From Halorubrum kocurii JCM 14978 (GTDB taxonomy: Archaea; Halobacteriota; Halobacteria; Halobacteriales; Haloferacaceae): a stretch of 64,000 nt of DNA. Below are positions 1-64,000 of this stretch, in pieces. Position 1 is the first letter of the stretch, and every line of letters starts with the position of its first letter. Made by a program: the position numbers and the translations under genes. The stretch is taken from positions 1-64,000 of the forward strand of contig NZ_AOJH01000062.1 of NCBI RefSeq assembly GCF_000337355.1, in the 5' to 3' direction. The notes below the pieces were generated by a model that was given only the letters and a program-made list of their open reading frames with translations, did no database searches and was not told the origin of the DNA.

Positions 1-18
1 GTATTTGCCGTTCGCCAT
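1..18 (-). CDS. rps12: 30S ribosomal protein S12, first six codons only (partial)
   Basis: The first 18 bases, read on the minus strand, are ATG plus five codons giving MANGKY, which is how haloarchaeal ribosomal protein S12 begins. In archaea rps12 normally follows nusA in the RNA polymerase/str operon, and the gene lies downstream of nusA in the same direction here. The rest is outside the window, so the call rests on six residues plus gene order. Confidence 0.8.
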
Positions 19-42
19 CGTACATCCACTTCCGAACGGAGC

Positions 43-53
43 TACTTAAGCGT
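43..53 (-). promoter_or_regulatory. TATA box of rps12
   Basis: On the minus strand CGCTTAAGTAG is centred about 29 bp before the rps12 ATG, the spacing expected for a leaderless haloarchaeal transcript. The same 11-mer occurs before the ribbon-helix-helix gene at 46740. It suggests rps12 has its own promoter and does not rely only on the rpo transcript. Confidence 0.55.
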
Positions 54-75
54 CGTCTTTCGACACGGAGAAACG

Positions 76-200
76 CCCTCAGATCGCTCGAACGGTACCT
101 CTCGTCCGTTCTGAGGGTGTTTTGCGGACCGAGTACGGACTGGAAACGACGGGCGCTGGCTTCCGTTGAACCGGTAAGCCGGCGAGAGCGCCCGTCGTTT
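76..200. repeat. Two strong hairpins between the lipoprotein gene and rps12
   Basis: AAACGACGGGCGCT at 144-157 pairs perfectly with 187-200, and the loop holds a second pairing (GGCTT at 158-162 with AAGCC at 176-180). A second hairpin pairs CCCTCAG (76-82) with CTGAGGG (111-117). They sit between two codirectional genes and could end transcription of the upstream operon or stabilise RNA ends; that is inference. Confidence 0.6.
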
Positions 201-306
201 CGTCTGGAACCACACCGAGAACGCCTTCGCAAACGCGTCCGCAAGTCCGGTGTTCGCGGCGGCGGACCTACCCCGCGCTCCGGTCAACGGATCGGGCGTT
301 CGCGGA

Positions 307-1119
307 TCAGGCGCTCGTGTCCGCTCGAGCCTCCTCGACCCAGTCCGGCTCCGGCACCGTCGCGCCGAGGTCGCGGTAGTCGATGCCGACATCGACGGCC
401 GCCTCCTGACTGCCGTGCGGGCCCGCCCACGACTGTTCGAGTCGGGGGACGACGCCGGACTCGTACACCTGGACCGTCGCCGACGCGGTCTCGACCGTCT
501 CGGGGATGTTCCGCTCCCCCTCGAAGGAGTCGGCGGTGAACCGCGCGGCCGGCTCGTCGCGCACCTCGCTCTCCCCGTCGCTCGTCGGATTCCACAGGTC
601 CAGTCCCTCGTACTCCGCCTCTCCGCCCGCGGTCTCCCCTTCGACGCGAATCCCCGTCACGACCTCCGCGGCCATCGCGTCTTCGAGGTCCCCGTCGGAC
701 CGGTCGGTCGACTGACGGGCGTACTGCGTCTCGTCGCCGACTCGCCGGCGGACCAACGCCTCGCCGTCGGTGACGTACAGTTCCGCCACGTCGGTCGCTT
801 CGGTCTCGGTCAGCTCCTGTCGCACGTACTGGCGCCCGTTCTCGACGTCGTACGCGGACTCGTACTCCTGAGAGGGGAGCCACGCCTCCGGCTCCGCGTC
901 GCCGTCGTGGGTCGTCTCCGCCGTCGAGAACAGCGTGGCGCCCTCCGCGTCGACGATCGCCTCGACGTGGGTCTCCGCGAGGGTCGCCACGTCGAGGCCG
1001 TCCTCGTCGCGCCAGTCCGCGTCGGGGAACGGGCGGTCCGCTCCGCCGCCGCCGAGACAGCCCGCGATTCCGACGGCGACTCCGGTCCCGGCTCCGAGGA
1101 GAAAGCGTCTACGGTCCAT
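307..1119 (-). CDS. Tat-type lipoprotein of unknown function
   Basis: This 270-residue protein begins MDRRRFLLGAGTG and reaches a lipobox (IAGC) near residue 20, so it is probably exported by the Tat pathway and lipid-anchored outside the membrane. The mature part is acidic, as expected for a halophile, and I recognise no domain. It starts 46 bp after the nusA stop and is codirectional, so it may be cotranscribed with the RNA polymerase operon. That position is odd because nusA is normally followed directly by rps12. Strong hairpins separate it from rps12. Confidence 0.8.
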   Translation of the reverse strand: MDRRRFLLGAGTGVAVGIAGCLGGGGADRPFPDADWRDEDGLDVATLAETHVEAIVDAEGATLFSTAETTHDGDAEPEAWLPSQEYESAYDVENGRQYVRQELTETEATDVAELYVTDGEALVRRRVGDETQYARQSTDRSDGDLEDAMAAEVVTGIRVEGETAGGEAEYEGLDLWNPTSDGESEVRDEPAARFTADSFEGERNIPETVETASATVQVYESGVVPRLEQSWAGPHGSQEAAVDVGIDYRDLGATVPEPDWVEEARADTSA

Positions 1120-1165
1120 ACTGCGACCAACGGGCGCGCCGGCAAAAGAGCGCGGGGTTCCGCCC

Positions 1166-1585
1166 TTAGGTCAGTTGGATGTCGTCGATGTCGTAGTGCC
1201 GCTCCGCCAGCGTCCGCGCCGTCTCGATGTTGACGCCGTCCGCGCCGATGGCGACGCCGCGGTCCGGCTCCGGGACCTCGACGTACGCGACCCGGTCGTT
1301 CTGTTCGGAGATCGTCACGGCGTTGACCGCCGCGGGCGCGAGCGCGCTTGCGACGAACGCCTCCGGCGTGTCCGCGTCCTCGACGAGGTCGACGGACTTG
1401 CCGAGCCGCCGCTCCGCCTCCTCGACGGTCTCGCCGGCCTGTCCGATCGCGGCGGCCATCTCGCCGGCCGGCACGAGGAACACGAGCCGGTCGCCCTCCA
1501 CGAGGCAGTCCTTCGGCGCGACCCCGGTCAGCTCGTCGAAGCGACCGATGTAGCGCCGCGCCTCGTCGGAGAGCTCGACGCGCAT
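1166..1585 (-). CDS. nusA: NusA-like KH-domain transcription factor
   Basis: The 139-residue product has the length of archaeal NusA, which consists of two KH RNA-binding domains without the bacterial S1 and N-terminal parts. Both KH signatures are visible: one around AIGQAGETVEEAERRLG (residues 47-63) and one around GVAIGADGVNIETARTL near the C-terminus. It probably binds nascent RNA with the polymerase. Its start codon overlaps the rpoA2 stop by one base, so the two are translationally coupled. Confidence 0.93.
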   Translation of the reverse strand: MRVELSDEARRYIGRFDELTGVAPKDCLVEGDRLVFLVPAGEMAAAIGQAGETVEEAERRLGKSVDLVEDADTPEAFVASALAPAAVNAVTISEQNDRVAYVEVPEPDRGVAIGADGVNIETARTLAERHYDIDDIQLT

Positions 1586-2799
1586 CAGTCGTCGCCCACG
1601 ACGCGCGACCCCATCCGGAGGTCGACGTCGCCGGTACCGAGCGAGATCGGTTTGCCGGCGATGACGTTCTCGATGACGCCGTCGAGCTCGTCGTACTCGC
1701 CGTGGACCGCGGCGTCGAGGAGGTGGTTGACCGTCACCTCGAACGCGGCGCGTGCGAGCACCGAGTCCTTCGAGCCCGAGATGCCGTGGCGACCGATCGA
1801 TTCGATCTCGCCGTTGTTCGTCATGATGTCGGCGACGAGCATCAGGTGACGGACGTTCACGTCGTCGAGCCCCTGCTCTTCGAGGGTGTTCTTCGTCTCG
1901 TCGATGATCGTCTCGCGGGCCGCCTCGACCCCGAGGTTGCGGTAGATCTCGTGGATGTTGTTACACGTGGTGCGAGAGGCGTCGACGCCCTCGATGTCGA
2001 GGGTGTCGCCGAACGCGGACCCCTCGGTGTAGAGGACGAACTCCTCCTCGCCGTCGATCTCTTCTTTCCGGATGACGACGCGTTCGATCTCCTCGATCCC
2101 CTTGAACACGATCTCCCGGAGCCGCTCGACGAGCTGGAGCAGCTCGCGGTAGCTCGGCTCGTTCGGCCCGAACTCCACGACGGTCCCCGACTGCCGAGTG
2201 TTGACGCCGAGCGAGTCCTCGATCGTCTCGGAGATGATGGCCGCGACCTCGGACGGGTCCGAGTGGGTCGGCCACCGTTCGAGGAGGGTGTCGTCGTTCA
2301 GGTCGATCCGAACCAGCATGTCCGCGACGTTCGTCGACACGTCGCCGAGCGCGAGGATGCGCGTCGCTTCGATGGACCAGACGACCTCGTGGGCTTTCTG
2401 GCGGTCCGTGGCGTACTCGCCTTCGAGGTGGACCGTCATCATCGGCGTGTCCGGCGTCTTCCGGGCGTCCACCAGCTCGATGAGCCGGGGGAGGCCCTGC
2501 GTGACGTCGATCTCCGCGACGCCGGCGTAGTGGAACGTGTTCATCGTCATCTGCGTCCCGGGCTCGCCGATCGACTGCGCGGAGACGGTGCCGACGGGGT
2601 CGAGCGGGTCGACCCGCGTCTCGATGTACCGATTCTCGACGCCGGTGGCGATGTCGGTCGCCTGCTCGATGGTGACTTCACCGGTCTCCTCGGCCTTCCG
2701 GTCGATCGCCTCGTACACTTCGTTTTTGAGACGGCTGGGAAGCTCGGTGGCCTCCACGACCGCCTCGATGTCGTCGGTGACGTGGTCGTACTCAGTCAT
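1585..2799 (-). CDS. rpoA2: DNA-directed RNA polymerase subunit A''
   Basis: This 404-residue protein is the C-terminal part of the largest subunit, split from A' as in all archaea. The trigger-loop and bridge-helix region is recognisable from [20 protein letters not shown] near residues 75-95, followed by the jaw and C-terminal clamp segments. It assembles with A' to complete the active centre. It overlaps rpoA1 by eight bases and nusA by one, so the genes are one transcription unit. Confidence 0.98.
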
Positions 2800-5719
2800 C
2801 CGACTCCACCCCCGAGGCCTTGTTCAGGCCCGGTCCGGAATGCTCCGAGAGGTTCGTCGGCGGCGCGCGCTCGCCGAGGAACCGGTCTTTCTCGTCGTCG
2901 GACTCGAACTCGGAGTCGACGACCCGGTCGACGATGTCGTCGACGTCGATGCCGTCGCCCTCGCCGGAGGAGACCTTCACCGGCGAGGTGCCGTCCTCGC
3001 CGAACTCGAACTGGACGATCCGGCCCGAGGTGTCCCGGACCGTGCCGTCGTACTGCGCCTCCAGCTCGGAGAGCGCGTTGATGAGCCGACGCTGGAGGTA
3101 GCCGGACTTGGAGGTCCGGACCGCCGTGTCGACCAGCCCCTCGCGGCCGCCCATCGCGTGGAAGAAGAACTCCTCGGGCGTGAGCCCGCCGCGGTAGGAG
3201 TTCTCCACGAAGCCGTGCGCCTCCGCGGACAGGTCGTTCTCCTTGTAGTGGGAGAGCGTCCGGTCCTCGTAACCGCGGTTGATCCGCTCGCCGCGGACCG
3301 CCTGCTGGCCGACGGAGCCGGCCATCTGCGTGAGGTTCAGCATCGACCCACGGGCGCCCGAGCGGGCCATCACGACCGCCGGGTTGTCGTCGCCGAAGTG
3401 CTGATCGGCGATCTCACCGGCCGAGTCGCGCGCCTTCCCGAGCGTCTGCATGATCTTCATCTCCAGCGTCTCGTCGACGCCGCGGCCCGGCAGCGACTCC
3501 AGCTCGCCGGCCTCGTACGTCGCGATCAGCTCCTGGACGCGGTCGTAGGCGCTCTCGATGGCGTCGTCGACCTGCTCTTCGGCCTCCGGCGGAATCGACT
3601 CGTCGTCGATCCCGATCGAGAAGCCGAAGTGCATGATCGCGCGCATCGCCAGCGACGCGATCTCGTTGATAAACACGCGCGAGCGCGTCTCGCCGTACTC
3701 CTTGGTGAGGGTGTCGACGACCTCGCCGCCGAACGCCCCGACGGCGTCCTCGTCGATCGTCCCCTCGACCAGCTGGCCGTTCTCGATGAGCACGCTGTCG
3801 CCCGTCGAGGAGGTGAAGTCCAGCGAGAGGTCGTCGGGGAGCAGCTCCGAGAACAGCGTCCGGCCGGTCCAGAACTCGCGCCCCTCGTCGTCGACGCCGT
3901 CCGCCTCGGGCAGCTCGTCGACGCGAGTCGCGCGCAGCAGGTCCAGCGCCTGCGTCTCGGTGAATTCGGGGTTCGAGTGCGTGAGCAGGTACGTCCCGGA
4001 GATGTGGTCCTGAATGGCGCCGATGATGTTCCCGCCGAACCGCGGCGAGAGGATCTGCTCTTGGACACGCATGAGGACGCGCGCCTCGGCGCGGGCCTCC
4101 TCGTTCTGCAGCGCGTGCATGTTCATCTCGTCGCCGTCGAAGTCGGCGTTGTACGGGGGACAGACGACGGTGTTGAGCCGGAACGTCTTGTACGGCATCA
4201 CCACGACCTCGTGGGCCATGATGGACATCCGGTGCAGCGAGGGCTGCCGGTTGAAGATCACGATGTCGCCGTCGACGAGGTGGCGGTTGACCTCCCAGTC
4301 GGCCTCGACTTTCTCGGCGAGCTCCTCGCAGTTCTTCTCGGTCACCTTCAGCCGGCGGCCGTCGGGGCGTCGGACGTAGTTCGCACCGGGATGAGCCTCG
4401 GGCCCGTTCCGGACGTACTGACGCGCCTCCTCGACGTTGCGCTCGGTGACGTTGAGTGTCTGGGTCATCTCCTTGGCGACCCGGTCCGGGACGCCGACCT
4501 CGTTCAGCGAGAGGGTCGGGTCGGGCGAGATGACGGTCCGGGCGGAGAAGTTGACGCGCTTCCCCGACAGCGAGCCGCGGAAGCGGCCCTCCTTCCCCTT
4601 CAGCCGCTGGCTGAGGGTCTTGAGGGGGCGGCCGGAGCGGTGCCGCGCCGGCGGTGTCCCGCTGATCTCGTTGTCGACGAACGTGGTGACGTGGTACTGG
4701 AGGAGCTCCCAGAGGTCCTCGATGATCAGCTGCGGGGCGCCCGCCTCGCGGTTCTCCATGAACCGCTGGTTGATCCGGATGATGTCGACCAGCTTGTGCG
4801 TGAGGTCGTCCTCGGAGCGCTGGCCGTTGTCGAGCGTGATGGAGGGTCGGGTGGTGACCGGCGGGACCGGCAGCACCGTCAGGATCATCCACTCCGGGCG
4901 GGAGTGCTCGGAGTCGATGCCGAGGACCTCAAGATCCTCGTCCGGGATGTCCTCGAACCAGTCGCGGATGTCCGAGGGCATCAGCTTGTTCATGTCCTCT
5001 TCGGTGAGGTCGACGTCGAGCGCCTTCTCGATGGCGCGGCGGTCCTCCTTGCGCGGGCGGAACTCGCCGGCCATGATCTCGTTGATCCGGTCTAAGGCGA
5101 TGTCCGTCTTTTCGGCGAGTTCCTGCGGCGAGGTGCCGGGGTCGTCCTCCTCCTCGTCGGGCTGCATCGCGGCCGCGATGCGCTCGGAGTAGTCGCCCGA
5201 GAGCACGTCCTGAACCTCGTAGTACGTGGTCGGCTTCTCGTGTTTGATGTCCGCCTGCGGCTCGCCGCAGAACGGGCAGGTCGACGCCTTCCGGGCCTGC
5301 CGGACGGCGGCCTTCAACACGTCGTGCTCGTCGTCGCCGAGCTCCTTCGCTCGCTCGTAGCGGTCGCGGAACTCGTCGCGCTGGGCCTCGTCCAAGGCGA
5401 GCTTGCCGCACTCGCGGCACGTCGAGCGGAGCAGCCGCCGGATGAGCTTCGTGAAGCCCACGTGGATGACGGGGGCCGCGAGTTCGATGTGGCCGAAGTG
5501 GCCGTTACAGGAGCCGGAGTGAGAGCCGCAGGTCCGACACTCCAGGCCGGGGTCGATGACGCCGAGCCGCGGGTCCATCAGCCCCATGTCGATCGGGTAG
5601 CCGTCGTCGTCGTACGTGTCGGCCGTGATCACCTTCGTCGCCGACATGTCCCGGTACGTCTCCGGGTCCATGAGGCCGAAGTCGATGCCGCCGAGCACTT
5701 TCGGTGTTTGCATTGACAT
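2792..5719 (-). CDS. rpoA1: DNA-directed RNA polymerase subunit A'
   Basis: The 975-residue A' subunit contains the catalytic NADFDGD motif at residues 524-530, whose aspartates hold the active-site magnesium. The N-terminal zinc-binding clamp cysteines ([17 protein letters not shown], about 61-77) and a second pair of CxxC motifs (CRECG, CPFCG) are present. A highly acidic stretch around residues 190-250 is typical of halophile insertions. Only the stop of rpoB1 separates it from the previous gene. Confidence 0.98.
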
Positions 5720-7549
5720 TTAAATTGCGTCCTCCAGTTCGAGTTTCGGTCGGATGCCGAGGGCGATCATCTCGTCGAGGAGGAGCTTGAACGCGTAGCT
5801 CACCTCGAGCTCGTGGATGTCGTCCTCGTCGCCCGTGACCGGGTCGTACACTCGGCGCTGCTCGCGGTCCTCGACGGCGACGAGCCCCGTTTCCGCGGAG
5901 ACGTGCACCGTCTCGGCGTCCGAGGACTCCAAGAGCCGTTCGTTGAGCACCATCGACGCGCCGTGGCCGATGATCGTGTCGCGCTCCATCTCCCCGACGC
6001 GCAGGCCGCCCTCGCGGGCGCGGCCCTCGGTCGGCTGGCGCGTGAGCACCTGCACCGGCCCGCGCGAGCGGGCGTGGAGCTTGTTCGACACCATGTGGTA
6101 CAGCTTGTGGTAGAAGATCGTCCCGACGAAGATCTCCGCCTCGATCTTCTCGCCGGTGACGCCGGAGTACATGACCTCCTTGCCGGAGGATTTGAACCCG
6201 TGCTCTTCCAGCCCGCCGCGGAGCTCCTCCTCGTCTTCGCCCTGGAACGGCGTGCCGTCGACCCGCGAGCCGCGCAGCGAGCCGACCTTCCCGCCGAGCA
6301 TCTCCAGCACGTGGCCGACCGTCATCCGGGACGGCAGCGCGTGCGGGTTCATCACGAGGTCGGGGACGACCCCCTCCTCGGTGAAGGGCATGTCCTCCTG
6401 GGGCGCGAGGTGGCCCACGACGCCCTTCTGGCCGTGTCGGGACGCGAACTTGTCGCCCAGCTCGGGGACGCGCTGGTCGCGCACCTTCACCTTCGAGAGC
6501 TTGGAGCCGTCCTCGCCCTCCATCAGCGTCACCGTGTCGACGACGCCGGACTCGCCCGAGCGCATCGTCACGCTCGTCTCGCGGCGCTTCTGCGGGGAGA
6601 GCCCGCCCATGTCGTCGGGCTCCTCCAAGAAGCGCGGCGGGCTGGTCTTGCCGAGCAGGACCGAGGACTCGTCCACCTTCGTCTCGGGGTTGACGAGGCC
6701 GTCCTCGTCGAGGTGGGTGTACGCGTCCTCGCCGCGGGCGCCGCGCACGTCCTGGTCGGGGATCTCGAAGCGGTCCTCCTGTCCGCCGGGGTAGCGCCGC
6801 TCCTCGCCCTCGTAGGTCCGGAAGAAGTGCGAGCGGGTGAGCGCGCGGTCGACGGAGCCCTGGTTCATCACCAGCGCGTCCTCGATGTTGAAGCCCTCGT
6901 AGGACATCACGGCGACGACGAAGTTCTGCGCCGCCGGCCGCTTGTCGAAGCTGATCTGGTCGGACGTCTGCGTCTTCACCATCGCCAGCTGCGGGTAGTG
7001 CAGCAGGTGCTGCCGCGTGTCCGGTCGGATGCGGTAGTTGGCGGAGGGGAGCCCGAGCGACTGCTTCATCATCCCCGCGCCCATCGTGATCCGGGGGCTC
7101 GCGTTGTGCTCGGGGTACGGGATCATCCCCGCGCCGATACCGAACACGAGCTGCGGGTCGATCTCGAGGTGCGTGTGGTCCTCGGTCACGTCCTCCTCGT
7201 CGACGGCGACGAGGATGTCCTCCTCCTCCTCGGCGTCGATGAACTCGACGTAGCCGCGCTCGACCAGGTCCTCGAACTCGACCTCGCCGCGTTCGACGGC
7301 CTCGACCTCCTCGTCGCCCAGCAGGGGCTCGCCGTTCTCGACGACGATCAGCGGGCGGCGGGCGCGTCCCGCGTCCGCGTTGACGATCACTTCCTGGGTC
7401 CGGTCTTTGACCGAGACGTTCACCATCTCCGAGACGTCGCCGCGTCGGCGGGCCTCGCGGATCTGTTCGGCGAGGGCCTCGGGGTCCGGATGGGTCCCGA
7501 CGAGGCTCCCGTTGACGTACACCTTCGCTTCGCGTTCTGCCTGAGCCAT
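5720..7549 (-). CDS. rpoB1: DNA-directed RNA polymerase subunit B' (C-terminal half of B)
   Basis: I place the start at the ATG at 7549, giving 609 residues beginning [14 protein letters not shown]; the open frame extends upstream into rpoB2 but that part looks untranslated. The catalytic and hybrid-binding core is clear from [20 protein letters not shown] and [16 protein letters not shown]. The C-terminal clamp, where most archaeal B subunits carry a four-cysteine zinc ribbon, has no cysteine at all. One base separates it from the rpoB2 stop. Confidence 0.97.
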
Positions 7550-7550
7550 A

Positions 7551-9116
7551 TTAGTCGTCCGCCGTCTGTCGTTCGACGCCCTCGATGCCGGGAATCCCCT
7601 CGACACCCATCGACGCCAGTTCTCGTTTCAGCCCCTGTTCGTCGTCTACGGTCTGTGAGAGCTCCATCGCCTGCGCGAAGTTCTTCACGAGCCCGCAGTT
7701 CGGCCCCTCCGGCGTCTCGGAGGGACAGATGCGACCCCACTGGGTCGCGTGAAGGTCTCGCGCCTTGAAGTGCGGCTGCGAGCGCGACAGCGGCGAGCGC
7801 AGGCGTCGCAGGTGCGAGAGCACGCCCATGTAGTCCGTCCGGTCGACGAGCTGGGAGACGCCGGAGCGGCCGCCCACCCAGTTCCCCGTTGCGATCGGGT
7901 GTTCGAGCCGCTCGGTCAGCACGTCGGAGCGAACCACCGTGTTGACAGTGAGTTCGCGGTTCCGCATGTTCGCGCGTTCGAGCTGGTACTTCACGTCGCG
8001 TGCCAGCTTGTTCAGCGCGGTCCGGAACAGGTCGCGCATCAGGTCGCCGGAGACCTTCAGGCGCTTGTTCGCGTAGTGGTCCTTGTCGTCGGCCTCGCGG
8101 CGGTCCAGGGCGAGCTCGAAGCACGCCTCGGCCATCCGGCAGAGATAGTACGCCTTGTTGATCCGCACGTCCTCCTCTTCGACGCCCTCCTCGTGGAGGT
8201 GCGGGAGGAGGTAGCGGTCGATGACGTAGTTCGCCCGCTTGAGCTGGTAGTTCTTCCCCTGACCGGAGGCGACGCGCTCGCCGAGGGTCTCGATGGCCTC
8301 CTCGGTCGTCTGCACGTCGGCCTCCTCCAAGTTCTCCAGCATGAATTTCACGATCTCGGGATCGTCCGAGACGCGGTGGACGATCTCCTCGTCGGATTCG
8401 AGCCCGAGCGCGCGGACGAGGGTCACGAAGTCGATCGAGCCCGAGACGGACGGGAACGACACTTCGAGCAGCCCCTCGCGGTTGCGCTCGCACAGCACTA
8501 AGGCGCGGTAGCCGCGGCGCTGGGAGAACGTTTTCGCGACCTGGATCTCGTCGCCGTACTTCGAGTCGTACTCCGCGAGGATCTTGTTCGGTGCGAGGTC
8601 CTCCGAGGTCATCAGCACGCGCTCGGAGCCGTTGACGATGAAGTAGCCGCCGGGATCGACCGGGTCCTCGCCGATGTCGATGAGCTCCTCGTCGGAGAAG
8701 CCGGCCATGTTACACTTGTCCGAGCCGACCATGATCGGCATCCGGCCGACCTTGGTCTCGGTCGTGTCGACGACCTGTTCGGGCTCGTCCTCGCCGCCGC
8801 GCACGATGGACATCTCCATGAACACGGGCGCCGAGTAGGTGATGTTCCGAAGCCGGGCCTCTTGGGGGTACAGCAGCTCTTCGGAGCCGTCGGCCTCGCG
8901 AACGCGCGGAGTGACCATCCGCACGTCGCCGAGTTCGACGTAGACGGGCTCCTGGCCCTCCTTGTCGCCGATGTCGGTCTCGATCGTCTCCTTCTCGTCG
9001 ACGACTTCCTGCATGCCGCGGTCCAGGAAGTTGTTGAACGATCGGAAGTGGTGTTCGGCGAGCCGTTCGTCCGAGAAGTACTCGCGTGACACCACGCGTC
9101 GGTCTTGCCTGTTCAT
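7551..9116 (-). CDS. rpoB2: DNA-directed RNA polymerase subunit B'' (N-terminal half of B)
   Basis: This 521-residue protein is the N-terminal half of the second largest subunit, split from B' as in halophiles and methanogens. It contains the protrusion and lobe domains and the conserved rifampicin-region-like block ending in [20 protein letters not shown] near residues 470-490. Together with B' it forms one side of the active-centre cleft. It overlaps the rpoH stop by four bases. Confidence 0.98.
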
Positions 9117-9340
9117 GAGACGACTAATCGGTACACGACCGCTTCCTCGGTCGTGCGGGAGTTTCGAACGATCTTCACCACGTCGCCGACCTCTGCCTCG
9201 TCGGGGAGCGCGGGATCAGTGCGTTTGATCTTCGGTAGGTTCGTCCGTTTCACGTCGTACTCCGCCAGAACCTCGTCGACCTCTTCGGGCTCGAGGAGAA
9301 CGTGGTCCGGGACGAGTTCGTGTTGGCTTACGTCTACCAT
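9113..9340 (-). CDS. rpoH: DNA-directed RNA polymerase subunit H (Rpb5 C-terminal-like)
   Basis: The 75-residue product matches archaeal subunit H in length and content: [19 protein letters not shown] near the N-terminus, then [12 protein letters not shown], and a C-terminal [16 protein letters not shown] strand. It is the first gene of the polymerase operon. Upstream on the minus strand are AT-rich segments (near 9388-9395 and 9405-9411) that could serve as the operon promoter. Confidence 0.96.
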
Positions 9341-9696
9341 GGGTGGTGGTTATTGAAAGAAGCTATCACGAGATACTACAGATCGCTATATGCGCCAACG
9401 TCATAAGGCTTGCCAAGCGGCTCCGCCGCGCACGGCTCACGGCGACGGGGGCGTGCGATACTCTTACTCATGCGGGTATCACACAAAAGGGTACCGCCGC
9501 CCGTCGGATAGAGCGGTCCCGTGAGCAGAGACCGGCGCACTGCACCCAAGTCGTCGGGGGACGGCCGTCTCGCCCGCTCTCGCGGCTCCCCAAAAGTCGC
9601 GCGACGACGACGCCGTCTTTCCCTGTCACCTATCCCCACTGTCGCTGGGGATGACAAGCCTTATTTGCCAGACAGGGGTACGGATGATTGCGACAA
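9341..9696. other. Divergent promoter region between rpoH and tRNA-Asp
   Basis: No gene is convincing here. The left part (about 9350-9415) holds the minus-strand rpo operon promoter, with TATA-like CATATAGC and CTTATGACG. The right end carries AAGCCTTATTTGCC (9655-9668), a likely promoter about 30 bp before the first tRNA-Asp. Short open frames on both strands have no start signal and read like translated GC-rich spacer. Confidence 0.6.
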
Positions 9697-9769
9697 GCCC
9701 GGATGGTGTAGTGGCCCATCATACGACCCTGTCACGGTCGTGACGCGGGTTCAAATCCCGCTCCGGGCG
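9697..9769 (+). tRNA. tRNA-Asp (GTC), first copy
   Basis: A 73-nt cloverleaf: acceptor GCCCGGA pairs with TCCGGGC (9762-9768), the anticodon loop CTGTCAC gives anticodon GTC, and the T-arm reads CGGGTTCAAATCCCG. The discriminator base is G and CCA is not encoded. It is identical in sequence to the second copy 29 bp downstream. Confidence 0.97.
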
Positions 9770-9798
9770 TCCCCACGCTTCGGGGTCTGTCGCTGTTT

Positions 9799-9871
9799 GC
9801 CCGGATGGTGTAGTGGCCCATCATACGACCCTGTCACGGTCGTGACGCGGGTTCAAATCCCGCTCCGGGCG
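9799..9871 (+). tRNA. tRNA-Asp (GTC), second copy
   Basis: This is an exact 73-nt duplicate of the preceding tRNA-Asp, with the same acceptor stem, GTC anticodon and T-arm. The 29-bp spacer has no clear promoter, so the pair is probably cotranscribed. Two Asp tRNAs fit the aspartate-rich proteome, though that link is inference. Confidence 0.97.
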
Positions 9872-9877
9872 TTCTCT

Positions 9878-10014
9878 GTCGACTCCGACCGGCGAGCGTA
9901 GCGAGCCGTACCGGGGTCGACGAACTCTCGGTAAGGATGTGAACCCGATCAGTCGCGTGCAGCGACCGACGGGAGCGAGCACGTCTGATTCCGGTTCAAA
10001 TCCCGCTCCGAGCG
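9878..10014 (+). repeat. tRNA-Asp-linked hairpin and 3'-end relic
   Basis: Just after the second tRNA-Asp, GTCGACTCCG (9878-9887) can pair with CGGGGTCGAC (9912-9921; nine of ten), enclosing CGGC/GCCG around a GAGCGTAGCGA loop. Further on, 9993-10014 repeats the T-arm and acceptor 3' half of tRNA-Asp with one change (CCGAGCG for CCGGGCG). This is what a decayed attachment-site duplication or a truncated third tRNA copy would leave. Confidence 0.65.
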
Positions 10015-10122
10015 CTTTCGACGAACAATACGGCGAGCGAGGCGCGGAGCGCACTCCCTCACCTGGGACGAGCATCCCTCACACACTCGACGCCGTAAAT
10101 GCCTATCGTCGGCCTTTCGGAT

Positions 10123-11127
10123 TCACAGGTCGAGCAGCTCCCGCAGTTCGGCCACCAGGGACTCCGTCTTCTCGTCGGGGTCCTCGTCGCTGTCGACGGG
10201 AGTGCGCCCGTCGAACGTCTCGTGGACCATCGAGACGCCTTCGGCCAGCGTGTCGAGCCCGTATCCGCCTTCGAGGACGTAGGCGGTCGCGGCCCCGATA
10301 TCGTCGGTCACCGACCGGAGCTGGTCGGTCATCAGCGCGTATCCCTCGGAGGAGACGCGCATCCGCGAGATCGGGTCGTGCCGGTGGGCGTCGAACCCGG
10401 CCGAGACGATCAGGAGGTCGGGGTCGAACCGTTCGAGCGCCGGCGCGATCGCCTCGTCGATGGCGTAGAGGTAATCAGCGTCGCCCGCGCCGGCCGCGAG
10501 CGGGAGGTTCACGGTCGTCTCCTCGCCCTCGTCGCGGCCGGTCTCGTCGAGCGCGCCGGTGTCCGGATACAGCCCCTCCTCGTGGATCGACGCGTAGAGG
10601 ACGTCGTCGCGGTCGTAGAACACGTCTTGGGTTCCGTTCCCGTGGTGTACGTCCCAGTCGAATATCGCGACGCGGTCGGCGGCCCCGTCGTCGAGGACCG
10701 TTTGGGCCGCGACGGAGGCGTTATTGAAGAAGCAAAAGCCCATGGCGTCGTCGGGGACCGCGTGGTGTCCCGGCGGCCGTCCGAGCGCGAAGGGGGTGTC
10801 TCGTCCGTCGGCGCCGTCGAGCGCGGACCGGGCCGCCCACTGGGAGAGGCCGGCCGAGGCGAGCGCGGCGTTCCACGTTCCCTCGCTCGCGACGGTGTCG
10901 GGGTCCCAGCTCCCCCCGCCGTCGGCGACGAAGGACTCTAACTCGTCGACGTACTCCGCGTCGTGGACCGCGACGACCTCCTCGCGCGTCGCCGGGTCCG
11001 CCTCCGCGTACTCGACGCCGTGTCGCTTCGCCAGCCCGCGGCGGATCGCGCGCAGTCGGTCCGGGTTTTCCGGATGCCGTTCGCCGGTGTCGTGTTCGAG
11101 ACACCGCTCGTTGTAGCCGAAGCGCAT
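10123..11127 (-). CDS. Histone deacetylase family protein
   Basis: The 334-residue protein is a class I/II histone deacetylase (arginase-fold, acetoin-utilisation AcuC family). Catalytic features are all present: the His pair at 121-122 in RPPGHHAV, zinc ligands Asp159 and His161 in DWDVHHGNGT, Asp246 in SAGFDAH, and Tyr289 in LEGGYG. It should remove acyl groups from lysine or small amines. Its start codon directly abuts the stop of the histone gene, so the two are surely cotranscribed, which makes protein deacetylation of chromatin an attractive but unproven role. Confidence 0.93.
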   Translation of the reverse strand: MRFGYNERCLEHDTGERHPENPDRLRAIRRGLAKRHGVEYAEADPATREEVVAVHDAEYVDELESFVADGGGSWDPDTVASEGTWNAALASAGLSQWAARSALDGADGRDTPFALGRPPGHHAVPDDAMGFCFFNNASVAAQTVLDDGAADRVAIFDWDVHHGNGTQDVFYDRDDVLYASIHEEGLYPDTGALDETGRDEGEETTVNLPLAAGAGDADYLYAIDEAIAPALERFDPDLLIVSAGFDAHRHDPISRMRVSSEGYALMTDQLRSVTDDIGAATAYVLEGGYGLDTLAEGVSMVHETFDGRTPVDSDEDPDEKTESLVAELRELLDL

Positions 11128-11559
11128 CTACTCAAATAACGCGAAGTACGTCTCGATATCCTCGGCCTGTACGGTCCGTCTGTCAGCGTGACGCGCGAGC
11201 GTCGCGGCGGCGCTCGCGACGTTCTCGGCGTAGTCCTCCAGGATGTCGGCCAGCGCGATGCGGGCGTCGACGCCGACTCGATATCGGTCGTCGATCCGGA
11301 GCCGGGCGATGCGGTCGATCGGCGCGACGGGGAGGGTGAGCTCCTCGCGACTGATCACCTGTTCGACGCCGAAATCGGACGCCATCAGCGTCTTTCGCCC
11401 GTCTTCGGTTGCCCGTTCGGCCGCGCCGATCGCCAGCTCCGCGCCGTGCGCTTGGATCCGGCGAGCCAACTCCTCGGCGGCGTCCGCGCTCACGCGGAGG
11501 TCCCCGGCGTTCCGCCGGATGATCCCGTCGACCGGCGCGAACGGCAACTCGACACTCAT
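11128..11559 (-). CDS. hstA: Archaeal doublet histone
   Basis: The 143-residue protein contains two fused histone folds, about residues 1-66 and 72-143, the arrangement known for halophile histones. The first begins ELPFAPVDGIIRRNAG and the second ELTLPVAPIDRIARL, each followed by the long central helix. I chose the ATG at 11559 (MSVEL) over an ATG two codons upstream because it matches the family start. A TATA-like GTTATACGG lies about 27 bp before it, implying a leaderless mRNA. The fold is acidic, unlike eukaryotic histones. Confidence 0.94.
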   Translation of the reverse strand: MSVELPFAPVDGIIRRNAGDLRVSADAAEELARRIQAHGAELAIGAAERATEDGRKTLMASDFGVEQVISREELTLPVAPIDRIARLRIDDRYRVGVDARIALADILEDYAENVASAAATLARHADRRTVQAEDIETYFALFE

Positions 11560-11718
11560 ACACACAGTCGCGTCCGTGTACCGTATAACGCTTTCCGTTA
11601 CCGCCGTCTCCGCGCCTCAGCGCTGGCGTCGTGGCTACTCGATGCGTCGCTGTATCGCTCGGCGTCTCGCCGCATCCCCCCGCAGTTCGCTCTCCCCGTG
11701 ACGCCGTGATCGCGGCGA
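11560..11718 (-). promoter_or_regulatory. Histone promoter region
   Basis: The spacer between the RPA gene and the histone gene includes GCGTTATACGG on the minus strand at about 11580-11590, about 27 bp before the histone start. No RNA gene or repeat stands out in the rest. Confidence 0.5.
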
Positions 11719-13206
11719 CTAGAACACGTCGTCGGCGTCGATCGTCCCGTCGCGTTCCGTCCCGCGAACCGTGACCTCCTCGCCGAGCCGCAGGCTCGCG
11801 TCGGTCTCGACGCTTTTCGTCTGCTGCCCGTCGTCCAACACGACGGGGTCGCCGGTCTGGACGACCGTCCCGGTGAACTCGACGCCGTCGGTCGTCGAGG
11901 CCGCCGCGGCTGCGGCACCGCCGGTTCCGGAACCCCCGCTATCGCTCTCGTTGTCTCCGGCCTCACCGGCGACGGCCTCGGCGGCTGCCTTCTGTCCATC
12001 CTCGGCGAAGGCGCCGAGCCCGGTGTCGCTCGCGCCGCGGCCGTCGCTCCCGGTGCCGGTGTCTGACGTCCCCGCCGTCGCCCCACCGGTCGCGTCGCCC
12101 CCTTCGTCGAGGACGGTGACGGTCGAGCGCCAGTTCGCGGAGGCCTCGAGGTCGTCCTGCCAGCCGTCTTGGATCTCCACGTCGGTGAAGACGACGCGGT
12201 CGGCCAGTTCGATCTCGCGGTCGGCCTTGTCCCCCCACAGCGCGACGCGGATCTCGCCGGTGTCGTCCTTGATGCGGACGTTCCGGACCTGTCCCTCCGA
12301 ACCGTCGTCGCGGTCGAACGTGCGCTTCGGGTCGGTCTCGATGACGCCACCGCCGATGTCGACTGTCTCTCCGATCTCTAAGTCGGCGACGTCGGTCGTC
12401 TCCGGGACGTACTCCACGTCCTCGTCGACGCGCTCGACGGTGCCGCGGTCGCCGACGTGGAGCTCCAAGTCGCCGTCGCGCTCGCGGACGTAGCCGTCGC
12501 CGACCTCGACGACCTCGCCGGCCTCGAACTCGTCGGCGAGGTCGGCCTTGCCGTCCCACAGCGTGACGCGCACGCGACCCGTCTCGTCGCCGACGGTGAG
12601 GTTGGCCACGCGCCCCTCGCTGCCGTCGTCGCGGTCGAACGTGCGGATGGAGTCGGTGTCGAGCACCTGTCCGACGAGGTCCACGTCCGACGCGCCGAGC
12701 GAGAGGTCCTCGACGCGGTAGGTGTCGAGCACCTGCACGTCGACCTCGGCGTCCTCGTCGGGTTCGACCTTGTCAGCGCTCACCTCGAGGCCGCTGTACC
12801 CCTCCTTCGGGCGGCCCATGACGCGGAGCACCTGGCCGATCTCAAGCTCCTCCTCGGCCGCGGCGGCCATGTCGTCCCACAGCGCGACGCGCACGGAGCC
12901 GGAGGCGTCCGCGACGTCGACGTTGCAGACGCGCCCCTCCTCGGCCTCCTCGTCGTCGCGCTCGAAGGTGCGGACGTCGCCGATGGACGTCACCTTCCCG
13001 AGGAACTTCACGTCGTTCATACCGGGCTCGATGTCGGCGATCGTGTCGGCCTCTTCGTCGCGCAGCTCGTGCGCGATGAGCATCGCAGCGGTCTCCTCGT
13101 CGGCCAGCCCGCCCATCTGCTCGACCTTGTCCTCGACCGCCGCCTCGAACTCCTCGAACTCCACGTCGGTGTCGAGATCGTCGTAGACGTCCTCTATCAC
13201 TCCCAT
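11719..13206 (-). CDS. rpa2: Replication protein A, multi-OB-fold single-stranded DNA-binding protein
   Basis: The 495-residue protein has an N-terminal helical region (1-60) followed by three OB-fold repeats, each with the signature RTFxRDDxxEGxVxN...VRVxLWD (about residues 78-110, 185-220 and 285-325). A Gly/Ala/Ser-rich linker (about 370-430) leads to a last small beta domain. It should coat single-stranded DNA during replication and repair. Size, architecture and placement next to histone and deacetylase genes match the stand-alone Rpa2 of Haloferax rather than the rpa/rpap pairs. Confidence 0.88.
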   Translation of the reverse strand: MGVIEDVYDDLDTDVEFEEFEAAVEDKVEQMGGLADEETAAMLIAHELRDEEADTIADIEPGMNDVKFLGKVTSIGDVRTFERDDEEAEEGRVCNVDVADASGSVRVALWDDMAAAAEEELEIGQVLRVMGRPKEGYSGLEVSADKVEPDEDAEVDVQVLDTYRVEDLSLGASDVDLVGQVLDTDSIRTFDRDDGSEGRVANLTVGDETGRVRVTLWDGKADLADEFEAGEVVEVGDGYVRERDGDLELHVGDRGTVERVDEDVEYVPETTDVADLEIGETVDIGGGVIETDPKRTFDRDDGSEGQVRNVRIKDDTGEIRVALWGDKADREIELADRVVFTDVEIQDGWQDDLEASANWRSTVTVLDEGGDATGGATAGTSDTGTGSDGRGASDTGLGAFAEDGQKAAAEAVAGEAGDNESDSGGSGTGGAAAAAASTTDGVEFTGTVVQTGDPVVLDDGQQTKSVETDASLRLGEEVTVRGTERDGTIDADDVF

Positions 13207-13442
13207 ACGCGTACCTCATCGGTTATCGAGTCCGCGGATAAGCGTTGTCCTTGTGGGGGTCTCACGGTCGAATCGGCGCGTTCGGTCCGCGGGATCCGCG
13301 GCGTCGCCGTCCCGGGTCGGAGCGTCGTCATACCCGTCCATCGGTCCCATCGATACAAAAGGTGTGCAATCCCCCGCGCGATCGCGCCGGTCGGACCGAG
13401 ACGTGTGGGACCGTTCGTCACGGGTCTCGCGGACCGTAACCG

Positions 13443-13450
13443 TCTTAAGT
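13443..13450 (+). promoter_or_regulatory. TATA box of tRNA-Arg
   Basis: TCTTAAGT lies about 27 bp before the 5' end of the tRNA gene, at the normal archaeal spacing. Confidence 0.5.
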
Positions 13451-13473
13451 ACCAGCGCGGTACGTTCATTTGA

Positions 13474-13546
13474 GTCCTGGTAGGGTAGTGGACTATCCTC
13501 TTGGCTTGCGGAGCCAGGGACCGGAGTTCAAATCTCCGTCAGGACG
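13474..13546 (+). tRNA. tRNA-Arg (GCG)
   Basis: A 73-nt cloverleaf: acceptor GTCCTGG pairs with TCAGGAC (13539-13545) with one G-T wobble, the anticodon loop TTGCGGA gives anticodon GCG, and the T-arm reads GGAGTTCAAATCTCC. CCA is not encoded. Its T-arm also pairs with an inverted copy about 75 bp downstream. Confidence 0.95.
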
Positions 13547-13821
13547 TTTTCGGATGCACTGAACGGCGAGCATCGCGAGCCGTGCGTACATCCGAAAACG
13601 CCGCGGAGATTTGAGCAGAAAAGTCGCAGCGGCCGAGCGAAGCGAGGCCGACCGTCTTTCCGAGTTCAACTCTCCGTCAGGACGTTCACTTTGCTGCTGT
13701 CTCACTTCGTTTGATAGCCGCTGCGTTCGGTCCTGACGTGCCTCACGCTCGCTTCGCTCGCGTGAGACTCCGTCAGGACGCTTTCGAACACACCAAACGG
13801 CGAGCATCGCGAGCCGTGCGT
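13528..13821 (+). repeat. tRNA-Arg-linked inverted repeat and duplicated 3'-end blocks
   Basis: TCAAATCTCCG inside the tRNA T-arm (13528-13538) is perfectly inverted at 13604-13614, and CGTTTTCGGATG (13545-13556) is perfectly inverted at 13589-13600; together they form a nested hairpin starting within the tRNA. Parts of the tRNA 3' end recur at 13662-13684 and 13767-13780. A 25-bp block (ACGGCGAGCATCGCGAGCCG and five more bases) is identical at 13563-13587 and 13797-13821. The set looks like repeated duplication and decay of a tRNA-end module. Confidence 0.75.
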
Positions 13822-13854
13822 GGGTCCCGCGCTGCACGCTCCGACCGTTCGCGA

Positions 13855-13966
13855 TTTATAAACGAAACTTCGGTGGCGCGTGCCCCCGAGTGGCCGCCAA
13901 CAACGGCCATTTATAAACGGGTAGAGACGCCGAGGGACGATCTCTCGCTGCAGACCATTTATAAAC
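13855..13966 (+). repeat. Array of three ATTTATAAAC motifs
   Basis: The palindromic core TTTATAAA occurs at 13855, 13910 and 13958, spaced 55 and 48 bp, in the spacer downstream of the antiporter gene. Each copy is ATTTATAAACG or ATTTATAAACA in GC-rich surroundings. They resemble TATA boxes, yet no gene follows on either strand. Similar motifs mark the hairpin-rich elements elsewhere in the window. Confidence 0.6.
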
Positions 13967-14033
13967 AGCTGAGCGCCGGTCCGCCGCTCCTCCCCCTCGA
14001 TCCGCGAACGGGCGGAACCGCCCGGCCGGCGTC

Positions 14034-15887
14034 TTAATCGTGCGGGTGGAACCGATCCATCGCCTTCCTGACCGCGTCCGAATCGCCGATGAAGGTGACG
14101 TGGTCGCCGTACTCCAGCACGCTATCGGCCGAGGGCACGTGGTTCTCCCCGTCGCGGCTGACGACGGCGACGAAGGTGCCGTCGGGGATCTGCGCGTTGA
14201 GGTCGCGGATGCTTTTCCCGGCGAGGTTCTCCGCGGTTACCGCGACCTCTTGGACGTCGTGGCTGTCGCCCAGCTCGTTCATCCAGTGGGTGATCGCCGG
14301 GCGCTCGATCTCGTCGTCGATGGCCACCGCCGTCGCCGTCGGCGAGTCGATCGCCTTCACGCCGATGCTGTTGAAGGCGTCCACGTTGCCCGGTTGGTTC
14401 ACGCGCGAGTACACCATCTCGACGTCGAACTTCGTGATCGCGAGCTGGCACGCGAGGAGGTTGATGTCGTCGTCGCCGGTCACCGTGATCACCCGCTTGG
14501 CGTCACCGATACCGGCGCCGCGCAGCGTTTCCGCGTCGCTGCCGTCTCCCTCGTACACGGTGAACCCCTCCGAGCGGGCCCGCTCGCTCTCTTCGTCGTC
14601 GATCTCGACGATGACGACGTACTCGCCTCGCCGCTCCAGTCGTGTGGCGAGCGCCCGGCCGACCCGGCCGCCGCCGATGATTATCGTGCGCATTGGTGAC
14701 ACTCCGAGAACGTCGCCGATCTGTCGCGCGAGCCCGGCCTCGATCGCGACTGTCGCGAAGATGACGGCGAACACCGTCCCGACCAGCAGCTCGCCCGCCG
14801 CCACGTTCCCCGCGAGCTCCAGCTCGATCGCGAACAGCGTGGCCACGCTCGCCGGGATGATCCCGCGCGGGCCCACGCTCGCGAGGAACAGTCGCTCCGG
14901 CCACGTGAACCGCTCGACGCCGGCGGTAGCGATGATCGCCCCGAGCGGTCGGAGCACGAGCATGATCACGAGCACGAGGCCGACGGCCCCGAGGCCGAGC
15001 GCCGCGATCGCCTCGACGTCGATCAGCGCGGCCAGCGAGATGAACACGAACGAGAGGACGACGAGCGTCGTGTTCTCCGCGAACTCCTCGATCTCCTCTC
15101 TGTGGGCGATGTCGAGGTTCCCGAGGAGGATCCCGCTCGTCGCCGCCGCCGCGATGCCCGCTTCGGCGGCGACGACCTCTGCGGCCCCGAACGCCCCCAC
15201 TGCCGCCGCCAACACGAGGAACTGCGACGCCTGCACGTCGCGCTCCGGAACGTACTCGCTGTCCAACAGCAAGTAGATGATCACCGCCGCGAGCACCCCG
15301 GCGGCCACGCCGACACCGAGCCGCTGGAAGAACGAGGCCACGGTCGCGGGAACGCCGAGATCGTCGAGCAACAGCGTCTCGAAGATCACCACGGCGACGA
15401 TCGCCGCCGTCACGTCGTTGACGATGCCCTCGGTTTCCAGGGCGGTCGCGACGTGGTCTCTGACGCGAACCACATTGAGTATCGGCGTGATCACGGTCGG
15501 CCCCGTCGCCACTAGCAGCGCGCCGATGAGTAGCGATATCTCCCAGTTGGCGCCCTCGAGGAACCGGACCGCGATCGCCGTTCCGACGAACATCACGAGG
15601 GCGCTGACCGTCACCAGTCGGAGCGACACCGTGGACGCCCCTCGGATCCGCTCGATCCGCAGGGCGAACGCCCCCTCGAAGACGATGATCGCGACGCTGA
15701 TCCCGACGATTATCTCGAGCCCGCTTCCGAACGTTTCGAGCGTTACGAGCCCCAGCACCTCCGGCCCCAACACGACCCCGATGAGGAGGTAGAAGATGAC
15801 GCTCGGTACTTTCAGGCGGTGAGCGAGCAGTTGGACGACGAGTCCCGACACGAGGATCGCCGCGATGACCGGCAACAGGCTGGACAC
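14034..15887 (-). CDS. Monovalent cation:proton antiporter with TrkA/RCK regulatory domain
   Basis: About the first 400 residues are a CPA-type membrane antiporter with roughly 12 hydrophobic segments and the conserved GILLGN and SVGPRGIIPASVATLFA blocks. The C-terminal third is a cytoplasmic RCK module: a Rossmann TrkA-N domain starting IIIGGGRVGRALA and a TrkA-C domain ending near FIGDSDAVRKAM. It likely exchanges Na+ or K+ for protons under nucleotide control. The start is uncertain: the best ribosome-binding site (GGAGGA, 15911-15916) points to a GTA codon at 15902, so I use the next GTG, though the frame stays open to 16031. Confidence 0.87.
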   Translation of the reverse strand: MSSLLPVIAAILVSGLVVQLLAHRLKVPSVIFYLLIGVVLGPEVLGLVTLETFGSGLEIIVGISVAIIVFEGAFALRIERIRGASTVSLRLVTVSALVMFVGTAIAVRFLEGANWEISLLIGALLVATGPTVITPILNVVRVRDHVATALETEGIVNDVTAAIVAVVIFETLLLDDLGVPATVASFFQRLGVGVAAGVLAAVIIYLLLDSEYVPERDVQASQFLVLAAAVGAFGAAEVVAAEAGIAAAATSGILLGNLDIAHREEIEEFAENTTLVVLSFVFISLAALIDVEAIAALGLGAVGLVLVIMLVLRPLGAIIATAGVERFTWPERLFLASVGPRGIIPASVATLFAIELELAGNVAAGELLVGTVFAVIFATVAIEAGLARQIGDVLGVSPMRTIIIGGGRVGRALATRLERRGEYVVIVEIDDEESERARSEGFTVYEGDGSDAETLRGAGIGDAKRVITVTGDDDINLLACQLAITKFDVEMVYSRVNQPGNVDAFNSIGVKAIDSPTATAVAIDDEIERPAITHWMNELGDSHDVQEVAVTAENLAGKSIRDLNAQIPDGTFVAVVSRDGENHVPSADSVLEYGDHVTFIGDSDAVRKAMDRFHPHD

Positions 15888-16271
15888 GTCTACCAGCGAT
15901 ACGTTCGCCGTCCTCCTTAGTGTACTGGTCGGCTGCGCGGGTGTCCGCTGCCGCTGTGGGTCCGCACTCAATAACCCTAAGACATATTTCAACTGGGACG
16001 AATCACGCGACTGATCCGCACACACAAGCAACTATTAATTCGGTTCCTCCTGTCAATGAGAATACGCCCGTGCGGAACCACCCACTGGGCGTCTCAACCA
16101 TGACCGTTCGCGACACCATCCCGACGCTCGCCCCCCTCTGGAGCGTCGGGAAGCGGGGTTGCGGAACGGTCGTCGCTCGCTTCGACGCCGTCGCCGCGTG
16201 ACCCCGACGCGGGGGCGGCCGGCTTCGCCCGTCGGAGCGAGCGCCGCCTTCTCTCCCCCCTTCCGACACGT
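15888..16271. other. Spacer between antiporter and tRNA-like sequence
   Basis: This holds the antiporter's minus-strand promoter, with an AATTAATAG TATA box at about 16034-16042. A short plus-strand open frame ending at 16201 has no family resemblance. I see no repeats or RNA gene before 16272. Confidence 0.45.
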
Positions 16272-16331
16272 GGACCCGGTAGCTCAAGCGGCAGAGCCCC
16301 GGGCTGAGGAATCGACTCCCTCCCGGGTCCG
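16272..16331 (+). pseudogene. Truncated tRNA-like sequence
   Basis: GGACCCGG (16272-16279) pairs with CCGGGTCC (16323-16330) like an acceptor stem, and a D-arm-like AGCTCAAGCGGCAGAGC follows. The total is only 60 nt: the anticodon-stem 3' side, variable loop and T-stem 5' side are missing. It ends two bases before the ATG of the next open frame. It could be a deleted tRNA or only a 5'-leader structure that mimics one. Confidence 0.4.
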
Positions 16332-16332
16332 T

Positions 16333-16599
16333 ATGGCAGTCCACCCCTGCCACCGCGCGACCGATGTCGCGCTCCGGCTGGCGGTCCCCCGCGACGCCGC
16401 GGGCGACCTCCACGCCGGGGTCCGCGCCAAGCTCGCCGGCCGTGACGGCGTCGACGTCGAGACCGTCGACGTCGTCTCTCTCCGGCCGCGCCTCAACGAC
16501 CTCACGGTCGAGGTCGACGCGTCGCTCCGGCTCGCGCCGGACGCCGCGGTCGACGACCTCACCGAGATCGTCGGGGTCCACAAGGCGCGTCCCCGGTAG
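16333..16599 (+). CDS. Small uncharacterised protein
   Basis: An 88-residue open frame starts MAVHPCHRATDVALRL two bases after the tRNA-like hairpin. It has haloarchaeal codon use and alternating strand/helix character (RLAVP..., LTVEVDASLRL), suggesting a small alpha/beta domain, but I do not recognise the family. The hairpin would fall in its 5' leader and could affect translation. Coding status is likely but not certain. Confidence 0.5.
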   Translation: MAVHPCHRATDVALRLAVPRDAAGDLHAGVRAKLAGRDGVDVETVDVVSLRPRLNDLTVEVDASLRLAPDAAVDDLTEIVGVHKARPR

Positions 16600-16705
16600 C
16601 GGACGCCGCCGGCCACACCACGGTCGACGCGGTCCCCGACTGACGCATCGACTCCGACCGCGGCGCGAGGCTTCGCGCCATCCACCCGACCCCAACCACA
16701 CGACG

Positions 16706-16996
16706 ATGAAACGAGACTCCCCCTCCAGACGCACGAGACACCCCGACCTCTACGCCGGTCCGGCCCCGTCCGACCGCGCGCCCTCGTGGCGCGCGACGGC
16801 GGTGTTCGCCGCGCTGCCGGTCCTGACGCTCGCGGTCGCCGCGTTCCCGACCGCGGTCGCGTTCGCTGCGGCCTCCATCGCCGGCGCGGTCGCCGGTGCG
16901 GCCCTCCACCGCCGCTACCCGGACGCGTTCGACCGCGCGTTCGAGCGCGCGCTCCCCGCGCCCGGCGACGAACCCACCGGCGCCGCCGACGGCTGA
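16706..16996 (+). CDS. Small membrane protein of unknown function
   Basis: The 96-residue product starts MKRDSPSRRTRH, has a basic N-terminus and a hydrophobic region from about residue 28 to 68 long enough for two membrane segments, then a short acidic tail. The arrangement predicts a two-helix membrane protein. No family is recognised. Confidence 0.6.
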   Translation: MKRDSPSRRTRHPDLYAGPAPSDRAPSWRATAVFAALPVLTLAVAAFPTAVAFAAASIAGAVAGAALHRRYPDAFDRAFERALPAPGDEPTGAADG

Positions 16997-17140
16997 ATCG
17001 CTTCGTTCCATCGGTCTCCCCGCTGACGTTTGGCCGCCCCTCCGCCTCCCCGCTGCCGTTCGGCCCTCCCCCCGTTTCGATCCCGGCGGTGGTCGCGGTC
17101 GGCCTCATCGCTTATACGTCGGAGTCCCCGACGAGTCGAT

Positions 17141-17869
17141 ATGACCGATCGCGAGTCCGGTTCCGACGCCGGAGCGCCCGGCGCCCGCGAGGCCGCCGCC
17201 GAGGGCCCCAACGACGGGCCCGCCGCCGACTCTTCCGGCGACGGAGACGACAGTCCGACCGTGCCAGCCGCGCTCCGCGCCGGTGCCGCCCTGTTCAACG
17301 AGGGACACGTTCTCGCGGCCCACGACCCGTGGGAGGCGGCCTGGCTTCCCCTCGCGGCGGGCGACGACGAGCGCCTGCTCCACGGCCTGATCGCGGCTGC
17401 GGCGGCGACCCACCACGCCGGTGGCCGCAACTGGTCCGGCGCGGTCGGCTGCGCGAGCAACGCCGAGGAGTACCTCGCCGGCGTTCCGCCGACGCTGCGC
17501 GGTGTCGATGTCGGGCCCGTTCGCGACTGGTGCCGCCGGCTCGCGTCCGACCCGGAGACGGTCGAGCGCTCGGCCCCGCCGACGCTCCGGATCGAGGGCG
17601 CGGCGCCGCGGTTCGGCGACCTCGACCTGTCGGCGACGCTGCTCGCGGCGCCCGCGCTCGCCGACGCGATCGCGCCCGGCGACGAGGAGACCTTCGAGAC
17701 CGCGGCGTCGCTCGCGCGGGGGGAGCGCGGCACCGGCCGGACGCGGTTCGCGGAGCTGCTGTTCGCGTTCCTCCGCAGCCCCGACGCCCGCCCGCAGGTG
17801 GCGGCGCGGCTCGCGGACCACGTGGAACTGGCGGAGCGGAAGCGGCGTGACGTCGACGACCTTTTTTAA
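17141..17869 (+). CDS. DUF309 family protein
   Basis: The 242-residue protein has a disordered acidic N-terminus (about 1-45) followed by the helical DUF309 domain, marked by LFNEGHVLAAHDPWEAAW and the later GLIAAAAATHHAGGRN block. DUF309 proteins are small helical proteins of unknown biochemical role. The ATG at 17141 is favoured over upstream codons because GCTTATACG lies about 27 bp before it, consistent with a leaderless transcript. It is convergent with azf. Confidence 0.85.
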   Translation: MTDRESGSDAGAPGAREAAAEGPNDGPAADSSGDGDDSPTVPAALRAGAALFNEGHVLAAHDPWEAAWLPLAAGDDERLLHGLIAAAAATHHAGGRNWSGAVGCASNAEEYLAGVPPTLRGVDVGPVRDWCRRLASDPETVERSAPPTLRIEGAAPRFGDLDLSATLLAAPALADAIAPGDEETFETAASLARGERGTGRTRFAELLFAFLRSPDARPQVAARLADHVELAERKRRDVDDLF

Positions 17870-17884
17870 GAACGTCTCGGGCGG

Positions 17885-18784
17885 TCAGGCGCCGTCGGTC
17901 GGCGTGTCGGGGTCAGTCGGAAAGTTGGGATCGGCCGGCCCGTCGTCGAGACCGGCTTCGCCGTCGTCGGCCGGTCCGTCGCCTCCGCCTGCGCCGCTGC
18001 CCTCGGTCTTCGGCTCCCCCTCGAACGTGTAGTCGGCGGAGTTGTCGGCGGGGTCGTACCCGAGGGCTTCGCGGGCGCGCTCGATCGAGTAATAGCGTCT
18101 GTCGTTGTTCGAGATGCCGTACACGATCTCGTAGCCGTAGTCGGCCTGCAGACACCGGTCGAACAGGTGCGCGCAGTCGCGGTGCGAGAGCCACATCGCC
18201 TGCCCGCGCTCGTACTCCCGCGGCGGGTGGTCCTTCGTGAGGTTCCCGATGCGGACACAGACGACGCTCATGCCGAACTCGTCGTGGTAGAAGCGACCGA
18301 GCGCCTCGCCGGTCGCCTTCGAGACGCCGTAGAGATTTCCGGGGCGGGGGAGTTCAGTGCCGTCGAGCCGGTAGTCGTCGTCGGTACGGTACAGGTCCGG
18401 GGTGCGCTCTTCGGTCTCGTAGCCGCCGACGGCGTGGTTCGAGGAGGCGAACGCGAACCGCTCGACGCCGGCGTCGGCGGCCGCCCGCATGACGACCTGC
18501 GTCCCGTCGATGTTGTTCCGGATCACGGAGTCCCACGGCGCCGTCTTCCGCGGGTCGCCCGCGAGGTGGATCACCGAGCCGACGCCGGCCATCGCCTCTC
18601 GGACGGCGCTCGCGTCGGTGATGTCGGCGACGTACCGGTCGGCGTCGGTGACTCCGGTGGGCACCTTCGCCGCCGGGAGCGGCTCCCTGTCGAGGAGTCG
18701 CCACTCGTAGTCGTCGCCGATGCCGCGGAGGATGGCCTGCCCCACCCGTCCGCCGGCGCCCGTCAGCAGGACCGGCTCGTCCAT
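17885..18784 (-). CDS. azf: NAD-dependent glucose-6-phosphate dehydrogenase (Azf type)
   Basis: The 299-residue protein is an extended short-chain dehydrogenase. It has the NAD-binding GAGGRVG motif at residues 10-16, an SSNHAVGGYE block and the catalytic YGVSK. Its sequence closely resembles Haloferax Azf, the NAD-dependent glucose-6-phosphate dehydrogenase that starts the archaeal oxidative pentose phosphate route and is unrelated to bacterial Zwf. An extra acidic, Gly/Asp/Pro-rich tail of about 40 residues is probably disordered. Confidence 0.88.
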   Translation of the reverse strand: MDEPVLLTGAGGRVGQAILRGIGDDYEWRLLDREPLPAAKVPTGVTDADRYVADITDASAVREAMAGVGSVIHLAGDPRKTAPWDSVIRNNIDGTQVVMRAAADAGVERFAFASSNHAVGGYETEERTPDLYRTDDDYRLDGTELPRPGNLYGVSKATGEALGRFYHDEFGMSVVCVRIGNLTKDHPPREYERGQAMWLSHRDCAHLFDRCLQADYGYEIVYGISNNDRRYYSIERAREALGYDPADNSADYTFEGEPKTEGSGAGGGDGPADDGEAGLDDGPADPNFPTDPDTPTDGA

Positions 18785-18856
18785 TCGGTCGTACGTGGGC
18801 GCGAGACGGGCATATATGACACGGTTCGGCCGCGGCGCGGCGAATCGACGGCCGTC

Positions 18857-19207
18857 TTACAGTTTTTCGCGCGAGATGCTCACGCCGGTCGGCGTGACGA
18901 CGATCTGGTCGTCGCCCTTCTGGACGATGTCGCCGTCCACCTCTTGTGCGACCTGCCGCAGTTCGTCGATGATGTGTTCGATCGTCCGGTCCGACGTGGA
19001 GTGGCGGGTGATGTCCGCGATGACGAAGTCGCCGTCGTAGACGGCGTCTTTGATCGGGATCACGTCCCCCTGGTCGCCGATCTCCGCGATGTGTACCTGC
19101 ATCCCCGTGTCCGCGTGCGCCTCGGCGAAGTCGTCGAGGTCGAGCTCGACGTAGTCGTCGACGGAGCGGTTCCCGCCGCCGCCGAGGATCTTGCTCATAA
19201 TACCCAT
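18857..19207 (-). CDS. sepF: Cell division protein SepF
   Basis: The 116-residue protein has an N-terminal amphipathic segment starting MGIMSKILGGGG, which in archaeal SepF binds the membrane, and a C-terminal beta/alpha domain (about 30-116) that dimerises and binds FtsZ. In haloarchaea SepF is the FtsZ membrane anchor. I chose the ATG at 19207 because the longer frame adds 31 residues with no family match. Confidence 0.93.
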   Translation of the reverse strand: MGIMSKILGGGGNRSVDDYVELDLDDFAEAHADTGMQVHIAEIGDQGDVIPIKDAVYDGDFVIADITRHSTSDRTIEHIIDELRQVAQEVDGDIVQKGDDQIVVTPTGVSISREKL

Positions 19208-19269
19208 ACACAGTAAACGACGAGGTCGGACATTAGTTCTTACGTCAGACGCTCCCGCTCCGCGGGTCG

Positions 19270-22098
19270 TCAGCGGCTCTCGTCGAGCCGCGACTGCCAC
19301 TCCTGGACCCGCGACAGCAGCTCCACCGGCGCCGTCTCCGCCACGTCGACGTCGGTCAGCTCCTCGATCACGGCTCGGGTCTCGGGGTCGAGCCGACCGG
19401 TCTCCGCGCTGTCCGCCGTCTCAGCTGCTCCTGCGGTCTCCGCGGCCCCCGTGGTCCCACCGGCGCCGTCTGACTCCGACCCCGGAGTCGCCCCGTTTCG
19501 ACCTCCTCTGGAGCCGGGATCGTCGGCCGCGGCCGACTCCGCGCCGTCGCTTTCGGAGAACGATCCGGACGAGAGGTCGAAGACGACCTGCTTCGTGTCG
19601 CCCTCGGCGGTGTCGGTGGGGGTCCCGCCCCCGCCGCCTCCGCCTCGCTCTCCCCCCTTCGCTTCGATCGCCTTCTCCTCGCGGAGCCGGTCGAGCACCG
19701 CGTCGGCGCGGGAGACGACCGGCTCCGGGACGCCGGCGAGGTCGGCGACGTGGACCCCGTACGACCGGTTCGTCGGGCCCTCGCGGACGGTTCGGAGGAA
19801 CGTCACCTCCCCGTCCCGCTCGTCGACGGCGACGTGGACGTTCTCCACGCGCGGGAGGTGGTCGGCGAGCGTCGTCAGCTCGTGGTAGTGCGTGGCGAAG
19901 AGGGTGCGCGCGCGCACCTCGTTGTGGAGGTACTCGGTCGCGGCCCACGCGATCGAGATTCCGTCGTAGGTAGCGGTGCCGCGGCCGACCTCGTCGAGGA
20001 TGACGAGCGAGTCCGCGGTCGCCGAGTGGAGGATGTTCGACAGCTCCTGCATCTCGACCATGAACGTTGAGCGGCCCTGCGCGAGCTCGTCGAGGGCGCC
20101 GACGCGCGTGTAGATCCCGTCGACGAGCCCTACCGTGGCCGCCCGCGCGGGGACGAACGAGCCCGCCTGCGCGAGCAGCTGGATCAGCGCCGCCTGCCGC
20201 ATGTACGTCGACTTCCCGCTCATGTTCGGGCCGGTGACGATGAGGAAGCCGCGCTCCGCGTCGAGCCGGAGGTCGTTCGGCACGAAGTCGGTCGTCCGCT
20301 CGACCACCGGGTGGCGCCCCGCCTCCACGTCGAGCCGGCGCTCGTCGGCAAGCTCGGGGCGCGTCCAGTCGTTTCCGGCCGCGTGGGTCGCCAGCGACGC
20401 GAGCGCGTCGGTCTCGGCGACCGCCCGTCCCACGTCCTGCAGCAGTTCGGCGTCGTCGGCGACCCGCTCGCGGAGCGCCTCGAACAGCTCGTACTCCAGC
20501 TCGCCGCGCGCCTCCTCCAACCGGAGGACCTCGCGTTCCCGCTCCTCCAGCTCGTCGGTGACGAACCGCTTCGAGTTCTTCAGCGTCTTGATCTCGCGGT
20601 AGTGTTCGGGCACCTGGTCTGCCACCGACTTGCCGACCTGGATGTAGTAGCCGTCCGTCTTGTTGCGGTCGACGGTGACGTGGCTCAGCCCGTACTGCCG
20701 CTTCTCGCGCTCCGCGAGCGTGTCGAGCCACTCGGCCGCCTCCTCGTGGCTCGCGATCAGCTCGTCGAGCTCCTCGTCGTACCCCTCTCGAAGCAGCCCG
20801 CCCTGCGTCTTCGTCTTGGGCGGGTCGTCCGCGAGCGCGTCAGCGAGCTCCGCGTGGAGGGCGGCGGCGCGGTCGCGGTCGATCCGGTCGAGGATCGCGG
20901 CGATCGGCGAGTCCGCGAGCGCGGTCCCGGACACGGCGTCGGCGAGCGCCGGCACCAGCGCGAGCGAGTCCCGCACCGAGAGCAGTTCCCGCGCGCCCGC
21001 GCTTCCGCTCGTCGCCCGCGCGGCGAGCCGTTCGAGGTCGTACGCGTCGCCGAGCGTCTCCCGGAGACGGTCGCGCGCGAGCGCCGCCGACGCGAGCGCA
21101 GCGATCGCGTCGAGCCGACGGTCGAGCTCCTCGCGGTCTCGGCGCGGTCGGGTGAGCCACTCGCGGAGGAGCCGCCCCCCGGCGGCGGTGACGGTGTGGT
21201 CGACCGTCTCGAACAGCGAGCCGTCGGCGTCGCCGCGCATCGTCTCCGTCAGCTCGAGGTTGCGCTGGGTCGTGGCGTCGACGGCGACGTGTTCGCCGTC
21301 GTCGTAGGCCGTGAGTCGGGTCATCGACGCCAACACGCCCGCGCCGGTCTCCTCGACGTAGCCGAGCACCGCGCCCGCCGCGCGCAGCGCCGGTTCGGAG
21401 TCGATCCCGACGCTGTCCGCGGTCTCCCGGCCGAACTGCTCGCGGACCGCGTGTTTGGCGCGCCCCGGCGCGAACGCCTCCGCGTCGAAGACCGACACCG
21501 ACCCCGAGAGGTCCTCGCGGACCGCCCCGAGCAGTCGGTCGTCGTTGCGGACGTGAGGCCCCGGAAGGACCTCGGCGGGGTCGAAGCGGTACAGCTCCGC
21601 GCGGAGGTCGCCCGCGGTTTCTACCTCGGTGACGAGGAACCGACCGGTGGTCACGTCGGCGAGCGCGAGCCCGTAGGGGCCGCTGGCGTCGCCGCTGGCC
21701 GCCGACGAGCCGGCAGCCGGCCCGTCCCCCTCGCGGACGACCGTGGCGAGGTATCGCGCGTCGTCGTCGGCCGTTTCGAGAAGGGTTCCGGGCGTGACGA
21801 CGCGGGTGATCTCGCGGGCGTGGCCGTCGTCGGTCTCGTACTGGTCGGCGACGGCGACCCGGTAGCCGCGCTCGACGAGCGCCTTCACGTACGGGGTCAG
21901 CTCGGAGAGCGGCACGCCCGCCATCGGGTACGACGATCCGTGCGAGGACTTCTGCGAGACGGTCAGGTCCAGCTCGTCGGCGACCAGCTCGGCGTCGTCC
22001 GCGAAGAACTCGTAGAAGTCGCCGCACTGCATGGCGAGGACGTCCGCGTCGGTCTCCGCCTTGAGATCGAGGAACTCCCCGACGATCCCCGTTGGCAT
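19270..22098 (-). CDS. mutS: DNA mismatch repair protein MutS
   Basis: The 942-residue protein has the complete MutS1 architecture: an N-terminal mismatch-recognition domain with the GDFYEFF motif near residue 26, connector and lever/clamp domains, then the ATPase with Walker A GPNMSGKST and Walker B/signature DEVGRGTATYDG. A Gly/Ser/Asp-rich linker follows the ATPase, and a short conserved C-terminal helical patch ends the protein. It should recognise base mismatches and recruit MutL, which is not in the window. Confidence 0.97.
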   Translation of the reverse strand: MPTGIVGEFLDLKAETDADVLAMQCGDFYEFFADDAELVADELDLTVSQKSSHGSSYPMAGVPLSELTPYVKALVERGYRVAVADQYETDDGHAREITRVVTPGTLLETADDDARYLATVVREGDGPAAGSSAASGDASGPYGLALADVTTGRFLVTEVETAGDLRAELYRFDPAEVLPGPHVRNDDRLLGAVREDLSGSVSVFDAEAFAPGRAKHAVREQFGRETADSVGIDSEPALRAAGAVLGYVEETGAGVLASMTRLTAYDDGEHVAVDATTQRNLELTETMRGDADGSLFETVDHTVTAAGGRLLREWLTRPRRDREELDRRLDAIAALASAALARDRLRETLGDAYDLERLAARATSGSAGARELLSVRDSLALVPALADAVSGTALADSPIAAILDRIDRDRAAALHAELADALADDPPKTKTQGGLLREGYDEELDELIASHEEAAEWLDTLAEREKRQYGLSHVTVDRNKTDGYYIQVGKSVADQVPEHYREIKTLKNSKRFVTDELEEREREVLRLEEARGELEYELFEALRERVADDAELLQDVGRAVAETDALASLATHAAGNDWTRPELADERRLDVEAGRHPVVERTTDFVPNDLRLDAERGFLIVTGPNMSGKSTYMRQAALIQLLAQAGSFVPARAATVGLVDGIYTRVGALDELAQGRSTFMVEMQELSNILHSATADSLVILDEVGRGTATYDGISIAWAATEYLHNEVRARTLFATHYHELTTLADHLPRVENVHVAVDERDGEVTFLRTVREGPTNRSYGVHVADLAGVPEPVVSRADAVLDRLREEKAIEAKGGERGGGGGGGTPTDTAEGDTKQVVFDLSSGSFSESDGAESAAADDPGSRGGRNGATPGSESDGAGGTTGAAETAGAAETADSAETGRLDPETRAVIEELTDVDVAETAPVELLSRVQEWQSRLDESR

Positions 22099-22163
22099 AT
22101 ATCCGTACTCCCGCCGTCGGCGGGTAAAACCCTACGGGTGTCGGACCGGGCCAGACCGGGCTG

Positions 22164-22718
22164 CTACCCGATCCGGTTGCGACGCGTCACCGTTCGGTGT
22201 GCCAGCCCGGAGACACCGAAGAGCACCGCGAACAGGACCGCGTAGGCGTATCCGGAGACCGACGCGAACGGGACCGTTCCGATCCACGCCGCACCGGCGA
22301 GCAGCCCGCAGACGACCGCGAGACCGACGTAGTACTCCCCCCAGAGGATCTCGTTTTCGGAGACCACTTCGAGGTACACCTCCAGCTGGCGGCTCTGTTC
22401 GGTCAGCGAGACGATCCCGCGGTCCGGCTCGTAGTCGATGAACCCGCTCTCGGCCAGCTTCGGCAGGTGTGACTGGTGCAGCGCGGTGTACACCCGCTTG
22501 CGCTGTTTGTACGTCACCTCGTTGATCTCCAGGTCGTTCTCCCACGCCGCCAGCTGCTCGGCGATGTCCCTGACGCGCGCGCCGTCGCCGTGCTGTTTCA
22601 GGTAGGTGATCACGTTCCGCCGCCGTTGGTTGCTGAGCGCCGTGAACACCTCATCGCGCGAGGGACTGTCGACGTCGCTGCCCGTCACTTTTGTCTCCCC
22701 CGTCAGTTGTGGTGTCAT
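22164..22718 (-). CDS. Membrane-anchored winged-helix protein
   Basis: The 184-residue product has an N-terminal winged helix-turn-helix (about 22-110; DEVFTALSNQRRRNVITYL, then VYTALHQSHLPKLAESGFI), the haloarchaeal DUF7344-type fold. Two hydrophobic segments follow (about 127-170) and a short basic tail. It may be a membrane-tethered transcription regulator; the target is unknown. An AT-rich segment at 22762-22785 probably contains its promoter. The gene at 24184 has the same domain layout. Confidence 0.8.
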   Translation of the reverse strand: MTPQLTGETKVTGSDVDSPSRDEVFTALSNQRRRNVITYLKQHGDGARVRDIAEQLAAWENDLEINEVTYKQRKRVYTALHQSHLPKLAESGFIDYEPDRGIVSLTEQSRQLEVYLEVVSENEILWGEYYVGLAVVCGLLAGAAWIGTVPFASVSGYAYAVLFAVLFGVSGLAHRTVTRRNRIG

Positions 22719-23049
22719 GGTTCGCTCACGCGCTGAGCCACTCTACCTATCGACTCCGAGCCATATATCATTATCTATTAATGTTATTCCGGGACTGTCA
22801 GGGATCCGTATCTCTGATGTGCTACCGGACGCCGCGCCGATCGCGAGGCGGACCCGACCGACGGATCGTGTGCCGCTCCGCGCCCCGTCACACGGTTGAA
22901 CCGCCCCTTTTCCGGCCTCCTTCGGGTCGCGGTCGGACTCGCGGACCCAGTGCCGGTCGGACTCGCAGACCCCGCCACGGTTGCGGTCGGCGCCCCGCAG
23001 CGACCGGTAGGCCGCGCATACATAGGCTCTCTCACCGCCAACTGCAGGT
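22719..23049. other. Divergent intergenic region
   Basis: The left part is AT-rich (around 22762-22785) and likely holds the promoter of the winged-helix gene. The right end has GCATACATAGG (23016-23026), about 28 bp before the next start. Between them are imperfect direct repeats of GTCGGACTCGC at about 22933-22970. No gene is convincing. Confidence 0.5.
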
Positions 23050-23925
23050 ATGACGGCATCACACGACACCAGTCTCGGTCGCCTTCGGCGCCCGGAGTAC
23101 ACTGGCGAGAACCGCTGTCTCCCCTGCACGGTCGTCAACGTGGCGCTCGCCGCTGTCGGAGCGGTCGGCGTCGGCGCGCTGGTCGCGGTCGAACTCGGCG
23201 CGGCCCTCTTCGTCGTCGCGCTCGCGGCGATCTGGCTGCGCGGCTACCTCGTGCCCGGGACGCCCGAGCTCACGAAGCGCTACCTCCCCGAGCGCGCGCT
23301 GCGCCTGTTCGGGAAGGGCCGCGACCCCGGGCCTCCGGCGGCGATCGACGCGGAGTCGTACCTCCTGTCGGCCGGGGTGCTCGTCGAGACGCCGGACGGG
23401 AGCGACCTCGCGTTCGCGCCGTGGTTCGAGTCGGCGTGGCGGACGCACCTCGCCGCGCTCCGCGACGCGGCCGTCGAGGCCGCCGCTCCCGTCGCGGCGT
23501 CGCCCGACGGCACGCGCCCCGCCGCTCCCGCCGACGTCGACGCCCTCGCGGAGCTCACCGGGATCGACGAGGACGGGCTCTCGCTGCGCTGGCGCGGCGA
23601 CGCCGGGTTCGCGCACGCCGGCGACGACCGCATCGGCCACTGGGAGTCCCGGTCCGCGTTCCTCGCGGACGTCGCCGCCGACAGCGCGCTGACGACGCAC
23701 CTCGACGACTGGGCGTCGCTCCCGCTCGCCTCGCGGAGCGGCGTGCTCGGCGCGCTCAGACTGTTCGTCGAGCGCTGCCCGACCTGCGAGGGCGCGGTGC
23801 AGTTGGAAGAGCGGGTCGTCGAGTCCTGCTGTTCGAGCTACGAGGTCGTCGCCGGCCGGTGTACCGCGTGTAACGCGCGGCTGTTCGAGATCGACCTCCC
23901 GCCGTCGCTCGCGAACGCGCGGTAG
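23050..23925 (+). CDS. Membrane protein with C-terminal zinc-ribbon-like domain
   Basis: The 291-residue protein has a short N-terminal stretch with CLPC, two hydrophobic segments (about 28-65), then a soluble domain. Near the C-terminus CPTC and CTAC flank VVESCCSSYEVV (about 238-275), a plausible zinc-binding site. I know it only as a conserved haloarchaeal type without assigned function. TATA-like GCATACATAGG upstream supports the start. Confidence 0.72.
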   Translation: MTASHDTSLGRLRRPEYTGENRCLPCTVVNVALAAVGAVGVGALVAVELGAALFVVALAAIWLRGYLVPGTPELTKRYLPERALRLFGKGRDPGPPAAIDAESYLLSAGVLVETPDGSDLAFAPWFESAWRTHLAALRDAAVEAAAPVAASPDGTRPAAPADVDALAELTGIDEDGLSLRWRGDAGFAHAGDDRIGHWESRSAFLADVAADSALTTHLDDWASLPLASRSGVLGALRLFVERCPTCEGAVQLEERVVESCCSSYEVVAGRCTACNARLFEIDLPPSLANAR

Positions 23926-23978
23926 TACGGACCCGTTTTTGACGCCGTTCGGTCGACGGCGCTCGCCGCGGCGAACGT

Positions 23979-24150
23979 GCATTTATAATCGATCTACGGC
24001 GTCGTTGTCGGCTGTTTATAAGCGGTTGACGGCGGATCGACGATGAACACCTCCAAAGCCCCAGCCGCGAGGCGCAAAGCGCCTCGCGGTTCGCGGCCCT
24101 TCGGGCCGCTCACCGGCGCACGCCACCGCCTCGGCGACGGCTTTTATAAG
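23979..24150 (+). repeat. Hairpin-rich noncoding element, copy A (short form)
   Basis: Three TTATAA motifs (23983, 24016, 24144) frame the element. CTCCAAAGCCCCAGCCGCGA and four more bases (24051-24074) are identical to 53820-53843 in copy D, and the 35 bases before are similar. GCGAGGCGCAAAGCGCCTCGC and GCGGCCCTTCGGGCCGC form hairpins. The end CGCCACCGCC...TTTTATAAG matches the ends of the other copies. It lies between two convergent genes. Confidence 0.75.
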
Positions 24151-24183
24151 TAACATCGAAACGTCGCAAACTCGGATTTCGCC

Positions 24184-24747
24184 TCAGCCGCGTCGTCGCA
24201 GACGGGAGGCGCCGCTTCGTCCGGCTCGGAGCTGCCGGAGCACGGAGAAGCGGTTGACCCACAGCTGGTAGGCGCTCGCGACGGCGAACAGCGCGAGCGC
24301 GAGACTCGTCAGCAGGATCGGGTCGACCGCGGAGACGAGGGGGACGTTGAGCAGCGCCGCGAGCAGGACCGTCAGGGAGACGACGCCGAGCGCGCGGTAC
24401 AGCTCCGACCAGGTGACGCCGGCGCTCGCGACCACCTCGGTGTACAGCGCCACGTCCCGCGCGTGACGGGACACCTCGATCGCCTGGCTCTCCCGGTCGT
24501 ACTCGATCACGCCGAGCGCCTCCAGCTTCGGGAGGTGCGTCTGCACGAGCGACGTGTACACGCTCTCGCGACAGCGCTTCGGCGGCGGGCTCTCGCCGGT
24601 CTCGTGGCCCGCGACGAGCGCCGACAGCTCGTGGACGGTCACGACGCCGCCGACGCTCCGGAGCTGTTCGAGGGCGTGCCGCCGGCGCTCGTTCGCGAGA
24701 ATGGCGTACACCTGTTCGGCCGGAAGGAGGTCTGTTCGGAGCTTCAT
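24184..24747 (-). CDS. Membrane-anchored winged-helix protein
   Basis: The 187-residue product begins MKLRTDLLPAEQVYAIL and contains a DUF7344-type winged helix (about 8-110) with VYTSLVQTHLPKLEALGVI as recognition region. Two hydrophobic segments follow (about 125-165) and a basic tail. It is a paralogue of the protein at 22164 with the same plan. The ATG at 24747 fits the family start; an upstream extension of 71 codons is unlike any relative. A role in controlling the adjacent divergent surface-protein cluster is possible, only from position. Confidence 0.8.
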   Translation of the reverse strand: MKLRTDLLPAEQVYAILANERRRHALEQLRSVGGVVTVHELSALVAGHETGESPPPKRCRESVYTSLVQTHLPKLEALGVIEYDRESQAIEVSRHARDVALYTEVVASAGVTWSELYRALGVVSLTVLLAALLNVPLVSAVDPILLTSLALALFAVASAYQLWVNRFSVLRQLRAGRSGASRLRRRG

Positions 24748-25200
24748 GGATGTGGAGTCCGACGCTCCGCGCAGCACGGAGATCGGTCGCTGCCGGTACA
24801 TCTTCTCTCGGGGGTATATGTATGCGCTCGCTGCGCTCACACGGGCTGCCGCCCGGGGCGTCTCGGACCGGACCCCGATCTCACAAAACCGATAGCCCCC
24901 GCCGCGGTTGACGACGCGGGTTCGGTCCGAACGCCACCGGCCGTTCCGCTGCCGCGGCACGGACTCCGTACCGGCGATCTCGCCCGAGGTATGGGCGCCC
25001 TGCCGCCGTTTTGACCCGAAGTAGGGCCGCCGGGCCGCCGGTCAAAGGCGGCGTTTGACCGCGCGAAGCGCTCGTTCCACCGGATCGAAGCGTTCGTTCG
25101 ACGGTGACGTGGCTGCGCGTAACTAGGTGGGTATCCGTCGGAGGTGAGGGTAACCGATTCGGCTGACCGACGCGGACGGGGGGGCGAGTCGGAGAGAATC
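24748..25200. other. Divergent region before the surface-protein cluster
   Basis: The sequence GGGGTATATGTATGCGC near 24810-24826 could be a promoter for the winged-helix gene. The imperfect tandem GAAGCGCTCGTTC / GAAGCGTTCGTTC at about 25062-25098 is a possible operator. Open frames here look like translated spacer. Confidence 0.45.
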
Positions 25201-26727
25201 ATGAACCCGGACACAAACGACACAATCGGACTCTCGCGGCGCAAGCTGCTCGCCGGCCTCGGGGCCGTCGGCGTGGCCTCCGCGGGCGCGGGACTCGGCA
25301 CCACGGCGTACTTCAACGACACCGAGTCGTTCGAGGGCAACACGCTCACCGCGGGCGAGCTGGACCTCAAGCTCGACTACCGCGCAACGTACGCGGGCGG
25401 TACCGGGCGCATCGACGAGATCAACGGCTGGTACAGCGAGAGCGGCCCGGGGGAGCCCTTCGAGGTCGTCGAAGAGGAGGACGGCGTCTACCTCATCGGC
25501 GAGGTTCCGAGCATCGACGAGGCGGACTCTTGGGAGGACGAGGTCCAGACGCGCGACTTCTGTGCCCCTGACGTGGGCCTGATCAACGGCGACCAGATCC
25601 CGGTTTTCGTCCTCGACGACGTGAAACCCGGCGACTGCGGTGAAGTGACGATCAGTCTCCACATCTGTGACAACCCCTCGTGGGTGTGGATGAACGGAGA
25701 GCTGACCGAGAACGCACAGAACGGGTACTCGGAGCCCGAAATCGAGGCGCTTGAGGGCTTGGAACTCTCCACCGACGACCCCGAGGGCGACGGCCAGCTG
25801 GCCGATGCCATCGACGTGACGGTGTGGTACGACGAGAACTGCAACAACGTCTACGAGGCCGGGGGCGAGAGCGGCGGACCGTTATGCGTCCAGATCGTCC
25901 TCGACGCGTCCGGATCGATGAGTACCGGCAATCGGAACAGCCAGGCCATCAACGGCGCGAAGACGCTCGCGGAGAGCATCCTACAGGACGGCCCCGCCGG
26001 CAGCCGAGTCGGTGTGACGTTCTTCAGCGCGTCCGGCTACGACCAGAGCGCGCAGGTCATCCAGACGCTGACCGACGACCTACAGGACGTACTCGACGCG
26101 ATCGACACGCTCCCCGCGAACGGGAGCGACACCGCCATCGGCGAGGGGATCGAGGAGGCACAGGGCGACCTCGAGAACTGCGACGACGACGAGTCGCCGA
26201 CGATGGTCGTGCTAACTGATGGCGAGAACACTGTGCGTCCTCCGGACCCCGGAGACGCCGCGGACGATGCAAAAGACGCTGGAACCGAAATCTACGCGCT
26301 CGGCGTCGGTAACGCACAGGTCTCGACGCTCAACGACATCTCCAGCGATCCCGACGAGGAGTACGTCTTCTTCGCGAGCGACGACGGTGCGCTCGAACAG
26401 GCCTTCGGTCTGATCAGCGAGACGCTTCTCGGAGAGTCGATCATCTTCGAGGGCTCGCTCGCGGACGCGATGGCGGAGCTAGAAGCGGGAATTGCGCTCG
26501 ACGGCAACCGTGCCACCGAGTCCCGGGAGCCGTTCGACGGCGGCCTCACCCAGTGTATCGGCTTCGAGTGGTGCCTGCCGGCCGAGGTCGGCAACGAGGT
26601 TCAGACCGACTCCGTGGTCTTCGACCTCGGCTTCTACGCCGAGCAGTTCCGGCACAACGACGACCCGCAGGTGACGTTCAACGGGACGGAGGCGAACAGC
26701 ACCAGCACCGGAAACGTGTCCCAGTAG
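25201..26727 (+). CDS. SipW-type exported protein with nested von Willebrand A domain
   Basis: The 508-residue protein starts with a Tat-like leader (LSRRKLLAGLGAVGVASAG, residues 11-29) followed by TTAYFNDTES and LTAGELDL, the signature of SipW-processed TasA/camelysin-like proteins. The fold's first half runs to about residue 215 (VKPGDCGEVTISLHICDNP). A von Willebrand A domain is inserted at about 228-410 with MIDAS residues Asp235-Ser237-Ser239, Thr311 and Asp340. The fold resumes at 415-486 (FEWCLPAEVGNEVQTDS). The tail has two N-glycosylation sequons. I infer a metal-binding adhesive surface fibre subunit. Confidence 0.85.
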   Translation: MNPDTNDTIGLSRRKLLAGLGAVGVASAGAGLGTTAYFNDTESFEGNTLTAGELDLKLDYRATYAGGTGRIDEINGWYSESGPGEPFEVVEEEDGVYLIGEVPSIDEADSWEDEVQTRDFCAPDVGLINGDQIPVFVLDDVKPGDCGEVTISLHICDNPSWVWMNGELTENAQNGYSEPEIEALEGLELSTDDPEGDGQLADAIDVTVWYDENCNNVYEAGGESGGPLCVQIVLDASGSMSTGNRNSQAINGAKTLAESILQDGPAGSRVGVTFFSASGYDQSAQVIQTLTDDLQDVLDAIDTLPANGSDTAIGEGIEEAQGDLENCDDDESPTMVVLTDGENTVRPPDPGDAADDAKDAGTEIYALGVGNAQVSTLNDISSDPDEEYVFFASDDGALEQAFGLISETLLGESIIFEGSLADAMAELEAGIALDGNRATESREPFDGGLTQCIGFEWCLPAEVGNEVQTDSVVFDLGFYAEQFRHNDDPQVTFNGTEANSTSTGNVSQ

Positions 26728-26810
26728 ACACGCGACTCCGAGCGGGACACCCGCTCCCCCCGGGCGACACTCGCCCGGTTCCCGGTTCGGCGCCTTCGGG
26801 CGGCCGACGC

Positions 26811-26851
26811 GGCGGTTCGCGACCGCCGCCGGGAGTTCCCCCAATGGGGAT
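26811..26851 (+). promoter_or_regulatory. Paired leader hairpins before the second SipW-type gene
   Basis: GGCGGTTCGCGACCGCC (26811-26827) forms one hairpin and TTCCCCCAATGGGGA (26835-26849) a second, ending about 10 bases before the ATG. The same two-hairpin design, with GGGAGTTCCC between, precedes the gene at 28335. It may affect mRNA processing, termination of the upstream gene or translation. Confidence 0.55.
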
Positions 26852-26859
26852 GATACACA

Positions 26860-28215
26860 ATGAACGACGACACAATCGGACTATCGCGGCGCAAGATGCT
26901 GGTCGGACTCGGCGCGGTCGGCGTGGCCTCCGCGGGCGCGGGCCTCGGAACGACGGCGTACTTCAACGACACCGAGTCGTTCGACGGTAACACGCTGACT
27001 GCAGGCTCGCTCGACCTGTTCGTCCACGTCGACTACTCCGAGGACCAGGGCAGCTACGCGAGCTACTCGACCCCTCCGGGAAGCTTCATCAACGGCAACG
27101 TCGTGGGGCAGATCGACGATAATGCAATCGTCACTACCGAGGATGAATCCCTCAGCATCCAGGTCTCCGACCTGAAGCCCGGCGACTCCGGCGAGGGCGA
27201 GTTCTGCTTCTCGATCGTCAACAACCCCGCGTACATGTGGATGTGCGGCGAGGTGACCGCGAACGACGAGAACGGGCAGAACGAGCCAGAGATGGACGTC
27301 GACTCGACCGTCGGCGAGGGTATGGGCGAACTCGCCGACGCGATGCAGGTGACCGTCTCGTACTGCACCGCCGCCGGCGAGACCGGCGAGGAGATCATCT
27401 CCGGCTCACTCGCGGACGTGATGAGCGCGCTCGACAACGGCGTACCGCTGTCGGGCGACGGAGACGCTGACGCGCCTCTCGCGGACCGCCCCGTGTTCGA
27501 GGGCGTGGATGCGCCCTTCGACGACGACAACGAGCCGGTCATCGCCGAGCAGTGCGTCTGCTTCGAGTGGGAGGTTCCCTTCGAGGTCGGCAACGAGATC
27601 CAGAGCGACTCCGTTGAGTTCGACTTCGAGTTCTACGCGGTGCAGTCGCGTCACAACGACGGGACGCACAACCCCTGCATCACCTCCCGCGAGGTCGAGG
27701 GCTTCGGCAAGTCGGACTACGACGACGCCGACGTGCTGTGGGCGTCCAAGGCGCGCAACGGCGGCTCCAACACCTTCGAGCTGATCGTGGGCGACGACAA
27801 CGCGAACGCCGACACCGACGACTACGACTTCGGCGGCAGCAGCTTCGACGGCGAGCTGACGGTCGCGTACGACGCCGACACCGGCGAAGCGAGCCTCGAA
27901 ATCGCGAACGGCACCACCGCCGACGTCAGCTACGCCGTCAGCGACGCCGCCGGCGACGTGATCTCCATCGTCGCGCGCGGCGACGACGCGAGCCACCTCG
28001 CGAGCGTCTCGAACGTCCGGGTCAACGGGAGCGCCCCGACCGGGCCCGACGCGGTCGAGGCCGACGGCGCAGAGACGGTCTCCCTGCTGATCGAGGACGT
28101 CGACGCCAGCGCCGACTGGGAACTGACCGCGGACGTGGCGTTCGAGGGCTTGGACAACGACCCGAGCGCCTCGGACGAGAACCCCGCGGTGTACGTCGAG
28201 GTGATCGACGCGTAG
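26860..28215 (+). CDS. SipW-type exported protein without vWA domain
   Basis: The 451-residue protein shares the near-identical leader and AYFNDTESFDGNTLTAG start with its neighbours. Its TasA-like fold is uninterrupted: LKPGDSGEGEFCFSIVNNP then FEWEVPFEVGNEIQSDS and a YAVQSRHND end (about residue 265). A second, C-terminal domain (about 270-451) begins VEGFGKSDYDDADVLWASKA and looks all-beta and acidic; I do not recognise it. A related segment is found in the gene at 31057. Comparison with its neighbours shows where the vWA domain was inserted in them. Confidence 0.83.
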   Translation: MNDDTIGLSRRKMLVGLGAVGVASAGAGLGTTAYFNDTESFDGNTLTAGSLDLFVHVDYSEDQGSYASYSTPPGSFINGNVVGQIDDNAIVTTEDESLSIQVSDLKPGDSGEGEFCFSIVNNPAYMWMCGEVTANDENGQNEPEMDVDSTVGEGMGELADAMQVTVSYCTAAGETGEEIISGSLADVMSALDNGVPLSGDGDADAPLADRPVFEGVDAPFDDDNEPVIAEQCVCFEWEVPFEVGNEIQSDSVEFDFEFYAVQSRHNDGTHNPCITSREVEGFGKSDYDDADVLWASKARNGGSNTFELIVGDDNANADTDDYDFGGSSFDGELTVAYDADTGEASLEIANGTTADVSYAVSDAAGDVISIVARGDDASHLASVSNVRVNGSAPTGPDAVEADGAETVSLLIEDVDASADWELTADVAFEGLDNDPSASDENPAVYVEVIDA

Positions 28216-28287
28216 GCGAACGCGCCGCGGACGGGCGGGGGAGCGCTCTCCCATCACCCACACCGGACCCGCGCGGGCGGCCGGGAC

Positions 28288-28326
28288 GACGGTTCGACTC
28301 CGTCGGTGGGAGTTCCCTTCGGGGAA
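28288..28326 (+). promoter_or_regulatory. Paired leader hairpins before the third SipW-type gene
   Basis: GACGGTTCGACTCCGTC (28288-28304) and TTCCCTTCGGGGAA (28313-28326) form two hairpins separated by GGTGGGAG and end nine bases before the ATG at 28335. Layout and the GGGAGTTCCC core match those before 26860. Confidence 0.55.
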
Positions 28327-28334
28327 TTACACTC

Positions 28335-30065
28335 ATGACAGACAAAGACAACATCGACACGGTCGGACTCTCGCGCCGCACGCTCCTGGCGGGCCTCGGC
28401 GCGGTCGGCGTGGCCTCCGCGGGCGCGGGACTCGGCACCACGGCGTACTTCAACGACACCGAGTCGTTCGAGGAGAACACCCTCACCGCCGGTCAGCTCG
28501 ACCTGCTCGTCGACTGGCAACAGACCTACGACTTCGGCGAGGGGCGCAAGTTCATCAGCGCACACCCGGACCACGACGAAGACGGGGAGCAGTCGATCAT
28601 CGACCCGGAAACCCAAGAGGTCATCAAGTACAGCGACTTCCCGGACGAGGACGACGAGGACAGCAACGGCGCAAACCTGCCGGTGCTGACCTGCGACAAC
28701 ATCCCGCCCCTCTCGGAGGCGTACTTCAACGTCGACCCCGTCACGGGCGAGGAGATGGAGAGCCTCGTCCAAATCACCGACGTGAAGCCCGGCGACTCCG
28801 GCGAGATCACCTTCTCGCTGCACCTCTGTGACAACCCCGGCTACATCTGGATGCAGGCGGACAACATCTCCGACGACGGCGGCGCCGCCACCGAGCCCGA
28901 GCTGCTCGTCGACCCGGGCAACCTCGGTGACCTCGGCGACGCCATCCAGGCGACGCTCTGGTACGACGAGGACTGCGACAACGTGTACGACGGCGCGGAG
29001 CCGGTCGACATCATGCTGACGCTGGACTTCTCCGGCTCCATGCTGTACGACCAGTACGGCGGCGTCGTCAGCGACGACGACATCACCGTCGGCGGCAACA
29101 CCTACGACGAGACGACGAAGATCGACCTCGTTGAGCTCGGTACCCGCCAGTTCGTCGACTACCTGCAGTCGCAGGGGTCGGACGTGCGGGTCGGAGTCGC
29201 GTACTTCGACGGCGAGGGGAGCGGCGAGTCGCTCCCCCGGACGGGCGTCTACCAGCCGCTCACCAGTGACCTCTCGGCGGTCGACACGTCACTGACGAAC
29301 CTCCGCCAGAAGCTCGCGAACGTCGTCACCGGGTCCGGATTCACCGCTAGCAACAAGCCAACTGCGCCCTTCGACGGCGACGGCGATCCCGACCCGTTCT
29401 CGAACGCGAACGGCATCGCGACGGGCACGTACATCGGCGAGGGCGTCGACGACGCGCAGGCCGAGCTCGACTCGAACGGCCGCACCGACGTCGAGAAGCG
29501 CAACATCGTGCTCTCGGACGGTGAGTCGTTCAACGGCGACGGGACCACGGCGTTCTCCTCGCCGACCGACGCGGCCGACGACGCCCGCGCGGCGTCGCCC
29601 GGTCCCGAGACCGACGTCTTCACCATCAACGTGAACGGCAGCGCCGGTACGCTCCAAGCGATGGCCGGTCCGGCCGGCGGACCGGGCGGCGACCCGGCGT
29701 TCTTCAACGACGTCGACGACCCGCTCAACATCCCGACCGTCTTCGGCAACCTCGCGGCCCAGACCGTGCAGGAGAAGGTCATCATGGAGGACACGCTCGC
29801 GGCCGTCCTCGCCGAGCTCGCCGACGGGGACGGGATCCCGCTCGACGGCAACCGTGCGACGCTGTACGACGAGCTCAACGACCCGGCCGACGACCCGGAC
29901 CGCGACGCGTTCCGCGGCGACGGCGTGATGCACTGCGTCGCACTCGAGTGGGAGCTGCCCCTCGAGGTGGGCAACGAGGTCCAGGGCGACACGCTCGCCT
30001 TCGATCTCGGGTTCTACACCGAACAGGCGCGCCACAACGACGGCGCCGGGCCGTCGGCGGCCTGA
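28335..30065 (+). CDS. SipW-type exported protein with nested von Willebrand A domain
   Basis: The 576-residue protein has the same leader (GLSRRTLLAGLGAVGVASAG) and LTAGQLDLLVD start. The first half of the TasA-like fold ends at about residue 215 (VKPGDSGEITFSLHLCDNP). The vWA domain spans about 226-475 and has MIDAS-type DFSGS (Asp231, Ser233, Ser235) and a later LSDGES. The fold resumes with MEDTLAAVLAELADG and LEWELPLEVGNEVQGDT, ending YTEQARHND. It is a paralogue of the gene at 25201 with a longer N-terminal loop. Role as surface fibre or adhesin is inferred. Confidence 0.85.
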   Translation: MTDKDNIDTVGLSRRTLLAGLGAVGVASAGAGLGTTAYFNDTESFEENTLTAGQLDLLVDWQQTYDFGEGRKFISAHPDHDEDGEQSIIDPETQEVIKYSDFPDEDDEDSNGANLPVLTCDNIPPLSEAYFNVDPVTGEEMESLVQITDVKPGDSGEITFSLHLCDNPGYIWMQADNISDDGGAATEPELLVDPGNLGDLGDAIQATLWYDEDCDNVYDGAEPVDIMLTLDFSGSMLYDQYGGVVSDDDITVGGNTYDETTKIDLVELGTRQFVDYLQSQGSDVRVGVAYFDGEGSGESLPRTGVYQPLTSDLSAVDTSLTNLRQKLANVVTGSGFTASNKPTAPFDGDGDPDPFSNANGIATGTYIGEGVDDAQAELDSNGRTDVEKRNIVLSDGESFNGDGTTAFSSPTDAADDARAASPGPETDVFTINVNGSAGTLQAMAGPAGGPGGDPAFFNDVDDPLNIPTVFGNLAAQTVQEKVIMEDTLAAVLAELADGDGIPLDGNRATLYDELNDPADDPDRDAFRGDGVMHCVALEWELPLEVGNEVQGDTLAFDLGFYTEQARHNDGAGPSAA

Positions 30066-30265
30066 CCTCTCGGATCGCACCGGCCCGATACGCGGTCGAT
30101 CCGCGTCTGAGCGGGTGCGAAACCGGGGAACCACGCGGGGGTATGGCGTCCGTACCCACGGGGTACGGTCGCCGGTCCGTCCGGGTAGGACGCGCATACA
30201 TACCAGCGCTGTCGACGTAGGGAAGCCATCGACGAGACGGCCGTTCGGAGCCGCAACGACACACA

Positions 30266-31060
30266 ATGACACAAAAGGAATCGAAACTCACGCGGCGGGA
30301 GGCGCTCGCGGGCGTCGGAGCCGTCGGCTTCGCGGCCCTCGGGGCCGCCTCCGGACGGCCGACGGGAACGGACGGCTGGAACGAGTACCCGGAGTACACG
30401 TACGCGCAGTCCGACACTCCGTGGGACCTGCTGGTCGGCTGGCGGCGCACGGAGAACGGGACGGTCGTCGGGTCGAGCCCGACCGACGGCTTCGACGACG
30501 TCGAAGCGGCCGGGATCCGGCTCGTCGACGTGGACAACGCGCTCCCGGGCGACACCGGGACCGCGAGCGTCGGGCTCCGGCTCGACGACCCCGCGGGCAC
30601 CGCCCCGGACGGCGTCCGGGTGTGGCTGCGGATCGATCCCCGCCTCGACACCGCCGACGCCGCGAGCGCCGCGCTCGCCGAACGCATCTCGATCGAGGTC
30701 CGGTACGACACGGGGATACTCGGCATCGGCGGCTGCGGCGGTGCCGAGGGGAACTTCGCGGGCTACGGCGACCTGATCGCCGTCGGCACCCTCGCGGAGC
30801 TGGACGGCTCGGCGCTCGCGGACGGGATCGAGCTGAGCCCCGGCCTCTTCGGCGGCGACTGTCTCACGACCGAGGAGCGCCGCTGCCTGATCTTCGCGTG
30901 GGAGTTCAGCTCGGACGGCGGCAACGCCGGACAGGGCGGCGCCGTCGACTTCGACGTGGAGTTCGCCGCGGACGACTGCCGCAACGAGGGCAACCCGTTC
31001 GACGCGTCCGACGCCGGGGCCGAGACGGGGTCGTCCGACAGCAGCGAGGAGCCGCTATGA
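30266..31060 (+). CDS. Exported SipW-cluster protein, divergent member
   Basis: The 264-residue protein has a Tat-like leader (TRREALAGVGAVGFAALGAASG) but lacks the usual FNDTES segment. The mature part keeps the cluster's logic: DNALPGDTGTASVGLRLDDP in the middle and LIFAWEFSSDGGNAGQGGAVDF near the C-terminus, so it is probably the same beta-sandwich. A Ser/Glu-rich tail follows. Its stop overlaps the next start (ATGA), beginning a tightly packed run of five genes. The 200-bp gap upstream suggests a separate promoter, perhaps near GCGCATACATAC (30192-30203). Confidence 0.78.
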   Translation: MTQKESKLTRREALAGVGAVGFAALGAASGRPTGTDGWNEYPEYTYAQSDTPWDLLVGWRRTENGTVVGSSPTDGFDDVEAAGIRLVDVDNALPGDTGTASVGLRLDDPAGTAPDGVRVWLRIDPRLDTADAASAALAERISIEVRYDTGILGIGGCGGAEGNFAGYGDLIAVGTLAELDGSALADGIELSPGLFGGDCLTTEERRCLIFAWEFSSDGGNAGQGGAVDFDVEFAADDCRNEGNPFDASDAGAETGSSDSSEEPL

Positions 31061-32472
31061 CCCCCGGAGACGACGGCGCGGGGCGCCAGAGCGGACTGAG
31101 CCGGCGCCGCCTCCTCGCCGGTATCGGCGGCGTCGGCGCCGTCGGGATGGCGAGCGGCCTCGGTACGGGCGCGTACCTCGCCGACCGGGAGACGTTTGCG
31201 GACAACGTCTTCGGCGCCGGCTCGGTCGAGCTGATAGTGAACGAGGAGGTCACCGACGGGACCTTCGCGGTCGACGTGTCGGATATCGACCGCGGCCACG
31301 GCGGCACGGAGACGTTCGATATCGAGGTTCGGACCAACCCCGCCCGCGTCTGGCTCGCGACCGACTGTCCGGCGGCCGGCGACGCCCTCGCCGACGCCAT
31401 CGAGGTCGACGTCGCCGTCGACCGGGAGTCGGTGACGGACGGGTACCGGCCCCTCGCCGAGGTCGAACGCGAGCTCGTCGCCGGCGAGCGGATCGACGCG
31501 GGCTGTCTCGGTCCCGACGACCGCGTGACCGTCGAGGTGAACTGGCAGCTGCCCGGCGACGCGCCCGACGAGGTCGCCGGCGAGGCGACTGACCTGACGT
31601 TCCGGCTCTACGCCGAGCAGTGCCGCCACGTCGCCGAGGCGGACGCCGCGGCGTCGAACCCCTTCGCCGACCGCGTCTGCGAGGGCTCGGACGACGACTG
31701 CCCCGCGTGCGTCGAGTTCGGGAAGGCGGACGACATCGAGGCGGCGCTCGCGGTGGGCGACGTCCTTCCGCTGACCGGACTCCCCGCGGGCGTGGGCGCA
31801 CACGACATCGAGATCACCGCGGTCGAGACGAAGGCGGACGACGAGGCGATCGGTGCCGCGTTCGTCCTCCGCGCCGCCGACGGGGCTCCCGGACCGGCCG
31901 TGTGTGCGGTCGAGATCAAGGGCGGGCGGGGGACCGAACGCTACGAGATCGACCCGGCCGCTCCGGCGACGGGCGAGGTGCTGTTCGCGCCTCGAAAGCC
32001 CGACAGCGACGAGCGACACGGGATCAGCCACATCGTCGTCTTCGTCTGCTCCGGCGATGACGGCGACAGAGGCGACGATTCGAGCGACTGCGTCGTCTGC
32101 GACGACTCGGCGGTCTCGCTCGCGTCGCTCGACGTCCGCTACCGCGGCGACGACGCGTCGGTCACCGCGGTCTCGACCGGGGGGAACACCGGCGGGACCC
32201 TCTTCGAGGGCACGCTCACCCCCGGCGGGGCGTTCACGCTGTTCGGCAGCGACGTGGTTCGGGGCGGGAACGCCGGCAACGGAAACGCCGGCCCCGACAA
32301 GCTCGGCCCGGAGGTCGACATCACGGTCGACGGCGGGGAGCCGATATCGCTTCACGTGAGCTGCTCGGAGCCGCTCGCGGTCGGGACGCGGTTCGGTGAC
32401 GGCGACCTGTTCGAGGTCACCGGCGGCACGACGACGGACGGCGAGTCGCTCTGCGACTCGGAGGCTATCTGA
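31057..32472 (+). CDS. SipW-type exported protein with C-terminal domain
   Basis: The 471-residue protein has a Tat-like leader (LSRRRLLAGIGGVGAVGMASG) and AYLADRETFADNVFGAGSVEL, a variant of the SipW signature. The TasA-like fold covers about residues 45-200 (IDRGHGGTETFDIEVRTNP; VNWQLPGDAPDEVAGEA). The C-terminal half begins VEFGKADDIEAALAVGD and resembles the extra domain of the gene at 26860. It contains CVVCD and several Gly-rich loops. Starts and stops overlap its neighbours on both sides, so it is translated with the signal peptidase gene. Confidence 0.82.
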   Translation: MTPGDDGAGRQSGLSRRRLLAGIGGVGAVGMASGLGTGAYLADRETFADNVFGAGSVELIVNEEVTDGTFAVDVSDIDRGHGGTETFDIEVRTNPARVWLATDCPAAGDALADAIEVDVAVDRESVTDGYRPLAEVERELVAGERIDAGCLGPDDRVTVEVNWQLPGDAPDEVAGEATDLTFRLYAEQCRHVAEADAAASNPFADRVCEGSDDDCPACVEFGKADDIEAALAVGDVLPLTGLPAGVGAHDIEITAVETKADDEAIGAAFVLRAADGAPGPAVCAVEIKGGRGTERYEIDPAAPATGEVLFAPRKPDSDERHGISHIVVFVCSGDDGDRGDDSSDCVVCDDSAVSLASLDVRYRGDDASVTAVSTGGNTGGTLFEGTLTPGGAFTLFGSDVVRGGNAGNGNAGPDKLGPEVDITVDGGEPISLHVSCSEPLAVGTRFGDGDLFEVTGGTTTDGESLCDSEAI

Positions 32473-33488
32473 TGAACAATCCACTCACATCACCACGACT
32501 CAGGAAGGCGGCGAACGTACTCGGGATCGTCCTGTTGATCGCGCTCGTCGCGCCGTTCGCGGTGTACGCGGCCCCGGAGCTCGTCGGTGCGGACGAGAGC
32601 TTCGTCGTGCTCACGCCGAGTATGACGCCCGCCATCGCCCCGGGTGACGTGGTGGTCGTCGCCGAGCGGGACCCGACGGCGATCGCCGAAGGCGACGTGA
32701 TCACGTTCGCCCTCGGCGCGAGCGACGTGCCGGTGACGCACCGCGTGATCGGCGTCGTCGACGAGGGTGGCGCCCTCGCGTTCGAGACGCAGGGCGACGC
32801 CAACGAGGGGCCGGACCCCGGGTTCGTCCCGGCGGCCAACCTCGTCGGCGCGGTCACGTTGACGATCCCGTACATCGGGTACGTGATCCAGTTCGCGGGC
32901 ACGCGAGCCGGCTTCGTCACGCTGGTGCTGCTCCCGTTCGGCCTGCTCGCGGTCACGGAGGTCTGGTCGATCGTCCGTGACCGGGACGAACGGGCGGCGG
33001 CGACCGCCGCGGCCGAGGGGTCGCCGAGCGATTCGGACGGCGACGCGACCGCCGCCGCGACCGACCCCGCCGCGACCGACCCCGCCGCGACGTCCGACAC
33101 ACCGGCTGCGACCGGATCCGGGGGCGTGTCCGTCGACACGGTCGGCGGGGCGGCCGCGGTACTCGCGGCGTTCGCGCCGTACGCCGTCTACGTCGCGTTC
33201 GAGCTTCGCACCGCCGTCGCGATAGCGGTCGCGGTGGCGGCGTCGACGCTCCTGCTCGGCGCGCTCGCGGCGTGGGTCCCGGCCAGCGGCGTCCTCGATC
33301 GCGGCGGATCGGTCGCGGACTCGGCGAGCGGTGAGCCCGCGTCGGGGCCTGACTCGGACGCGCCCGCACCGCTCACTCCCGTCGACCGGGACGCGGCGAC
33401 CGACGGGTTGGGAGCGCTGCCGGCGACCGCGTCCCCGGCGACCGCGCCGCCGCCGGCGCAGCCGGACAGCGCCGGGGAGGGGGACTGA
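32472..33488 (+). CDS. Signal peptidase I, archaeal/SipW type
   Basis: The 338-residue membrane protein has catalytic Ser50 in LTPSMTPAI and His90 in VTHRVIGV in place of the bacterial lysine, plus a conserved Asp in QGDANEGPD (Asp109 or Asp115); this is the ER/archaeal/SipW catalytic type. A membrane segment precedes the serine, another follows at about 128-155, and two more lie at about 210-260 after an Ala/Thr/Asp-rich loop. Its overlap with the exported-protein genes strongly suggests it is the dedicated processing enzyme of this cluster. Confidence 0.93.
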   Translation: MNNPLTSPRLRKAANVLGIVLLIALVAPFAVYAAPELVGADESFVVLTPSMTPAIAPGDVVVVAERDPTAIAEGDVITFALGASDVPVTHRVIGVVDEGGALAFETQGDANEGPDPGFVPAANLVGAVTLTIPYIGYVIQFAGTRAGFVTLVLLPFGLLAVTEVWSIVRDRDERAAATAAAEGSPSDSDGDATAAATDPAATDPAATSDTPAATGSGGVSVDTVGGAAAVLAAFAPYAVYVAFELRTAVAIAVAVAASTLLLGALAAWVPASGVLDRGGSVADSASGEPASGPDSDAPAPLTPVDRDAATDGLGALPATASPATAPPPAQPDSAGEGD

Positions 33489-34186
33489 TGGCCGCGAACC
33501 GCGGGCTCGTCGGCGCCGTCGCCCTCGCCGTGTTGGTGTGGGGGGTCGCGTTCGGTGGGGGGCTCACCGCCGCCGTCCTCACGTCGTCCGTCGACGTGAC
33601 GACGACGTTCGGGACCACCGACAATCTCACCGAGATCGACGCCTCTTCCGGCGGCGGTTTCGCCGTCGCGACCGCTCCCGTCGGGAACGAGACGGAGGGG
33701 GGAGAGGAGGTCGAGAACGGCACCGCTCCGCCGGAGAACGGTACTGCTCCCTCGACGAACGGCACCGCTCCGCCAACGAACGGTACTGCTCCGTCACAGA
33801 ACGCTTCGGTCCCGACGGACGACCCGGCCGCGAACGAGTCGGCGCCGTCGGAAGACGAGAGCGCGCCCTCCGAGAACAGCTCGGCGCCGCCGGAAGACGA
33901 GACGGTGCCGGAAGATGAGGGCGCGCCGCCCGAGAACAGCTCGGCGCCGTCCGAGAACAGCTCGGCGCCGTCCGAGAACAGCTCGGCGCCGTCCGAGAAC
34001 AGCTCGGTGTCGCCGGAAGACGAGACGACCACGGACACTGACGATCCGGCGCCTTCGGCGTCGGACTCCACGGGCAACGCCACCACCGAGACCCCCCCGG
34101 TGCTCGGGGAGGACGCCCCCGAATCGGTGAGTAGCGCCGTTTTCCGGTCGGTCAGTCTTCCGTCGCTGTTCGCGAGCGAGGCGTGA
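33488..34186 (+). CDS. Mucin-like exported protein with many N-glycosylation sequons
   Basis: The 232-residue protein has one N-terminal hydrophobic segment (about 8-30) that serves as signal or anchor. A Pro/Ser/Thr/Glu/Asn-rich extracellular stretch carries 14 N-x-S/T sequons, mostly in short repeats such as NGTAPP and SENSSAP. Such regions are usually heavily glycosylated stalks in archaeal surface proteins. It overlaps the peptidase gene (ATGA) and the next small gene. No folded domain is evident. Confidence 0.75.
   Translation: MAANRGLVGAVALAVLVWGVAFGGGLTAAVLTSSVDVTTTFGTTDNLTEIDASSGGGFAVATAPVGNETEGGEEVENGTAPPENGTAPSTNGTAPPTNGTAPSQNASVPTDDPAANESAPSEDESAPSENSSAPPEDETVPEDEGAPPENSSAPSENSSAPSENSSAPSENSSVSPEDETTTDTDDPAPSASDSTGNATTETPPVLGEDAPESVSSAVFRSVSLPSLFASEA
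33930..34011 (+). repeat. 21-bp tandem repeat encoding SENSSAP
   Basis: Four near-perfect copies of a 21-bp unit (CCGAGAACAGCTCGGCGCCGT) encode tandem seven-residue repeats, each with one N-glycosylation sequon. Copy number could vary between strains by slippage or recombination. Confidence 0.85.
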
Positions 34187-34347
34187 CGGTGAACTCCCCG
34201 ATCCGGCCGCGAGAGCCCGCGGAGCGTCGCGGTTCGGGCCCCCGCGTCCGTCGGTCTCCGGTCGGGGCGAAACTGACGGTCCTGCTCGCGTTGGCCGTGT
34301 TGGTCCTGCTCGCCCTGATATTCGGACTCGTCCGCGGACTTGCGTAG
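34183..34347 (+). CDS. 54-residue single-span membrane protein (GTG start)
   Basis: A GTG at 34183 overlaps the stop of the upstream gene and opens a frame of 54 codons ending in TAG at 34345-34347. The product has a basic, Arg/Pro-rich N-terminal half and one strongly hydrophobic helix (LTVLLALAVLVLLALIFGLV) near the C-terminus. The stop/start overlap continues the pattern of the operon, which supports its being real. It could be a small accessory subunit of the peptidase or secretion step; function is unknown. Confidence 0.6.
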   Translation: MTVNSPIRPREPAERRGSGPRVRRSPVGAKLTVLLALAVLVLLALIFGLVRGLA

Positions 34348-34392
34348 CCGGTTCACGATTATTAAGTGTCGACCGATCGAACGACCGAACGT

Positions 34393-35190
34393 ATGGTCGC
34401 ACTCGACGCGTTCGCGTTCGTCTTCGTCGCGGGCCTCATCACGGCCCTCGCGACGGGTATCGGCGCGCTCCCGTTCTTCTTTTTCGACTCGATCAGCGCC
34501 CGCGGCAACGTGGCGCTGTGGGGGTTCGCCTCCGGGATCATGGTGGCGGCGTCGCTGTTCGGGCTCGTCGACGAGGGGCTCGCCGAGGGGACGCCGACGG
34601 AGATCGGGATCGGCATGCTCGCCGGCGTGGTCCTCGTGGTCCTCGCGCACGAGGTGCTGATGGACGCCGAGATCGACCCGCAGGAGTACGAGGAGGCCGA
34701 CTTCAAGAAGCTCATCCTGATCCTCGGCGTGCTGACGGTCCACAGCTTCCCGGAGGGGATCGCCGTCGGCGTCTCCTTCGCGGACCTCGGGCTGGAGGGC
34801 GGCACGCAGCTGTTCGGGTTCACCGTCCCGCTCTTAGCCGTGTTCATGACCGTCGCCATCTCCATCCACAACGTACCTGAGGGGACCGCCATCTCCATCC
34901 CGCTGCGGTCGATGGGCGTCTCGAAGTGGAAGATGGTGTGGTGGTCGGTGTTCTCCAGCCTGCCCCAGCCGATCGGGGCGGTCATCGCGTTCGCGTTCGT
35001 CCGCTACGCCCGCGAGTTCCTCCCGTACGGCTTCGGCTTCGCCGCCGGCGCGATGATCTACCTCGTGCTCTCCGAGTTCATCCCGGAGGCGCTCGAGACG
35101 GGGACCGACCTCCCCGGCGGCGGGAAGCGCGTGCTCGCCGGCGGGATCGCGCTCGGCGTCGCACTCATGGTCCCGCTCAACTTCATCTGA
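34393..35190 (+). CDS. ZIP family metal transporter
   Basis: The 265-residue protein has about eight membrane segments and the ZIP signatures: HSFPEGIAVGVSF in segment IV and HNVPEGTAISIPL in segment V, whose His and Glu residues bind the metal. It likely imports zinc or a related divalent cation. I chose the ATG at 34393 because TATA-like ATTATTAAG (34357-34365) is about 30 bp upstream, giving a leaderless mRNA; a GTG nine codons earlier is less likely. Confidence 0.92.
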   Translation: MVALDAFAFVFVAGLITALATGIGALPFFFFDSISARGNVALWGFASGIMVAASLFGLVDEGLAEGTPTEIGIGMLAGVVLVVLAHEVLMDAEIDPQEYEEADFKKLILILGVLTVHSFPEGIAVGVSFADLGLEGGTQLFGFTVPLLAVFMTVAISIHNVPEGTAISIPLRSMGVSKWKMVWWSVFSSLPQPIGAVIAFAFVRYAREFLPYGFGFAAGAMIYLVLSEFIPEALETGTDLPGGGKRVLAGGIALGVALMVPLNFI

Positions 35191-35233
35191 CCGCGGGCGG
35201 AAGCGCCTCGCGCCCGCCCGCGGCCGAACCCGC

Positions 35234-36088
35234 TTAGGCGCCCCCGCCGAACGTCGTCGGATTCACCGCGCCGGGGCCCTCGCCCACGTCGTAGCCGCGC
35301 CGGATCGCTCCTCCCATCTCGTCGACGGCGGCGGCGACCGCCTCGCGGAGGGGCTCGCCGCGCGCCAGCCGGGCGGCGATCGCGCTCGACAGCGCGCAGC
35401 CGGAGCCGTGGGTCGCATCGGTCGCGACGCGGGGGGTCTCGAAGCGGAGCACGCCCGCCGAATCGGCGTCGCCCGATCCGTCGTCTCCCCGCTCGCCTCC
35501 CACGACGAGCGTGTCGGTCACGCGCTCTCCGTCTCCGATGTGGCCGCCTTTTATAAGCGCGGCGTCGGCGCCGGTCGCGACCAACGCCCGCCCGGCGCGC
35601 TCGGCGTCGGCCGGCGTCTCGACCCTGTCGTCGACCAGCACCTCGGCCTCGTCGGCGTTGGGCGTGACCAGGGTCGCCGCCTCGATCAGCCCCTCGTAGG
35701 CGGCCTCCGCGTCGGGCGACAGCAGGCGGTCGCCGCTCGCCGCGACCATCACCGGGTCGACGACGACCGGAGCCGAGGCGGCCGCCACCACTCCGGTCAC
35801 CGTCTCGACCGTCTCGGCCGTCGCCAGCATGCCGGTCTTGACGGCGCCCACGTCGAAGTCGTCGAAGACGGCGTCGCACTGGCTCGCGACGTGCGCCGGC
35901 GGCACCGCGTGCACGTCGCGGACGCCGCGGGCGTTCTGGGCGGTCGTCGCCGTCACGACCGACGCGCCGAAGACGCCGAGCGCGGTCATCGCCTTCAGGT
36001 CGGCCTGTATCCCCGCTCCGCCCCCGGAGTCGCTCCCGGCGATCGCGAGCGCGACGGGCGGCGAAACCGGGTCGCGCGCAGATGTCAT
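35234..36088 (-). CDS. thiD: Hydroxymethylpyrimidine/phosphomethylpyrimidine kinase
   Basis: The 284-residue protein is a ribokinase-fold ThiD. It begins with the substrate-binding [18 protein letters not shown] (about 15-32) and has [16 protein letters not shown] near the C-terminus, where the conserved Cys and GSG anion hole lie. It phosphorylates HMP and HMP-phosphate in thiamine synthesis. Unlike many archaeal ThiD proteins it has no ThiN domain fused at the C-terminus. It is divergent from the DsbA-family gene. Confidence 0.94.
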
Positions 36089-36173
36089 GTCTGAGTAATA
36101 CCACTCGGTTGTCTAAAGTCGTGGCGATCGCCGACGCCGAACGGCCTTTGCCCCTCGCGGCCGAACCGACGGT

Positions 36174-36830
36174 ATGTCGAACACCGACGCGGCGGACGAA
36201 TCGACCCCCGACGCGACCGAGTCGATCACGATCTACTCCGACTACGTCTGCCCGTTCTGTTACCTCGGGCGGCAGTCGCTCGCGCAGTATCAGGAGACGC
36301 GCGAGGAGCCGCTCGACATCGACTGGCACCCGTTCGACCTCCGCGCGGGCAAGCGCGGTCCGGACGGCGAGATCGACGACGCCGTCGCCGACGGGAAAGA
36401 CGAGGAGTACTACGAGCAGGCCCGCGAGAACGTCCGCCGGCTCCAGGAGAAGTACGACGCCGAGATGGCACAGGAGCTCCGGACCGACGTCGACTCGCTC
36501 CCGGCGCAGGTCGTCTCCGTGCACGTGCGGGAGACCGCGCCCGAGTCGTGGCTCGCGTTTGACGAGGCGGTCTTCGCGGCGCTGTGGCAGGACGGCCGCG
36601 ACATCGGCGACCGCGAGGTGCTCGTCGACATCGCGGAGCGCGTGGACGGGCTCGACCCGGCGATCGTCGACGAGGCGCTCGACGACGATGACCTCCGCGA
36701 CCGCGTCACCGACCTGTTCACCGCGGCGCGGGAACGGGGCGTCACCGGCGTCCCGACGTTCGCCTACGACGGCCACGCCGCCCGCGGCGCGGTGCCGCCG
36801 GAGCAGCTCGAACGGCTCGTCGAGGGGTAG
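36174..36830 (+). CDS. DsbA family oxidoreductase (FrnE-like)
   Basis: The 218-residue protein has a thioredoxin-fold with active-site Cys26-Pro-Phe-Cys29 (DYVCPFCYLG) and a long helical insertion (about 60-150), the layout of FrnE/DsbA-like proteins. The cis-proline loop is GVTGVPTFAY near residue 195. It lacks a signal peptide, so it is probably cytoplasmic and acts in thiol redox or small-molecule isomerisation. The substrate is unknown. Confidence 0.88.
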   Translation: MSNTDAADESTPDATESITIYSDYVCPFCYLGRQSLAQYQETREEPLDIDWHPFDLRAGKRGPDGEIDDAVADGKDEEYYEQARENVRRLQEKYDAEMAQELRTDVDSLPAQVVSVHVRETAPESWLAFDEAVFAALWQDGRDIGDREVLVDIAERVDGLDPAIVDEALDDDDLRDRVTDLFTAARERGVTGVPTFAYDGHAARGAVPPEQLERLVEG

Positions 36831-36864
36831 GGACCGCGGCTCGTCGCCCCTTCGGGCCGTCGCC

Positions 36865-37761
36865 TCACTCTCCGACCGCTTCGCTGCCCGCGTCGACCTC
36901 GTCGACCGCGCCGTCGGCTCCGCCGCCCGCGTCGTCGACTCCTGGCTCGTCCGTTCCGTCGGTCTCGTCCTCGTCGACGACTCGGTACGACAGGTACACC
37001 GCGCCGAGCGCGAGCCCGGTCCCGGCGATCACGTCTGTGAGCCAGTGTATCCCGAGGTACATCGTCGCGATCACCACGCTCGTCGCGAGCCACGCGGCGA
37101 CCGGCGTCCACAGCGGGTACTCTCGCCGGGTCAGCACCGCGAACGTCCCGACGGTCACCGACAGCGACGTGTGCAGCGACGGGAAGACGTTCGTGGGCTC
37201 GTTTATCTCGCCCGTCAGCGCCATGAACTCCGGGTTGTGGGTGAACAGCAGCGACGTCACCAGGTCGGGCATGACGTTGCGCGGCCCGTACGCGAACACG
37301 ACCGTGTACAGCGCGAGCCCGATCGCGTAGTTGAGCGCGTACGCGACGACCAGCCGCTTCACGGTCGTCGTCCGCGGGAGGGCCAGATACGCGAGGAACG
37401 GGAACGAGAGCAGGAACACGTACCCGTACACGTACACCGACGCGAAGTACACCGTCAACTCGGGGGACCCGAACGTCGCCTGCACCCACGCGACGAAGTT
37501 CCCCTCCAACGCGTAGATGGCCCACGTCAGCTGGAGGCCGAACAGCTCCGAGACCGTCTGGAGGGAGCCGCGACCGATCGCGCTCGCGATCAGCACCACC
37601 ACGAGCGCGGCGAGCGATTTCCGGATCTCCCACAGCCGGTCGCGGAGATCGTCCCAGAGCGCGTACAGCCGCCGCGGGCCGACGATGGTCACGCTCGCGA
37701 CGAGCAGGGCCGAGCCAACCCACAACGCGAGCGAGGCGACGACCGACAGGAGCGGACTCAT
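36865..37761 (-). CDS. PAP2 superfamily membrane phosphatase
   Basis: The 298-residue protein has about six membrane segments and the phosphatase motifs of the PAP2 family: FPSLHTSLSV (central His) and GIHWLTDVIAG (catalytic His and Asp). It probably removes phosphate from a lipid or polyprenyl phosphate at the outer membrane face; the variant with this spacing resembles inositolphosphorylceramide synthase-like proteins. The C-terminal 45 residues are acidic and disordered. Its start overlaps the stop of the solute-binding protein gene. Confidence 0.87.
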   Translation of the reverse strand: MSPLLSVVASLALWVGSALLVASVTIVGPRRLYALWDDLRDRLWEIRKSLAALVVVLIASAIGRGSLQTVSELFGLQLTWAIYALEGNFVAWVQATFGSPELTVYFASVYVYGYVFLLSFPFLAYLALPRTTTVKRLVVAYALNYAIGLALYTVVFAYGPRNVMPDLVTSLLFTHNPEFMALTGEINEPTNVFPSLHTSLSVTVGTFAVLTRREYPLWTPVAAWLATSVVIATMYLGIHWLTDVIAGTGLALGAVYLSYRVVDEDETDGTDEPGVDDAGGGADGAVDEVDAGSEAVGE

Positions 37762-39710
37762 GTCCCCGACGCGAGCAGCCGCCCGTCCTCGTCAAATCGG
37801 TACCCGGCCTCGCGGAGCCGGTCGCGGGCCGTCTCGACGTCGAGCGACCCGGGCTCGCCGACGAACGGGTGGAGGGGATCCGTCTCGCCGCCCTCCCACA
37901 GGAGGTCCGTCGGCACCCACTCGGGAGTGGCGGCGAGCGGCGAGGCGGCGGGGTCGGCGTACCCGTCGAACGCGGTGTCGACGAGCGTTCGCTTGTCGAT
38001 GAGCGACGCGAGGACCGTCCGGAACCGGGGGTTCGACAGCGGCGCCCGTCTGGTGTTGTACCCGACGTGGTAGAACCCGCCGGACTGCCCCGTCACGAGC
38101 CGCGCGTCGGCCTCGCGTCCGATCCGCGGGACGGAGTCGGGACCGAGGTTCGAGACGGTCGCGTCCGCGCGCCCGTCGCCGACCGCCTGCACCGCCGCGA
38201 CGTCCGACCCCATCACCTCGATCTCCAGCCGGTCGAACGCCGGCTTCCCGCGGAACCGCTCGGGGACCCCCGCGAGCGGATCCGACGCGTCACTGTCCGA
38301 CCCGCTCTCCTCGGCCGTGCGCACGACGAAGTGACCGGCGTTGCGCTCGAAGGCGACCGACTCCTCGGGGGCGGCCTCGACGAAACGCAGCGGCCCGCTC
38401 CCGACCGGGTCCTCGTTGTTCGTCACCACGGCCTCGGTCGTCTCCGCGTCGAACTCGAGGCCGGCGATCGTCGCCATGCCGGTCCGCTCCTCCCAGACGT
38501 GCTTCGGGAGGATCGGAACCTGGAGGGCGCGCACGCCGACCGGCTCGTTGACGCCGTCGAACGTCAGCCGGACCGTCGCCTCGTCGATCGCCGTCGCCGA
38601 CTCGACCGCCGAGACGCGGCCGCGGAACGTCGGCGTCGGGATCGCTGACTCGGCCGTTCCCATCGAGGTGTCTTGGAGGAACTCGTAGGTGAACTCGACG
38701 TCCGCGGCCGTCACGGGCTCCCCGTCGTGCCAGTCGGTCTCCCGCAGCGAGATCTCGACTCCGGCGTCGCCGACCGGCTCCCAGTCGGCGGCGAGCCACG
38801 GGATCACCTCCCCGTCGTCGACCAGCACGAGCCGGTCGTACAACAGCGAGGTGAACGTGCCGTAGCGTCGATACTCGGCGGCGATCGGGTTCCAGTTCTG
38901 CGTGATGCGCTCGTCGGTCGTCACCAGCCGGAGGGTCGCGGCGTCTCCCGCCTCGCCGTCGTCGTCTGCGAGCGGGTTGTCGTCGATCAGCCCGTCGTCG
39001 GTCTCATTGCCGTCGCTCTCGTTGCCGTCGCTCTCGTTGCCGTCGGCGGTTCCCTCCTCGGATTCGGTTTCGCTACCGGCTCCAGCCGCCGCGTCGGCCC
39101 GCTCCAAGCCGAGCAGCCCGCCGACCGACAGCGGCTGGCGGTTCGTCCAGTTCTCGAACCGGTCCTCGCGGACCGCGGTGAGCGGGTCGGGGAACGCCAC
39201 GACCGTGAACGGCTGTAAGTCTCCGAGATCCCGCTGGAGCTCTGCCACGGCCTCGCGCCGCTCGGTACCGTCCAACCGGCGCTGGCTCGCGAGCCGCTCG
39301 TCGACGCCGTTGATGTCGGCGAATCCGAACGGGTTCTGCCATCCCGACTCCGCGACGAACTGGGAGTGCGTAAACCCGTACATCGCGTCCGGATCGAACG
39401 GCTCCGCCTCCCGGAACTGCCCGACGTACACGTCGAAGTTGTGGTTGATCAGTACCTTTCGCCGAAGGTCCGTGTGACCGAGGGTGTTGATCCGGGCCTC
39501 GATCCCGACCGCTTCCAGGTTCTCCGCGAGGTGTCTGGCGATCCGGATCGCGTTGGGATCCCTGTCGGCGGGCGGCGCGTTGATCTCCAGCGTCAACTGC
39601 GAGGAGCGACCGCGTCCCGCGATGTTTCGCGTGCGGCCGAGACAGCCGGCGCTCAGGGCCGCGATCCCGACCCCTGCGAGTACCCCGCGTCGACTGGCCT
39701 GCCGCGTCAT
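37758..39710 (-). CDS. ABC transporter substrate-binding lipoprotein, family 5 (peptide type)
   Basis: The 650-residue protein starts MTRQASRRGVLAGVGIA, with a Tat-like leader and lipobox SAGC near residue 22. It has the family 5 extracellular solute-binding fold, including EISLRETDWHDGEPVTAADVEF. An Asn/Glu/Ser/Asp-rich insertion lies around residues 215-255. It should deliver peptides or similar solutes to a permease, but no permease or ATPase gene is nearby, so it is an orphan binding protein. The ATG at 39710 is chosen because the leader begins there. Confidence 0.88.
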   Translation of the reverse strand: MTRQASRRGVLAGVGIAALSAGCLGRTRNIAGRGRSSQLTLEINAPPADRDPNAIRIARHLAENLEAVGIEARINTLGHTDLRRKVLINHNFDVYVGQFREAEPFDPDAMYGFTHSQFVAESGWQNPFGFADINGVDERLASQRRLDGTERREAVAELQRDLGDLQPFTVVAFPDPLTAVREDRFENWTNRQPLSVGGLLGLERADAAAGAGSETESEEGTADGNESDGNESDGNETDDGLIDDNPLADDDGEAGDAATLRLVTTDERITQNWNPIAAEYRRYGTFTSLLYDRLVLVDDGEVIPWLAADWEPVGDAGVEISLRETDWHDGEPVTAADVEFTYEFLQDTSMGTAESAIPTPTFRGRVSAVESATAIDEATVRLTFDGVNEPVGVRALQVPILPKHVWEERTGMATIAGLEFDAETTEAVVTNNEDPVGSGPLRFVEAAPEESVAFERNAGHFVVRTAEESGSDSDASDPLAGVPERFRGKPAFDRLEIEVMGSDVAAVQAVGDGRADATVSNLGPDSVPRIGREADARLVTGQSGGFYHVGYNTRRAPLSNPRFRTVLASLIDKRTLVDTAFDGYADPAASPLAATPEWVPTDLLWEGGETDPLHPFVGEPGSLDVETARDRLREAGYRFDEDGRLLASGT

Positions 39711-39826
39711 TCGTTTGCCGCTCTTTCGCTCCCCGTGTATATCTCTTCTGTGGTGTCGTCGTCGGATCGGACTCACCGACGTGATCCTCGGGCCGTCCGA
39801 ACCGGCCGAACGGCAGCAAGCACCCC

Positions 39827-41041
39827 TCAGATCACGTCGGCGAGCGGGAGCGCCAGTCCGAGGGTCCACGCCGCCAGCCCCGCCGCGAGTACCGGCCGAT
39901 CGCCCGCGGCGCGCCCCATCGCGACGACGCCGAGCGCGGCGAGCAAGGCGACCCGGTGAACGAGGAGCGCGGGGGGCACCGCCACGCCGAGCGCCGCGAA
40001 GTCGACCACGAACCCCGTTCCGAGCCCGACGACGACGCCGATGAGCGCCGCGCTCGGGTCCGACTCGGAAGCTCTCGCGACGACGAGCGCCGGAATGCCG
40101 ACCGCGATGACGAGGTACAGCGGGGCGGCGATGAGCTTCGGCCCGAGTCCGGGGTACGCGGCCTCCAGCGTGACCCCCGCCACCCGGACGCCGACGATGA
40201 CGGCCGCGAGCGCGGCGCCGAGCACCGCGGCGTCGACGTGTCGCGCCGCCTCTCTCCGGCTCCGGTGCGCGAGCTCGACGACCGCCGCCCGAGTCCGGCG
40301 CCGGAGCAGCGCGCCCCCGACGGTCGCCAGCGAGGCCAGCTCGATCACCGAGACCCAGCCGTCGCTCCACCCGCCCTCGATGCCGCGGTACTCCCGGCGC
40401 ACCTCGGCGTCGACCCCGCCGTGGATGAACTCGTCTTCGAGCCGGACCGCCGGGTCGTCGATGCCCGGCACCGTGTGCCGGAGCCGGAACCAGTCGTAGT
40501 ACTCCTCGTGGGCCTGGACCGCGGTGTACGCGCCGTCCGGCGACTCGTACGCCCGGAGGTGGTCGCGGACGCCGAGGTACGCGCCGTCGTGGAGCTCGAA
40601 CGTCTCCGCCAGCCAGACGCCGCCGTCCGGCCCCTCGACGTAGCTGTAGCGGGTGGAGCTGTGCGCGTCAGCCCAGTCGCGCTCGACGAGCGCCCGCACC
40701 TGCTCCGCGTCGGCGGTGGCCGCCGCCTCCTCCGCTTCGGTCTCCTCCCAATCGGTCTCGGACCCACCCTCGATCGCTCGCCGCGTCGTCTCCGCGTCGG
40801 CGCGAAACAGGACGTTGATCGCGAGCGTCCGCCCCTCGGCCGAGGTGCTCCGGCTCGTGTACGGCCAGAGCCGGTAGTCGCCGTCGACCGCGATGAGCGC
40901 CTCGTCGTCGACGGTCGGCGCCGGCGGTTCCTCGGCGGTCGGCGGCGGCGCCTCGTCTCCAGCCCCGGCGAAGAACCCGGAGGCCGCGAGCCCGACGCCG
41001 ACCGCGACGAGGAGCGCGACGACGACCGTCGTCCGTTTCAT
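39827..41041 (-). CDS. Haloarchaeal membrane protein of unknown function
   Basis: The 404-residue protein has an N-terminal signal or anchor helix (about 5-27), a soluble extracellular-type domain (about 40-225) rich in Tyr, Trp and acidic residues, and then about five or six membrane segments (about 240-404). The layout is that of a membrane protein with an external sensing or binding domain. I do not recognise a family. Confidence 0.7.
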   Translation of the reverse strand: MKRTTVVVALLVAVGVGLAASGFFAGAGDEAPPPTAEEPPAPTVDDEALIAVDGDYRLWPYTSRSTSAEGRTLAINVLFRADAETTRRAIEGGSETDWEETEAEEAAATADAEQVRALVERDWADAHSSTRYSYVEGPDGGVWLAETFELHDGAYLGVRDHLRAYESPDGAYTAVQAHEEYYDWFRLRHTVPGIDDPAVRLEDEFIHGGVDAEVRREYRGIEGGWSDGWVSVIELASLATVGGALLRRRTRAAVVELAHRSRREAARHVDAAVLGAALAAVIVGVRVAGVTLEAAYPGLGPKLIAAPLYLVIAVGIPALVVARASESDPSAALIGVVVGLGTGFVVDFAALGVAVPPALLVHRVALLAALGVVAMGRAAGDRPVLAAGLAAWTLGLALPLADVI

Positions 41042-41105
41042 GCGTCGTCTGAAGAGTGCGGGAGAGAAACCGCTTTGGGTGGGCGATTCGCGCCCGTCGA
41101 CCCGC

Positions 41106-41408
41106 TCACCACGTCTCCACGAACCCCTCTCGCACGTCCTCCGCGCACCCCTCGCAGTCGGCGTGACCGCCCTCGAAACAGGACGGTCGCCCCTCGCCGT
41201 CGACGGGGACCGCCCGGCGCTCCGCGTGCCGGCGGCAGACGATCCGGGCGCGCCCCTCGTCGTCGGTCGGGAGGTCGTACCGCTTCGCCCCCGCGCCGCT
41301 GCCGTCGGGGTCCGCCTTCGCCTCGGAGTACGCCCGCTTCGCCTCCTCGAACTGCTTGCCCGCCTTGCGGAGCTGTTGGCGGATGACGCGTTCGAGTCGG
41401 TCGTCCAT
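41106..41408 (-). CDS. Small conserved haloarchaeal protein with a Cys cluster
   Basis: The 100-residue protein has an N-terminal helix (MDDRLERVIRQQLRKAGKQFEEAKRAYSEAK in part) followed by a region with four Cys and several His (IVCRRHAERR, CFEGGH, CEGC) that could bind zinc. It looks like a known haloarchaea-only small protein type (DUF7091-like, a tentative match). No function can be assigned. Confidence 0.65.
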   Translation of the reverse strand: MDDRLERVIRQQLRKAGKQFEEAKRAYSEAKADPDGSGAGAKRYDLPTDDEGRARIVCRRHAERRAVPVDGEGRPSCFEGGHADCEGCAEDVREGFVETW

Positions 41409-41461
41409 ACCCTGCCGTTTCGGCGCGTCGGATATAGGTCCGTTGGCGGTACGACGACTCT

Positions 41462-41506
41462 GCGGTGATCTCCTCCGAAGCCCCAGTCGCTCGCTTATAA
41501 ATAACC
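41462..41506 (+). repeat. Hairpin-rich element, copy B, left fragment
   Basis: The segment CTCCGAAGCCCCAGTCGCTCG followed by CTTATAAATAACC matches the unit CTCCAAAGCCCCAGCCGC...TTATAA of copies A and D. It ends at 41506, where the IS6-type insertion begins, and continues at 44309 on the far side. Confidence 0.75.
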
Positions 41507-44300
41507 GACTCTGTTGAAATCCTCAAACGGTGATATGTTCTTGGAGCTGTGCTGAATACAGAGCGCGTATCGGTCACGCACCCTTTTCGACACCGGTAAT
41601 TTCGAAGCGGGCCCCGCCCCCTTTGCTCTTAGTCACGATAGTTTCCCAGCCGTGCGCGTCGGCGATTTGTTCGACGATCCGCAGGCCGAACCCGGTCCCG
41701 TCCTCATTTGTCGAGTATCCTGCCTCGAATACGTCCTCACGGTCAGACTCGGGGATTCCGGGGCCGGTATCTGCCACGTAGAAGCCGTCGTCTATCGCAC
41801 CGACAGACACTGTCACGTCGTCGCTGCCGTGTTCTATGGCGTTTTGGTAGAGATTCTCGAACAGTTGCTGGATCCGACTCCGGTCGGCTTCGATGACCTG
41901 TGGTGCGTCGGCGTCGAGTGTTGCTTGTCGCGTCTTTACAGTTTGCCAACTGTTCTTAGCTACGTTCGCAAGTCCAATCTGTTCGATCTCATCAACTCGG
42001 CTGCCTTCTCGTGCCAGTGTCAACAAGTCCTCAATGAGCGCGTCCATCCGGTCAAGTGCCTGTGCTACGCCGTCGATATGGTCACTCGTACACTCGTCCC
42101 GAATCAGTTCCAACCGTCCTTCGGCCACGCGGAGTGGGTTCCGCAAATCGTGGCTGACGATGCTGGCGAACTCTTCCAAACGCTCGTTCTGTCGTTGCAA
42201 TTTTTCTTCGTACTCTTTCTGCTCAGTAATGTTGGTGGCGATGCCACAGGTGGCGTATACGGAGCCATTGTCAAACAGTGGGACAATCCGGGTGAGAAAG
42301 TACTGACGACCGTCGTCGGTCTGAATGACCTCTTCGACCTCGACATGTTCTCTCGTCTCATAGACTCTTTGGTCGTTCTGCTGAAATTTCCCAGCCACTT
42401 CCGCCGAGTGTAAATCTACTGCCCGTTTTCCAGCGATGTCGGTATCGTCAGCGATGTCGAACAGGTCCCGATGATATTGATTCATGTACACGTACTCGTC
42501 ATCGGTGTTTCGAATCCACATCGCGGACTCAACGCTATCGATAACACCCTGAAGTTGGTTGGTGGTCTGGCGGAGTTCGGCTTCACGTTCTCGTTGCTCG
42601 GTAACATCCCGGAGTGTGCCGACCGACCCGTTGAACTCCTCGCCATCGTACGGAAGGACGCCCATGTGATCTTCACAGACGATTGGGTCGCCCTCGCGGG
42701 GGTGGATCGTCACTTCGAATGTTACCCCTTCCGGGCCATCGCTCGATAGTAACCGTCCCAATTCCTGCTCGGCCCGTTCTACGGCCTCTTCGTCTTTGAT
42801 CAGCGATGGTGTGTTCCCGAGAATCGTCTCCCGGTCGTAGCCGACTAATTCCACCAACTCGTCGTTAACATAGGTGAACTGCCCCTCTTCGTCAAGCACG
42901 TACACTGCATCACTGAGTGCCTCAATAATCGTCTCGTACTCTTCTAATTCAGTCTTACGCCGCTCTCGGTCGGTAACATCCTGAAACTTCGAAAAAATCG
43001 TCTGGACGTCCCCATCTGCGGCGGTGACGACACGGTTGTGCCACTCGCAGGTGATTACCTCGCCATCCTTTCGGACGTTCCTGTTGATCACGTGGGTTCC
43101 GCCGTCCGCGTCAAGGAGTTTTTCTACAGTATCACCCACCTGTCCGCTGTCGTCACCGGCGACAATTCCCTCCCATGACTCGCCACGTAACTCTGCCTCA
43201 CTGTAGCCGAGAATCTCTTCGGCCCGTCCGTTCATTCGTTCAAACTGGAATTCAGGATCCCACTGGACTGCCCCAAGCGGTGATTCTTCAAAGAATAGCG
43301 ATAATTGCTTCTGTCGCTGCCGAGCGGTCCGTTCGTGCTCCTCACGCTCAGTAATATCATGACCGGCCCCCCGGAGCTTTGTTACTTTCTCCCCATTCTC
43401 GACAACCGGAGTAATTGTCATGTCGAGGAGACGTTCCTCGCCGTCACCCGGCTGGAGTCGCCATGTGTCGTGTAGTTCTTCGCGCGTCTCCAATACCTTG
43501 TCGAGTGTATGCTGGATGTCTTTGCGATCGTCTGGATGGAACAGTTTCAGCGCCTCCTCCAGAGGCATTTCGTGTTGGTTATGACGGCCAATGATTCGCC
43601 GAGTGCCTGCCGTCAGCACGACAGTATTGCTCTCTGTGTCCAGTTCGAAACCACCGGTATCACCGTTGAATTCCGTCAATCGCATCAATTGTTCTTGTCT
43701 GTCGGCCCGCTTGGCCTCGCGGCGGGCGCGAACGGCGTTGTGGATCCGGTTGACCAAGAGTTCGTACTGTTCGGTGCCCCTGCCCTTCTGGAGATAGTCG
43801 GTGACACCGGCAGCAATGGCGTCACTGGCGACTGTCTCGCTGCCCTTGCCGGTGAAGAGAATAAACGGGAGGTCGGGATACTCCTCTCGGACAGCCTGCA
43901 GGAATTCGATGCCATCCATGCCGGGCATGTTGTAATCCGAGACGACACAGTCAGGCGGGCGGTCATTAATATTCTCCAACCCCTCGTCGGCACTGGTCGC
44001 TGTCTGGACAACGAAGCGGTCGTCCTCGCGTTCGAGAAACGTCCCTGTCAGGTCCGTGATGGAGGGGTCGTCATCGACGTGGAGAATCTGAATCTCTTGG
44101 TGAGAACTGAACGGCATGGTATATAAAGTGTTAGTATCATCAAAAAACTACTGTAACAGAATCAGGACTGAAATTGGCCTTGTCGATACCGAGAAATTAA
44201 TGATATTTAACTATTTGAAATAAATAATGCTCTGATGCTGACTTTATCCTCTGGATCTCGCATGCCGATCCTATCATTTCGTAAGGATTTCAACAGAGTC
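41507..44300 (-). mobile_element. Transposase-less IS6-type element carrying a histidine kinase gene
   Basis: GACTCTGTTGAAATCCT at 41507-41523 is perfectly inverted at 44284-44300. These 17-bp ends resemble the IS6-family terminal repeat (GGNNCTGTTGCAAA type). The 8-bp AAATAACC is present directly outside both ends (41499-41506 and 44301-44308), the duplication length typical of IS6 elements. No transposase frame lies inside; the only gene is the kinase at 41574. The interior is visibly richer in A/T than its surroundings. Joining the two flanks restores a unit of the hairpin-rich repeat, independent proof of insertion. Confidence 0.88.
41574..44117 (-). CDS. Hybrid sensor histidine kinase (REC-PAS-PAS-PAS-PAS-HisKA-HATPase)
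   Basis: The 847-residue protein starts with a receiver domain (1-125; acidic Asp15-17, phospho-acceptor Asp61 in SDYNMPGMDG, Lys91). About four PAS segments follow (about 140-275, 280-400, 405-525, 525-640). The dimerisation helix carries His656 in SHDLRNP, and the ATPase domain has N-box Asn759 (QNAIEHG), DTGPGIPES and GTGFGLRIV. No membrane segment is present, so it senses a cytosolic signal. Receiver-first kinases of this type are common in haloarchaea. It is the sole passenger of the IS6-type element; no partner gene is near. Confidence 0.93.
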   Translation of the reverse strand: MPFSSHQEIQILHVDDDPSITDLTGTFLEREDDRFVVQTATSADEGLENINDRPPDCVVSDYNMPGMDGIEFLQAVREEYPDLPFILFTGKGSETVASDAIAAGVTDYLQKGRGTEQYELLVNRIHNAVRARREAKRADRQEQLMRLTEFNGDTGGFELDTESNTVVLTAGTRRIIGRHNQHEMPLEEALKLFHPDDRKDIQHTLDKVLETREELHDTWRLQPGDGEERLLDMTITPVVENGEKVTKLRGAGHDITEREEHERTARQRQKQLSLFFEESPLGAVQWDPEFQFERMNGRAEEILGYSEAELRGESWEGIVAGDDSGQVGDTVEKLLDADGGTHVINRNVRKDGEVITCEWHNRVVTAADGDVQTIFSKFQDVTDRERRKTELEEYETIIEALSDAVYVLDEEGQFTYVNDELVELVGYDRETILGNTPSLIKDEEAVERAEQELGRLLSSDGPEGVTFEVTIHPREGDPIVCEDHMGVLPYDGEEFNGSVGTLRDVTEQREREAELRQTTNQLQGVIDSVESAMWIRNTDDEYVYMNQYHRDLFDIADDTDIAGKRAVDLHSAEVAGKFQQNDQRVYETREHVEVEEVIQTDDGRQYFLTRIVPLFDNGSVYATCGIATNITEQKEYEEKLQRQNERLEEFASIVSHDLRNPLRVAEGRLELIRDECTSDHIDGVAQALDRMDALIEDLLTLAREGSRVDEIEQIGLANVAKNSWQTVKTRQATLDADAPQVIEADRSRIQQLFENLYQNAIEHGSDDVTVSVGAIDDGFYVADTGPGIPESDREDVFEAGYSTNEDGTGFGLRIVEQIADAHGWETIVTKSKGGGARFEITGVEKGA

Positions 44301-44810
44301 AAATAACCGGTAACGGATCGACGGCAGACAGCTTCAAAACCTCAGTCGCGACGACTCGCGCGACTCGCTGTCGTTCGAAAGGCGCTTCGCACCTTTCGTG
44401 ATGTCGTCAGAACGCAGAGCGTTCTGACTGCTAGCCGGAAATCTTGATTTTCGGCGATTTCGAGACGCCTGTGGCGTCTCGAACCACGCTCCGCAACCGC
44501 TCGCTTCGTTCGCGGTCTGCGGTGCTTGCGTCGTCGAGCCTCGTCCCTCCGGGAGACTTCGTCTCCCGTGCCCCCGCTCGCGTCGCTCGCGGGGATCACG
44601 ACTGTTCCTTTGAGTCCACCCGCACCGCAACCGCCGGAAGACGTTCCCGCTCCCTTCGGTCGCTCGCGGGACCACAGGCTCACGCCTCCCCAGCCTCGTC
44701 GGACCGGCGCAGTTGCGCCGGTCCGGCTCCAGCAAGGGACCTTCGGTCTCTCCCTACTCGCGCCCTGCGGGCGCTCGGCGGCGCGCCACCGCGCGTTTGT
44801 TTATAAAGCC
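44301..44810 (+). repeat. Hairpin-rich noncoding element, copy B, right part
   Basis: After the target duplication the repeat continues (GGATCGACGGCAGACAGC) and then packs about ten hairpins into 400 bp, for example TCAGAACGCAGAGCGTTCTG (44407-44427), CGAGACGCCTGTGGCGTCTC (44461-44481), GGGAGACTTCGTCTCCC and GACCGGCGCAGTTGCGCCGG. Blocks shared in order with copy D are CCTTTGAGTCCACCCGCAC (44607-44625), CCTCCCCAGCCTCG (44685-44698) and GCGCCACCGCG with a final TTTATAA. No open frame here has coding character. Confidence 0.8.
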
Positions 44811-44982
44811 GCAGCGAAGTCGATATCGTCGCGCGTGGACGCTTCACGTGGTACGGTTCCACTTGAAACGGCGCCCGCGCGTGGCTGACGAGCGTCAGAC
44901 GCGATTGGGACCCACAGCCCGAAACCGACGGAAGAGGCCGCTCAACGGGTCTGCGCCGACCACTTTCACCGCGGTTGCGGGA

Positions 44983-45040
44983 TTTTTAATACCGTCAGGA
45001 ACCAACCGTCGTACGCCTCCCATTGAAACACGACCGGAGG
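44983..45040 (+). promoter_or_regulatory. Promoter and ribosome-binding site of the rpa3 operon
   Basis: TTTTTAATA (44983-44991) is a good TATA box, followed by a leader with GGAGG at 45036-45040, 12 bases before the ATG at 45053. Unlike many genes in the window this mRNA appears to have a leader with a Shine-Dalgarno sequence. The rest of 44811-45052 shows no gene. Confidence 0.55.
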
Positions 45041-45052
45041 CGGAGACACCCC

Positions 45053-45979
45053 ATGAGCGAACTGCGACAGGAAGCGGAAGCGATAGCGGAACAGTTCTCG
45101 GACCACCTCGACGTGGACGCCGACGAGATCGAAGAGCGACTGGAGAACCTCGTCAACGAGTACCGCGTCCCCCTCGACGAGGCGCGCCGGAGCGTCACCA
45201 ACAGCTACCTCGACGACGCCGGGATGGAGCGCGACGAGCTCGGCCGCGGCGGCAGCGAGTCGGTCCTCGTCAACGAGATCGACGAGGACGAGCAGTGGGT
45301 CGACCTGCGCGTGAAGCTGGTCGACCTCTGGGAGCCCCGCAGCGACTCGATCTCGCAGGTCGGGCTCCTCGGCGACGAGTCGGGCACGATCAAGTTCGTC
45401 GCCTTCGAGACCTCAGACCTCCCCGAACTGACCGAGGGGCAGGCGTACGAGCTCTCGAACGTCGTCACCGACGAGTACGAGGGCAGCTACTCGGTGAAGC
45501 TCAACCGGACCACTCAGATCACCGAGATCGACGAGGAGGTCGAGGTCGGCGACAACGCCGACACCGTCGAGGGCGCGCTGGTCGACATCCAGTCCGGCTC
45601 CGGGCTGATCAAGCGCTGCCCGGAGGACGACTGCACGCGCGTCCTCCAGAACGGCCGGTGCTCGGAGCACGGCCAGGTCGAGGGCGAGTTCGACCTGCGG
45701 ATCAAGGGCGTCCTCGACGACGGCGAGACCGTCACCGAGGTCATCTTCGACCGCGAGGCCACCGAGGAGCTCACCGGGATGGGCTTAGAGGAGGCCAAGG
45801 ACATGGCGATGGACGCGCTCGACACCACCGTCGTCGCCGAGGAGATGGGCGACGACGTGCTCGGGCGCTACTACCGCGTCACCGGTCCCACCTTCGGCCG
45901 GTACGTCCTGGTCGATGAGATGGAGAACCCCGGGGCAGTCGACGTCGAAAGCGCGCTGATCGAAGCGAGGTCGATTTAA
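45053..45979 (+). CDS. rpa3: Replication protein A with zinc finger
   Basis: The 308-residue protein has an N-terminal helical region, an OB-fold with VGLLGDESGTIKFVAFE (about 95-115), and a C-terminal zinc finger with CPEDDC and a later CSEHG (about 195-212) followed by a second beta-domain. It binds single-stranded DNA in replication and repair. Size, single OB plus zinc finger and the directly following partner gene match Rpa3 of Haloferax. The ATG at 45053 follows GGAGG at normal spacing. Confidence 0.9.
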   Translation: MSELRQEAEAIAEQFSDHLDVDADEIEERLENLVNEYRVPLDEARRSVTNSYLDDAGMERDELGRGGSESVLVNEIDEDEQWVDLRVKLVDLWEPRSDSISQVGLLGDESGTIKFVAFETSDLPELTEGQAYELSNVVTDEYEGSYSVKLNRTTQITEIDEEVEVGDNADTVEGALVDIQSGSGLIKRCPEDDCTRVLQNGRCSEHGQVEGEFDLRIKGVLDDGETVTEVIFDREATEELTGMGLEEAKDMAMDALDTTVVAEEMGDDVLGRYYRVTGPTFGRYVLVDEMENPGAVDVESALIEARSI

Positions 45980-46645
45980 ATGAGTCAATCCGCACCCACC
46001 CGAGAGGTCGCCCGGCGCGTGTTCGCGACTGAGTTCAACGACGCCGGCTACACGTTCACCGAGTCCGACGACGAGCGCGCCCCCGTCTACGCGCTGCTGC
46101 CGACGGGCGAGTCGTCGAACCGCGTGTTCTTCGTCGGCACCCTCACGGAGAAGGAGGACGTCGGCGAGGACGCCGAATACTGGCGCGGCCGCATCGTCGA
46201 CCCGACGGGCACGTTCTTCGTGTACGCCGGCCAGTACCAGCCCGAGGCCGCCTCGAAGCTCCGCGACCTGGAGCCGCCGGCTTACGTCGCAGTCGTGGGG
46301 AAGCCCCGGACGTACGAGACCGACGACGGCACCGTCCGGGTCTCGGTCCGCCCCGAGTCGATCACCGAAGTCGACGCCGACACCCGCGACCGCTGGGTCG
46401 CGGAGACGGCCAAGCGGACGATCGAGCGCGTCGCCGCGTTCGACGACGAAGGGAACGAGTACGCGCGGATGGCCCGCGAGGAGTACGACCTCGACCCCGA
46501 GACGTACAAGGCCGCCGCGCTGTCGGCGCTCGAGGACCTCGACGAGGGCGACGGCGACGAGCTCGCGGGCGACGGGTCGGCCGGCGGCGACGCCGCGAGC
46601 GAGGGCGCGCAGTCCGGCGATCCGACCGGCACCCCCGAGCCCTGA
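45980..46645 (+). CDS. rpap3: RPA-associated protein (COG3390)
   Basis: The 221-residue protein starts immediately after the rpa3 stop. It has an N-terminal helix (TREVARRVFATEFNDAGYTF) and an OB-fold (about 45-130; FVGTLTEKEDVG..., PTGTFFVYAG) typical of COG3390 proteins, which in haloarchaea are always coupled to an RPA gene and bind the RPA protein. The C-terminal 40 residues are acidic and probably flexible. Confidence 0.9.
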   Translation: MSQSAPTREVARRVFATEFNDAGYTFTESDDERAPVYALLPTGESSNRVFFVGTLTEKEDVGEDAEYWRGRIVDPTGTFFVYAGQYQPEAASKLRDLEPPAYVAVVGKPRTYETDDGTVRVSVRPESITEVDADTRDRWVAETAKRTIERVAAFDDEGNEYARMAREEYDLDPETYKAAALSALEDLDEGDGDELAGDGSAGGDAASEGAQSGDPTGTPEP

Positions 46646-46739
46646 CGCGTCGGGCGAGCTCCGCGTCCCGCGCCGTCGGTATCGATCTTGCTATCGTCTG
46701 ACAAACGCTTAAGTAGGTAGCGTGACGAACGATCAGATA

Positions 46740-47144
46740 ATGGGCAACAAGAACAAGACGATCTCGTTCCGCGTCAACGAGGACGCGTTCGAGACCCTCC
46801 GCGACATCGCCGAGGAGCGAGACATCTCGCTGTCGGCGGTCTTCCGGGACTACGTGGATACGCTCGTTGCCCACGACGGACAGGTCCGCGTCGTCCCGGA
46901 GGCGGAGCTCGACAGCATGGGCGAGAGCGGGGAGTCGTTCCCCCCGAAGATCGAGGTCCCGAAGAGCTTCGTGCGCGAGCACGAGCGGCTGGAGCTCGAG
47001 GCGGACCACCTCCGCGAGCAGCTGGAGGAGCACAAACGCTACGTCAACTACCTCCGCGAGCAGCTGGAGGACGGCGACGAAGAGGTGATCCAGCTCGAAG
47101 ACCTCGACGGCGAGCCCGACGAGCCCTCGTTCCGGCTCGGGTAG
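46740..47144 (+). CDS. Ribbon-helix-helix protein with coiled coil
   Basis: The 134-residue protein begins MGNKNKTISFRVNEDAFETL, a ribbon-helix-helix DNA-binding motif (about 6-50), and continues with a long charged coiled coil (about 80-120; EHERLELEADHLREQLEEHK). It probably binds DNA as a dimer, as a regulator or chromosome-associated protein. TATA-like CTTAAGTAG (46708-46716) about 27 bp before the ATG implies a leaderless transcript. Its target is unknown. Confidence 0.8.
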   Translation: MGNKNKTISFRVNEDAFETLRDIAEERDISLSAVFRDYVDTLVAHDGQVRVVPEAELDSMGESGESFPPKIEVPKSFVREHERLELEADHLREQLEEHKRYVNYLREQLEDGDEEVIQLEDLDGEPDEPSFRLG

Positions 47145-47357
47145 TCGACGACGGGCCGTCCCGTCTCCCTGCGGAGGGCCTCCCGCACGTCTAGCGGCGG
47201 CGCCGATCGCGGCGAAACCTTCCCGATCGTTCGGTACTGTTCGGGGAACCGCCGATTTCGGCGAAAATATTGCCGGCCTCGCCGTGAGTTGTGTAGAAAC
47301 GTCTGGTTCTCCCGGAATCTGGTGGACAGTTTCTCACGCCCCCTACCGATTTCTGAC

Positions 47358-47366
47358 TATAATAAA
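47358..47366 (+). promoter_or_regulatory. TATA box of the 2-oxoacid dehydrogenase operon
   Basis: TATAATAAA in an AT-rich patch (47354-47392) is the best promoter upstream of the four-gene operon. A GAGGTGG sequence at 47415-47421 could serve as ribosome-binding site for a GTG at 47431. The rest of 47145-47406 holds no evident gene. Confidence 0.55.
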
Positions 47367-47430
47367 CTATTTACGAAAACCATAATAGCCGGGCGGTGGA
47401 CCGTTCGTGTATGAAGAGGTGGGTCCGACC

Positions 47431-48534
47431 GTGAGCGTGTTCGACAGGGCGTACGACGATCCGGTCCGCGTGCTCGACGAGGACGGCGAGGTCGTCGGCG
47501 ACGTGCCGGACCTCGACGACGAGGCGCTCGTCGAGATGTACCGGCACATGCGGTTGGCGCGGCACTTCGACGGCCGCGCCGTGAGCCTTCAACGACAGGG
47601 GCGGATGGGGACGTATCCGCCCCTGTCGGGTCAGGAAGGCGCGCAGATCGGCTCCGCGACCGCGCTCGCCGAGGACGACTGGCTGGTCCCCTCGTACCGC
47701 GAGCACGGCGCCGCGCTGGTCCGCGGCCTCCCGCTGAAACAGACGCTGCTCTACTGGATGGGCCACGAGGCGGGCAACGCGACGCCCGAGGACGTGAACG
47801 TGTTCCCGGTCGCGGTTCCGATCGCGTCGCAGATCCCCCACGCCACCGGCGCGGCGTGGGCCTCGAAGCTCCGAGACGAGAACGACGCGTTCCTCTGCTA
47901 CTTCGGGGACGGCGCGACAAGCGAGGGCGACTTCCACGAGGGAGTCAACTTCGCGGGCGTGTTCGACACGCCGACCGTCTTCTTCTGTAACAACAACCAG
48001 TGGGCGATCTCCGTGCCCCGCGAGCGACAGACCCGGAGCGCGACGCTGGCCCAGAAGGCGGAGGCGTACGGGATCGACGGGGTACAGGTCGACGGGATGG
48101 ACCCGCTGGCGGTGTACCGCGTCACGACGGCCGCCTTAGAGAAGGCGCGCGACCCGGAGACGGACCGACCGCGCCCGACGCTGATCGAGGCGGTCCAGTA
48201 CCGGTTCGGCGCCCACACGACCGCGGACGACCCGACGGTCTACCGCGACGAGGACGAGGTCGAGCGCTGGAAAGCCAAGGACCCGATCCCGCGGCTGGAG
48301 GCGTACCTCCGGTCGGAGGGCGTGCTCAACGACGAGCGCGTCGCGGAGATCGAGGCCGCCGTCGAGACGCGGGTGGCCGACGCGATCGAGGCGGCCGAGG
48401 CGGAGGCGCGGCCGAAGCCGAGAGAGATGTTCGAACACGCGTACGCGGAGCTGCCGCAGGAGCTGGAGCGCCAGTACGAGGAGTTCGCGGCGTTCCGCGA
48501 AGCGCACGGCGACGAGGCGTTCCTGGAGGAGTGA
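47431..48534 (+). CDS. pdhA: 2-oxoacid dehydrogenase E1 component, alpha subunit
   Basis: The 367-residue protein has the thiamine diphosphate motif GDGATSEGDFHEGVNFAG through FFCNNNQ and the substrate-loop region around TYPPLSGQEGAQIG. With the beta subunit it decarboxylates a 2-oxoacid. The true substrate is uncertain: haloarchaea oxidise pyruvate mainly with a ferredoxin oxidoreductase, and these complexes may act on branched-chain or other 2-oxoacids. I chose GTG at 47431 for the SD-like GAGGTGG nine bases upstream and the family-like VSVFDR start; GTG at 47407 is an alternative. Confidence 0.92.
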   Translation: MSVFDRAYDDPVRVLDEDGEVVGDVPDLDDEALVEMYRHMRLARHFDGRAVSLQRQGRMGTYPPLSGQEGAQIGSATALAEDDWLVPSYREHGAALVRGLPLKQTLLYWMGHEAGNATPEDVNVFPVAVPIASQIPHATGAAWASKLRDENDAFLCYFGDGATSEGDFHEGVNFAGVFDTPTVFFCNNNQWAISVPRERQTRSATLAQKAEAYGIDGVQVDGMDPLAVYRVTTAALEKARDPETDRPRPTLIEAVQYRFGAHTTADDPTVYRDEDEVERWKAKDPIPRLEAYLRSEGVLNDERVAEIEAAVETRVADAIEAAEAEARPKPREMFEHAYAELPQELERQYEEFAAFREAHGDEAFLEE

Positions 48535-49521
48535 ATGAGCGAGACACAGAACCTCACCGTGGTACAGGCGGTCCGAGACGGATTGTACGCAGAGATGCGC
48601 GAGGACGACGACGTCCTCGTGTTGGGTCAGGACGTGGGGAAGAACGGCGGCGTCTTCCGCGCGACCGAGGGCCTGTTCGACGAGTTCGGCGGCGACCGCG
48701 TCGTCGACACCCCCCTCGCGGAGTCGGGAATCGTCGGCGCCGCCGTCGGGATGGCGGCGATGGGGCTCAGACCCGTCCCGGAGATCCAGTTCTCGGGGTT
48801 CATGTACCCCGGGTTCGACCAGATCGTCTCCCACATGGCCCGCTTCCGGACGCGAAGTCGGGGCCGGTTCACCCTGCCGATGACGCTCCGCGCCCCGTAC
48901 GGCGGCGGGATCCGCGCGCCGGAACACCACTCCGAGTCGAAGGAGGCGTTCTACGCCCATGAGGCCGGGCTGAAGGTCGTCATTCCCTCGACCCCGTACG
49001 ACGCGAAGGGGCTGTTGGCGGCGTCGATCCGCGACCCCGACCCGGTGATCTTCCTCGAACCGAAGCTCATCTACCGGGCGTTCCGCGACGAGGTGCCCGA
49101 GGAGCCGTACACCGTCCCGATCGGCGAGGCCGCCACCCGGCGCGAGGGCGGCGACGTGGCGGTGTTCACCTACGGCGCCATGACGCGGCCGACGCTGGAG
49201 GCCGCCGAGAGCCTCGCCGAGGAGGGGATCGACTGCGAGGTCGTCGATCTCCGGACCGTCTCTCCCCTCGACCGCGAGGCCGTCGTCGAGGCGTTCGAGG
49301 CCACCGGCCGCGCCGTCGTCGTCCACGAGGCGCCGAAGACCGGCGGGCTCGCGGCCGAGATCACGGCGATCATTCAGGAGGAGGCGCTGCTGTACCAGGA
49401 GGCGCCCGTGAAGCGCGTCACCGGCTTCGACGTGCCGTACCCGCTGTACGCGCTGGAAGACTACTACCTCCCGACCGCGACGCGCATCGAGGAGGGTATC
49501 AAGGAGGCGGTGGAGTTCTAA
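48535..49521 (+). CDS. pdhB: 2-oxoacid dehydrogenase E1 component, beta subunit
   Basis: The 328-residue protein matches E1 beta over its length: VLGQDVGKNGGVFRAT, DTPLAESGIVGAAVGMA and the C-terminal transketolase-like domain with VDLRTVSPLDREAV. It pairs with the alpha subunit in an alpha2-beta2 enzyme. Its start directly follows the pdhA stop, indicating coupled translation. Confidence 0.95.
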   Translation: MSETQNLTVVQAVRDGLYAEMREDDDVLVLGQDVGKNGGVFRATEGLFDEFGGDRVVDTPLAESGIVGAAVGMAAMGLRPVPEIQFSGFMYPGFDQIVSHMARFRTRSRGRFTLPMTLRAPYGGGIRAPEHHSESKEAFYAHEAGLKVVIPSTPYDAKGLLAASIRDPDPVIFLEPKLIYRAFRDEVPEEPYTVPIGEAATRREGGDVAVFTYGAMTRPTLEAAESLAEEGIDCEVVDLRTVSPLDREAVVEAFEATGRAVVVHEAPKTGGLAAEITAIIQEEALLYQEAPVKRVTGFDVPYPLYALEDYYLPTATRIEEGIKEAVEF

Positions 49522-49543
49522 CCATGCGCACGGAGGTCACCCC

Positions 49544-51247
49544 ATGACCGTCGAGGAGTTCAGGCTGCCGGACGTCGGCGAGGGGGTCGCCGAGGGCGAG
49601 CTGGTCACGTGGCTCGTCGCGCCCGGCGACCGCGTCGAGGAGGACCAGCCGGTCGCGGAGGTCGAGACCGACAAGGCGCTCGTCGAGGTCCCGTCGAGCT
49701 ACGACGGGGTCGTCGAGGAGCTGTTCGTCGAGGAGGGAGAGATGGTCCCCGTCGGCGACGTGATCATCTCGTTCCGCGTCGACGAGGACGGCGACGCCGG
49801 CGAGGCGACCGCGGAGAGCGACGCCGGCGCGACAGCGTCGGAGGCGGCGGCCGGCGACGACGAGGCGGACACGACCGAACCCGACGACGAGGCGGACGCG
49901 ATCGAGGCGGACGCGACCGAGACGGAGCCGGCCACCCCGTCCGGGCGGACCTTCGCGCCGCCGTCGGCCCGCCGGCTCGCCCGCGAGCTGGGCGTCGACA
50001 TCGCCGCCGTCGACGGGAGCGGTCCCGGCGGGCGGATCGGCGAGGCCGACGTGCGGGCGCACGCCGAGGGCGGCGCCGACGCCGGCGCCGACGGCCCCTC
50101 CGTGGGGTCCGCGTCCGACGCGCCCGACCCGAAGCCGGCGCCGACGCCGACCGACGTGGGATCCGGCGGCCGCACGTCGGCCGTCAAAAAGCGCGACGCG
50201 GGCGGGGCTGACTCGGAGACCGGGGCCGCGGACGCCGCGTCGGCGGCGTCTGACGCCCCCGACCCCGCCGCCCGCGAGACGACGCTCGCGACGCCCGCGA
50301 CCCGGAAGGTCGCCCGCGAGCTGGGGGTCGACGTCGACGACGTGCCGACCGACGACACCCGGGACGGCGAGGCGTTCGTCACCGGCGAGGACGTTCGGGC
50401 CTACGCGGAGGCGCTGGAGTCGGAGGCGGGAGCGGTCGACGCGCCCGCCGACGCGCCAGACCCGAAGCCGGTCGACGTCTCGGGGAGCGCGGACGCCGCC
50501 GCCGCCGGCGGGACCGGGCCGTCAGCGGCCGAGCCGAGCGCGCCCGGCGCGGCCGACGAGACCGTTCCCTACCGCGGCGTCAGGCGCACCATCGGGAAGC
50601 AGATGGAGCGTTCCGTGTACACCGCCCCGCACGTCACCCACCACGACACCGCCGAGGTCGACGCGCTGGTCGAGGCGCGCGCGGAGCTGAAACCGCAGGC
50701 GGAGGCCGAGGACGTGAAGCTGACCTACATGCCGTTCGTGATGAAGGCCATCGTCGCGGGGCTGAAGGAGTTCCCGTCCCTCAACAGCGAGCTCCGCGAG
50801 GACGACGAGGAGATCGTGTTGAAGGGCGACTACAACCTCGGGATCGCCGTCGCGACCGACGCCGGGCTGATGGTGCCGGTCGTCGAGGACGTCGACGAGA
50901 AGGGGCTCTTCGAGCTCGCCGACGAGGTGAACGACCTGGCCGCCCGCGCCCGCGAGCGAGAGCTCGCGCCGGCGGAGATGAAGGGCGGCACGTTCTCGAT
51001 CACCAACTTCGGCGCCATCGGCGGGGAGTACGCCACGCCGATCATCAACTACCCCGAGACCGCTATCCTCGGGCTGGGCGCCATCGAGGAGCGGCCGGTC
51101 GTCCGCGACGGCGAGGTCGTCGCGGCGCCGACCCTGCCGCTGTCGCTGTCGATCGACCACCGCGTGATCGACGGTGCAGAGGCGGCCGCGTTCGCGAACA
51201 CCGTGATGGAACACCTTGAACACCCGCTGCTACTGTTGACTCTATAA
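49544..51247 (+). CDS. pdhC: 2-oxoacid dehydrogenase E2, dihydrolipoamide acyltransferase
   Basis: The 567-residue protein has a lipoyl domain (1-80) with lipoylated Lys44 in VETDKALVEVP, then two peripheral subunit-binding domains (about 137-175 and 247-287) separated by Ala/Asp/Pro-rich linkers, and a catalytic domain from about 345 with His539 and Asp543 in DHRVIDGA. Most E2 proteins have one binding domain, so the second is unusual and may let E1 and E3 bind at once. The last base pair of the stop overlaps the E3 start. Confidence 0.94.
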   Translation: MTVEEFRLPDVGEGVAEGELVTWLVAPGDRVEEDQPVAEVETDKALVEVPSSYDGVVEELFVEEGEMVPVGDVIISFRVDEDGDAGEATAESDAGATASEAAAGDDEADTTEPDDEADAIEADATETEPATPSGRTFAPPSARRLARELGVDIAAVDGSGPGGRIGEADVRAHAEGGADAGADGPSVGSASDAPDPKPAPTPTDVGSGGRTSAVKKRDAGGADSETGAADAASAASDAPDPAARETTLATPATRKVARELGVDVDDVPTDDTRDGEAFVTGEDVRAYAEALESEAGAVDAPADAPDPKPVDVSGSADAAAAGGTGPSAAEPSAPGAADETVPYRGVRRTIGKQMERSVYTAPHVTHHDTAEVDALVEARAELKPQAEAEDVKLTYMPFVMKAIVAGLKEFPSLNSELREDDEEIVLKGDYNLGIAVATDAGLMVPVVEDVDEKGLFELADEVNDLAARARERELAPAEMKGGTFSITNFGAIGGEYATPIINYPETAILGLGAIEERPVVRDGEVVAAPTLPLSLSIDHRVIDGAEAAAFANTVMEHLEHPLLLLTL

Positions 51248-52674
51248 TGGTCGTCGGAGACATCGCAACCGGAACGGAGGTACTGGTGATCGGGGCGGGA
51301 CCGGGCGGCTACGTTGCCGCCATCCGCGCCGCACAGGAGGGGCTCGACACGACGCTCGTCGAGAAGGACGCCTACGGGGGCGCCTGCCTCAACCGCGGCT
51401 GCATTCCCTCGAAGGCGTTGATCACGGGCTCGGGGCTCGCCCACGAGGCCGGCAACGCCGAGTCGATGGGGATCCACGCGGACCCCGCCGTCGACATGGG
51501 GAAGATGGTCGAGTGGAAGGACGGCGTGGTCGACCGGCTCACCGGCGGCGTCGAGAAGCTCTGTAAGGCGAACGGCGTCAACCTGATCGAGGGGACCGCG
51601 TCGTTCGTCGACGAGCACACCGCCCGCGTCGCCCACGGCGGCGAGGGACAGGGCTCCGAGTCGATCGAGTTCGAGCACGCGATCGTCGCGACCGGGTCGC
51701 GACCGATCCAGATCCCCGGCTTCGACTTCGCCGAGGACCACGTCTGGAGCTCCGCGGACGCGCTCGCCGCGGACTCGGTCCCGGACCGGCTCGGGATCGT
51801 CGGCGGCGGGTACATCGGGATGGAGCTGGCGACGACGTACGCCAAGCTCGGCGCCGACGTGACGGTCGTCGAGATGCTCGACGACATCCTCGACCCCTAC
51901 GAGGACGACGTGAAGCGGATCGTCCGGGAGCGCGCGGAGGAGCTGGGCGTCGAGTTCCACTTCGGCGAGGGCGCGAGCGAGTGGTCGGAGGGCGCCGACG
52001 GGGGCTACCTCCTGCACACGGAGACCGAAGCGGGCGAGGAGTCGACGTACGGCGTCGACAAGGTCCTCGTCGCCGTCGGGCGCCAGCCGGTCACGGACGG
52101 GCTCGATCTGGAGAACGCCGGGATCGAGACGGACGACCGCGGGTTCATCGAAACTGACGACCGGACGCGGAGCGCGGTCGAGCACGTCCACGCCGTCGGC
52201 GACGTGGCGGGCGACCCGATGCTCGCGCACGCGGCCTCGAAGGAGGGGATCGTCGCCGCCGAGGTGATCGCGGGCGAGCCCGCCGCGCTCGACCAGCAGG
52301 CGATCCCCGCGGCCGTCTTCACCGACCCCGAGATCGGGACGGTGGGGCTGACCGAGGACGAGGCCGAGGCGGAGGGGTTCGACCCCGTCGTCGGCGAGAT
52401 GCCGTTCAACGCCTCCGGCCGCGCGATGACGACCGGCCACACCGAGGGGTTCGTCCGGCTCGTCGCCGACGACGAGACCGGGTTCGTGCTCGGCGCGCAG
52501 ATCGTCGGCCCGGAGGCCTCCGAGCTGATCGCCGAGGCCGCGCTCGCGATCGAGATGGGCGCGACGCTTGAGGACGTGGCGGCGACGGTCCACACTCACC
52601 CCACGCTCGCGGAGGCGGTGATGGAGGCCGCGGAGAACGCCCGCGGACAGGCGATTCACACGCTGAATCGGTAG
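51247..52674 (+). CDS. lpdA: Dihydrolipoyl dehydrogenase (E3)
   Basis: The 475-residue flavoprotein has the FAD-binding VIGAGPGGYVAAIRA, the redox disulfide Cys47-Cys52 in GACLNRGCIPSKAL, an NAD-binding GIVGGGYIGMELA, and the C-terminal active-site HTHPTLAEA. It reoxidises the lipoyl groups of E2 and passes electrons to NAD. The ATGA-type overlap with pdhC shows it belongs to the complex. Confidence 0.97.
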   Translation: MVVGDIATGTEVLVIGAGPGGYVAAIRAAQEGLDTTLVEKDAYGGACLNRGCIPSKALITGSGLAHEAGNAESMGIHADPAVDMGKMVEWKDGVVDRLTGGVEKLCKANGVNLIEGTASFVDEHTARVAHGGEGQGSESIEFEHAIVATGSRPIQIPGFDFAEDHVWSSADALAADSVPDRLGIVGGGYIGMELATTYAKLGADVTVVEMLDDILDPYEDDVKRIVRERAEELGVEFHFGEGASEWSEGADGGYLLHTETEAGEESTYGVDKVLVAVGRQPVTDGLDLENAGIETDDRGFIETDDRTRSAVEHVHAVGDVAGDPMLAHAASKEGIVAAEVIAGEPAALDQQAIPAAVFTDPEIGTVGLTEDEAEAEGFDPVVGEMPFNASGRAMTTGHTEGFVRLVADDETGFVLGAQIVGPEASELIAEAALAIEMGATLEDVAATVHTHPTLAEAVMEAAENARGQAIHTLNR

Positions 52675-52720
52675 GCGGTCGGCGGAACTCGCATGGCGGG
52701 CTCGACGCCCGGTTTCCGTT

Positions 52721-52918
52721 TTAAGCCGAGGCGTCGTAGCCCGCCTCGCTCACCGCGCTCACGAGCGCGTCCGGATCGGCCTCGCCCTCGACGGTCGCCG
52801 ACGCGCTCTCGTGGTCGGCGGTCGCGCTCTCGACGCCGTCGACGCCCTCGAGCGCATCCGCGACGCTCTGCTCGCAGTGTTCACACGACATTCCCTCCAC
52901 GGTGATGGTTCGACTCAT
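52721..52918 (-). CDS. copZ: Heavy-metal-associated (CopZ-like) copper chaperone
   Basis: The 65-residue protein is a single HMA domain, MSRTITVEGMSCEHCEQSVA, with the metal-binding CxxC at Cys12 and Cys15, ending in the usual beta strand. It should carry copper(I) to the ATPase encoded at 54265. The ATG at 52918 gives the standard length. It is divergent from the TRASH regulator, with 131 bp between the starts. Confidence 0.93.
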   Translation of the reverse strand: MSRTITVEGMSCEHCEQSVADALEGVDGVESATADHESASATVEGEADPDALVSAVSEAGYDASA

Positions 52919-53022
52919 GACGGGTGACGATAGGGGAGGCGGAGGTTTGTCGCTTTCTGCTTCGCGATCACGGTTCGAACGCCGCCCTGGCTTCGGAATC
53001 CGAACTGCTCTGCCCAACCGTC

Positions 53023-53032
53023 TTATATATCC
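53023..53032 (+). promoter_or_regulatory. TATA box of the TRASH regulator
   Basis: CTTATATATC lies about 22-27 bp before the ATG at 53050, indicating a leaderless mRNA. The 131-bp spacer is shared with divergent copZ, so one metal-responsive operator could serve both. Confidence 0.6.
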
Positions 53033-53049
53033 CAGTCGTACCCCGAGCC

Positions 53050-53664
53050 ATGCGCGACCTCGACGAGACGGACCTGGAGATCCTGTCGCTTCTGGCCGCG
53101 GACGCTCGGCGCCCGTTCAGCGAGATCGGCGACCGCGTGGGGCTGTCGGGGCCGGCGGTCTCGGACCGCGTCACCCGACTGGAGGAGACCGGCGTGATCA
53201 AGGGGTTCACGGTCGACGTCGACCGCACGAAGCTCCGGGCCGGGGTCCCCGTGCTGATCGACGCGGAGCTGCCGGTCAGCGGGGTGTCCGCCGACGGAAC
53301 GGCCCCTCTCGACGAGGCCCGGGAGCGCGCCCGCGAGGCCGACGCGGTCGAACACGTGTTCGTCACGGCCGAGGGCGACCTGCGGGTGTACGCCCGCGTC
53401 GACGGGCGGACCGCGCGGGAGTGGGTCGCCGGGCTGTTCGACGGGATCGCCGTCGACGACTACGCGGTCACGCTGGTCGACGAGTTCGAGTGGACGCCCT
53501 CGATCGAGGGCGTGGAGTTCGCGCTGACCTGCGCGGAGTGCTCGAACACCGTTGATACTGAAGGTGAAACGGCGCGGATCGACGGTGAGGTGTACCACTT
53601 CTGCTGTCCGTCCTGCCTGTCGCGATTTCGAGACCGGTACCAGCGACTGGAGGAGGGGGTGTAA
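53050..53664 (+). CDS. Lrp/AsnC-type regulator with TRASH metal-binding domain
   Basis: The 204-residue protein has an Lrp-type helix-turn-helix (about 2-55; DLDETDLEILSLLAADARRP), a middle domain, and a C-terminal TRASH domain (about 160-195) with CAECSN and CCPSCLSRF, a cysteine pattern that binds copper-like metals. In Halobacterium a protein of this type controls the copper ATPase, so it very likely regulates copZ and copA here. The ATG at 53050 fits the leaderless promoter. Confidence 0.9.
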   Translation: MRDLDETDLEILSLLAADARRPFSEIGDRVGLSGPAVSDRVTRLEETGVIKGFTVDVDRTKLRAGVPVLIDAELPVSGVSADGTAPLDEARERAREADAVEHVFVTAEGDLRVYARVDGRTAREWVAGLFDGIAVDDYAVTLVDEFEWTPSIEGVEFALTCAECSNTVDTEGETARIDGEVYHFCCPSCLSRFRDRYQRLEEGV

Positions 53665-53679
53665 TTCGGTGGATCGGTT

Positions 53680-54125
53680 GACCGCGGATCGTCGGTGAAC
53701 GCCTGCGACGTCCCAGTCGCTCGTTTATAAACGATTAACACCGTATCGGCGGGGAACACCGCCAAAGACCCTGGTGCTCGCTTATAAGTGACTGCTGACG
53801 GCGGAGTGACGGTGAACTCCTCCAAAGCCCCAGCCGCGAGGCGGGCGCACGCTCGCTGCGCGCTTCGGTCGCTCGCGGTGCTCGCTCCCTGCAGTGCTTA
53901 CGTCGTCATCAGAACGCAAAGCGTTCTGATTGGCTCACGAGAGCTTTGCTCTCGTGAACGCCTGCGCCCGCCTCGCGGCTGCCCCTTTGAGTCCCACCCC
54001 GCACAGCACCGCACCTCACACCTCCCCAGCCTCGCGGCTCCCTCCGGTCGCCGCGTCCCTCGCGCGGTGCTGCTCGGCCGCGACGCGGCCTCGCAGGCAC
54101 GCGCCACCGCCTTCCTTTTAAATCG
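53680..54125 (+). repeat. Hairpin-rich noncoding element, copy D (long form)
   Basis: The left end has two repeat units with TTATAA at 53725 and 53782, followed by 24 bases identical to copy A at 53820-53843. Next come hairpins including TCAGAACGCAAAGCGTTCTG (53909-53929; 20 of 21 identical to copy B) and CACGAGAGCTTTGCTCTCGTG (53936-53956). CCTTTGAGTCCCACCCCGCAC (53984-54004), CCTCCCCAGCCTCG (54021-54034) and GCGCCACCGC (54101-54110) follow in the same order as in copy B. It fills the gap between the regulator and copA and has no credible gene. Confidence 0.8.
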
Positions 54126-54264
54126 ATGGCCTCGCTCGTCCTGTTTTCTCGTCTCTCCGACCCCTCGCCCGCGACGGTCGCTTTGGATTCGAAGCTTTCG
54201 ACCCACCCGAACCCCCGATCGCGAAGCAGAAAACCGCCTAAGGGTGGGGCACGTAGTAATGGGT

Positions 54265-56961
54265 ATGCCAACGAGAACAGCCCACCTGAACGTCACGGGG
54301 ATGTCCTGCGCCAACTGCTCGGCGTCGATCGAGGACGCCCTCGACGACCTCGACGGGGTGGCGTCGGCGAACGCCAACTACGCCACCGACGAGGGGTCGG
54401 TCGAGTACGACCCCGAGGAGGTGTCGCTCGGCGAGCTATTCGACGCGATCGAGTCCGCGGGGTACGGCGCGGTCAGCCAGACCGTCTCCGTCGCCATCAC
54501 GGACATGTCCTGTGCGAACTGCGCGGAGGCCAACGCCGACGCCCTCGAGTCGACGCCCGGCGTGATCGAGGCGACGGTGAACTACGCGACCGACGAGGCG
54601 CAGGTCCGGTACAACCCGGCCGACGCCTCGCTCGAGGACCTCTACGACGCGATCGAGTCGGCGGGCTACTCCCCGGTTCGAGAGGGGAGCGGAAGCGGCG
54701 GAGACGGCGAGGGATCCGGTGCGGGAGCCGGCGCGGGCGACTCCGGACAGGACGCCCGCGACGCCGCCCGCGAGGAGGAGATCCGCAAACAGCTCCGACT
54801 GACGCTGTTCGGCGCGGTCCTCGCGACGCCCCTGCTGGCGTTTATGACCGATCACCTGCTGTTCGGCGGCGAGATCTTCCCGGAGACGGTCTTCGGCGTC
54901 TCGTTCGGCTGGGTCCAGTTCCTGCTCGCGACGCCCGTCCAGATCGTCTTGGGGCGGCCGTTCTACAGGAACTCCTACAAGGCGCTCGTGACGAACGGGC
55001 GCGCCAACATGGACGTGCTGATCGCGCTCGGCTCCACGACCGCGTACGTCTACTCGGTCGCGTCGCTCTCGGGCGCGATCGCCGGCGGCCTCTACTTCGA
55101 CACGGCCGCGTTCATCCTCGTGTTCATCACGCTCGGGAACTTCCTCGAGGCCCGCTCGAAGGGACAGGCTGGCGAGGCGCTCCGGAAGCTGTTGGAGATG
55201 GAGGCCGACACGGCCACGCTCGTCGACGAAGACGGGACGGAGCGGGAGGTCCCCCTCGACGAGGTCGCCGTCGGCGACCGGATGAAGGTGCGCCCGGGCG
55301 AGCAGATCCCGACGGACGGGGTCGTCGTCGACGGCCAGAGCGCGGTCGACGAGTCGATGGTGACCGGCGAGTCGGTCCCGGTCGAGAAGGAGTCGGGCGA
55401 CGAGGTCGTCGGCTCCACGATCAACGAGAACGGCGTGCTCGTCGTCGAGGCGACCAAGGTCGGCTCCGACACCGCGCTCCAGCAGATCGTCCGGACGGTC
55501 AAAGAGGCGCAGTCGCGCCAGCCCGAGATCCAGAACCTCGCCGACCGGATCTCGGCGTACTTCGTCCCGGCGGTCATCGTCAACGCGGTCCTCTGGGCGA
55601 CCGTCTGGTTCCTGTTCCCGGAGGCGCTGGCCGGGTTCGTCGACGGGCTCCCGCTGTGGGGGCTCGTCGCGGGCGGCCCCGGGGCGGCCGGCGGCGGCGT
55701 CTCGGTCTTCGAGTTCGCGATCATCGTGTTCGCCTCCGCCGTGCTCATCGCCTGCCCCTGCGCGCTCGGGCTGGCGACCCCGGCCGCGACGATGGTCGGA
55801 ACGACGATCGGCGCCGGACACGGCGTCCTGTTCAAGGGCGGCGACGTGCTCGAACGCGCCAAGGACGTCGACACGGTCGTCTTCGACAAGACCGGGACGC
55901 TCACCGAGGGCGAGATGGAACTCACCGACGTGATCGCCTTCGACCGCGAGGGCAACCCGATCCCGGACGGCGGCACGGCGTCGCGGGCGGACTCCGGCGA
56001 GGGCGACCTCGCGGCCTCGGACACCGATCGGCTCGGGGAGAACGACGTGCTCCGGCTCGCGGCGATCGCCGAGCGCGGCAGCGAACACCCCCTCGCGCGC
56101 GCCATCGTCGACGGCGCCGAGGAGCGCGGCCTGGATGTCTCCGAGCCGGAGGCCTTCGAGAACGTCCCCGGTCACGGGGTCCGCGCGACGGTCGCGCCGG
56201 ACCACCTCGACGGCGGCAGCGAGGTGCTGGTCGGCAACCGGAAGCTGCTGCGCGACAACGGGATCGACCCCGCCCCCGCGGCGGAGGAGATGGAGCGGTT
56301 AGAGAGCGAGGGGAAGACGGCGATGCTCGTCGCCCGCGTGCCCGCTGGCACGAACGACGGCCGGCTGGCGGGGATCGTCGCCGACGCGGACACCGTGAAG
56401 CCGAGCGCGGCCGACGCCGTCGCCGCCCTCCGCGACCGGGGCGTCGACGTAATGATGATCACGGGGGACAACGAGCGGACCGCCCGCGCGGTCGCCGAGC
56501 GCGTCGGGATCGACCCCGAGAACGTCCGCGCCGGGGTCCTCCCCGAGGACAAGTCCGACGCGGTCGAGGCGATCCAAGCGGACGGCCGACAGGCGATGAT
56601 GGTCGGCGACGGGGTCAACGACGCGCCGGCGCTCGCGGTCGCGTACGTCGGCACCGCCATCGGCTCGGGAACAGACGTGGCGATCGAGGCCGCGGACGTG
56701 ACCCTGATGCGGGACGACCCGCTGGACGTGGTGAAGGCCATCAGGATCTCCGACGCGACGCTCCAGAAGATCAAACAGAACCTCGTGTGGGCGCTCGGGT
56801 ACAACACGGCGATGATCCCGCTGGCTTCGCTCGGACTGCTGCAACCCGTGCTCGCCGCCGGGGCGATGGCGTTCTCCAGCGTGAGCGTGCTCACCAACAG
56901 TCTCCTGTTCCGCCGGTACGAACCGGACCGCGACTACGAGCTGCTCGGTCGGCTGCGCTGA
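54265..56961 (+). CDS. copA: Copper-translocating P1B-type ATPase
   Basis: The 898-residue protein has two N-terminal HMA domains, each with MSCANC, a Gly/Asp/Ser-rich linker, eight membrane segments, the metal-site Cys497-Pro-Cys499, phosphorylated Asp541 in DKTGTLT and the hinge GDGVNDAPA at 781-789. The CPC motif and tandem CxxC domains indicate copper(I) export. The frame is open far upstream, but the protein-like part begins at MPTRTAH; an ATG two codons earlier is also possible. The regulator and copZ lie on the other side of repeat element D. Confidence 0.95.
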
Positions 56962-56980
56962 GCGCGGCCGACCGCTCCGC

Positions 56981-57356
56981 TCACGCTTCGCCTCTCGTCA
57001 CGCGGGACGCCTGACCGGCGTACCGGAACCGGGTCGCCTCGACGTCGTCGACGACCTGGTCGGCCGTCGGCTCGTCCGTTCGGAGGGTCACCCGCTCGGC
57101 GTCTGAATTTATAAATGCGAGCAGGTTTCGGTAGCCTCGGCTCCGTCGCCTCCGTCGTCAACTTCGCCGGCCGTCGCCGCTGCCATCGTTCGCGTCTCGC
57201 TTTCGCCCGCCGGGACGACTCGGAGAACTCCGAGTCCGGCCGCCGGTCCCGGCGTGTCCGCCGGAGCGGTCGATCCGCCTCCCGGCGTGTTGCAGCCGGC
57301 GATCGCCTCGAGCGCGGCCGACAGACCAACCAGAAGAGACCGTCGGCGCTTATCCC
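56981..57356 (-). pseudogene. Decayed small lipoprotein gene
   Basis: On the minus strand one frame encodes a lipoprotein-like leader without a start codon (KRRRSLLVGLSAALEAIAGC, near 57296-57350) and a low-complexity segment, stopping at about 57111. A second frame continues with NLLAFINSDAERVTLRTDEP and ends at a TGA at 56981-56983. The two halves would join by one frameshift. The missing start and the frame break suggest decay of an exported protein gene. I do not know the family. Confidence 0.4.
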
Positions 57357-57563
57357 CGCTTACGCCAGCGCGTGCAGGGTCTTGTGCGGGACCCGGTGGG
57401 GCGCGCTCGGCCGGCGCGATCCGATTTGATATAGCGGTATATTATTTAATTATACGCTCTCGCCTCAATCCCCTCTTGAGGACAACGACCGCTTCGCTCG
57501 TCGTTTCCGGTCCCGTGAGCGGCGATCGACCGGCTTTTTCCCCGCGGTGCCGTCAGATGGGGT
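57357..57563. other. Spacer with an AT-rich promoter patch
   Basis: GATATAGCGGTATATTATTTAATTATACG (around 57428-57456, given here in parts) is the most AT-rich stretch nearby and could hold promoters in both directions. It lies about 110 bp before the next start. No gene or repeat was seen. Confidence 0.45.
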
Positions 57564-57893
57564 ATGGCCGACGAGTTCGACCCCGAGAAGTTCGAGGACA
57601 AGTACGCGAACTACTTCAACGAGCTCCAGCGGGCGTACAAGAACGCGTTCAACCAGATGAACGACCGGTACGACTCGGAGCTGATCCACGGGATCGACCA
57701 GACGGTGCTCAACGAGTCCGAGCCGTTCTACGAGGACGGCGAGTTCCGCGTCGAGCTCCCCGAGAACCCCCGCGAGCGCATCCGCGGGGTCGTTCCCGTC
57801 GACGACGAGACGTTCGAGGAGACGCTCGACGAGTACGTCGACCGGATCGAGACGGAGCTGTACCGGACGCTGGGCGTCGATCGCCCGGAGTGA
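57564..57893 (+). CDS. Small conserved haloarchaeal protein (DUF5783-like)
   Basis: The 109-residue acidic protein begins MADEFDPEKFEDKYANYF, has a helical N-terminal half rich in aromatic residues (LQRAYKNAFNQM) and a C-terminal half ending ETELYRTLGV. It resembles the haloarchaeal DUF5783 group; that assignment is from memory. It appears cytoplasmic and its function is unknown. Confidence 0.75.
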   Translation: MADEFDPEKFEDKYANYFNELQRAYKNAFNQMNDRYDSELIHGIDQTVLNESEPFYEDGEFRVELPENPRERIRGVVPVDDETFEETLDEYVDRIETELYRTLGVDRPE

Positions 57894-57995
57894 GCCGGCC
57901 GCGTTCGGCCCGCTCTACCGCCGAAAACGCCGGTTCTCGCGCCGCGCGCACTGGCGAACCAAAGGCATAAGCCGCCCGGACGCGAATTCGCGGGC

Positions 57996-58373
57996 ATGAG
58001 CACGGACACGACTGACGCGGACAACGACCTCCGCGAGCGGATCACGAACTTCCTGCGGCGCAACTTCCCGCAGATCCAGATGCACGGCGGGAGCGCCGCC
58101 ATCAGCCACCTCGACCGCGAGAGCGGCGAGGTCACGATCCAGCTCGGCGGGGCCTGCTCCGGCTGCGGTATCTCTCCCATGACGATCCAGGCGATCAAGT
58201 CCCGGATGGTCAAGGAGATCCCCGAGATCGAGACGGTCCACGCCGACACGGGCGCCGGTGCGGGCGCCGACGGCGACCTCGGCGGCACCAGCAGCGGCGG
58301 TATGTCCCCCTCCTTCCCCGGAGAGACGACTGACGACGGCGGCGACGACGAAGGCCCCCAGGCCCCGTTCTGA
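57996..58373 (+). CDS. NifU C-terminal domain protein
   Basis: The 125-residue protein is a single NifU C-terminal domain (about 10-85) with the CxxC of GGACSGCGISPMT that binds or passes Fe-S clusters. The tail (about 86-125) is Gly/Ser/Asp-rich and disordered. It is likely an Fe-S cluster carrier in cluster assembly, with no other Fe-S assembly genes close by. Confidence 0.92.
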   Translation: MSTDTTDADNDLRERITNFLRRNFPQIQMHGGSAAISHLDRESGEVTIQLGGACSGCGISPMTIQAIKSRMVKEIPEIETVHADTGAGAGADGDLGGTSSGGMSPSFPGETTDDGGDDEGPQAPF

Positions 58374-58585
58374 GCGGTTCTCCCGAAATCGCGGCTCCGT
58401 TCTCCTTCGATTTTAAAACCAGAGAGCTGTTCGCACGTCTTCGGGAGTCGTAGCGTCTCGCCAGCCGATTTTGTGGACTCGGTGATCGGTCCTGTGGAAT
58501 CGGAGTAAATCAAATAACGCTATATTAATTCGGATTCTCGGCGCGATTGAAGGCTTTTTGCCCCCGGCGGTCGTGGACGGTTCCT

Positions 58586-59005
58586 ATGCACCATCGGGAA
58601 GTCGAGCCGACGGCGGAGTACGTTGCGCGGTTCGAGACGGGCGCCGACTGGCGCGAGGAGCTCGAGGACCTCGCCCGCGCGGAGGACGTCGAGGCGGGCT
58701 GGTTCACGGCGCTCGGGGCCGTCCAGGACGCGGAGGTGTGGTTCTACGACCAGGACGAGACCGAGTACCGGTCGGTGACCTTCGACGAGCCGCTGGAGGT
58801 CGCGGCCTGCGTCGGTAACGTCTCGCTGCTCGACGGCGACGTGTTCGCGCACACGCACGCCGTGCTGTCGCGGCCGAGCGGGCAGGCGCTCGCGGGGCAC
58901 CTCGACTCCGCGACCGTCTGGGCCGGCGAGTGCCACCTGCGGGCGTTCGCGGAGCCGCTCGAGCGCTCCCACGACGAGACCACCGACCTCGACCTATGGC
59001 TGTGA
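58586..59005 (+). CDS. PPC domain (DUF296) protein
   Basis: The 139-residue protein is a single PPC/DUF296 domain, with GWFTALGAVQDAEVWFYD, CVGNVSLLDGDVFAHTHAVLS and the conserved His pair in HTHAV that resembles a metal site. Such proteins occur alone in prokaryotes and fused to AT-hooks in plants. DNA binding has been suggested but a small-molecule or metal role is as likely. It ends 16 bp before the polymerase gene, so the two are probably cotranscribed. The ATG at 58586 matches the family start. Confidence 0.88.
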   Translation: MHHREVEPTAEYVARFETGADWREELEDLARAEDVEAGWFTALGAVQDAEVWFYDQDETEYRSVTFDEPLEVAACVGNVSLLDGDVFAHTHAVLSRPSGQALAGHLDSATVWAGECHLRAFAEPLERSHDETTDLDLWL

Positions 59006-59021
59006 GGCGGGGCGCGCGGCG

Positions 59022-62000
59022 ATGAGGCCGGACGACGAGCGCTACTTCGCCCGGATCGAAGACCGGCTGGACGAGGCGTGGGACGCGGCCGAGGCCGCCA
59101 AACGGCAGGGCCACGACCCGAAACCGGAGATCGAGATACCGATCGCCCGCGACATGGCCGACCGCGTCGAGAACATCCTCGGGATCGACGGCGTCGCGGA
59201 GCGCGTCCGCGAGCTGGAGGGCGAGATGTCCCGCGAGGAGGCGGCCTTGGAGCTCGTCACCGACTTCGTCGAGGGGACCGTCGGCGACTACGACTCCCGA
59301 GCCGGGAAGGTCGAGGGCGCGGTCCGGACCGCGGTCGCGCTGCTCACGGAAGGGGTCGTGGCCGCGCCGATCGAGGGGATCGACCGCGTCGAGCTGCTCC
59401 AGAACGACGACGGCACCGAGTTCGTCAACGTCTACTACGCCGGTCCGATCCGGTCCGCGGGCGGGACCGCGCAGGCGCTGTCCGTGCTCGTCGCGGACTA
59501 CGCCCGGTCGCTGCTCGACATCGACGAGTACAAGCCCCGCGACGTGGAGGTCGAGCGCTACGCCGAGGAGATCGCCCTCTACGACAAGGAGACGGGGCTC
59601 CAGTACACGCCGAAGGACAAGGAGTCGAAGTTCATCGCCCAGCACATGCCCGTCATGCTCGACGGGGAGGCGACGGGCGACGAGGAGGTCTCCGGGTTCC
59701 GCGACCTGGAACGCGTCGACACCAACTCCGCGCGCGGCGGGATGTGCCTCGTCGCCGCGGAGGGGATCGCGCTGAAGGCCCCGAAGATCCAGCGGTACAC
59801 CCGCGACCTCGACGAGGTCGACTGGCCGTGGCTCCAAGACCTGATCGACGGGACGATCGGGAAGGACGGTGGCGGCGCGAGCGACGAGGACGCCGACGCA
59901 GAGGCGGACGACGGCGACGCCGAGGGCGATGAGGCCGACGAGTCCGGTGGAGACGACGCTGACGAGCCGGGCGACGCGGCGGACGGGACCGACCCGGGGT
60001 CGGAGGCGACCGAGCCCGACGGCCCCCTCCGCGCGAAGCCCTCACAGAAGTTCCTCCGGGACCTGATCGCGGGTCGCCCGGTGTTCACCCACCCGAGCGA
60101 AGCGGGCGGCTTCCGGCTCCGGTACGGCCGCGCGCGCAACCACGGGTTCGCGACCGGCGGGGTCCACCCGGCGACGATGCACCTCGTGGACGACTTCCTC
60201 GCGGCGGGCACCCAGATCAAGACGGAGCGACCGGGGAAGGCCCACGGGGTCGTTCCCGTCGACTCCATCGAGGGGCCGACGGTACGGCTCGCGAACGGCG
60301 AGGTCCGGCGGATCGACGACCCCGAGGAGGCGAAGGAAGTCCGCAACGGCGTCGAGAAGGTGCTCGACCTGGGCGAGTACCTCGTCAACTACGGCGAGTT
60401 CGTCGAGAACAACCACCCGCTCGCGCCCGCCTCGTACGTCTCCGAGTGGTGGGTCCAGGAGTTCGAGGTCGCCGGCGCCGACGTGCAGGCCATGCGGGAC
60501 GATCCCCACGTCGACCTGGAACACCCCGAGGTCGACGAGGCGCTCGCGTGGGCGCGCGAGTACGACTGCCCGCTCCACCCGGAGTACACCTACCTCTGGC
60601 ACGACGTGTCCGTCGACGCGTTCGAGGCGCTCGCCGAGGCGGTCGCCGCCGGCGACGTGGTCGAGGGCGTCCTCGCGATCGAGCGCACGGAGACGACCCG
60701 CGCGACGCTGGAGTCGCTGCTGATCGAGCACGCCGCGACGCCGGACGCGCTCCGAGTCCCCACGTGGCGCCCGCTGGCGCGCTCGCTCGGCGTCGACGAC
60801 GGGCTCCGCAAGGCGTGGGACGCGGCCGACCTCTCGGCGGCGGCCCGCGAGTGGGACGACGGCGAGAACGCGGTGAAGGCCGTCAACGAGGTCGCGCCCT
60901 TCGAGGTGCGCGAGCGGGCGCCGACCCGGATCGGGAACCGGATGGGCCGCCCGGAGAAGTCGGAGAGCCGAGACCTCTCGCCGGCGGTCCACACGCTGTT
61001 CCCGATCAACGAGGCCGGCGGTCCCCAGCGCGACGTGGCGGAGGCCGCGAGCGTGATGGACGACTCCGGTCACCGGGGGCGGCTGGAGCTGGAGGTCTCC
61101 GACCGCGTCTGTCCCGAGTGCGGCGAGCACACGTACCGGGCGCGGTGCCCGGACTGCGAGGTCCACACAAACCTCCACTACGAGTGCGGCGACTGCGGCA
61201 CCGTCTGCGAGCCGGACGAGGCCGGCCGCGTCGAGTGTCCGCGCTGCGAGTGGGAGGTGACGGCGGCGACGTACCAGGAGGTCGACCTCAACGACGCGTA
61301 CCGCTCGGCGCTGGCGAACGTCGGCGAGCGGGAGTCCGCCTTCGAGATCCTCAAAGGGGTCCAGGGGCTCACCTCGCGGGACAAGACCCCCGAGCCGATC
61401 GAGAAGGGGGTCCTCCGCGCGAAGAACGGCGTCACGTCGTTCAAGGACGGCACGGTCCGCTACGACATGACCGACCTCCCCGTCACGTCGGTCCGTGCGG
61501 AGGAGCTCGACGTCACCGCCGACCACCTCCGGGAGATCGGCTACGAGACCGACATCGACGGCGAGCCGCTGCGTCACGACGACCAGCTCGTGGAGCTTCG
61601 GGTCCAAGACATCGTCCTCTCGGACGGCGCCGCGGAGCACATGCTGAAGACCGCGGACTTCGTCGACGACCTCTTAGAGCAGTTCTACGGGCTCGACCGC
61701 TTCTACGAGGTGAACGAGCGCGACGACCTCGTCGGCGAGCTCGTCTTCGGGATGGCGCCGCACACGAGCGCCGCGACTGTCGGGAGAGTGGTCGGTTTCA
61801 CATCGGCCGCGGTGGGATACGCGCATCCGTACTTTCACGCCGCCAAGCGTCGGAATTGCTTCCACCCGGAGACGGAGATCGAGTACCGAGACGACGCGGG
61901 TTGGCACCGCGAAACGATCGAGGACTTCGTCGAGGATCGGTTGGACGACCCCGAGACCGACGACTTCGGAACGCTCGTCGACGAACTCAATGACGACGTC

Positions 62001-64000
62001 AAGGTTCCTTCGATCGACGAACATGGAAACGGGTCGACACAGTCGGTGACAGCCGTCTCAAAACATCCGAGTCAGGATCATCTCGTCCGGATCGAGACAC
62101 GGCGTGGGCGTTCGATTCGCGTGACGCCCGACCACACAATGCTGCGAGTCGTCGACGGTGGAGTTCAAAAGATCGCCGCGAACGAATTGGAGGTCGGCGA
62201 TACCGTTCCGGCGAGTCCCCCGCAGCAGAACGCGTCGATGGACGCCGCCACTCGCACGGCGACGGACGGAGGAATCGAAACTGACGAGGTTACGTCGGTT
62301 TCGTTTCTTGAAAGCGGCGTCGAGTACACGTACAACCTTACCGTCGCCGAGACGCACACGCTCGCGGCGAACGATTTGTCAGTAGCCCAATGTGACGGCG
62401 ACGAGGATTGCGTAATGCTGCTCATGGACGGACTTCTCAACTTCTCGAAAGAATTCCTTCCCGATCAACGTGGCGGGAGCGTCTCAGAAGACTCTCGACT
62501 CGTTGCTCGCGATCCGCAGGGACGGATCCGATACCTCACGTTCGACGAGTTTTGGAACGAACTCGAATCACCCATCGATGTCGACGGGAAATTTAAAAAG
62601 CGAACATGCGTGCGTGAGGGGTGGCAGACGTACACCTTCGACGAGAACCACGAGTCGAGCCTCCAGCCAATCGAAAAGGCGATCCGATACCGCGCTGACG
62701 ACGACGAGACGCTTCTCAGAGTGGAGACGCAGTTCGGTCGCTCGCTCGATATCACCTCAAACCACAGTCTGTTCCGATACGACGACGGCATCGAAGAAGT
62801 GGCTGGTGACGACCTAGATGTCGGCGATCTCATTCTTGCACCGCAGCAGCTCGACGTCGAGACGCAGGCGGGAACGGTAGTCGATGTGGCCGAGTGCGTC
62901 GACGATCCGTACGTGTTCATCGACGACCCGGTCGAATCGTATCTCTGTGAAGTGTGGGATGAATCGGCTTGGGGGAGCGACGCGCGCGCTGCCTTCGACG
63001 GCGGACTCTCCTACCGCCTCTCGAAAAAGAAAGTCGCCCTCCGAACGCTGCGCGACATCGAGGGTGTATCACGAAACTGGCGTTCCGACTTGAATCCACG
63101 GATCGGTCGAAAGGGCTCTTCGAAGGGGATTGCACGTCATATCCCGATGAATGACGACTTTTCGTGGCTCCTTGGACTGTTTGCCGCCGAGGGCTCAACC
63201 TCATCCGTTCGACCGACGATCACTAACGCCGACGAGGAGATTGTTCGGCAGACGGAGCGCGTCATCAAAGACACGCTCGGTGTAGAGCCGTCGATACGGT
63301 GGTCGAACAAGGCGTACGAAATCGGCTTCCCGGCTGTGTTCGAGGATGTCTTGTTTGAACTGGGGTTCCGTGACGAGGAGTCGTACGACTCGAGTGAGAA
63401 GGTCGTCCCCGAACCGATTCGACGCGGCGACCGATCGACGGTGCGATCGTTCCTCCGCGGATTCATCGTCGGAGACGGGAGTGAAACGAGCGACGACAAC
63501 CACACGAATATCGCGTTCCACACGACGAGTGAGGATCTCAAAGACGGGATCGTGTTTCTGCTGCACCGGCTCGGTATCGTCGCTAACGTCTCGACACGCG
63601 ATCGGGAACCCCCTCGGCAACGGATCTACTCTGTCACCGTCTCTGGTGGTGCCTCGGACAATCCGCTTCGACGCGTCCTCGACGGCGAAGATCCGTACCA
63701 GCGCAAGAGCCTTACGGTCGGCATCCCCGAGGAACTCTTCGAAATCCGGCAGATGGACATCTCAGATATCACCGAGATCATTCCGAAATACCTCAAGCGG
63801 CGTGAAAACATCAGTCTCGAAAAGCTCGAATCGATCGTCGAGACGCTCGATGAACGCGGCCTCCCTCCCGCCGCACGCGAGAAACTCGACGCGGTCCGTC
63901 CGCTTGTAGACGGTGACCTCTCGTACCTCCGAGTTAGCAATATCGATCGCGTCGACTACGACGGCCATCTCTACGACTTACAAGTCGGCGGAGAACCGGT
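59022..64000 (+). CDS. polC: DNA polymerase II (family D) large subunit, intein-containing, 3' end outside window
   Basis: The gene starts MRPDDERYFARIEDRLDEAW and stays open to the window end (1659 codons). It is the DP2 catalytic subunit of archaeal replicative polymerase D. Visible are the N-terminal helical domain, an acidic halophile insertion (about residues 281-335), a zinc-binding region with repeated CxxC motifs (CPECGEH, CPDC, CGDC, CPRC; about 695-745) and the active-site block RRN/CDGDED, whose DGD aspartates are essential in Pyrococcus PolD. Two inteins interrupt this block. The coding region continues beyond 64000. Confidence 0.97.
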   Translation, partial: MRPDDERYFARIEDRLDEAWDAAEAAKRQGHDPKPEIEIPIARDMADRVENILGIDGVAERVRELEGEMSREEAALELVTDFVEGTVGDYDSRAGKVEGAVRTAVALLTEGVVAAPIEGIDRVELLQNDDGTEFVNVYYAGPIRSAGGTAQALSVLVADYARSLLDIDEYKPRDVEVERYAEEIALYDKETGLQYTPKDKESKFIAQHMPVMLDGEATGDEEVSGFRDLERVDTNSARGGMCLVAAEGIALKAPKIQRYTRDLDEVDWPWLQDLIDGTIGKDGGGASDEDADAEADDGDAEGDEADESGGDDADEPGDAADGTDPGSEATEPDGPLRAKPSQKFLRDLIAGRPVFTHPSEAGGFRLRYGRARNHGFATGGVHPATMHLVDDFLAAGTQIKTERPGKAHGVVPVDSIEGPTVRLANGEVRRIDDPEEAKEVRNGVEKVLDLGEYLVNYGEFVENNHPLAPASYVSEWWVQEFEVAGADVQAMRDDPHVDLEHPEVDEALAWAREYDCPLHPEYTYLWHDVSVDAFEALAEAVAAGDVVEGVLAIERTETTRATLESLLIEHAATPDALRVPTWRPLARSLGVDDGLRKAWDAADLSAAAREWDDGENAVKAVNEVAPFEVRERAPTRIGNRMGRPEKSESRDLSPAVHTLFPINEAGGPQRDVAEAASVMDDSGHRGRLELEVSDRVCPECGEHTYRARCPDCEVHTNLHYECGDCGTVCEPDEAGRVECPRCEWEVTAATYQEVDLNDAYRSALANVGERESAFEILKGVQGLTSRDKTPEPIEKGVLRAKNGVTSFKDGTVRYDMTDLPVTSVRAEELDVTADHLREIGYETDIDGEPLRHDDQLVELRVQDIVLSDGAAEHMLKTADFVDDLLEQFYGLDRFYEVNERDDLVGELVFGMAPHTSAATVGRVVGFTSAAVGYAHPYFHAAKRRNCFHPETEIEYRDDAGWHRETIEDFVEDRLDDPETDDFGTLVDELNDDVKVPSIDEHGNGSTQSVTAVSKHPSQDHLVRIETRRGRSIRVTPDHTMLRVVDGGVQKIAANELEVGDTVPASPPQQNASMDAATRTATDGGIETDEVTSVSFLESGVEYTYNLTVAETHTLAANDLSVAQCDGDEDCVMLLMDGLLNFSKEFLPDQRGGSVSEDSRLVARDPQGRIRYLTFDEFWNELESPIDVDGKFKKRTCVREGWQTYTFDENHESSLQPIEKAIRYRADDDETLLRVETQFGRSLDITSNHSLFRYDDGIEEVAGDDLDVGDLILAPQQLDVETQAGTVVDVAECVDDPYVFIDDPVESYLCEVWDESAWGSDARAAFDGGLSYRLSKKKVALRTLRDIEGVSRNWRSDLNPRIGRKGSSKGIARHIPMNDDFSWLLGLFAAEGSTSSVRPTITNADEEIVRQTERVIKDTLGVEPSIRWSNKAYEIGFPAVFEDVLFELGFRDEESYDSSEKVVPEPIRRGDRSTVRSFLRGFIVGDGSETSDDNHTNIAFHTTSEDLKDGIVFLLHRLGIVANVSTRDREPPRQRIYSVTVSGGASDNPLRRVLDGEDPYQRKSLTVGIPEELFEIRQMDISDITEIIPKYLKRRENISLEKLESIVETLDERGLPPAAREKLDAVRPLVDGDLSYLRVSNIDRVDYDGHLYDLQVGGEP
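61857..62390 (+). other. Intein 1 of DNA polymerase II large subunit (mini-intein)
   Basis: The intein begins at Cys946 (CFHPETEIEYRD) and ends ETHTLAANDLSVAQ just before CDGDED, spanning 178 residues. Blocks A (CFHPETEIEY), B (VRIETRRGRSIRVTPDHTML) and F (YTYNLTVAETHTL) are clear. There is no homing endonuclease. The last residue is Gln rather than Asn, as known for PolII inteins of Pyrococcus and Halobacterium, and the one before it is Ala rather than His. It splits the polymerase exactly at the catalytic aspartate motif. Confidence 0.92.
62478..64000 (+). other. Intein 2 of DNA polymerase II large subunit, with LAGLIDADG endonuclease (incomplete)
   Basis: After 29 extein residues (CDGDEDCVMLL...LPDQRGG) a second intein starts with Ser1153 (SVSEDSRLVARDPQGR). 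Block B is around VETQFGRSLDITSNHSLFRY. Two LAGLIDADG-type motifs follow, WLLGLFAAEGS (about 63171-63203) and FLRGFIVGDGS (about 63451-63483), so it is a homing endonuclease intein. Block F begins YDGHLYDLQVGGEP at the window end, so only some twenty residues remain outside. A Ser first nucleophile is less common than Cys. Confidence 0.9.

Follow-up and report, generated by a model that had tools for sequence, protein, structure and literature searches.

A candidate TasA-type surface fiber cluster with twin-arginine leaders and vWA modules in Halorubrum kocurii

Related systems and the haloarchaeal cluster

TasA carries F at position P2' and is cleaved by SipW, a dedicated ER-type peptidase (PMC10269814). 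The N-terminus of TasA is its donor strand (PMC9674648), and P62 of its proline box lies in a conserved protomer interface (PMC10151520). In Bacillus cereus, the sipW-calY1-calY2 locus encodes more than one camelysin-like protein beside a single SipW peptidase (PMC10151520). Among archaea, TasA homologues have been reported previously, and so have the bundling pili of Pyrobaculum, donor-strand fibers related to TasA (PMC10151520, PMC9674648).

The 64,000-nucleotide window of Halorubrum kocurii JCM 14978 analyzed here contains a cluster of genes, A to H, with a divergent gene R upstream. The cluster shares with tapA-sipW-tasA of Bacillus subtilis the TasA-type core, the KPGD proline box and the position of a candidate N-terminal donor strand (PMC9674648, PMC10151520), as well as the SipW-type signal with F at P2' and an ER-type peptidase gene within the operon. 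Twin-arginine leaders, several substrates, a DUF7344 regulator, a vWA domain inside the core and a core-only subunit without a SipW site belong only to the haloarchaeal cluster, in which no TapA-like initiator was recognized; a fiber of several different subunits would itself depart from TasA. The B. cereus locus is similar in having several camelysin-like proteins and one peptidase, and B passes the cut-off of the camelysin model Peptidase_M73 (24.3 bits), whereas that locus as reported is without Tat leaders, an inserted vWA domain or a core-only subunit of the D type. Pyrobaculum calidifontis (AbpA) and Pyrodictium abyssi (ABPx) have archaeal bundling pili, donor-strand fibers with a jelly-roll that appears related (PMC11952670), but the similarity of the haloarchaeal proteins to them is weak and inside the range of unrelated rows. 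The pilus-tip adhesins Mfa5, SpaC and PitA are also pilus proteins bearing a vWA domain; they belong to other pilus families, whereas the haloarchaeal vWA domain is inside a TasA-like core. To our knowledge, AbpA and ABPx are pili of thermophiles that contain no inserted vWA domains. Searches of an open-access library turned up no work on haloarchaeal systems of the SipW or TasA type, in agreement with the earlier note, which had called the assembly uncharacterized; the archaeal homologues of TasA and the Pyrobaculum relative, however, were already on record.

Exported proteins and their signal peptidase

The earlier note had placed the cluster at 25201–34347, which coincides with the start of A and the end of H on the plus strand, but the conserved unit begins outside this range with R (24184–24747, minus strand). 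Its description of five exported proteins with Tat-like leaders was confirmed: a twin-arginine motif precedes the hydrophobic stretch in all five, A to E, which are encoded on the plus strand. Not all of them resembled SipW-type substrates as it had proposed. A (25201–26727, 32.6 bits), B (26860–28215, 31.2 bits) and C (28335–30065, 31.3 bits) were above the cut-off of the SipW-dependent signal model TIGR04088 and were its sole matches in the source genome; E (31057–32472) was a weak SipW-like precursor with 15.1 bits, under the cut-off of 19; and D (30266–31060) had no match to the model in the profile search, the SipW-type site being missing from D and from its homologues as well.

The RR pair was present in all 92 of 92 SipW-type signals, which had been located by a pattern that did not demand RR and that was off by one residue at AYL-type sites. 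Position P2' of these signals was mostly F. When the exported proteins were tested for Tat signals with TIGR01409, the score was under the cut-off of that model. SipW-type substrates were carried by 137 of the 292 haloarchaeal genomes sampled, with up to 14 matches in a single genome.

The dedicated signal peptidase described earlier is F (32472–33488, plus strand), a Ser-His protein with a C-terminal membrane extension. It matched the archaeal/ER-type signal peptidase model TIGR02228 with 104.1 bits (cut-off 51.85) and the SipW model NF046067 with 97.4 bits, which is under the equivalog cut-off of 190 bits; the only other above-cut-off peptidase of the source genome received 30 bits on the SipW model, compared to 97 for F. 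The predicted catalytic residues S50 and H90 are invariant alignment columns, and Ser and His were kept in 30 of 30 F homologues. By its sequence, F is a SipW-like peptidase classed with the archaeal/ER-type signal peptidases. All 11 tested Halorubrum genomes that carry SipW-type substrates had an F-type peptidase; of the eight tested genomes lacking such substrates, one had it, as a broken relic.

TasA-like core and vWA modules

The TasA/camelysin-like folds proposed for the exported proteins were supported for A, B and C by TIGR04088 and, less directly, for D by its structural model and for E, which was alignable with A to D. The AlphaFold model of D (pTM 0.72) had TasA as its best three PDB chain matches: 8aur (Z 8.7), 5of1 (Z 8.1) and 5of2 (Z 7.8). 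The Z of 8.7 is slightly above the 7–8 common for models without clear relatives, a small margin over background; 8aur superposed on the D model with an rmsd of 3.3 over 149 residues, and Foldseek gave E = 1.4e-3 for the same pair. Archaeal donor-strand fibers were also in the list of fold matches, namely 7ueg (AbpA; rmsd 4.2 over 143 residues at Z 6.3, a value that unrelated rows also reach), 9h8b (Z 6.1) and 7pnb (Z 5.5), and AbpX 9sj2 was reached in the sequence search with the core profile at E 0.3, in keeping with the link to archaeal bundling pili drawn earlier.

Profile comparison indicated that the core of D is homologous to that of A, B and C (99.6%). The A model (pLDDT 84.5, pTM 0.79) returned in the whole-protein fold search a list filled by vWA matches, and the A core was assigned through the D model and profiles. 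In the PDB sequence search with the core profile, sialoadhesin (E 0.0058) ranked ahead of TasA (E 0.044), so that sequence alone is not specific for TasA; kinship with sialoadhesin was rejected, the match being judged a short Ig-like motif. Nearly all matches of the D profile in the PDB sequence search were leader peptides.

Two elements rank with the best-conserved positions in the family. The KPGD motif is invariant and aligns with LKPGD of TasA. The mature N-terminus is near-invariant at F2, D4, E6, F8, N11 and G16 among 84 relatives; that predicted for A, YFNDTESFEGNTLTAGELDLKL (25309–25374, plus strand), is a candidate donor strand, and D is without this motif. Structure prediction had been proposed as a check of both fold and donor-strand N-termini: the fold of D matched TasA best, by a small margin, while mature residues 1–18 of A were of low confidence and strandless in the monomer model. 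The donor strand of TasA occupies the matching position (PMC9674648).

The earlier note's multi-subunit set with vWA modules was borne out in A and C, in both of which the vWA domain sits within the core. The insert of A (25873–26439, plus strand; mature residues 189–377) matched PF00092 with 87.3 bits, aligned to vWA domain chains with Z 21–25 in the fold search and retains the MIDAS residues DASGS, T and D. The insert of C, seen by alignment with A, is diverged (PF00092 16.9 bits, under the cut-off) and retains DFSGS. Structures close to the A domain include pilus-tip vWA domains, among others. The A insert was 48% identical to relatives whose flanks were 85–89% identical; cassette exchange in A is likely, and formal tree tests for it were borderline. 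B has a TasA-like core without vWA and an additional C-terminal domain, and E has the core with a C-terminal DUF7467 (PF24269, 27.5 bits, above the cut-off).

Proposed fiber and conservation of the locus

Taken together, the cluster probably specifies a haloarchaeal donor-strand surface fiber of the TasA type, Tat-exported, processed at SipW-type sites and equipped with adhesive vWA modules. Because of their twin-arginine leaders, the precursors A, B, C and E would probably fold first and then exit by the Tat route. F would cut them between A and (Y/F/L)(F/L), a site visible in the sequences, and cleavage would free the conserved mature N-terminus, e.g., YFNDTESFxxNTLTAG. As in TasA, the freed N-terminus may insert next to the invariant KPGD box, into the groove of the following subunit, and repeated strand exchange would build a mixed filament from which the vWA domains of A and C project, their metal-dependent MIDAS binding ligands or neighboring cells. 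Since D has the core and is without a SipW-type donor N-terminus, it could accept a strand and not pass one on, and may serve as a cap or membrane-anchored end. The role of such a fiber would likely be adhesion, aggregation or biofilm cohesion. More tentatively, the fiber may combine subunits folded and exported through Tat, a private SipW-like peptidase and an in-subunit vWA cassette swapped between strains, with the polymerizing core fixed.

The number and diversity of the substrates, with as many as 14 SipW-type matches in one genome, their differing C-terminal domains and inserts, and the sharp difference of the A insert between relatives would also suit separate surface-attached or secreted adhesins or matrix proteins with vWA and jelly-roll domains, which share SipW-type processing and do not polymerize by donor-strand exchange. 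We regard this as rather unlikely, as the conserved mature N-terminus and KPGD, inter-protomer elements in TasA, would be superfluous in separate adhesins. It is improbable that the vWA proteins are cell-cell recognition or mating/competition factors displayed on a TasA-like scaffold, with variation of the insert reflecting partner or phage specificity and not biofilm structure: the low identity of the A insert relative to its flanks and the occasional loss of the accessory locus would fit, but B, D and E are conserved members of the cluster without vWA, and no toxin, immunity or fusion gene lies within its gene run.

If the fiber reading is true, TasA-type matrix fibers reach almost half of the sampled haloarchaeal genomes (137/292), donor-strand fibers can be built of Tat-exported subunits, and the repeating unit of a fiber can itself contain a variable binding module. 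It would also give a concrete, testable candidate for the agent holding haloarchaeal biofilms and aggregates together, in a set that includes laboratory-growable genera, e.g., Halobacterium and Halorubrum.

The gene order R, several substrates, D, E and F recurs across eight haloarchaeal genera or more, about 30 related loci keep the genes in the same order, and dN/dS against three relatives was 0.23–0.70 for A to F and 0.81 for G (one testable pair); the constant order and these values indicate that the cluster is not a chance assembly. In nearly all related loci, R lies ahead of the first substrate gene in divergent orientation; it matched PF24035 (89.8 bits), has a DUF7344 N-terminus with hydrophobic C-terminal segments and is probably a local regulator. 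A promoter and terminator scan with bacterial models yielded nothing useful, which is no surprise in an archaeon.

The last five genes overlap serially, as described earlier: D/E by 4 nt, E/F by 1 nt, F/G by 1 nt and G/H, given an H start at GTG 34183, by 4 nt. The sequon-rich protein of the earlier note is G (33488–34186, plus strand), membrane-anchored with 14 N-x-S/T sequons in 232 amino acids and with homologues at the equivalent place in Halorubrum loci. The tiny membrane protein is H (34183–34347, plus strand; start at GTG 34183 or 34189), a small single-span protein with H-like ORFs equivalently placed in at least seven Halorubrum loci. Both G and H probably act as accessory envelope proteins. 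Genome comparison indicated that the locus is accessory and lost at times; in cluster-less genomes, mutS lies near the ZIP transporter gene.

Gene layout, leaders and signal peptidase

The + strand at 25201-34347 held a tightly spaced run of eight genes, designated A to H, and the candidate regulator gene R (24184-24747) lay divergent from them. D and E overlapped by 4 nt, E and F by 1 nt, and F and G by 1 nt; the overlap between G and H was 4 nt if GTG 34183 was taken as the start of H. The source is Halorubrum-like, with Halorubrum loci the closest among the related loci. The earlier note had described a TasA-like surface cluster with its own peptidase running from 25201 to 34347, which was essentially borne out; it had overlooked R, the absence of a SipW-type site in D and the fact that the vWA domains are inserts.

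Matches to TIGR04088, the model for the SipW-dependent signal, were limited to A, B and C in the window's own genome; E scored 15.1 bits, under the 19-bit cut-off, and D gave no match to this model. The signals at 33 related loci and in the window were collected with a pattern that did not require RR, and RR was present upstream in all of them (92/92). From this motif and general knowledge of haloarchaeal secretion, we infer that the substrates, i.e., the SipW-type precursors, are exported by Tat. The predicted cleavage site followed the consensus A|(Y/F/L)(F/L)(N/S)D, sharing F at P2' with TasA, which is cut by the dedicated ER-type peptidase SipW (PMC10269814). D homologues (26 aligned rows) had the twin-arginine leader and no SipW site.

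On the archaeal signal peptidase model, the peptidase F reached 104 bits, and on the Bacillus SipW model 97 bits; the corresponding scores of the genome's other above-cut-off peptidase were 56 and 30 bits. F is SipW-like, yet fails the 190-bit equivalog cut-off of the SipW model. Ser50, His90, Asp109 and Asp115 were invariant in an alignment that included the genome's other peptidase copies, and the Ser and His were kept in 30 of 30 F matches. Homologues of F from other genera were 31-39% identical to it, versus 25-27% for the genome's other peptidases. An F-type peptidase was present in 11 of 11 tested Halorubrum genomes with TIGR04088 proteins and in one of eight without them, there as a broken remnant; because of this co-occurrence, the view that F is dedicated to the substrates is supported. 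An F homologue in another sampled genome (G103:C13:18850-19803) contained two TGA codons within the matched stretch, with several SipW-type substrates nearby in the genome.

Fold of the core and the vWA insert

The three best PDB chains for the AlphaFold model of D (26 sequences; pLDDT 76, pTM 0.72) were all TasA (8aur, Z 8.7 over 149 residues; 5of1, 8.1; 5of2, 7.8), and archaeal donor-strand fibres gave Z values of 6.3 (7ueg), 6.1 (9h8b) and 5.5 (7pnb); these values are moderate, and 7-8 is often reached by models without clear relatives. The match is persuasive mainly because the signal type, the above-cut-off camelysin Pfam match of B, the profile link of D to A/B/C (99.6%) and the adjacent peptidase agree with it. 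In the sequence search, the profile of the core aligned to TasA at LKPGD, the P of which corresponds to TasA P62 as counted from the alignment and published numbering; this residue belongs to the proline box at the interface between protomers (PMC10151520). Sialoadhesin outscored TasA in this search; therefore, sequence alone is not specific. When mature A was modelled (84 sequences; pLDDT 84.5, pTM 0.79), residues 1-18 formed no strand and were partly of low confidence; this is the position of the donor strand in TasA (residues 28-38; PMC9674648). Relatives of the D core were also found outside the window's own order, in two genomes of the same phylum (G391:C1:1490833-1491354 and G430:C16:22567-23085), and the range of the core may extend beyond haloarchaea.

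The vWA domain of A (PF00092, 87 bits; window 25873-26439, mature residues 189-377) was inserted within the core, separating its two halves, and the best structural matches of the domain include Mfa5, mussel PTMP1 and SpaC (Z 22-25). C carried a diverged counterpart with DFSGS and a Pfam score under the cut-off, DxSxS was found at equivalent columns in 43 of 84 family members, and B-type members had no insert. Compared to A at the related locus L008, the flanks were 85% and 89% identical and the vWA 48% (47-48% across L008 and L011, with the flanking core at 83-89%). The three parts were 79, 79 and 91% identical to A of L009, and the vWA was 79% identical to those of L009 and L015. DNA identity across A exceeded 90% at the ends, fell to about 50-60% inside and then rose again, and at least three insert types were seen in Halorubrum. 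The data suggest that the insert of A is exchanged as a cassette. The outcome of formal tree tests was borderline, the p-AU being 0.05 for the vWA and 0.29 for the core, so fast divergence of the insert is a possible alternative.

Distribution and loss

Of 292 genomes sampled from the class, 137 had TIGR04088 proteins, as did 50 of 77 genera. An arrangement of R followed by several substrates and then D, E and F was found again in Halorubrum, Halobellus, Halobacterium, Haloglomus, Halospeciosus, Halolamina, Saliphagus and Halomicroarcula; parts of this set were absent in some of them. A Halobellus locus (L020, 1-3700 and 9000-18200) seemingly has two clusters in tandem, and both include a D and an F.

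In Halorubrum, the cluster sits between mutS and a ZIP gene, alongside a paralogue resembling R and another gene. In most Halorubrum loci, the stretch from mutS to R holds an R-like gene and a conserved CxxC-pair protein (window 22164-22718 and 23050-23925), and the CxxC-pair protein accompanies the cluster in other genera too. Six Halorubrum genomes without the cluster or SipW-type substrates (L059-L064) had mutS near ZIP, at a distance of about 70-100 bp in three; the others had between them an F relic, a G homologue or the upstream gene only. The broken F piece in L064 and the G homologue in L059 look like signs of cluster loss. The locus is therefore accessory and lost at least sometimes. 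The dN/dS values of 0.23-0.70 for A-F indicated constraint, weaker for G (0.81, one testable pair).

Proposed working and relation to known systems

Of the defining features of TasA/camelysin systems, the signal, core fold and proline box were found in the cluster, which by analogy is predicted to work like them, with polymerisation predicted from homology. The substrates would be exported by Tat, cleaved by F at the conserved site and polymerised by donor-strand exchange beside the KPGD box. The vWA domains, with the fold shown for A, would be putative binding modules, and D, with its absent donor motif, may be an accepting-only end subunit or a membrane anchor. Judged by position and composition, G and H may be envelope accessories and R a local regulator; an adhesion or biofilm role would follow the example of TasA. 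Taken as a whole, this working, from Tat export to adhesion or biofilm, is considered somewhat probable.

TasA homologues in archaea (PMC10151520) and archaeal donor-strand fibres (PMC9715654, PMC11952670) were already known in general. As far as the searched literature shows, the following are new: leaders of the Tat type, a cluster in haloarchaea with its own dedicated peptidase, a vWA domain inserted into the core and sharply variable in A, and a core-only subunit.

Elsewhere in the window, a pair of tRNA-Asp(gtc) genes separated by 28 bp was located at 9697-9872, and the stretches 42001-44000 and 62001-64000 had a G+C of 0.55 and 0.58, respectively, compared to about 0.69 in the surroundings, possibly representing foreign DNA.
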